Below are positions 1 through 25,610 of a stretch of 25,610 nt of DNA, piece by piece. The notes beneath the pieces are model-generated. The model searched no databases. It saw only the letters and a program-made list of their open reading frames with translations, and was not told the DNA's origin. Each line of letters starts with the position of its first letter. Position 1 is the stretch's first letter. This DNA is from a virus. Where the stretch lies: IMG/VR virus record IMGVR_UViG_3300012351_000103, positions 1 through 25,610 of that record, one strand, 5' to 3'. Position numbers and translations under genes: made by a program.

Positions 1-650
1 GCTCCGCCACCGCCACCGCCCCCGCCGCCACCGCCACCGCCACCAGCTGCTGCACGGGCAGCCATGATGGCTGCACTTCCGCCACCACCGCCACCCCCCC
101 CGGGGAGTGCTGACGCGAGAGCGGCGTCGATAATGCCAGTGCCATCCCTGCTCTTGCCTTTTGCCGCCGCTGCAAGATAATCAGAGGTCCCCTTGTGGAT
201 GGCTGCGATGCTGGTAGTAGCATCGTCGGCTTCTTTCCTGACCGCTTCCAGTTTCTTGCGGTAATCATCAAGGGCTTTTGACCCTGACGATATCGCAGTG
301 TTGGCATCCGAATGTGTTCGTCCCAGTTCCTTGATCATGGTCACCTGATCGCGGCTGGCATTCTGAAGATTAGCATACATATGTACTGCGTCTTTAACAG
401 CCTCAGTGTGCTCTATAATCGACCTGGAGCCCTCCCTGTTAGCCGCGACCATGGCGCTCATGTCGTTTCTGAGACCAGTATTGATCCTTATCATTTCTTT
501 CTGGGAGGAAATCATGTCATCAATGGCAGTCTTGTTTTCTTTTGCCATCTTGATAGCAGCGATGATGATCTCATCGGAGCCTTTGATATACCCGGAGGAG
601 TCAAGGTCGATCCGCTGGGTTACATCAGGTAGACCGCCTGCTTTAGGCAT
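1..650 (-). CDS. Putative tape measure protein, N-terminal part (cut by window edge)
   Basis: The frame opens at an ATG at 650, preceded by a strong ribosome binding site (GGGAGGTGA, four bases before the ATG), and stays open to base 1, so about 216 residues are visible and the C-terminus is missing. The first 180 or so residues are polar and predicted helical, rich in Ala, Lys, Glu and Asp, with no Cys. After them come a run of eight glycines, an Ala-rich stretch, and a run of fourteen glycines at the window edge. Its place, last in the visible tail module after the tail-assembly chaperone and the gp10-like gene, is where siphoviruses carry the tape measure protein, which sets tail length and travels through the tail tube. 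The poly-Gly runs are unusual and could be a flexible linker. The assignment rests mostly on position and composition; another large tail protein is possible. Confidence 0.65.
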   Translation of the reverse strand, partial: MPKAGGLPDVTQRIDLDSSGYIKGSDEIIIAAIKMAKENKTAIDDMISSQKEMIRINTGLRNDMSAMVAANREGSRSIIEHTEAVKDAVHMYANLQNASRDQVTMIKELGRTHSDANTAISSGSKALDDYRKKLEAVRKEADDATTSIAAIHKGTSDYLAAAAKGKSRDGTGIIDAALASALPGGGGGGGGSAAIMAARAAAGGGGGGGGGGGGGG

Positions 651-667
651 GATTCACCTCCCTCTTC

Positions 668-1150
668 TCACGGGTCATAGGGCTCGAAAGCCTCGATAGC
701 ATGGTCACGCAGCGAACCGTCGTCAACAGACTCGTCAACAGTTGGTTCGAGGAACGGATGCGGGGAAGATTCAAGGAAGTGGTGATACCAAGCTCCCCCG
801 GAATCCCGCCAGTGCAGGAATTTCTTCCCGACTGGCTCGATGGTGCATCCGTATTCAAGAATCCGGGAATAGTCAACCCGGTTTCCCACCCACGCGGATG
901 CTTTCGATCCGCTCCCGTAGGAAGCTTTGTAGAACATGCCTCTCGCGAGGGTTCCAGTCGAACGGGCAGGGGGTTCCCCGGGGCGAGTGCGGTGCCATGC
1001 ACCTGAACCGTGGGAGCTTCTGGCTAGAGTGTCTTGCGCGGTACGTTCAGCAATGTATTTCGCCATAGCAGTAGCAGCGGGCGCAGCTCCCTGTCGTGCA
1101 GTTGCCGCGACAGCCTTCCATACATCTATGTTTTCCTCGAAAGAAACCAT
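668..1150 (-). CDS. HK97 gp10-like head-tail/tail completion protein
   Basis: This 160-residue protein starts at the ATG at 1150, one base after the stop of the upstream glycosyltransferase, with AGG four bases before it. A longer frame starting at 1219 would overlap that gene and has no better site. The C-terminal half has the pattern of the HK97 gp10/minor tail Z-like family: a YSRILEYG segment, a Lys/Trp-containing strand, then HPFLEPTVDES. Proteins of this family help join head and tail or complete the tail tube. Usually the gene lies before the major tail protein; here it comes after the chaperone genes and directly before the tape-measure candidate, 17 bases upstream. The family call is moderately secure and the precise role is inferred. 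Confidence 0.65.
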   Translation of the reverse strand: MVSFEENIDVWKAVAATARQGAAPAATAMAKYIAERTAQDTLARSSHGSGAWHRTRPGEPPARSTGTLARGMFYKASYGSGSKASAWVGNRVDYSRILEYGCTIEPVGKKFLHWRDSGGAWYHHFLESSPHPFLEPTVDESVDDGSLRDHAIEAFEPYDP

Positions 1151-1151
1151 A

Positions 1152-2291
1152 CTACCTGCGTTTAGCCATCCTGTCCGCCAATTCGATGATGACTGGACCC
1201 ATATACTTCTCCGCGACATTTTCTATGCTATATTCTAGCGCAAACTCCCGGAGTTGTTCCCTGTTCACATCGTCACGCTTTTCGTACGCTTCCTCGAATG
1301 CATCCGCCATTCCCGCTAGATCGGGGCGAATCCACCAGCCTTTATGTACCCCATTCCAGAACGGGGTACCATCTATCCCGATCCCGTGCGGGTTCAGTTC
1401 CGTCATCGAAGACGCATTCGTGGTAATCACAGGCACCCCGCAAGCCTGAGCTTCGATAATAGGAAGTCCGAACCCTTCTGCGTAAGTGCAAGCCGCGAGA
1501 ACGTCAATCGCGCAGTACCAGTCTGCCAGTTCTTTATTCGACACCATACCCGCGTGGTAATGATACTGATCTACGACACGTACCCTGTCAGTGATCCCCA
1601 GGTTTTCCGCGAGAACCTCCAGGTCTTGCCCTCCTTCTTGATGTACTCCCGCGTGAATCGCGAGAATCGCATCAGGATGATTCGCGTGAAATTTAGCGAA
1701 CGCCAGGAACATCTCCGGGGCTGCCTTACGTATCGCGTCATTGTTCGCGGCATTAACCCCTATAACGAACTCATCTTGTCCTAGCCCGAGTTTCTCCCGG
1801 ATAGCTGCCTTATCCTTGCCTAGGGTGAAAAGCTCCGTATCGATCCCGTGAGGGACATACAGAGGGTTAAATCCAGCGGTGATGAACCTGTCCTTCCCGA
1901 ATTTGCTCATCGCGATCAGCTGACTTCCGGAAGCTTCCGCGACATTCCTGTCCGCAGTAGACATGGGACGGCAGTCCCCGGGGAGCCAGTGCGCAATAGG
2001 GAGTTCGCGCAGAAGATTCGCATCCAGCACCCAGATATCCCCGAGCGTGATCACGATATCTGGATTGAGTGCTTTCGCATGCTGGTGGAGGCTGGCGGAA
2101 CAGTATGCGTGCCCGTACCCAGGCAACACCGGGATGCCATTCCACTCGGTGGGGGAACCACTCAGCCCCCAGTAGGAGCTGATCACCACCTCATGTCCCA
2201 TCTCGATCAGTTTCCGGGTCCAGATCGCGGTCTGATTGCCGTAACCGGACGGGGACCACGGACTTGTCGAATGCCAGACAATAGAACTCAC
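1152..2291 (-). CDS. GT4-family (GT-B fold) glycosyltransferase
   Basis: About 379 residues from the GTG at 2291. The same frame is open to an ATG at 2354, but that would overlap the frameshifted chaperone frame; the GTG follows that frame's TAA (2308) and an AAGGAAG, although the spacing is a little long. The N-terminus has a GT-B glycine-rich loop (SPSGYGNQ). The C-terminal half has the GT4 nucleotide-sugar signature EGFGLPIIEAQACG, in which two Glu residues are seven apart (EX7E). The enzyme should transfer a sugar from a nucleotide donor to an unknown acceptor in the cytoplasm. It sits inside the tail module, between the tail chaperone and the gp10-like gene, so a tail or capsid protein is a reasonable acceptor. 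Donor sugar and acceptor cannot be read from the sequence. Confidence 0.88.
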   Translation of the reverse strand: MSSIVWHSTSPWSPSGYGNQTAIWTRKLIEMGHEVVISSYWGLSGSPTEWNGIPVLPGYGHAYCSASLHQHAKALNPDIVITLGDIWVLDANLLRELPIAHWLPGDCRPMSTADRNVAEASGSQLIAMSKFGKDRFITAGFNPLYVPHGIDTELFTLGKDKAAIREKLGLGQDEFVIGVNAANNDAIRKAAPEMFLAFAKFHANHPDAILAIHAGVHQEGGQDLEVLAENLGITDRVRVVDQYHYHAGMVSNKELADWYCAIDVLAACTYAEGFGLPIIEAQACGVPVITTNASSMTELNPHGIGIDGTPFWNGVHKGWWIRPDLAGMADAFEEAYEKRDDVNREQLREFALEYSIENVAEKYMGPVIIELADRMAKRR

Positions 2292-2307
2292 GTGCGACTT
2301 CTTCCTT

Positions 2308-2891
2308 TTAGTCGTTATCAGGGGTAAGCTGAGCTGCTGCTGATCCTTTAGCATTCGCGATGATAGGGAACCAGTGTGCTTGCTCCAGGGTCAGCTCATC
2401 GACTTGCTGCGGGGTCCATCGCATATTGTCCGCGAACCAGTGGTATATCCACATGTCGTCCGGGAAACCCTCCGGGTTCGGGGGAGTAAACCTCTGGTCG
2501 TGTCCGTTCGCGGAGAATATAAAAATCTGGGTTAGTCTGTTGATGGCTTTTTTGGGTCAGCCGTCACCGTGCGCCCCGCGATCTTATCCATGAGAGGCTG
2601 CACAGCCTCTTCGAGAGCCGCGTAATCATCCAGATCCATGGCATCCCCGATGATCACGTCAGCAGCCTGGAAATTGTTCTGGCTGGGGATGGGGACTGGG
2701 TAGGACCAGCCTGTGATAATCCTGGCAAGCAGGGCATTCCGCATATCGTTCTGCATCGCGAGGAAACTGGTCGAGTTTCCTTCCTCGCGGATATCAACTT
2801 TCGCCACTTCCTGTACTGCGAACCGGTCTCGGACGAGCAACTTATCTCTATACTCAATCCACGCTCCGCTGGGAAGCTCTAGTCTTGGCAC
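2308..2891 (-). CDS. Tail assembly chaperone, -1 frameshift (gpGT-like) product
   Basis: A -1 slip at 2553-2547 takes ribosomes into a second open frame running from codon GCC (2547) to TAA at 2308. This frame adds 79 residues after the Lys-Lys pair and gives a protein of about 194 residues. The added part has no start codon of its own at a sensible place and looks like a real T-region: it includes a WFADNMRWTPQQVDELTLEQ segment followed by an Ala/Gly-rich end. In lambda and many siphoviruses the longer GT product is made at low frequency and links the tape measure to the tail tube subunit. An annotation based only on simple frames would leave the 2308-2531 stretch without a gene. Confidence 0.82.
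2532..2891 (-). CDS. Tail assembly chaperone, short (gpG-like) product
   Basis: The zero-frame product is 119 residues from the GTG at 2891, six bases after AAGGAG. An in-frame ATG at 2897 abuts the Shine-Dalgarno sequence and is less likely. The protein is small, with an acidic helical C-terminal half (DAMDLDDYAALEEAVQPL) ending in ADPKKPSTD. It lies directly after the major tail gene and ends at a slippery AAAAAAG, the usual layout of the lambda G/GT-type chaperone pair. Such proteins bind the tape measure protein during tail assembly and are not part of the finished virion. Sequence families here are very diverse, so the call depends on position, size and the frameshift site. Confidence 0.8.
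   Translation of the reverse strand: MPRLELPSGAWIEYRDKLLVRDRFAVQEVAKVDIREEGNSTSFLAMQNDMRNALLARIITGWSYPVPIPSQNNFQAADVIIGDAMDLDDYAALEEAVQPLMDKIAGRTVTADPKKPSTD
2547..2553 (-). promoter_or_regulatory. Programmed -1 frameshift slippery site A AAA AAG
   Basis: On the minus strand the zero-frame codons read GAC CCA AAA AAG CCA. This holds the heptamer A AAA AAG, the same as the well known dnaX site, and also an overlapping C CCA AAA. A -1 slip leads directly into a 79-residue open frame. The stop of the zero frame is four codons downstream. I did not find an obvious strong hairpin just after the site. Confidence 0.8.
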
Positions 2892-2920
2892 GCGCATCTC
2901 CTTGTTTGGTTGTTTACAAG

Positions 2921-2961
2921 AAAAAGGGCAGCAGCAAGAAAGAAATCCTGCTGCTGCCCTT
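2921..2961 (-). terminator. Rho-independent terminator after the major tail gene
   Basis: A perfect 13-bp inverted repeat (AAGGGCAGCAGCA at 2924-2936 and its complement at 2949-2961) surrounds a 12-base loop. On the minus strand it is followed by TTTTTC-type U-rich sequence. It lies 20 bases past the stop of the major tail gene and just before the chaperone gene, so it probably lowers read-through from the highly expressed tail tube gene. Confidence 0.88.
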
Positions 2962-2980
2962 CTGTGGGAAAACTATAACC

Positions 2981-4333
2981 CTAATACGTAGGGGTCGAAT
3001 TAATGAGAGTCATGCTCCCCGGGCTCAACCCCCCGGAACCCCCGATGTCAGTTGAGTTGGCAACTCCTTCGAAAGAGTTCCCGTACCCGATGAGCAGCTT
3101 GTTCCGCATGATCTTCGACTTGACGTTCGCCACCTGGTTGGCGTTGAAAGTCAGCGTGAACGGGGTACCCGCATTCGGGATACCCGAGTTAGTTACGCTA
3201 ATCGACATGGGAGCCTGCGCGTTAAGCAGCATCAAGTCAAGCGGAGCCTCAGAGTTGGTCGGGTCCCATTGGATATTTCCGTCCATGGTCAGCGGACCTC
3301 TCCCGATGATGAACGGGGTCTGAGTACCCGCGACAATCCAGTACACCTGGGTTGCCCGCTTGAAACTCACGTCAAACTCCCCGATACCCGCGTACGCCCC
3401 GGTGGAAGAGACAGTGTTACCCGCGATAACAACCGTAGAGTTCCAGTTGGGAATCGGGCGGGAGTTAGTGGTCAGGTTAACCGGGAGGGTGGTCGCGGTA
3501 CCTGACTGCCATGAATCCCCCATCATCTTGATGTTCAGCAGCTGCTCAGCGTTCCCCGAGAAGTCAATCGACTTAAGAACCGAAGAAGGGTAGTACCTGG
3601 CACCAAACGGGTTAGACGGGGCAGTCCCGTATGTCGCGGACGTGAACACGTTGACGATGTTCGTCACGTCAGTAAACGTGTGAGTGGGAGGCTGGGCACC
3701 ATACGCCCCACCGTATCCCAGGGGAGTGTTCAACGGCGCGAACCGGTGAGTGAATGTAGTCCCTGAGCAGAAACTGAATATGGTATTCCCGGCAGCGGCT
3801 GCGGAGTTGTGAGCGAAACGCAGCGGGGTGTTCGCGAACCCGATGGTAGAAGCGGCAGTATTACTGATGATTACCACTTCGTTAAGATATGACGCGGGAA
3901 CACTGGTAGTCAGCGCGGTTCCCAGCTGAACAGCAGCTCCCACGGTGAACTGAGTAGGAACGGCACCTACCGTAGCGACAGTTGCCCCTACCGCAAGCAC
4001 GGTGGAGGTTGTCGTCGGGTTGGCGATCGTGTTGCACGTCGTGGAAAGATCCCCGAAAACATTGTCCATGAAATAACCATGGGAATCCAGGAAGTTAGGT
4101 CCCCCGAATGAGAATGTACCCTGCTCCACCCCGAGAGTCTTGTAAAACAAGTCCGTCATGCTGCCCCTGATTGCCTTGTCATCAAGGAAATGCGGGGTGT
4201 CCTCAGGCTCGAAGCTACTCTGCTCCAGCGGGTGCGTGATAACCGGGGCTACAGGGGTACCTGCTGTCAGCTCGCGGGCAATCCCGAGCCAGGACAGTAC
4301 ACCTGGGTAGACATTTGGCGTACCAAGAGCCAC
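2981..4333 (-). CDS. Major tail (tube) protein
   Basis: 450 residues from a GTG at 4333, four bases after AAGGAG. It is rich in Thr, Ser, Ala, Gly and Asn, with few charged residues, as expected of a tail tube protein. The gene is followed by a strong terminator and then the chaperone pair, the standard neighbours of the major tail gene. Residues about 108-180 form a distinct beta-rich module ending in EVVIISN and NTPLRFAH, which resembles modules in the connector and in the 173-residue decoration candidate. The C-terminal third (FDVSFKRATQVYWIVAG onward) looks like the tube core. The order suggests an inserted surface domain within an otherwise ordinary tube subunit. Assignment is by context, length and composition, not by a family signature. 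Confidence 0.75.
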   Translation of the reverse strand: MALGTPNVYPGVLSWLGIARELTAGTPVAPVITHPLEQSSFEPEDTPHFLDDKAIRGSMTDLFYKTLGVEQGTFSFGGPNFLDSHGYFMDNVFGDLSTTCNTIANPTTTSTVLAVGATVATVGAVPTQFTVGAAVQLGTALTTSVPASYLNEVVIISNTAASTIGFANTPLRFAHNSAAAAGNTIFSFCSGTTFTHRFAPLNTPLGYGGAYGAQPPTHTFTDVTNIVNVFTSATYGTAPSNPFGARYYPSSVLKSIDFSGNAEQLLNIKMMGDSWQSGTATTLPVNLTTNSRPIPNWNSTVVIAGNTVSSTGAYAGIGEFDVSFKRATQVYWIVAGTQTPFIIGRGPLTMDGNIQWDPTNSEAPLDLMLLNAQAPMSISVTNSGIPNAGTPFTLTFNANQVANVKSKIMRNKLLIGYGNSFEGVANSTDIGGSGGLSPGSMTLINSTPTY

Positions 4334-4362
4334 ACAACTCCTTCTGCCCTTTTAGTGGGCTC

Positions 4363-4878
4363 CTATGCGTTAAACAGTTCCCAGATGGAAACATTAACCA
4401 GCGCGTCATATCGTTTACGCCGCTGATCCGCGAGAGATTCAATACCAGTCCGGTATGTCATCTGCTCCCCGGTGTTATAGATCGTGGAGGTAAGATTCGT
4501 GTTCGGGTCAGTAATGTACGCGGGATTGGGGAGGGAAAACCTTAGCGCGAACATAACCGCGTCCACCATTCCCGGGAAAATCGGGTCCTGCTGTGTCCCC
4601 GAACCCCCGGAAGTCCATGTCATGTAAATATCTGTACGATGCAGAATCCCTTTAGTTCCCGAGGATGTCCCCACTCCCGTATTCCTGGGGATCGTCCCCC
4701 CTAGTTCAGAGCTGCGGTTCTCATCCCCATCCGAAGGCCATATATAGATCGCGGGGATGTTCGTCTGGATTCTCGGGTCCGGGGGGGTGATGAACGCTTG
4801 CGCATCTGGCTGCCCGTACGGCATGGGGAGACCGTCAAGGAGAGAAACAAGAAACGACTGAACCGCGACAATTGACAT
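4363..4878 (-). CDS. Putative tail terminator / head-tail joining protein
   Basis: 171 residues from the ATG at 4878, with a modest GGTGA before it. The N-terminus starts with a helix (VAVQSFLVSLLDGLPM), followed by beta-rich sequence. A central segment (HRTDIYMTWTSGG) and the closing region (RKRYDALVNVSIWEL) have the feel of tail-terminator and tail-completion proteins, which cap the tail tube. The gene sits between the connector and the major tail protein, 29 bases upstream of the latter, exactly where siphoviruses place this function. No catalytic motif is visible. The call is positional. Confidence 0.55.
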   Translation of the reverse strand: MSIVAVQSFLVSLLDGLPMPYGQPDAQAFITPPDPRIQTNIPAIYIWPSDGDENRSSELGGTIPRNTGVGTSSGTKGILHRTDIYMTWTSGGSGTQQDPIFPGMVDAVMFALRFSLPNPAYITDPNTNLTSTIYNTGEQMTYRTGIESLADQRRKRYDALVNVSIWELFNA

Positions 4879-4900
4879 GGTTCACCCGTATCCTTTTATA

Positions 4901-5464
4901 TTAGCACGAATTGAATCTGGCACCTAGCAAGCCTTGCTGTCTATCATTCAAGCAGCTGTCGCATTGTCTTGGCGTCAATATGCCCTCACTGTATTCATGC
5001 CCGTAAGGGCAGCTAGTCTCGACTCGGGTAAGACTGCCGCGATACTGGTTCTCGTTGTGAGTCACAGGTTCTAGATGAAGAGGATTGCAGCATTGCGGTA
5101 CTCGACAAAGGTGATCTAGAAACAATCCACCTGGAATCAACCCAACCAGTAGTTCGTAAGCGTATCTATGTGGACCCACTGCCCATTTATGTGTTTGGGA
5201 AAAAAATCCATGTCCCGTCTCTTGTGTCGCACCTGTCCAGAGCCAGCATGAGCCGAGATCTGGACGGTAAACTGACGGAGGTCCATCTAGGTTGACGAAC
5301 GCCCAGAAACGCTCTTCTGTTGTACGTCTTTGTGGAACAAAAACTGGATCACCATACCTAAACCATCGAGTATAGTGAGCATTACACCAACCACGCTTGC
5401 GAGCCGCTTTCTCGCAATCTTCTACATCACATTGCTGGTTTTCATAAAGGCGCGGTTTGCTCAT
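4901..5464 (-). CDS. HNH homing endonuclease with N-terminal zinc finger
   Basis: 187 residues. The N-terminal part carries a Cys/His finger (C12, C17, C27, H30) of the form C-x4-C-x9-C-x2-H followed by YTRW. The nuclease core is an HNH_3-type unit: LDHLCRVPQCCNPLHLEPV with D117, H118 and H130, then N136. The C-terminus has another Cys cluster (C152, C168, C171). Such free-standing nucleases cut DNA at sites lacking the gene and spread themselves. It stands between two structural genes and shows no Shine-Dalgarno sequence; a -10-like TATTCT lies six bases before the ATG, so it may have its own, possibly leaderless, transcript. It is probably not needed for the virion. Confidence 0.9.
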   Translation of the reverse strand: MSKPRLYENQQCDVEDCEKAARKRGWCNAHYTRWFRYGDPVFVPQRRTTEERFWAFVNLDGPPSVYRPDLGSCWLWTGATQETGHGFFSQTHKWAVGPHRYAYELLVGLIPGGLFLDHLCRVPQCCNPLHLEPVTHNENQYRGSLTRVETSCPYGHEYSEGILTPRQCDSCLNDRQQGLLGARFNSC

Positions 5465-5470
5465 ATTACC

Positions 5471-5499
5471 AGAATAGCAAACCTAAGCCCTTCTGGCAC
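5471..5499 (-). promoter_or_regulatory. Possible leaderless promoter for the HNH gene at 4901-5464
   Basis: On the minus strand GTGCCA (5499-5494) lies 17 bases from TATTCT (5476-5471), which in turn is six bases before the ATG. The match to -35 is weak and to -10 (TAnnnT) good. The short distance would give an mRNA starting at or next to the start codon. Confidence 0.35.
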
Positions 5500-5629
5500 G
5501 CTGTGCTCGCTGCGGTGCCTGCGCCTTACTGCTCCCATTCGGACCTTGTGACGCGGAATGATATGCCTGGGAGATAACCCCAGCCCTGCGTGCGCGAGTG
5601 AAAGCGCGCCTGCGGGATTGTACTGCCAT
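5483..5629 (-). CDS. Small arginine-rich protein of unknown function
   Basis: 48 residues from the ATG at 5629 to the TAG at 5483. It is very basic, with Arg clusters at both ends (MAVQSRRRAFTRARRAG at the start, QRAQRARRA at the end) and Ser/Gln/Pro-rich sequence between them. The Shine-Dalgarno is weak (CAGGTC). It fills the gap between the connector gene and the HNH gene, starting 17 bases after the connector stop, in the same direction as all late genes. Short Arg-rich proteins are common in phage head-tail clusters and may touch DNA, but no family was recognised. The frame could also be chance; position and composition favour a gene. Confidence 0.5.
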   Translation of the reverse strand: MAVQSRRRAFTRARRAGVISQAYHSASQGPNGSSKAQAPQRAQRARRA

Positions 5630-5646
5630 AGACCTGCGTGTCTGCA

Positions 5647-6633
5647 TTAGACCGTCCTCCGGAATGGTGCGCAGAGAAGCTCAGCTTCAGTGTTCAGCCC
5701 TACAATATCCCCGCCAGTCCCCTGCGAGTGACCCCCGATGTCATGAATGGTTGTCGAAGTGGCACCACGGGTGAGTGCCTCAGCGGTCGCAAACAGAATG
5801 CAGGCTTCTTCGATAGCAGCGGGCATCGTCGTGACAATTATCCCCGACTGATGCGGATACGAAAGCGGGGAGGCAAGAGTGAGAATCCCCGGACCCGTCG
5901 TCGTGGACGCGGACAGCACCTGAACGACTTCCTGCTGCCCTGCGTCTTTGATAATCCCGGTGGCACCCGTGTATGTCCCGAAATAGTTGGTTATCGCCCA
6001 TCCAGTTGTGTCATCCACGGGGAGCGTGGTAGAACCCATATCTACGAATTCATCGACTTCCGCGTGAGGCCACCCGTTGATGTAGCTGGTTTTCACAGCC
6101 CATCCGTTACGCCCGTACAGCCAGTTGATGAACCCGGGAGCCACCAGGATCGCCTGACTTCCTTGTGCAGTACCACCAGGTGCGACAGTCCCGTACATCC
6201 CGATTGGAGGCTGCTCAGGCTCAAAGAAACCCGCTGGAACGGAAGTCCACTGCCGAGGCCACAAGTTGTTGGGGCAGGTTTCCACATTCAGCACTTCTAG
6301 TACAGGCCACCGGGAGAGTATAATCCGCGAGTTGAACCCTGAATTACCCCAGTACGCGGTGGGGGCTCCGCCTCCAGCCCCCGGACCGGAGGTGATACGG
6401 AAGTCAGGTCCGTGCAGCAACTCAACGTCCATGGTGGCACGCAGCACCTGGTTGCAGTAGTTGTCAACTTTCGAGGTTGCCCGTGCACACATATTCCAGA
6501 TTTCAGCCTGATTCTGCGCGGGAGTCGCGTCATCCCAGGGCGTAATCGTCGTCCAGTCAATCCCAGTCGGGGCTTGTTGCAGTGTCGTGGAGGAAATGTA
6601 AGGGGAAAGCCCGCCATTGATGGGGAGTGGCAT
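5647..6633 (-). CDS. Head-tail connector / adaptor protein
   Basis: 328 residues from the ATG at 6633, nine bases after AAGGGAGG. An in-frame GTG at 6642 overlaps the Shine-Dalgarno and is less likely. The N-terminal part (TPAQNQAEIWNMCARATSKV and onward) and the C-terminal helix (PAAIEEACILFATAEALTRG) match the helical frame typical of gp6-type connectors, which form a ring under the portal. Between them lies a long beta-rich section; residues about 198-270 form a module with QEVVQVLSAS and ASPLSYPHQSG resembling modules in the major tail protein and the 173-residue decoration candidate. Length is above that of simple connectors because of this insertion. The function is inferred from architecture and position before the tail genes. 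Confidence 0.68.
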   Translation of the reverse strand: MPLPINGGLSPYISSTTLQQAPTGIDWTTITPWDDATPAQNQAEIWNMCARATSKVDNYCNQVLRATMDVELLHGPDFRITSGPGAGGGAPTAYWGNSGFNSRIILSRWPVLEVLNVETCPNNLWPRQWTSVPAGFFEPEQPPIGMYGTVAPGGTAQGSQAILVAPGFINWLYGRNGWAVKTSYINGWPHAEVDEFVDMGSTTLPVDDTTGWAITNYFGTYTGATGIIKDAGQQEVVQVLSASTTTGPGILTLASPLSYPHQSGIIVTTMPAAIEEACILFATAEALTRGATSTTIHDIGGHSQGTGGDIVGLNTEAELLCAPFRRTV

Positions 6634-6674
6634 GATAGACACCCTCCCTTTTTAGTCCTGTTTAAGTATAGCGC

Positions 6675-6794
6675 TTATTCTGCGTCTTCAGGGTTTTCGT
6701 CTTCCTTATCCTCTTTAAGCCACTTTTCGATTAGTCTCTCCCGTTGCTTCCCCGTGACCAGTCTCCCCATCACCGAATCCACTATCTGCGCCAT
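6675..6794 (-). CDS. Small charged protein overlapping the zinc-finger gene
   Basis: 39 residues from the ATG at 6794, which has an excellent Shine-Dalgarno sequence (AAAGGAG, four bases before). The frame is open further upstream, but the Shine-Dalgarno decides this start. It overlaps the last 80 bases of the upstream cysteine-rich gene in another frame. The product begins with MAQIVDSVMGRLV and ends with a Lys/Glu/Asp-rich tail (RLIEKWLKEDKEDENPEDAE), so it is probably one or two helices. No family was recognised. Confidence 0.55.
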   Translation of the reverse strand: MAQIVDSVMGRLVTGKQRERLIEKWLKEDKEDENPEDAE

Positions 6795-7005
6795 CGTACT
6801 CCTTTGGCAGCTCAATGCGTATATCGCTTGTCTTGCCCTGTCTTTCGCATTTGTAACAAAGATAATAATCTCCCTGCCATCTCGCGTGTTTTGCACAAAT
6901 ATCACCGTGACATGATTCGCACTGCGCGATAGGAGCAGCACTCCGGGCTGAGCGTCCGCGTCTCGTACCACCGCATCTGATGCACAACCCGGGTGCTCTG
7001 CTCAT
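6715..7005 (-). CDS. Cysteine-rich zinc-binding protein
   Basis: 96 residues from the ATG at 7005, four bases after AGGAG that overlaps the stop of the preceding gene. The first 60 residues hold CIRCGG, CESCHGDICAKH and CYKC, enough for two zinc sites in a cross-braced arrangement. The remaining tail is Gly/Asp/Glu-rich and shares DNA with the next small gene. The protein could bind nucleic acid or act as a structural zinc ribbon. It belongs to a run of three Cys-rich genes between a putative decoration protein and the connector. Exact role unknown. Confidence 0.72.
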   Translation of the reverse strand: MSRAPGLCIRCGGTRRGRSARSAAPIAQCESCHGDICAKHARWQGDYYLCYKCERQGKTSDIRIELPKEYDGADSGFGDGETGHGEATGETNRKVA

Positions 7006-7012
7006 GAAACTC

Positions 7013-7699
7013 CTATATAGTCACCGGGGTATTCTCCAGGCGGTCTACAAGTACCGTCTTGCTTCCCTTATCGGAAACTCCGGCTTCGCGGCACATCTTC
7101 CGGAGAGTCGCCACATGTAGAGTGTCCAATGGGAAACCTCCAGCAGATGCAGGAGGGGGTGATATCTGATTTTGCTCGCTCATGGAGACCCCGCATTCGG
7201 CGCAGAATTTGACCCCTGCGGTGTTGTCGTGTCCGTTGGGGCAGACGATGCTCCCGTGGATCATTCCGTCAGTCAGTCCTGATTCGCGGAGGAAAAACAT
7301 CAAGTCAGGACGAGTGGTAATGTCAATCCCCGCAGCTTTCAGCGTAATCAGGGATTCAAGGGCTCTCAGCTGCTGTTCGCCACGCTCCTTCTTAACGTGG
7401 TTAACCTGGGTTTCATCGGGAGTGAGAGGGATAGTATCGGGGGTACTCGACCACATGGGGTCCGCGTCAGCAACGCGTTCCTGCTTCGCGGGAATACCAG
7501 CCTCCTTGTTACCAGGGGTTGTCCGCAAGATTTTCGGTTTGCGGTCACCTTTCAGGTACCCTTCACAATCAGGGCAGGTCAGCTTGAATTCTTTAACTGG
7601 GGCTCCGTCACGTACGGGTCGGGAATGCGTACTACCGCACCCTCCGGACGTGACCGGAATGGAGACTGAGCAAACGTCTCTCCTGGCGTACAGGACCAT
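7013..7699 (-). CDS. Zinc-ribbon protein with C-terminal SAP domain
   Basis: 228 residues from the ATG at 7699, following AAAGGTGA. Four N-terminal cysteines (C10, C21, C42, C45) may form one zinc site. A second ribbon is made by CPNGHD (C153) and CAEC (C166, C169), similar to the bacterial double-zinc-ribbon form. Residues about 190-222 (PLDTLHVATLRKMCREAGV, then KGSKTVLVDRL) match the helix-turn-helix SAP motif, which binds DNA in many proteins. The order in the operon points to a virion-associated or head-completion role with DNA contact. Which DNA it binds, and when, cannot be told from the sequence. Confidence 0.75.
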   Translation of the reverse strand: MVLYARRDVCSVSIPVTSGGCGSTHSRPVRDGAPVKEFKLTCPDCEGYLKGDRKPKILRTTPGNKEAGIPAKQERVADADPMWSSTPDTIPLTPDETQVNHVKKERGEQQLRALESLITLKAAGIDITTRPDLMFFLRESGLTDGMIHGSIVCPNGHDNTAGVKFCAECGVSMSEQNQISPPPASAGGFPLDTLHVATLRKMCREAGVSDKGSKTVLVDRLENTPVTI

Positions 7700-7714
7700 G
7701 TTGAATCACCTTTT

Positions 7715-8041
7715 CTACGGAACGTATTGTCCCGGGGTTTTAATCCAAGCCATCTCAGACTCGGGTATGGTATCTTCCCCGCATTTCGGGCAGACTTTCG
7801 TCCAGGGATGGTAAATGGTATTGCACGGGCATTCCGCGCACCATCTGCCTTCCGGACCGCCTTTGACAAACAGCTTTTCCGGACCAGCGTCAACCAGTCC
7901 AGCCTGTGCGTAATCGTTGTTTCTCAGTGCCGCCAGATGATGATCCGCAACATCCACAAACGTTCCGGGTTTTGCCATGTACTTAGTCCCGTCTTGCGCC
8001 TTGAACCCTACACATCCAGGCGGGAGGTTTACTCTGCTCAC
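7715..8041 (-). CDS. Small head-region protein with C-terminal zinc ribbon
   Basis: 108 residues from a GTG at 8041; the best upstream match is GAAGGG at the end of the preceding gene. The N-terminal half (GFKAQDGTKYMAKPGTFVDV, then DHHLAALRNNDYA) resembles short beta-alpha modules found in phage head-tail genes. The C-terminal half has C68, C71, C73, C84 and C87 in WCAEC and CPKCG, a probable zinc ribbon. It is the first of three successive Cys-rich genes. It is followed by the SAP-domain gene after 15 bases. Function unknown. Confidence 0.68.
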   Translation of the reverse strand: MSRVNLPPGCVGFKAQDGTKYMAKPGTFVDVADHHLAALRNNDYAQAGLVDAGPEKLFVKGGPEGRWCAECPCNTIYHPWTKVCPKCGEDTIPESEMAWIKTPGQYVP

Positions 8042-8048
8042 TGAGTTT

Positions 8049-8324
8049 CTACCCTTCAGTACTGATTACGTAATTTACTGGGAGAGTAGTAGCGGCAGTG
8101 TTCAGCCCGTACACGCTTGCTCCCTGGGATGAGGGGAAAGTCTCGAACGATGCTGGAGTGGTGGTTACCCCGAACCCGTTTGCTGCGGTAAGCCTTGAGC
8201 TTGTCCCCAGGTACAACTGCCCGGTAGCAGCCGTGGAATAGAACGTGACACTGCAAGCACCCGGGGGGATAGTGAAAATCTGCACAGTCCCGGCAACAGC
8301 TGCCTGACCCATGATTATCGCCAT
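8049..8324 (-). CDS. Small beta-rich virion protein, decoration candidate
   Basis: 91 residues from the ATG at 8324, four bases after AGGAG. The sequence is poor in charge and rich in Thr, Ala, Ser and Gly. It contains GQLYLGTSSRLTAANGFGV and GASVYGLNTA, a strand pattern (aromatic-x-Gly, Asn/Thr-Gly turn, then VYG) resembling that in the two small proteins encoded just after the major capsid gene. It is the first virion-like gene after the glycan cassette. A decoration or fibre-base role is plausible; no family signature was recognised. Confidence 0.6.
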   Translation of the reverse strand: MAIIMGQAAVAGTVQIFTIPPGACSVTFYSTAATGQLYLGTSSRLTAANGFGVTTTPASFETFPSSQGASVYGLNTAATTLPVNYVISTEG

Positions 8325-8331
8325 ACAGCTC

Positions 8332-9042
8332 CTAGAATCTTGTAAGCACCCAGCGTACATCCGAGTTGAATTTCCTTCTCAGCAGCGCCACCTGGAGTGG
8401 CATGACCGCTGCTTTCCACTGGTGGAAAGCTTGCAAGTCAGGCTTCCCGAACCATTCTTCCGCATAACGGTACAGTTCGTCATGCTCAGTGTCCGGGTCA
8501 ACGGAGTAATGATGATGCTCGATAACCACCTGCGGGCAATACCGGAGCAGTCCTGATCTCTTCCCCAGATCCGCCCAGACGTTATCGATGTAGTAATGAC
8601 TAAGACTTGGCTCCGCAAACTGCCCCATCGCTTTGATGATATCGCTGGAAATCATGATAATCTCAGGGATATCATTCCTGCGCTTATCATCGGGGTAAAT
8701 CATCCCCGTGTTACCCATACTCTCCAGCTCGCGGAGCATGATCGTATCCCAGCCTTTCGTGCGGAAGACGTGATCATTCCCCACGAACATCAGCGCATCG
8801 TAATCGTCACAGAACACATTCGCGGTCCTGTTCAGTTTTTCTACGTTCGTTCCCCTCGGAGACAGAGTGCTGGTGAGCGCATCCTTCCATTCAATCCCCT
8901 CGTAAGTATCCTCGTCATCAGGGTCCATGATGAAGATGACATCCGCAGAGTCCGTGTTCTCCCGGAAAGAATCCAGCAGGCGCTCAACCTGCTTCCGGCG
9001 ACCCCGGGTAGTAACCATAACTAGCAAGCTGAGATCTGACAC
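8332..9042 (-). CDS. GT-A/GT2-like glycosyltransferase
   Basis: 236 residues from the GTG at 9042, six bases after AGGGAG; an ATG at 9048 lies against the Shine-Dalgarno and is less likely. The start SDLSLLVMVTTRGRRKQVER is the usual GT-A opening: a beta strand, then a helix after a TRGR turn. The acidic FIMDPDDED segment and VGNDHVFRTKGWD, which looks like a nucleotide/metal-binding loop, follow at the expected distances. A HHHYS stretch occurs near residue 180. The enzyme should transfer a sugar, donor unknown. It closes the glycan cassette and stands before a putative decoration protein gene. Confidence 0.72.
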   Translation of the reverse strand: MSDLSLLVMVTTRGRRKQVERLLDSFRENTDSADVIFIMDPDDEDTYEGIEWKDALTSTLSPRGTNVEKLNRTANVFCDDYDALMFVGNDHVFRTKGWDTIMLRELESMGNTGMIYPDDKRRNDIPEIIMISSDIIKAMGQFAEPSLSHYYIDNVWADLGKRSGLLRYCPQVVIEHHHYSVDPDTEHDELYRYAEEWFGKPDLQAFHQWKAAVMPLQVALLRRKFNSDVRWVLTRF

Positions 9043-9052
9043 GACCATCTCC

Positions 9053-9697
9053 CTAATTCCACCACTCGAAGTAATCGCCAATCTCCAGCGATGTCCCTGT
9101 ATTAACAGTTTTCAGTCCCCGGGGATTGTAAGCGCTTTCCGGGACACAGCGGAAATCAAAGCTTACCCGGGTCTGCCCAGTTGTGTTCAGCTTGTTCCCG
9201 TGCCGCCAGCGGACAGCATCGAACGTGACAACATCCCCGTATCCTGCCTCTATCGGGGCGAACTCCCCGCTCCCTAGAGCTGATTCGATGAAAACCGAGT
9301 TGGTTCCGAACGTTGCGGTGAACGGGACCCAGAAGTTGATTTCCCCCGGGGAGTGGTTATAGTCCTCGTCAGTATGAAACTCCCCGACCGCGACATTCTC
9401 TGGGAGGTGAACCCGGAAGGTGGGGACAACCTGGTAGCAGAATGGCTCATCAAAACGCGGGGCAATGACATCCGCGATGAACCTGAGATAGCTGGAATGT
9501 ATCTCATCGAAATGCTCATAAAACTGACGGTGGAATTCAGTGGACTGATCTGTCCCGACTTGAAGCACCTCGATGTCCCTGTCATTCTCCAGGTCTTCCA
9601 GGTTGCCCACCTCGAAAATATCACAGAGCAGCTCGCGGAAATTATACTCCGATGGATCGTAGGTAAAGATACGAGGAGGGAATGTTTCCGCGTTCAC
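9053..9697 (-). CDS. HxD...H dioxygenase-like protein, StrG/2OG-oxygenase type
   Basis: 214 residues from a GTG at 9697 that overlaps the upstream stop as GTGA. The core contains H108-T-D110 in GEFHTDEDYNH, H166 in RWRHGN and R177 in QTRVSFDFR. This is the spacing of the iron-binding HxD...H triad plus the Arg that holds 2-oxoglutarate in Fe(II)/2OG oxygenases. The general look resembles the StrG-like proteins seen in aminoglycoside and surface-sugar gene clusters. Placed between a sugar epimerase and a glycosyltransferase, it may hydroxylate or oxidise a sugar or the glycosylated protein. Substrate is unknown. Family membership is fairly well supported, and activity is inferred. Confidence 0.68.
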   Translation of the reverse strand: MNAETFPPRIFTYDPSEYNFRELLCDIFEVGNLEDLENDRDIEVLQVGTDQSTEFHRQFYEHFDEIHSSYLRFIADVIAPRFDEPFCYQVVPTFRVHLPENVAVGEFHTDEDYNHSPGEINFWVPFTATFGTNSVFIESALGSGEFAPIEAGYGDVVTFDAVRWRHGNKLNTTGQTRVSFDFRCVPESAYNPRGLKTVNTGTSLEIGDYFEWWN

Positions 9698-10602
9698 TGG
9701 TATCTCCAGGAGACGAGTTCTTTCAGTCCCGTTTCCAGGTCAACCTGAGGCTCCCACCCAAGCTGCTCTTTCGCTTTGGAGATGTCTGCTTTTTTCCGGG
9801 GAACCGGGTCGATCTTCCTTGCTGGACCATACTCCGGAGAAAGGTCTGATCCCATGATTTCCAGCAGCATTCCCGCAAGATCAGTGAGAGTAGTCTCTAT
9901 TCCGCTGGCAATGTTGAATGCCCCGATGACATTGCCTTGCGCTGCGAGGAGGTTGGCTCTCGCCACGTCCCCGACATACACAAAGTCACGGGTAGCAGTC
10001 CCGTCGCCTTCAATCAGCGGGGGAAGTCCAGAAGAAATCCTGTCCATCCAGCGAGGGAGAACCTCCGTGTAAACTCCGCTGACATCCACCCGGGGTCCGT
10101 ATATGCTGAAATAACGCAACATCACGCAGTCCAGGTCGAGGCTTCTCGCGATACCCTCAGTGAACGCTTTCCCTGCTCCATACAACGTTGTATCGTTGTA
10201 CGAGTGATGCTTCTCATTAGTGGGGAATTCGTCTGCCAGCCCGTAAATACTAGAGGAGCTTGCAGCTATAACTCTTGCCCCGGATATTGCCGCCGCCTGG
10301 AAGACGTTGAGAGTCCCGGTTGCTATCACGTCAATCCCCAGCTGAGGGTCTCCTGCGCACTGCTTGATTTTCACCGCAGCCTGATGGAAGACATAATCCA
10401 CATCTTTCATCAGGCTGCGGACTAGGTATGCATCACGGATATCCCCGTGAATGAAACGAGCCTCACCCGGGATGTTATTCTCATCTCCCCCGGAGAGGTT
10501 GTCCAGAATGAAAACTTCTGCTCCAGCCTCGATGAGCTGATCAGCGATATGACTCCCGACGAGTCCTGCTCCACCTGTTATCAGGCACCGTGAGTCTCTC
10601 AT
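9694..10602 (-). CDS. NAD-dependent sugar epimerase/dehydratase (extended SDR)
   Basis: 302 residues from the ATG at 10602, eight bases after GAAGGAG. The N-terminal Rossmann fold has the GGAGLVG dinucleotide loop (residues 10-16), the acidic LDNLSGG strand end, and HQAA. The active site is SSSSIYG with Y141-x3-K145 (YGAGK). RDFVYVGDVARA is typical of UDP-sugar epimerases and dehydratases. It would interconvert or dehydrate a nucleotide sugar, feeding the aminotransferase and acyltransferase of the same cassette. Length is normal for the family. It follows the GT17 gene with no gap. Whether it acts as a 4-epimerase or a 4,6-dehydratase cannot be decided by eye. Confidence 0.9.
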   Translation of the reverse strand: MRDSRCLITGGAGLVGSHIADQLIEAGAEVFILDNLSGGDENNIPGEARFIHGDIRDAYLVRSLMKDVDYVFHQAAVKIKQCAGDPQLGIDVIATGTLNVFQAAAISGARVIAASSSSIYGLADEFPTNEKHHSYNDTTLYGAGKAFTEGIARSLDLDCVMLRYFSIYGPRVDVSGVYTEVLPRWMDRISSGLPPLIEGDGTATRDFVYVGDVARANLLAAQGNVIGAFNIASGIETTLTDLAGMLLEIMGSDLSPEYGPARKIDPVPRKKADISKAKEQLGWEPQVDLETGLKELVSWRYQ

Positions 10603-11385
10603 TCACATATCTCCTTCAGGTCGGAACCATGACTGCGGACACTTACGTTCCCGTATCCATACAGGGAGGTCATCAGTACCTGCGGGAGACATCTTGGTTG
10701 TCAACCCGAAAGGCTTCCCGTCCTCCCAGGAGTATCCCTGCTCATAAAGCAATCCAGCGTCAGCCCATTCCAGCATCTGGCTAGTAGTCTCACTATGGGA
10801 GGTGACGAGAGCTTTCTGCTTGATAGCTTCCACTCCCCCAAGCCAGGAGAAATGCCACCCTGCACGAGGAATCCGGGGGAAAAAGTTCCTCATGTTCCGC
10901 ATTCTCTCAAGATCCGTAACATCCCTCATCTTCGCGGTGACTGGACCACTCCAAGATTTTGGATGCAGCCAGTCCACGGCGAAGTTATGGAACGACAGTT
11001 CCAGTGCCCGATTGGGAGCCAGGGATTCGAGAATCTCTTTGCGGGGAATCTCATCTACGTCACTCAGGATGATCAGGTCATCCCGATTGGCGTCAGCGAG
11101 CCCCTGCGTGATCCCCCTGCGGTGCGCGATAGCACGTCGGTGGTTATCTCCAGGGACATCCAAGTCAGCTTCGCTGAGCATGACATGGATGATCTTGTCT
11201 TCCCATGCAGAAAAACGTTCCGTATTCTCCGCGTACCAGAAAGGTTTCAGATCACCTTGGTGAGTGACGGCAGCTTCCGCGAGGACATGCTTTACCGGAA
11301 TGTCTTCCAGTTCTCGCAGCCTGCATTCCAGCAGGTCAAGCTCATTATGGAAGAGAAAGCAGTCGTAAATCAATTTGCTGACCAT
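10603..11385 (-). CDS. GT17-family glycosyltransferase
   Basis: 260 residues. The opening KLIYDCFLFHNELDLLECRL, followed by LAEAAVTHQGDLKPFWY, is the signature of GT17 proteins, the family of beta-1,4-N-acetylglucosaminyltransferases. The acidic DXD-type motif appears in LIILSDVDEIPR, and the AHRRGITQGL helix precedes it as usual. The ATG at 11385 overlaps the end of the SIS gene by 16 bases and has only a weak Shine-Dalgarno, suggesting coupled translation. It would add a sugar, perhaps GlcNAc-like, to a protein or a growing glycan. In phages this family often sits among structural or cell-surface sugar genes. Acceptor unknown. Confidence 0.86.
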   Translation of the reverse strand: MVSKLIYDCFLFHNELDLLECRLRELEDIPVKHVLAEAAVTHQGDLKPFWYAENTERFSAWEDKIIHVMLSEADLDVPGDNHRRAIAHRRGITQGLADANRDDLIILSDVDEIPRKEILESLAPNRALELSFHNFAVDWLHPKSWSGPVTAKMRDVTDLERMRNMRNFFPRIPRAGWHFSWLGGVEAIKQKALVTSHSETTSQMLEWADAGLLYEQGYSWEDGKPFGLTTKMSPAGTDDLPVWIRERKCPQSWFRPEGDM

Positions 11386-11927
11386 TCTGCTTTTACATAG
11401 GCAGCAAGAGCATGCAGGATAGCTTGGTGGGCAGTTTCCACGACTCCGTAGTCATGGATTTCAGCCTCGACATGAACATTGACATCAGCTATCATGCGCG
11501 CCTCCCCTCCGGTGAACCCGGTGAGGGAGACTGTTTGCATGCCGTGACTGGTCGCGTAGTCGAGTGCCTTCGCGATATTCGGAGAACGCCCAGAGGAGGA
11601 GATAGTCACCAGCGTGTCCCCGTCTTTCGCAAGCATTTCCAGCTGTACGGAGAACACGTTCTCATACCCGTCGTCGTTACCCGCTGCAGTAAGAATCTCC
11701 GGGGAAGCTCCCAGGGAAATGACACGCATTCCCGCTTTTCCCAGGTCGCAGGCAGCGTGATTCGCAAGTCCCGCTGAGCCGCCATTCCCGCAGAGAAATA
11801 TAACCTTTCCTCTCCTGCGGGTGTCCAGCAGTACCCCGCTGGCTTTATCCAGATCACCCGGGGATATCGCCTTGCAAGCGGTGTCAATCCCGGAGGTCAG
11901 GTCTTTTAGCTGTTCGCTTATTGTCAT
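11370..11927 (-). CDS. SIS-domain sugar isomerase (GmhA-like)
   Basis: 185 residues from the ATG at 11927, overlapping the upstream stop as ATGA. It has the phosphosugar-binding loop CGNGGSAG (residues 46-53) and the second SIS loop ISSSGRSPN (109-117), and ends in a HQAILHALAAYV helix. This matches the GmhA (sedoheptulose-7-phosphate isomerase) branch of SIS proteins in size and layout. GmhA starts the nucleotide-heptose pathway. No other heptose gene is recognisable here, so a different phosphosugar isomerisation is possible. Cytoplasmic. It is translated with the phosphatase and the GT17 gene. Confidence 0.88.
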   Translation of the reverse strand: MTISEQLKDLTSGIDTACKAISPGDLDKASGVLLDTRRRGKVIFLCGNGGSAGLANHAACDLGKAGMRVISLGASPEILTAAGNDDGYENVFSVQLEMLAKDGDTLVTISSSGRSPNIAKALDYATSHGMQTVSLTGFTGGEARMIADVNVHVEAEIHDYGVVETAHQAILHALAAYVKAEWSAN

Positions 11928-12379
11928 TCCGCTAGGATAGCAGAAATCCTGCTAACGACAGCGGGAATGCCCGCTTCGATCAGGTCAAGTGCGTGAGCAA
12001 AATCAGACGCATCCCCAAAGAAAGGATCAGGTATTTCCTCGTCGCAAAACAACTGCACCCGAGTGTCCCCCCCAAGGCTCTGCAAGTCCGTGAGGTTCTT
12101 GTTGTCCATTGCGAGAATCAGGTCATACTCAGCGAGCCAGGAGGACTCAAACTGCCTAGCCAGATGTCCTGATCCATTGTATCCGCGACCAGCCAGGGCT
12201 TTCTGAGCCTCGATATGCATCGGGAGACCAGCATGTCCGGTGTTAGTGCCAGAACTGTCTACGATAACATCCATATCAGACAGCGCAGAACGCAGTACAA
12301 CCTCAGCCATCGGGGAGCGGCAGATGTTCCCCAGGCATACGAGGGAGACCCGGATGGGCAGGCTAATCTCGTTAAACAC
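11924..12379 (-). CDS. Low-molecular-weight protein-tyrosine-phosphatase-like protein
   Basis: 151 residues from the GTG at 12379, five bases after TTAGGAG; upstream in-frame ATGs would extend into the aminotransferase gene. The P-loop VCLGNICRSPMAE gives catalytic C15 and R21 (CX5RS), and IPDPFFG near residue 120 carries the general acid Asp (DPY/DPF form). Length is normal for the family. In bacteria such enzymes dephosphorylate tyrosine kinases that control capsule sugar synthesis; in this phage operon it may remove phosphate from a sugar or a host regulator. No tyrosine kinase gene is in the window. Substrate inferred, fold certain. Confidence 0.92.
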   Translation of the reverse strand: MFNEISLPIRVSLVCLGNICRSPMAEVVLRSALSDMDVIVDSSGTNTGHAGLPMHIEAQKALAGRGYNGSGHLARQFESSWLAEYDLILAMDNKNLTDLQSLGGDTRVQLFCDEEIPDPFFGDASDFAHALDLIEAGIPAVVSRISAILAE

Positions 12380-13421
12380 GGAAACTCCTAACCGCATCAA
12401 CGACCTGTTCAACATCGTTTTCAGTCATGTCAGGGTACAAAGGCAAGGTGACCAGGGTTTTCCATACCCTGTCCGTGACAGGAAGCTCCTGGTATTCCCC
12501 GAAAATCCCATGCTGGTTCAGTGGCTTGTAATGCACTCCCGCTGACACTCCCCAGCGCAACAGGTGAGTGATCAGATCATCCCTGCGTTGTGTTCTCGCG
12601 ACGAACATATGCCAGGAGGAATGCGCATCCCAGGAGGGAAGCTTCAGCCAGTCCAGGTCCCTGAATTCTTTCATGTACGTTAGCACGATCTTCCTGCGCA
12701 GCTCATTCATTTCATCCAGCCGTGCCAGCTGAGCTAGCGCCAGTGCAGCAGTAATGTCATTCATGTCAGCTTTCCAGCCAGCAACAGGAATGTTATAATC
12801 CCAGCTGGACTGTTCTTTATCTATTCCGAAACGCCGTAGCTTCCGTATGCGATCAGCGAGTTCCGCATCATTAGTGGTGATCATCCCGCCGTCACCGGAG
12901 GCAAGATTTTTCACCGCGTTGAACGACCAGCAGGCGGCAACCCCGTTATATCCTGCATGAAGGCTGCCTGCGGCATGAGCGCAGTCCTCGATGATCGGGG
13001 GAGAATGGCGGCAATATGGCGCTATCGCGGCTGTCTTCCCTCCGTACCAGACAGGGATGATAGCACGAGTGCGAGAGTTGACTTTCCGGTCGGCATCTTC
13101 CCAGTCGATGCACAGGGTATCCTCATTGATATCCGCGAAGACAATCTGAGCACCGCTATGCAGCACTGAGAGCCCGGTAGCAGCGAACGTCAGCGCGGGT
13201 ATGATAACTTCCCCGCCGCGAACCCCGAGAGCCTCACAGGCAATCTGGAGAGCACTGGTGCAGTTGCTCACAGCAACTGCATGCTGGATATTCGTGCGTT
13301 TCGCAAACTCCTCTTCCAGTTCCGCTACCTTCGGACCGCAACTCCACCAGCCGCTGCGGAGAACCTCGGTGACGTTCCTGATCTCAAGATCAGAACAACT
13401 AGGGCGAAAAAGAGGGATCAT
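12372..13421 (-). CDS. DegT/DnrJ/EryC1/StrS-type sugar aminotransferase
   Basis: 349 residues from the ATG at 13421, overlapping the acyltransferase stop as ATGA. The family is plain: GWWSCGPKVAELEEEFA at the N-terminus, VSNCTSALQIACEALGV, IIEDCAHAAGS (D147 touches the PLP ring), and the Schiff-base Lys K171 in SFNAVKNLASGDGGM. The end YKPLNQ and LPLYPDMTENDVEQVV are also typical. It should move an amino group onto a keto nucleotide sugar made by a dehydratase or epimerase, giving an amino sugar that the neighbouring NeuD/PglD-like enzyme could acylate. Full length, no missing motif seen. Confidence 0.93.
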   Translation of the reverse strand: MIPLFRPSCSDLEIRNVTEVLRSGWWSCGPKVAELEEEFAKRTNIQHAVAVSNCTSALQIACEALGVRGGEVIIPALTFAATGLSVLHSGAQIVFADINEDTLCIDWEDADRKVNSRTRAIIPVWYGGKTAAIAPYCRHSPPIIEDCAHAAGSLHAGYNGVAACWSFNAVKNLASGDGGMITTNDAELADRIRKLRRFGIDKEQSSWDYNIPVAGWKADMNDITAALALAQLARLDEMNELRRKIVLTYMKEFRDLDWLKLPSWDAHSSWHMFVARTQRRDDLITHLLRWGVSAGVHYKPLNQHGIFGEYQELPVTDRVWKTLVTLPLYPDMTENDVEQVVDAVRSFRV

Positions 13422-14059
13422 CGTTCTACTTCCCGGATGACCCGCGCAGGGTTACCTGCCACCACCGTATACTCGGGAACATCTTTCGTGACCACCGAGC
13501 CAGCCCCGATGACCGAACATTTCCCGATTGTGCGGTGAGGCAGTATCGTTGCGTTCGTTCCCACGAAAACCCTGTCCCCGATGTCCACGCACCCTGAGAC
13601 CGAGACAGCGTGCGCAATGAAACAGGAATGCCCCACCCGGGCTTGATGAGCGATCAGCGCAGCCATGTGAATGCTCGCGTTATCCTCGATAACCGCCGAC
13701 TGCTGGATGTGAACGCCTTCCTGGATGTAAAGTCCAGTCCCAGCGACAACCCCGTTCATGTCAACACTGGGATCGATCAGGCTGGTGAACGTGTATCCGT
13801 TATTTATCAACCGCTGTGATGTTGCGTAGCGTACCGTGCAGTCACTGCTGATCAGGTTGACGAACGAGACTCCAGGCAAATCGAGGGTTTCGAGCGCCTC
13901 AAATCCCCCGAGCACCGGGTACCCGGCGAACGATGTTCCCCATTTTGCGGGATCGTCATCAATGAACCCGAGGATGCTCACGCTTGGATCAGCCGCGACC
14001 ACTCTAGCGAGCAGTCGTTCCACATGCGGATTGGAAGCCCCGAGAAGAACTATCTTCAC
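13418..14059 (-). CDS. NeuD/PglD-like sugar O/N-acyltransferase
   Basis: 213 residues from a GTG at 14059 overlapping the methyltransferase stop (GTGA). The N-terminal third is a nucleotide-sugar-binding Rossmann-like part (KIVLLGASNPHVERLL, GFIDDDPAKWG, YPVLGG). The rest is a left-handed beta-helix of hexapeptide repeats, with the usual histidine in the ALIAHQARVGHSCFIAHAV stretch, ending GAGSVVTKDVPEYTVVAGNP. PglD and NeuD proteins acetylate amino sugars or sialic acid from acetyl-CoA. Directly followed by the DegT aminotransferase, it suggests an acylated amino sugar. Acyl donor and site cannot be told. Confidence 0.9.
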   Translation of the reverse strand: MKIVLLGASNPHVERLLARVVAADPSVSILGFIDDDPAKWGTSFAGYPVLGGFEALETLDLPGVSFVNLISSDCTVRYATSQRLINNGYTFTSLIDPSVDMNGVVAGTGLYIQEGVHIQQSAVIEDNASIHMAALIAHQARVGHSCFIAHAVSVSGCVDIGDRVFVGTNATILPHRTIGKCSVIGAGSVVTKDVPEYTVVAGNPARVIREVER

Positions 14060-14619
14060 GAGACCCGCTTATGCACGATTGCCATCCCGTAACGGAACAG
14101 GACTGAATCACATTCAGAATCACGAGCTTTCAGCAAACTCAGCAGAGATGCCACCGTCCTGAGCATCTCCGGTTCGTACTGGGTGGGGACAAGTCCCGGG
14201 AACCCGACATACCAGTCTTCGATGACGTAATATCCACCAGGGTTAACCCGGGACCACAGGATCTCGAAGGTTCTCTTCGAAAGTGTCCCGCTATGGCTGG
14301 CATCTTCCACGACAAGATCGAAAGGACCAAGTTCAGCAAGGGAAGGATCATCCTGGTTCCTGACCACCTGTACTGTTCCCTGAGGCCATATTGCACTGGG
14401 ATTATTATCCACCCCGAGGATCTCCCCGAGCGGAAACAATCCCTGCCACATCCGCAAGGATTCACCCTCGTAAACCCCTACTTCGCAGATCTTCCCGAAA
14501 GGACCGATGTCCGCAGCAATCTTCAGGTACTCCTGAAAATATCCATGTGGTTCAATCTTGTCTGTCTCAATGTAGCTTGGTATTTGCCTGCCAGCAGAAT
14601 ACGGGTACAGGTAAGCCAT
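14056..14619 (-). CDS. Class I SAM-dependent methyltransferase
   Basis: 187 residues from the ATG at 14619, eight bases after AGGAGG. The SAM-binding strand-loop is ICEVGVYEGESLRMW, then GEILGVDNNP with the acidic residue for the ribose, and FDLVVEDASHSG, which corresponds to motif IV. The GGYYVIEDWYVG motif resembles macrocin O-methyltransferase and CmcI-like families that act on glycans and antibiotics. As first gene of the cassette it may cap a sugar by O-methylation. It follows a long hairpin, and the next gene starts at its stop codon. Substrate inferred from neighbours only. Confidence 0.83.
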   Translation of the reverse strand: MAYLYPYSAGRQIPSYIETDKIEPHGYFQEYLKIAADIGPFGKICEVGVYEGESLRMWQGLFPLGEILGVDNNPSAIWPQGTVQVVRNQDDPSLAELGPFDLVVEDASHSGTLSKRTFEILWSRVNPGGYYVIEDWYVGFPGLVPTQYEPEMLRTVASLLSLLKARDSECDSVLFRYGMAIVHKRVS

Positions 14620-14635
14620 CTATTTATCCTCCTGG

Positions 14636-14671
14636 GTTCACCGGGAGAGTGATTAGCCCCTCCCGGTGAAC
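14636..14671 (-). terminator. Strong stem-loop ahead of the glycan cassette
   Basis: A perfect 12-bp inverted repeat (GTTCACCGGGAG at 14636-14647 and its complement at 14660-14671) has a 12-base loop. There is no U-tract on either strand. It stands between a decoration candidate and the methyltransferase, just before the latter's Shine-Dalgarno. It may weaken transcription into the cassette or protect the upstream mRNA end. Confidence 0.6.
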
Positions 14672-14680
14672 TACAGGATA

Positions 14681-15202
14681 CTACAGAATACTTCCGCGAA
14701 CAGAAACCTGCCCGTACGTGGGGGTAACAGCGAAAATGAGATCTGTTGTCCCGTGCGCGAACTGCGCCGGGGTTGACGTGGAAACAGTAGTCGTCCCTAC
14801 TGAGGTGGCGACATTCAGAACCTCCTGACCAGAGGTCCACAGGGTGCTCCCGATAATGAACTGCGTTCCCGGGGGGAGTGCTGCTACCGCACCAGTAGAG
14901 AAAATCTGGGTGGTGCTGCCCGCAGTTCCAGCGGTGCTCACCGTCCCCAGAAGTGCTCCCTGGGTGACTGCGGAAATTGCGTACAGCGGGGAGAGAACGT
15001 TGGTCAGCCTCACCGGTTCGGTGCTCGGGGGAATAGGAAGCCCGGTGGTGGTGGTGACGTTCGCCTGTCCCACGTAAATGGTGTTCCTCCCGAAGTTGTG
15101 AAGAATAACCGTATTCGGGAGAGTCGTCACCGGGGTAAACAGCCACGTCGGGGTATAAGACAGGTTCACCCAGTTGGGGGAACCTGGAGGAAGGTTAGGC
15201 AT
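14681..15202 (-). CDS. Beta-rich virion protein, head decoration candidate
   Basis: 173 residues from the ATG at 15202, five bases after AAGGAG. There are very few charged residues and much Thr, Ser, Val, Pro and Gly. The first half has TIYVGQANVTTTTGLPIPP and PLYAISAV, a strand-turn pattern common in small phage capsid and fibre proteins. The second half (about 97-157) has GQEVLNVATSVG and STPAQFAHGTTD, which resembles modules in the major tail protein and connector. It is second after the major capsid gene and just before the glycan cassette. Decoration of the capsid is the best guess. No enzyme motif seen. Confidence 0.62.
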   Translation of the reverse strand: MPNLPPGSPNWVNLSYTPTWLFTPVTTLPNTVILHNFGRNTIYVGQANVTTTTGLPIPPSTEPVRLTNVLSPLYAISAVTQGALLGTVSTAGTAGSTTQIFSTGAVAALPPGTQFIIGSTLWTSGQEVLNVATSVGTTTVSTSTPAQFAHGTTDLIFAVTPTYGQVSVRGSIL

Positions 15203-15230
15203 GATGTCTCCTTAAAGAGAAAGTTTCCCC

Positions 15231-15551
15231 TTAGACGACGGAGACAACCGAGGCGTACCCGATGGAGACGCTCAGTCCCCCGGCAGGGGTAGCAGCAGCG
15301 AACCCGTACAGGATGGTGCTGTTCGGAACCTGAGCCTGGGTAAGTACCAGTGAGGCGCCAGTAGGAATTCCGAAACTGACCGTAGTGGACGCGCTGGAAA
15401 CCCCGGTCCCGGCAGAGATGAAACACGTGCTGGCACCCCCGTTGGTGACAACAAGGTCACGCTGATAACCGGTGGTAGAGGTCGTGTAAAGTGCCGTGGA
15501 AGTGGTCGCATTGGCGGTAACGACCGTCTGATAAGATACTGCAAGAGCCAC
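15231..15551 (-). CDS. Small beta-rich virion protein next to the capsid gene
   Basis: 106 residues from a GTG at 15551, preceded by AAAGGA. The start codon context (GTG GCT CTT) is the same as in the major tail gene. Composition is Ser/Thr/Ala/Val/Gly with almost no charge. STCFISAGTGVSSASTTV and NSTILYGFAA show the same strand-turn pattern as the two other small proteins of this region. It follows the capsid gene after a hairpin. A decoration or cement protein is likely from position and size. No family name can be given. Confidence 0.62.
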   Translation of the reverse strand: MALAVSYQTVVTANATTSTALYTTSTTGYQRDLVVTNGGASTCFISAGTGVSSASTTVSFGIPTGASLVLTQAQVPNSTILYGFAAATPAGGLSVSIGYASVVSVV

Positions 15552-15614
15552 ACAAGTCCTTTCATGTGTGTTGTTCTTGATGGAAATGCGCGGCTCTCTG
15601 CCGCATTAACCAGA

Positions 15615-15656
15615 CCCTGGGGGAGTGGGGTCATAGTAGTCCCGACCCCCCCAGGG
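15615..15656 (-). terminator. Stem-loop after the major capsid gene
   Basis: The arms CCCTGGGGG (15615-15623) and CCCCCAGGG (15648-15656) form a 9-bp GC-rich stem, with further partial pairing (GGGGT with GACCCC-type bases) inside. It lies 13 bases after the capsid stop. There is no U-run after it on the minus strand, so it is either a weak, U-less terminator or an mRNA-stabilising hairpin. Confidence 0.6.
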
Positions 15657-15668
15657 AACTGAATACTT

Positions 15669-17582
15669 TTAGCTGAAAGGCGAAACGTCGCTAACCTGGA
15701 GTCCCTGGAGGATTCCGCTGTACATGGGAGCATGTGCAACGAGAGTCCCAAGCAGGAAAATGGAATAGCGGAAGGAAGCGTCAATGACAGGCCATGCAAC
15801 ACTGACATAATCTTGCACGCAGGTCATTTCCCACGCATTGTCAACATGACTCCACGTCTGCGGAAGCTGGTAGCTCATCAGCAGCGCGGTACCCTGGCTC
15901 ATCCACGGGTGGACAGTCAGTTTGACAGTGCTCCGGGTAACTGGGTTGACAAACTCGGCAACCGCAGCGCCAGCGCGAATTCCGCCAATCTGCGACTGGT
16001 CAATGTTCAGCAGGTAGTTAAGAGCGCTACCCTGGTTGAGCATGTCATTCGCGAGCCTCATCAGATCACCGCCATCGGCAATGATCTCAGAAGGATCAGC
16101 CTTGAAAACCCCGGGGGTGACATTGTTCATGCCATTGTTTTCCCACAAGGCATCCAGTGCGGTGAAAATAACATTGGTGCTCAGGTGAGTTCCGACACTC
16201 TGGTTAACGTATCCGCCTTTCCAGACATTCCCGCCCCCGAACCCGACGTTCGTGTAAGGACCAGTCCCGGTCGCGGAAAGACCCGTCAGGGTGGGGATCA
16301 GCCCTTCCATCCGGTTTCCGGAGCCAGTGCCAGTATCCGCACTCGGGGCAGATCCGTTAGCAGCAACCGGGTCAGCGCCCTGAATGGTGAACCGGGTACC
16401 CCCGACAGCATTCGCGGTCTGTGCACCGCTGGTGGTAACCCCTGCCTGAACCGAGGTACCCGCCATCAGATAAATGGTGGCAGAGTTCCCCGCGTAATAA
16501 ATGTTGTACTGCTGAGCACCTGCAACCGGGACAATGGTCACGTCAATGACCTGCCCGGCGACAGTGGTAACAGTCGCGGCGGTGCTTGCTGCGGTCTCCC
16601 CGAAATAGTTCAGCGCGGTAACCGAAACACGAGCAGTACCAGTCGTGGTGACAGCGGTCTCATTCGAGCCTGCTGTACGGGCAACCAGGGTGACAGCGGA
16701 AGGCTTGGTGAGAGCCTGCGAAGACCCTGCGATCATCTGGTATTCTTCACCCAGCATCATTTCCTGGAGAAGCACCAGGTTTGCCAGCGCGGAAATGTCC
16801 TCAAAGCCCTGACCTTCAAACTGAGCCAGCCACGAAAGCGACTCAGTGAGTCCGAAGAAACGATACGGGACATTCAGCTTGAACTCAGTCTGCTTACCAG
16901 AAGCAGGCAGGTTGAGAGGCCACTGGGTACCGGCAAGAGTTCCACCTGACTGGACAAGCTCAGGAATCGAAATGTCGATGACACCCTGACCGCCAGTCTG
17001 AGAACCGCTAACCCCGAGCAGCCCGTAAACCTGACGCGATGCGCCCTGTCCGGCGGGACGAGGAAACTTATTGCGGAACAGAGTGTACACCGGGTAGATA
17101 AGACGAGATGGTGCAAGCAGGTCGAAAGGCACCAGTCCATACGGTGCCCCGTTAAGCCCCAGGTTCCCCGCAGTGAAAGACTTTCCGAGGGCGATGTCCT
17201 GAGACTTGCGAACTTCCGCGTCATTCCTCAGCTGCATTCCCAGACCCTGGTAACGCTGAGGTGCCTGCTTCCATAGCTCAGGGTTAATGCGAGATACGGT
17301 GTCAGCGGAATTCCACCGACCATCGAAAGCAGCAGCCCGGGTGTCAAGGATCGCCTGATGCGACTTGGACAGGATCTGAGTGCTGTGCGCACCCTCGTTA
17401 AGGGGACGCCCGTCATTGGTAATATGCCCGACGCCTTTGACAAGGGACTTGGTGAGGGTGGTCATAGTACCCTCATAATCGGACCGGCGAGCTACACGCT
17501 CACCGAAAGCACTGGCACTGCCAGCAGAAGACCCGCCCATTCCGGGGGCGGTAACCTCATCGGCAGTAAGAATGTCAGCCAT
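15669..17582 (-). CDS. Major capsid protein with Ig/Fn3-like insertion
   Basis: 637 residues from the ATG at 17582, after GAGG. Gene order (protease-scaffold before it, small decoration candidates after it) and sequence both fit a HK97-fold major capsid protein: an N-terminal delta-like region (to about 140), then PVYTLFRNKFPRPAGQGASR, the SLSWLAQFEGQGFEDISALANLVLLQEMMLGEE spine helix region (quoted here as residues 248-279 only in outline: SWLAQFEGQ, then QEMMLGEE), and a C-terminal strand set (TALLMSYQLPQ to SIFLLG). Residues about 293-400 are a Thr/Val/Ala-rich beta-sandwich insertion (VTALNYFGETAAS, QYNIYYAGN) of Fn3/Ig type. This domain likely projects from the shell. The protein is larger than simple HK97 subunits because of it. 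Confidence 0.85.
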   Translation of the reverse strand: MADILTADEVTAPGMGGSSAGSASAFGERVARRSDYEGTMTTLTKSLVKGVGHITNDGRPLNEGAHSTQILSKSHQAILDTRAAAFDGRWNSADTVSRINPELWKQAPQRYQGLGMQLRNDAEVRKSQDIALGKSFTAGNLGLNGAPYGLVPFDLLAPSRLIYPVYTLFRNKFPRPAGQGASRQVYGLLGVSGSQTGGQGVIDISIPELVQSGGTLAGTQWPLNLPASGKQTEFKLNVPYRFFGLTESLSWLAQFEGQGFEDISALANLVLLQEMMLGEEYQMIAGSSQALTKPSAVTLVARTAGSNETAVTTTGTARVSVTALNYFGETAASTAATVTTVAGQVIDVTIVPVAGAQQYNIYYAGNSATIYLMAGTSVQAGVTTSGAQTANAVGGTRFTIQGADPVAANGSAPSADTGTGSGNRMEGLIPTLTGLSATGTGPYTNVGFGGGNVWKGGYVNQSVGTHLSTNVIFTALDALWENNGMNNVTPGVFKADPSEIIADGGDLMRLANDMLNQGSALNYLLNIDQSQIGGIRAGAAVAEFVNPVTRSTVKLTVHPWMSQGTALLMSYQLPQTWSHVDNAWEMTCVQDYVSVAWPVIDASFRYSIFLLGTLVAHAPMYSGILQGLQVSDVSPFS

Positions 17583-17618
17583 ACAAAAACCTCATTTTCT
17601 AAAATCGCGGTGCTGTTG

Positions 17619-20396
17619 TTACTCAGTAATTCCGCCACGCTTGTCCAGCTCGCTACGAGCTGCTTCGCGCTCGTACGGGTTTTCACTCGTACGCCAGATG
17701 TGCGACAACTGGCGGTTAATCATCTGCTGAGTATGCTCCGCAATCTCAGCCTGCTTGGTCACAGCCACCGGCTGTGCCGACTTCATGGCAAGACCTGCCC
17801 ATGAAGTAGTCTTAGGGTCAGCAGCATCAGCGATACCCTCCCACCGAGCCTCCTGCTCAGTGATGGTCGCTTGCTGCTTGTTCATCTGCTCCATTAGCGG
17901 GGCAAGAGCCTCCGCAATGGCAGATTTGATAACATCCGAATCAAGAGTTGCACTCTTGACAATCTCAGGAGCCTCTGCCTTCTCGACGGGAGCGGGAGTC
18001 TCAATCGTGAACCCGAGAGCCTTGAGAGCCTCGTCGCGGGTGATCTCTCCCGCCTCGAACTGTGTCTTGACAAGCTCCGCCTGCTGCATTTCCAGCGCCT
18101 TCTGAGTGACCCTGCGACCCAGCTTGGTGCGAGCCTCGTCTACGGTCATCTTGCCCGCGAGAACCTTCTTCCCCAGCTTCTTCTTCATTCCCTTTTCTGC
18201 GAGAACGAGGAATTCAGGGGAAATCTCAGGAGTTTCGCCAGCCTTAGAGACAACCGCAGCAGTCTCGGAAGGCTCAACCTGCTTGCCCAGACCAGCAGCC
18301 GGGGGTACAGGAGAAGACTCGGGCTGCGCAACATTCGGGATCATCGGGCACAGCGGGGGGAACATCCGCGAAAGGTTGTCGTGAATCAGGGAAAGCGCCT
18401 GGCGTGCCTTCTCTTTTTCGATATGCGCATAATCGATGTGCGCAGGAACGCCCTGCTCTGCGGGATACTCAGCTCCGCCTTTCATGTGAGAAGGACTCGG
18501 GGACTGGTGTCCTGATGCCAGCGGGGGACGGTCAAATGAATGCGCGTTAGGCGAACCGGTTGCAACATCCGGGGAAGAGTTGGGTGCGCCATACCCCGGG
18601 GAGTTGGCTGCATGTCCAGCGGTAATCACCGGACGAGAATAGCCGCCCGGGGACATTGAACCAGGGGAAGGGTAAGACGAAGGACCAGGGTTGGCATCCC
18701 TGAACGCCTTATGCATCTCCAGGCGGTAATCGTTCAACTCAGCAGCGTTCGCGGATTTGAGGGTCTGTGCTGCGCTCCACGCCTTCGTCAGCTCCATCGC
18801 GGTCTCAATCGGACCGCAGGCTGCGTCAACAGCCTTACGCTGCCACATGTCCAGGTCAATCACGGAGGAAAAGTCCGCGTACGGGTGGTACTTGGCAACC
18901 TCATCCGGGTGGTACGCGGGGCAAGTCAAGTCGTGCAGCTTACCCAGGTCCGTATCAATGCCAATAGCCTTGAACCGCATAAGAGCAGCAGTCTCAGGAG
19001 AACCCCCGACAGTCTTCAGGTCAGGGGTGCGGATTCCTGCGGGTGCGGGAGTCTCCAGAGCAGGTCCGGTGTTGGGAATCTCGTCCATTGCGGGAGCATC
19101 GGCACCGCTGACAGACTGGGGAGTGCCAGAGCACTTCTCAGTGTGAACGTGATCCATCTTGCAATCAGAAGAGGAACTGCCAGAATCGTCGTCGTCCCCG
19201 TCAGAATCAGGCTTGTTCAGCCACGGGGGCATCTTCTTGCCCCCCTTGGGCTTCTTGGCAGCCTTCTCCTCGTCAGCAGCATCAGATGCAGTGTCATCAT
19301 CATCATCTTTCAGCATTGCGGCGTCAAGATCCTTGCCTGCGCCCATGCCCATGCCCGTGAGGTCATCCTTGAGGACATCCGGGGTAGTAGTCTCATCGAC
19401 CACACTGGTGGTTCCTTTCCCCGAGTCCTCGGAGGAGTCATTACTGAGTGGGTTAGCCACACCAAGTTCCTTAGCCCTTCTGGCAATAAGGCGCTTGGCA
19501 CCTTCTGCATTGCCGTGTCCTGTCTGTGCGAGATGCGCGGCGTTATGCAAGTCTCCGCTGTTCGCGATCGGGTAGCTCCCGTCAGAGAGAGCATTTCCTT
19601 CGGATGCGAGGCTCCTGCGCTCCGCAGTACTGACATTGCGCTTGTACACTGCCTCTTCCGCCTCATACAAGGCTTTTGCGGCAAGCTCGTCATAATGCTG
19701 GTCAATGATCTTCGACTTGAGGATTTTCGCCAGATCATTCGGGGTGAATGTGAGACTCATGTCGTCCGCGAAAGGAACATTATCTGAGCCATTCTCCGGG
19801 GTATGAACAATCCCGCCTTTTGCGAGTTCAGGTGCGGAGAATTTAGCGATAATCTCATCATCCGCGTGCATCTCCTGAACGAACTCGCAGTTACCGTCAG
19901 CAGACTTGGCGATATCCAGGTACGAAGACTTGTTACTGGGACGATCAACCACGGATACTTCCGCGAAGTCCCCTCCGCAGATCCTCCCGTTACGGACCCT
20001 TGGGTCATGCTTGATGACAGGGCGGGAGATTCCCACGCTATAAGCCTGGAGAACGCCCTTCTTGATCAGCTTCTGTGCGAGAGGATCAACGATGACAGCG
20101 GTCAGCCAGTGCTTGTCTGTGCCATCCTTGTTGATCTCGACTTTGAGACCCTTGCCAATGGGACGATGAGCATCATGGGACATCCGCACGTTAGCCCCGG
20201 TGGCAAGCCATTCCCCGAGAGCTTTTGCACTCCACACAGGGTCCACGATCTGGTCGTCAGAATCGACTGTGCCATCCGTGGCAACCCCTTTGATTACGAG
20301 GTCTCCATCATCATCCACGTCCCATTTAACGATGGGAATTGAAATATGCACGAGATCCTGTGCGCTCTCCGGGGGAGTAGCTAGCATAGTAGCCAT
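17619..20396 (-). CDS. Prohead protease (XkdF/HK97-type) fused to a scaffold-like region
   Basis: 925 residues from the ATG at 20396, four bases after AAGGAG; the longer frame from 20468 has no such site and runs through the terminator hairpin. Residues 15-165 are the serine protease: VIKGVATDGTVDSDDQIVDP, H74 in RMSHD, S120 in AYSVGI, then FAEVSVVDRP. About residues 275-325 (SDGSYPIANSGDLHNAAHLA and RLIARRAKELGV) look like the DUF6582 module often joined to phage head proteins. Next come acidic Asp/Ser tracts, a Pro/Ser/Gly-rich linker, and a C-terminal charged helical part of about 250 residues resembling a scaffold. The protease would cut itself and the scaffold away during head maturation. 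The unusual length reflects this fusion. Confidence 0.82.
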   Translation of the reverse strand: MATMLATPPESAQDLVHISIPIVKWDVDDDGDLVIKGVATDGTVDSDDQIVDPVWSAKALGEWLATGANVRMSHDAHRPIGKGLKVEINKDGTDKHWLTAVIVDPLAQKLIKKGVLQAYSVGISRPVIKHDPRVRNGRICGGDFAEVSVVDRPSNKSSYLDIAKSADGNCEFVQEMHADDEIIAKFSAPELAKGGIVHTPENGSDNVPFADDMSLTFTPNDLAKILKSKIIDQHYDELAAKALYEAEEAVYKRNVSTAERRSLASEGNALSDGSYPIANSGDLHNAAHLAQTGHGNAEGAKRLIARRAKELGVANPLSNDSSEDSGKGTTSVVDETTTPDVLKDDLTGMGMGAGKDLDAAMLKDDDDDTASDAADEEKAAKKPKGGKKMPPWLNKPDSDGDDDDSGSSSSDCKMDHVHTEKCSGTPQSVSGADAPAMDEIPNTGPALETPAPAGIRTPDLKTVGGSPETAALMRFKAIGIDTDLGKLHDLTCPAYHPDEVAKYHPYADFSSVIDLDMWQRKAVDAACGPIETAMELTKAWSAAQTLKSANAAELNDYRLEMHKAFRDANPGPSSYPSPGSMSPGGYSRPVITAGHAANSPGYGAPNSSPDVATGSPNAHSFDRPPLASGHQSPSPSHMKGGAEYPAEQGVPAHIDYAHIEKEKARQALSLIHDNLSRMFPPLCPMIPNVAQPESSPVPPAAGLGKQVEPSETAAVVSKAGETPEISPEFLVLAEKGMKKKLGKKVLAGKMTVDEARTKLGRRVTQKALEMQQAELVKTQFEAGEITRDEALKALGFTIETPAPVEKAEAPEIVKSATLDSDVIKSAIAEALAPLMEQMNKQQATITEQEARWEGIADAADPKTTSWAGLAMKSAQPVAVTKQAEIAEHTQQMINRQLSHIWRTSENPYEREAARSELDKRGGITE

Positions 20397-20408
20397 ACAT
20401 CTCCTTGT

Positions 20409-20426
20409 CGGGCATAAAAAAGCCCG
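20409..20426 (-). promoter_or_regulatory. Alternative hairpin competing with the terminator
   Basis: The CGGGC arm at 20426-20422 can pair upstream (terminator) or with GCCCG at 20413-20409 just downstream, across the T-run. The second hairpin ends three bases before the AAGGAG of the protease gene. The two structures exclude each other, which is the layout of an attenuator or a translation switch. Confidence 0.45.
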
Positions 20427-20440
20427 CGCGAAGAACGGGC
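20416..20440 (-). terminator. Short terminator in the leader of the protease gene
   Basis: On the minus strand GCCCG (20440-20436) and CGGGC (20426-20422) form a 5-bp stem with a nine-base loop, immediately followed by six T (20421-20416). It lies about 50 bases after a strong promoter and just before the protease Shine-Dalgarno. Short stem, but the run of T makes it a believable terminator or attenuator. Confidence 0.62.
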
Positions 20441-20487
20441 AAAGGATACGATCCACCGTGAATAACACAAAATACCCCTGGTGGGAT

Positions 20488-20515
20488 TTTATATCATTCT
20501 ATTACGGAATGTCAA
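20488..20515 (-). promoter_or_regulatory. Sigma-70-like promoter ahead of the protease-capsid genes
   Basis: A perfect -35 TTGACA (20515-20510) stands 16 bases from TATAAA (20493-20488); with an 18-base spacer TAAAAT is also possible. It begins two bases after the stop codon of the upstream 155-residue gene and points towards the protease, capsid and decoration genes. This is the best promoter seen in the window and fits the need for high capsid gene expression. Confidence 0.72.
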
Positions 20516-20517
20516 CT

Positions 20518-20985
20518 TCAATGGTGGGATGCTTTCAGTTTTTCCCACTCAGCGAGAGCAGCACGAGAGGCTTCGACTACTTCTGGATGAACGTTACCTT
20601 TCCCTGACGCCCATCGTTTTGCAGCGTTAATTGCCGTCGCGATAGCCTGACTCTCGTCCATCCCGTTCCGGATGAGAGCGTGTGCAATATTTTGCAGGTA
20701 CGCTGGAAGAGACTGTCGTTCCGTGGTGTGACTGTCCGGGGTGTGCCACAATCCCCGGGTTCCCAGAGGATTGTGAGTACTGGACAGCGCGGGAGTACGT
20801 TCCGACTTACTCAATTCAGCCTCCCAGCGATCACAAACATCCTCAGGTTCGATAAGCCCTTTCACTAGAGTGCATGAATGCGACTCAAAGTCTGGAGCAT
20901 TCAAGCGGATCATCACGCAGTTCCCGCAATGCCTCGAACTGTCAGCAGGACGATAGTTGACGCTCTCCTTGCTGACTTTGTTCAT
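20518..20985 (-). CDS. Small four-cysteine protein (HiPIP-like cysteine spacing)
   Basis: 155 residues from the ATG at 20985; the site before it is weak (GGGACAGG). The N-terminal half has VNYRPADSSRHCGNC, SCTLVKGLIEPEDVC and DRW: four cysteines spaced C-x2-C-x14-C-x12-C. High-potential iron-sulfur proteins use nearly this spacing (C-x2-C-x16-C-x13-C), and comparable modules are met in phage head genes, but an iron-sulfur or zinc site is only inferred. The C-terminal half (LQNIAHALIRNGMDESQAIA, then AAKRWASGKG and ALAEWEKLK) is helical and resembles parts found in phage head/protease proteins. The gene ends just before the promoter of the protease gene. Function unknown. Confidence 0.7.
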   Translation of the reverse strand: MNKVSKESVNYRPADSSRHCGNCVMIRLNAPDFESHSCTLVKGLIEPEDVCDRWEAELSKSERTPALSSTHNPLGTRGLWHTPDSHTTERQSLPAYLQNIAHALIRNGMDESQAIATAINAAKRWASGKGNVHPEVVEASRAALAEWEKLKASHH

Positions 20986-20994
20986 TGCCTGTCC

Positions 20995-21276
20995 CTATAT
21001 TGTGACCACTTGCCAGTCTTCAGCTAGCAAATCGGTCTGACTGACAAGCCAGGGCACGAAATCTCCCTGAGCCGTGAGCATCATCAGATACGGAAGAAAC
21101 GTGCCGGTACCGTTACCGACATGCTCTCTGATCGGGGGGGAGAAAATCTGCTCGGGAGGTAGTTCAAAACCAGGAGAAAATGCTACCCACATGTTCTTCC
21201 CGTTCCATCCTGAACGACAGATCCTGCTGCCAGCCTTACATGCAGCCAATGCTTCACTGAAATTCATATCGGACAT
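20995..21276 (-). CDS. tad2: DUF2829 protein, Tad2-like anti-Thoeris
   Basis: 93 residues from the ATG at 21276, six bases after AAGGAG. It has the whole DUF2829 pattern: MNFSEALAACKAG, the RSGWNGKNMWV turn, and PYLMMLTAQGDFVPWLVSQT followed by DLLAEDWQVV. Length is normal. Characterised members (Tad2) bind and hide the cyclic-ADP-ribose-type signal molecules made by the Thoeris defence, stopping NAD depletion. Here it lies in the late operon between a 53-residue gene (10 bases before) and the four-cysteine protein, an odd place for an early-acting anti-defence protein. Family membership is strong; which signal it binds, if any, is inferred. Confidence 0.88.
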   Translation of the reverse strand: MSDMNFSEALAACKAGSRICRSGWNGKNMWVAFSPGFELPPEQIFSPPIREHVGNGTGTFLPYLMMLTAQGDFVPWLVSQTDLLAEDWQVVTI

Positions 21277-21286
21277 TACTAGCTCC

Positions 21287-21448
21287 TTAGCTGGTCGTAA
21301 TGGTAACTATCGCTGTCCACGGGGAAACTGTCGCAAACACCGGGTCGGACAGCGCCTGTGTTACCGCTGCCATGATTGCCTGCGGACTGGGAGCACCAGC
21401 AGGATTCTGGGTGATAGCAGCGGAAACGCTGAGTGTCTTGACAGCCAT
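21287..21448 (-). CDS. Small hypothetical protein
   Basis: 53 residues from the ATG at 21448, with AGAGG five bases upstream; the frame is open to 21574, but that part is Pro/Asp-rich, overlaps the HNH start and has no site. The protein (MAVKTLSVSAAITQNPAG at its start, TAIVTITTS at its end) is mostly uncharged, with a helix (PQAIMAAVTQALSD) in the middle. It lies 10 bases before the tad2-like gene. No family was recognised. Confidence 0.55.
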   Translation of the reverse strand: MAVKTLSVSAAITQNPAGAPSPQAIMAAVTQALSDPVFATVSPWTAIVTITTS

Positions 21449-21535
21449 TGCAACCTCTTCTGGGGGAGGATCGGGGTCGGGGGGCGGGTTTGGACGCCAT
21501 GCGAGGAAGGGCAACTTCATACGCCTTCGTTTCCA

Positions 21536-21565
21536 TTGGACACGTAACCCTATCCGGTGTAATCT
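21536..21565 (+). promoter_or_regulatory. Probable leaderless promoter for the plus-strand HNH gene
   Basis: TTGGAC (21536-21541) and TAATCT (21560-21565) are 18 bases apart, and the ATG begins seven bases after the -10 (21573). The transcript would therefore start at or next to the start codon, with no room for a Shine-Dalgarno sequence. This would give the only plus-strand gene of the window its own expression. Confidence 0.5.
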
Positions 21566-21572
21566 TATCTTC

Positions 21573-22616
21573 ATGCAAAATATACAGGATTACCTTCCTG
21601 GGTTTGAGCCCAACGAAGATGATCTCGTTCTCGAAAAGAGATGTTCTGTTGTAAATTCTGCAAGCGAAAGATGTGACCGTCTTGTTGGTAAACATGGTGC
21701 CCAAGAAATGTGCCCTGGACACTATCAACGCTTGAAAACAAAGTGGGGCATCGAACCTGATCGTCCACTAGGAGTGCGAGCGGTAGGCAGGAGCGGTCCT
21801 GCCGAGACGCTCACGGTTACTCCGGGTCAGCGCTTCGGTAAAGGTGTGGTTATCGGTGCGAACGAGCGAATTCGCAAAGGGACAGGAACCCGACGAGCAG
21901 CCCGACTTATGTGCGACTGCGGCAACGAATATATTGCCATAGTCAGTGACGTAATCAACGGGCGAAAAGTGTCTTGCGGATGCCTCAAAGGCGTAGTCCA
22001 GACAGAACAAGGAGTAGGCAGGGTTGTTAACCGGACGGGACGAAAGTACGGGCGACTCACTGCTATTCAGTATGTCGGCAACGAGGAAGGTTATAAAGGA
22101 GGAGCACTTTGGCTATGCAGATGCGATTGCGGAAACGAAGCGACTGTTTCCTCGGGTGCTTTGATGTCGAAAAACAAAGCAAGTTGCGGATGCCTGAAGA
22201 GAAAGCCGAGAGTTACGCAAACAGCTAGAAATACCGTACTCAGTCACTATCGGAGCAGTGCTCGGCGGCGAGGTCATGTCTGGGAGCTTGATGACTACTT
22301 CGACAAGCTGACCTCAATGAACTGCCATTACTGCGGACGCTCACCAGGTAACATACAAAAGGTCTATAGAGTATACGAACCAGCTGGTCGCGAGTTTGCC
22401 TACAACGGTATAGACCGAGTAGATAACAAGCTCGGTTACACCATAGACAATGTAGTCACGGCTTGCAGTATCTGTAATAATGCCAAGAAGGCTATGTCAT
22501 ACAATGACTTCACAGCATGGATCAAAGACCTTGTGACTTATTCTGCAAGTCGGAACCAGAGTGGAATTGACTTGAGTGAGTCTCTTCCACAGCCTGGAGA
22601 TCGTCACTCTGAATAA
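21573..22616 (+). CDS. HNH homing endonuclease with zinc-finger repeats
   Basis: 347 residues. The frame is open further upstream to 21300, but that part is antisense to the 53-residue gene and unlike coding sequence; the ATG at 21573 follows a good promoter. The N-terminus has a finger with C24, C34, C47 and H50 (CPGHYQR), like that of the HNH gene at 4901-5464. Two copies of a CDCGN...SCGCL repeat follow (113-139 and 182-208), a DNA-binding element common in phage homing nucleases. The nuclease core has CHYCG (C251, C254), GIDRVDN (D281, D284) and ACSICNNAKK (C298, C301, N302). It is the only plus-strand gene and overlaps the end of the portal fusion gene by 95 bases, tail to tail. A mobile intruder. 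Confidence 0.9.
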   Translation: MQNIQDYLPGFEPNEDDLVLEKRCSVVNSASERCDRLVGKHGAQEMCPGHYQRLKTKWGIEPDRPLGVRAVGRSGPAETLTVTPGQRFGKGVVIGANERIRKGTGTRRAARLMCDCGNEYIAIVSDVINGRKVSCGCLKGVVQTEQGVGRVVNRTGRKYGRLTAIQYVGNEEGYKGGALWLCRCDCGNEATVSSGALMSKNKASCGCLKRKPRVTQTARNTVLSHYRSSARRRGHVWELDDYFDKLTSMNCHYCGRSPGNIQKVYRVYEPAGREFAYNGIDRVDNKLGYTIDNVVTACSICNNAKKAMSYNDFTAWIKDLVTYSASRNQSGIDLSESLPQPGDRHSE

Positions 22617-25610
22617 AGCCAACGTAAGCAAGAACAGGCTGTCCCAGCTTGCGTCTCGCTAGTGCCCTGTGGTGACCGTCAACAATAAATGCTCGATCTT
22701 GCCCTGGACGCTGAACTAGGACGCTAGGATTCGTGTGCCCGCGATTCGCCTTGATGTCTCTCGCGAAACGACTGACTGCATCAGCCTGATGCGATGCTGC
22801 CCAACTATCGATTGAGTCATCATCGACCCGCTCCCAGGGGATCTGTATAGGTCCAATCCAGCGAGTGCGCTTTACCCATTCGATACTCTTTTCCGGGAAG
22901 TTCGACCTGAGTTGATTCAGGACATGTTCCGGGGCAGTCTCGTTTGGATCGCTGTAATCGCTTGGACCTCCAGGCTTGGAAGGGTCTGCAAGATCGGCAT
23001 CAGGATTCAGGTCTCTTTTTGGAGTCGCAAAACTGCGTTCGTTGTAGTAGTTTCTTTCAGTCATCAAGTCAAGTGCCATTTGTACGCTATAAGCGCTTTT
23101 CTCGACAGCTGCTCCCTTTTTAGCAGGCGGGAGATCGTGAACAATATCACTTTCTGCCTCGGGGGACCACTGCTCAACAGTATCCCCCGGGTCAAAAGTC
23201 TCAGGAGGCTCTGAATGCGGGTTCATCGGCCTCGGGGTTCTCGCGGGGACTGACCCTACTACGGGGTGTATCCCTTTCCCGCTCGGGGGTATTCCCGTGT
23301 TCGCGGACACGTCCTGAACTCCGGGGGAGTCAACTTCTTGCTCGTCCGGGTCTACGAGGGGGAATCCGCCAGGGGGGGTCTTCTTGCGTCTCGCGGGGGG
23401 AACGTCTCGCTCCTCGGGGAATTCATCCTCGTGACCATGTGGATACACCCTCGTTTGCAGGGGGGTATCCATCATGTTTGCCTCGAAATGAGGCGGGTTC
23501 CCGCCTGGGGTAACACCAGGATAGCCTCCGGGTCCCGCGTCCCCGTACTCTTCCCCGTTTGAGTGGTGAGGGTAAGGCCATCGTGCCCCCATGCCAGCAC
23601 CATGTCTGTCAGGGTCGTCCAGGACCATCCACTCCCCGTTCTCGTTGACCATGTTTTGCAGGGACTTCATGTCCCCTAGCTGATCACGGAGATGAATTTC
23701 TTTCACCCAGTCGTCGCGGAATTTCCCGACAAGATCGAGGTCTTCAATCTCACCCCTGCGGAACCATCCCGTGGACAGGGTTTCCTCTGGAGTGGAACCA
23801 TTCATCAGCGGCTTGAACATGCTGGTTTCGCACAGATACAGGTACGCGGTTTGTCCATCCGGGTCCTGGTGAGTGAAATCACGTATCACGGCGAGTGCGG
23901 GGAGAACTCCGATTTCCTCTTCAGTCTCCCGGTAGGCAGCACTCCACCCAGATTCGTTGACGTGAGTGGTTCCCCCGGGCATTCCCCAGGAACCATCAGG
24001 ACGCTGCTGGAGCAGGTAACGCCATTTCCCCTTCTCGTCCTTCGCGCGGATAAGCAGCCATGCGGTCCGGGCGTGGTCCTCTACCTCAGACTTTCCCAGA
24101 TGAGACTGAGGAGGGATGACATCCATTCCCGCAGGGAGGGGGACGCAGCGGCACTGAATATGCAGGGGACCGCCGAGACCCCCGCTGGAGAACGGGGAGT
24201 CCAGGGGGATAGCACCCTCGTTCGCGACCCTTTTGCAGATCTTGCAAGGGTCGTCCGGGGCTATCCCCAGCTGCTTATGGGTAACCCCGTTATCCCGGTA
24301 GCATTGAATGACACCCGCGTTCATGGCACGGGCAATCTCAGTCCTCGCGATAACCTCACTGCGGGAACTCGCGTTTTTCAGTCCTGTCCGGGCAATCTGG
24401 TCCAGCCAGTGAGCGCCTTCGGTATCGAGGAATGCCTGGAGATTGTCAGTAGTCCCCAGAATTCCCGCATCCTTTCCGAGAAGCTGATTCGCGGAGTCAT
24501 ATCCTAGATTCCACGCTTTCTCCCAAAGCGGGGTCATGACTCCTGCGAGAGTCTCCCTGACTTTCTCGGAGATCAGATCGTACATCACCCTGTTCGGGAC
24601 CATCAGCTTCCCCATCGCCACTTCCTGGCGGATCGCGGAACCTGCCTCTTCCGCTTTCCCGAAACCCTGGGCAATCTCCTGCTTATATCTCCCGATCAGT
24701 CCTAGATCATGCTCCCAGCCGGGAAAAGGAGTTGCTGACTTTCCAACAAAGTCCTTGTGATTACAGTAAGTGTTGTCACAGTAGATGTCGTGAAGATATT
24801 CAGGATCGTGAGCAGGGAATCCTTTGTTTGCATCTTCTTCGTCAAAAGGGTCAACGAGACGCTCGTCATCTATCGACCAAGACTTGTTCAGGGAGTTCTC
24901 TTCAATATTCATAGCGCGGTCAATCGCGGTGTCCAGCGTGACACCTTCCGCGATATCCTCCGCGATCATCCCCAGGGTTTGACTGGAAATATGTACCGGA
25001 GTCCAGGTGGCGATGTCCCTGCCCTTGCGGAGATGGCGTTTCAGGGACTCCAGCTCAAAAGCTGCACCTTTCTTACGGGAACCTGCCGTGCTCGTCCGGG
25101 AAGTAGTCCCCCCTGTTCTCGGGGTGGGAGACTGAACGGCACCCTGGGCAGCGGAATGCTGCGGAGTTCCCGTGCCTTCACGATGAGGACTCAGCGGAGC
25201 GGGATGACTCCCGTTTGGCTTGGTACCCCCGCCTTTCCGGGGCTTAGGCTTCTTTTTGACAGCTTTCTGTCCCCCGTTGGTTCCCTGACCGCCGCCAGCC
25301 CCGCTTTGTGCCGCCATCATGATCAGTTCTGACGCCATCTTGACGGGAACAGGACCCTGTGCAGTGAAGACAACAGGCTCGCCAGTCTCCTCAAGACCCC
25401 ACGGGGGAAGATCAAGACGCTCGCGAACCTCATCAATCGACGCAATTGCGTTCTGTACCTGCTGTACGCCCAGCTCGGTGATAGCCTGCTTGTCTTCGTC
25501 GTTGACGAGACCCTCGAACTGGAACTGCATGTCGTGCTGATTGCAGATATCCTGTATCGCGTAATTGAAAATATTGCAGACGAATTTGAGGAGAGGCTTC
25601 GCGGATTTCC
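22522..25610 (-). CDS. Portal (C-terminal part)-MuF-Nudix-ParB-like fusion protein, 5' end off window
   Basis: The frame is open to the right edge, so the start is missing; numbering here is from the Met codon at 25530. The first 70 residues (KFVCNIFNYAIQDICNQHD just upstream, then IDEVRERLDLPPWG) are the end of a portal protein. A Lys/Gly/Pro linker leads to the MuF minor-head domain (about 360-465: IARTEIARAMN, DDPCKIC, PLHIQCRC). Next is a Nudix domain (about 484-610) with an intact Nudix box from G520 to V542 (key residues E526, R534, E535, E538, E539, G541). After a 200-residue Pro/Gly/Asp-rich linker comes a ParB-like domain with FIVDGHHRALARRKLG (948-963). Portal and MuF are virion parts near the DNA exit; the two enzyme-like domains may therefore be packaged and injected. 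All motifs look intact, without frameshift. Confidence 0.9.
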   Translation of the reverse strand, partial: KSAKPLLKFVCNIFNYAIQDICNQHDMQFQFEGLVNDEDKQAITELGVQQVQNAIASIDEVRERLDLPPWGLEETGEPVVFTAQGPVPVKMASELIMMAAQSGAGGGQGTNGGQKAVKKKPKPRKGGGTKPNGSHPAPLSPHREGTGTPQHSAAQGAVQSPTPRTGGTTSRTSTAGSRKKGAAFELESLKRHLRKGRDIATWTPVHISSQTLGMIAEDIAEGVTLDTAIDRAMNIEENSLNKSWSIDDERLVDPFDEEDANKGFPAHDPEYLHDIYCDNTYCNHKDFVGKSATPFPGWEHDLGLIGRYKQEIAQGFGKAEEAGSAIRQEVAMGKLMVPNRVMYDLISEKVRETLAGVMTPLWEKAWNLGYDSANQLLGKDAGILGTTDNLQAFLDTEGAHWLDQIARTGLKNASSRSEVIARTEIARAMNAGVIQCYRDNGVTHKQLGIAPDDPCKICKRVANEGAIPLDSPFSSGGLGGPLHIQCRCVPLPAGMDVIPPQSHLGKSEVEDHARTAWLLIRAKDEKGKWRYLLQQRPDGSWGMPGGTTHVNESGWSAAYRETEEEIGVLPALAVIRDFTHQDPDGQTAYLYLCETSMFKPLMNGSTPEETLSTGWFRRGEIEDLDLVGKFRDDWVKEIHLRDQLGDMKSLQNMVNENGEWMVLDDPDRHGAGMGARWPYPHHSNGEEYGDAGPGGYPGVTPGGNPPHFEANMMDTPLQTRVYPHGHEDEFPEERDVPPARRKKTPPGGFPLVDPDEQEVDSPGVQDVSANTGIPPSGKGIHPVVGSVPARTPRPMNPHSEPPETFDPGDTVEQWSPEAESDIVHDLPPAKKGAAVEKSAYSVQMALDLMTERNYYNERSFATPKRDLNPDADLADPSKPGGPSDYSDPNETAPEHVLNQLRSNFPEKSIEWVKRTRWIGPIQIPWERVDDDSIDSWAASHQADAVSRFARDIKANRGHTNPSVLVQRPGQDRAFIVDGHHRALARRKLGQPVLAYVGFIQSDDLQAVEETHSSQFHSGSDLQNKSQGL

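Follow-up and report, generated by a model that had tools for sequence, protein, structure and literature searches.

We analyzed a 25,610-nt stretch of DNA (hereafter, the window) that is a whole IMG/VR record, a single metagenomic contig ending inside a portal-chain gene. On the minus strand, positions 22522-25608 form a stop-free frame of 1028 aa that is open at the contig edge, in agreement with a sequence-only reading which had proposed that portal, MuF, Nudix, and ParB-like modules follow one another in a single uninterrupted polypeptide. The portal module of that proposal is present, with only the last ~90 residues of its core in the window and the remainder past the contig edge. This gene adjoins protease and capsid genes. 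The features of the locus are as follows, a slash marking each predicted cut:

25324..25608 (-): C-terminal end of the portal core (PORTAL profile 419-506/506; PHROG/Pfam portal matches)
24730..25323 (-): linker and small conserved region from portal to MuF, including a variable-length stretch (from the alignment)
24739-24741 (-): lysine of the predicted cut site FVGK/SATPFPGW, which ends the portal-MuF linker
24115..24729 (-): MuF (minor head protein) domain (PHROG minor head protein 2.5e-10; AF2 helices)
24145-24246 (-): CxxC...HxxCxC ligand set in the MuF domain
24079..24099 (-): predicted cut site SHLGK/SEVED at the MuF/Nudix border (K506)
23698..24075 (-): Nudix hydrolase domain (Pfam NUDIX E = 1e-10, above cut-off)
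23653..23673 (-): predicted cut site GDMK/SLQN following Nudix (K648)
23029..23688 (-): long Pro/Gly-rich disordered linker (AF2 pLDDT about 25-30)
23086..23124 (-): predicted cut sites PPAKK/GAAVEK/SAYS ahead of the ParB-like module
22537..22956 (-): ParB/sulfiredoxin-fold module (AF2 pLDDT 88), with DGHHRALA at 22657-22680 (residues 977-984 of the open frame)
22525..22545 (-): C-terminal tail QNK/SQGL; a cut after the lysine would leave a QNK end, natural in other homologues
20518..20985 (-): next gene, 155 aa, with a C-terminal ~100-aa domain after LSK/SERTP (20791-20814)
17619..20468 (-): predicted prohead protease (S78-like) fused to scaffold
19893-19913 (-): predicted protease self-cut site DIAK/SADG
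15669..17582 (-): predicted major capsid protein (position after the protease-scaffold; conserved K[SNA]FTAxN)
17163-17189 (-): predicted capsid maturation site LGK/SFTAGN

The four-module architecture is supported by full-length relatives of ~1414 aa, in which portal, MuF, Nudix, a ~250-aa disordered linker, and a ParB/sulfiredoxin-fold domain are encoded by one gene, and the identical module order recurs in dozens of independent contigs from other samples. PHROG portal and minor-head families match the window chain clearly, the NCBIfam SPP1 gp7 domain matches the MuF core at 1e-3, and Pfam Phage_portal and Phage_Mu_F (7e-4, below cut-off) are weak on the window fragment; a full-length homologue matches PHROG portal at 3.5e-48. 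The portal segment shares 0.94 identity with that of relative L009, with a dN/dS of 0.06. A tblastn search of phage records with the window chain gave no matches at 1e-5, and relatives among these records were recovered with a full-length homologue as query and a loose limit. The phages carrying this chain are a family of soil phages, and the presence of WhiB in 6/17 and Lsr2 in 1/17 related records points to actinobacterial hosts. The one partial match in a genome scan, on a Methanoregulaceae MAG contig, was taken as a misbinned viral contig and given no weight as a sign of the host; the terminase family PF05876 was not found in eight related records, which is uninformative.

We found that the Nudix box at 23905-23973, GTTHVNESGWSAAYRETEEEIGV, fits the consensus GX5EX7REUXEEXGU with a T at a U position. 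The sequence-only reading, whose numbering starts at the ATG at 25530, had placed an intact box at G520-V542 (residues 546-568 of the open frame) and named regular loss of its residues in homologues as grounds for refutation; the box is intact in 46/46 Nudix domains of homologues. The domain is under purifying selection (dN/dS 0.06, window vs. nearest relative), and its AF2 model adopts the Nudix alpha/beta fold, with Z scores of 13.3 to RenU (6uuf) and 12.8 to an Ap4A hydrolase (1ktg). Among solved structures it comes closest to RenU, diphosphoinositol phosphatases, Ap4A hydrolases, and Dcp2/MutT types, which are not clearly NudE; an Aeromonas phage NudE gave a weak tblastn match (2e-3). Two Nudix types have been recruited to the portal chains of relatives: L049, L060, and L062, initially scored as lacking Nudix, carry a second type that our first profile had missed.

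At the other end of the chain, DGHHR is intact in 52/53 homologues, confirming the motif noted earlier. Because only Nudix structures were among the matches listed when the C-terminal model was searched as a whole, we modeled the ParB-like module alone. All structures among the matches then listed were of the Srx/ParB/SerK/SbnI type (Srx Z 8.5, PadC 8.2, Noc 8.0, ParB 7.2, SerK 6.4), placing the module in the ParB/sulfiredoxin superfamily, with its Srx-like alpha+beta nucleotide-binding fold. The "ParB-like" label holds for the fold, while the motif and the best-scoring sequence matches indicate the SerK/SbnI branch, and the DNA-binding part of ParB is missing: no Pfam match was found to the C-terminal HTH DNA-binding and dimerization parts of ParB partition proteins, and the chain stops at or just after the Srx-like domain. 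The module shares its fold and the IVDGHHR motif, which aligns with 5x0e, with the free-serine kinases SerK/SbnI (SerK E = 7.6e-4; NCBIfam SerK 6e-4, far below its cut-off). It is not a full kinase of this type, since those proteins, at ~240 aa, extend well past its ~140 aa and only ~60 residues align (profile residues 51-109). For the DdrB-like ParB domains of polyvalent proteins, a published survey gives lineage residues and an extra helix with a conserved Tyr, and assigns the DdrB ParB domain to a family of its own, next to an autopeptidase in the case of P1 DdrB (PMC5512222).

In relatives, modules are found exchanged, in a different order, accompanied by 2H phosphoesterases, which occupy the same slots as other modules, or divided among adjacent genes (L025, L026, L038, and L040). 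Two further relatives with ParB outside the main chain (L022 and L071) were set aside as instances of splitting, as they may be sequencing frameshifts. The C-terminal ~100-aa domain of the 155-aa next gene is fused onto the portal chain in L015-L017 and L073. The recombination analysis places changes between the window and L005 at residues 504 (496-507) and 650 (646-658), ranges that contain K506 and K648, and a change relative to L005/L009 at 826-828, adjoining K830/K831; the breakpoint ranges at the pre-ParB sites are 815-828 and 827-833.

These borders are marked by a lysine followed by a small residue. Within 27-aa border windows, K[SAGN] is present before ParB in 38/39 cases, before Nudix in 33/40 (absent from 7), after Nudix in 29/38, and before MuF in 35/47 (absent from 12); after ParB, where the chain continues, it occurs in 19/20 windows of 12 aa. 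The corresponding frequencies in random windows of the same proteins are 0.30 (27 aa) and 0.15 (12 aa), and 0.21 inside domains; because homologous borders are not independent, the border counts overstate significance. In the window itself, an insert places the pre-ParB site ~50 residues upstream of the module. A plain K[SAGN] count of linkers vs. cores gives only mild enrichment, and border-specific tests were used instead. KS, KA, and KG are overrepresented in the scaffold parts (z 7.0, 6.8, and 3.7), and KS and KG are depleted in the Nudix and ParB cores (z about -3). Few border windows have arginine before [SAGN] (0.10-0.26); in some windows P, A, or G, for example, is also frequent at this position, and lysine-small residue makes a weak motif. 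A K-A is conserved in the portal core (AAKAYQG), whose KA enrichment reaches z 10.2; these cannot all be cut sites. K[SAGN] is kept at the new junctions of independent shuffles (MuF-2H, 2H-Nudix, ParB-SMALL, ParB-2H, and 2H-SMALL), and in L072, which lacks the long linker, the Nudix end EHVTK is joined straight to the ParB start GAAD.

The same dipeptides recur in the neighboring head genes. The protease is predicted from a sub-threshold Pfam match (Peptidase_S78 on homologue L017, E = 0.002, below cut-off) together with gene order, and its domain is followed by K[SAN] in 45/45 rows. In the capsid protein, whose identity is predicted from position and conservation, K-[SAN]-FTA lies just ahead of the conserved core in 23/24 sequences, the remaining one having R-S. 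The longer signature K[SNA]FTAxN..GLxP[FY]DL is present in 26 capsid-protein ORFs and otherwise only in the portal chains of L060, L062, L067, and L068, directly after the ParB module. The K-[SAGN] and FTAxN signatures common to capsid protein and portal chains are likenesses of sequence, at which cleavage is predicted.

Because the K-[SAGN] borders match the capsid and protease sites and four relatives carry the capsid signature, we consider it probable, judging from sequence patterns, that the portal gene encodes a polyprotein from which the prohead protease frees enzymes that are packaged in the head and leave with the DNA. The portal part, an expected 12-mer, and the MuF part would build the portal vertex, and covalent attachment would supply the prohead with one Nudix and one ParB/sulfiredoxin-fold nucleotide-binding enzyme for each portal subunit (12 copies of each). 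The S78-like protease, encoded two genes downstream, would cut the chain at K/S, K/A, K/G, and K/N, cuts of the same kind as the predicted capsid-protein trimming and protease self-cut. The released enzymes would stay free in the head, exit with the DNA at infection, and most likely act early on nucleotide-derived host signals or host nucleotides, probably against nucleotide-signal defenses. We lean slightly toward a broader formulation, in which the portal ring is a built-in loader of swappable enzymes freed at capsid-like sites, copied from the capsid protein in some relatives, so that each virion receives a counted dozen of each. The earlier suggestion that the domains might be injected gains support from this model, in line with published proposals that head-packaged Nudix, 2H, and ParB modules are injected effectors (PMC9503650; PMC5512222), but the enzymes need not be fixed in or next to the DNA channel as first assumed, the shared borders and capsid signature pointing to release. 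A giant-phage prohead protease is known to cleave its own portal protein (PMC10052503); our search of the available literature found no report of a portal polyprotein cut by a maturation protease.

Except in T4, P1, and the giant phages, it is an open question how enzymes are loaded into phage heads in defined numbers. A portal chain acting as a cuttable carrier would provide stoichiometric delivery, 12 per virion, with cut sites readable from sequence, and head cargo could be predicted wherever an effector is flanked by two lysine borders in such a fusion. This would also give a simple reason why portal/MuF chains gather nucleotide-directed enzymes (Nudix, 2H, ParB/Srx) and why modules swap freely.

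Alternatively, the chain may stay whole, with 12 portal subunits holding the Nudix and ParB-like domains on flexible linkers for a role in packaging or head maturation, such as clearing nucleotides or handling DNA ends. The single open frame, the long flexible linker, the structural nature of portal and MuF, and the conserved motifs would suit this arrangement; we nevertheless judge it unlikely, given borders common to capsid and protease sites and the capsid signature within four portal chains, and permanent attachment appears unneeded because the modules also occur as separate adjacent genes. It is improbable that the lysine borders merely reflect composition or recombination hot spots, with conserved DNA at the module edges allowing linker exchange by homologous recombination and with lysine-small residue being only a hinge signature: breakpoints do coincide with borders, and small residues abound in the linkers (background 0.23-0.39), but the same dipeptide marks capsid-protein and protease-scaffold borders in different genes, the FTAxN signature is common to capsid protein and portal chain, and arginine behaves unlike lysine. 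We regard as quite doubtful that the modules are toxin-like effectors for phage or bacterial competition with a matching immunity gene; swappable C-terminal effectors on MuF polymorphic toxins are described (PMC5512222 and PMC3482391), yet Nudix, 2H, and ParB/Srx modules would be atypical as toxins and are near-constant, their motifs intact, in apparently large actinobacterial phages, and a non-systematic look recognized no immunity-type gene beside them. An assembly artifact or chimeric gene, such as the sequencing-error join of separate genes raised in the sequence-only reading, is conceivable for a single contig ending within the gene and is practically ruled out because dozens of independent contigs from other samples carry the same chain, and the Nudix domain shows purifying selection.

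Compared with known systems, what is new is a chain that looks like a polyprotein; the novelty first claimed for the Nudix fusion was too strong, as fusions of Nudix to portal and to MuF have been reported before (PMC9503650) and isolated phages carry them, and multidomain polyvalent proteins are also known. With Nudix and ParB/Srx, plus 2H in relatives, the chain has at least two effector-type domains in one polypeptide in a head-gene context, as do polyvalent proteins (Iyer et al. 2017, PMC5512222), in which MuF/portal are fused to enzymes and nucleotide-directed domains, ParB/Srx and 2H among them, keep recurring; the available part of that survey describes no portal-MuF-Nudix-ParB order, capsid-shared lysine borders, or prohead-protease release. 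NudE-type fusions to MuF, portal, or prohead protease are likewise head proteins with a Nudix module, for which packaging and injection to counter NAD/ADP-ribose signals have been proposed (Iyer et al. 2022, PMC9503650), whereas here Nudix follows MuF, a ParB/Srx module comes next, and the closest structures are not clearly NudE. Among cultured actinophages, gene 3 of Arthrobacter phages Mufasa8 and Sonali encodes a single portal-Nudix-MuF chain; it differs in having Nudix between portal and MuF, in this Nudix being of the second type, and in having no recognized ParB-like module, and the presumed scaffolds Mufasa8 gp5 and Sonali gp6 show strong K-S enrichment. In the Bcep781 group (Burkholderia phages Bcep1, Bcep43, Bcep781, and BcepNY3), which infects an unrelated host group, a Nudix match lies within a gene whose annotation reads portal protein or NUDIX hydrolase. 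T4 gp21 is a prohead protease that cuts capsid and packaged proteins at a common motif. In SPN3US, the head protease gp245 similarly processes capsid protein, portal, and packaged proteins, all at one shared motif (PMC10052503). The cuts in SPN3US (AXE) and T4 remove propeptides after glutamate, whereas those predicted here come after lysine and would set folded enzymes free from the C terminus of the portal.

The sequence-only reading had described a single unbroken frame from portal end to ParB-like end; we found this frame with all codons open, and the residue numbering of that reading is correct when the ATG at 25530 is taken as the start:

22522-25608, minus strand, 1028 stop-free codons continuing past the contig end: portal end, MuF domain, Nudix domain (Pfam 1e-10) and C-terminal domain with DGHHRALA

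The contig that cuts the frame short makes up the complete IMG/VR record. In a full-length relative (viral-contig loci L002/L009, 1414 aa counted from the chosen ATG), the chain opens with a complete portal domain (PHROG portal 3.5e-48). Scans of viral contigs yielded 19, then 65 loci encoding relatives, and profile searches on their reading frames showed portal-MuF-Nudix-ParB to be the commonest chain. We therefore rejected an artefact, such as a sequencing error joining separate genes. Regular loss of the Nudix box in homologues was likewise not seen: the box is intact in 46/46 Nudix domains of relatives (omitting a 47th profile match in L063, short, spurious and without the box), and DGHHR is kept in 52 of 53 ParB-like domains, the exception reading DGRHR. 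Together with dN/dS values between window and L009 of 0.06 for the Nudix domain and 0.08 for MuF, this indicates that the enzyme-like domains have been preserved in that form.

AlphaFold2 modelling of the MuF-to-end part gave folded MuF and Nudix domains, a disordered linker of ~250 residues and a folded last domain (pLDDT 88 when modelled alone). The Nudix model resembles RenU (Z 13.3), Ap4A hydrolase (12.8) and Dcp2, in agreement with the profile search. The 34 fold matches listed for the last domain are sulfiredoxin, PadC, Noc, ParB, SerK, SbnI and related entries, so that "ParB-like" is correct as a fold; as a ParB protein the assignment fails, the HTH part being absent from the window's ParB-like end. 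By sequence, SerK, a kinase of free serine, comes closest (E 7.6e-4; IVDGHHR in common), and "nucleotide-binding enzyme" is the better description.

A lysine followed by a small residue (K[SAGN]), a predicted cut site, tends to mark the module borders: before MuF (35/47), before Nudix (33/40), after Nudix (29/38), before ParB (38/39), after ParB in chains that continue (19/20) and on either side of 2H phosphoesterase modules (5/6 each), counts from homologous and hence not independent borders for a loose motif found in 30% of random 27-aa windows of the same proteins (21% inside domains) and 15% of random 12-aa windows. Arginine is rare at the lysine position. Chains terminating at ParB mostly end in N[KR], and those continuing read NK-S/G/A, such that a cut after the lysine would restore the natural end. 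In L072, EHVTK, the end of Nudix, is followed directly by GAAD, the start of ParB. Homologues such as L013 and L015 carry a conserved NALK-A/AAMK-A ~10-15 residues into the chain, which suggests a short N-terminal propeptide on the portal too.

The same motif is found in the capsid and protease-scaffold genes encoded downstream. K-[SAN]-FTA immediately precedes the conserved core of the predicted capsid protein in 23 of 24 cases (R-S in the other), after variable upstream sequence, and K-[SAN] follows the protease domain in 45/45 protease-scaffold genes (S78-like by a Pfam match below cut-off, E 0.002). Among plus-strand ORFs of at least 60 aa in the fetched loci, the signature K[SNA]FTAxN...GLxP[FY]DL occurs in 26 capsid-protein ORFs; the only other carriers are four portal chains (L060, L062, L067, L068), which have it directly behind the ParB module. 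KS and KA are enriched in scaffold parts (z about 7), and both KS and KG are scarce in the Nudix and ParB cores. In HK97 the capsid protein is cut between a lysine and a serine. Its scaffold domain of ~102 residues is removed (PMC12749128).

Modules are exchanged between chains. The 2H module (Pfam 2_5_RNA_ligase2) lies between MuF and Nudix in L023, L025 and L072 and after ParB in L054, L067 and L068; a second, different Nudix type follows ParB in L049, L055-L057, L059, L060, L062 and L064; and the next gene's domain is fused to the chain end in L015-L017 and L073. L025, L026, L038 and L040 encode the ParB-like module in a gene of its own further downstream; the one in L038 (5466-6233) begins exactly at the module edge and no longer has the lysine motif, as would be expected were there no need for cleavage. 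Nucleotide identity between window and L005 drops from 0.84 to 0.66 across the Nudix module and then recovers, with breakpoints at residues 504 [496-507] and 650 [646-658]. Identity to L005 and L009 falls again at 826-828, from where the window's ParB module is nearer that of L013 (80% identical). The observed value was 26.6 logL units, against a maximum of 11.0 after codon-order shuffling. Separately, the portal domain of L024, L025, L026, L040 and L073 is interrupted by some 300-380 extra residues in frame, which read like an intein in L025 and L026. In the L002/L009 chain, DPRWWQYPVGWNL near the N-terminus (residues ~59-71) is repeated as DPTWWKYPVGWNL (~673-690) in the variable stretch before MuF, by alignment and as a second PORTAL profile match.

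The surroundings include the following genes:

21573-22616, plus strand, HNH endonuclease-type gene, 347 aa (PHROG HNH 1.1e-23)
4901-5464, minus strand, second HNH endonuclease gene, among head-tail genes (PHROG 2.7e-34)
8332-15202, minus strand, block with nucleotide-sugar epimerase, aminotransferase, methyltransferase and glycosyltransferase matches
1152-2354, additional glycosyltransferase

The first HNH gene follows directly after the portal gene, in opposite orientation, and overlaps its final ~95 bases; L009 has a corresponding short gap without the insertion. The 8332-15202 block, which separates the capsid protein from the head-tail adaptor (5647-6642), is perhaps a sugar cassette decorating the virion. 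WhiB and Lsr2 genes in related records point to actinobacterial hosts.

Beside the architecture, conservation, folds, module exchange and shared motif observed here, we infer a route of packaging, cleavage and ejection: the enzyme modules would enter the prohead attached to the portal chain, the prohead protease would release them at K|small sites while trimming the capsid protein and itself, and the freed enzymes would exit the head along with the DNA. As for substrates, the pairing of Nudix and 2H in one slot hints that the enzymes may remove nucleotide signals. As precedents, the SPN3US prohead protease cleaves its portal protein (PMC10052503), and Nudix and 2H domains on head proteins have been proposed to be injected enzymes of counter-defence (PMC9503650, PMC5512222). 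New and testable, as a proposal from sequence, would be a portal polyprotein that is processed at maturation sites of the capsid type. The multi-domain chain is real and conserved, and its kind is already known from polyvalent, MuF-linked effector proteins; the cultured Arthrobacter phages Mufasa8 and Sonali differ in their order, portal-Nudix-MuF.
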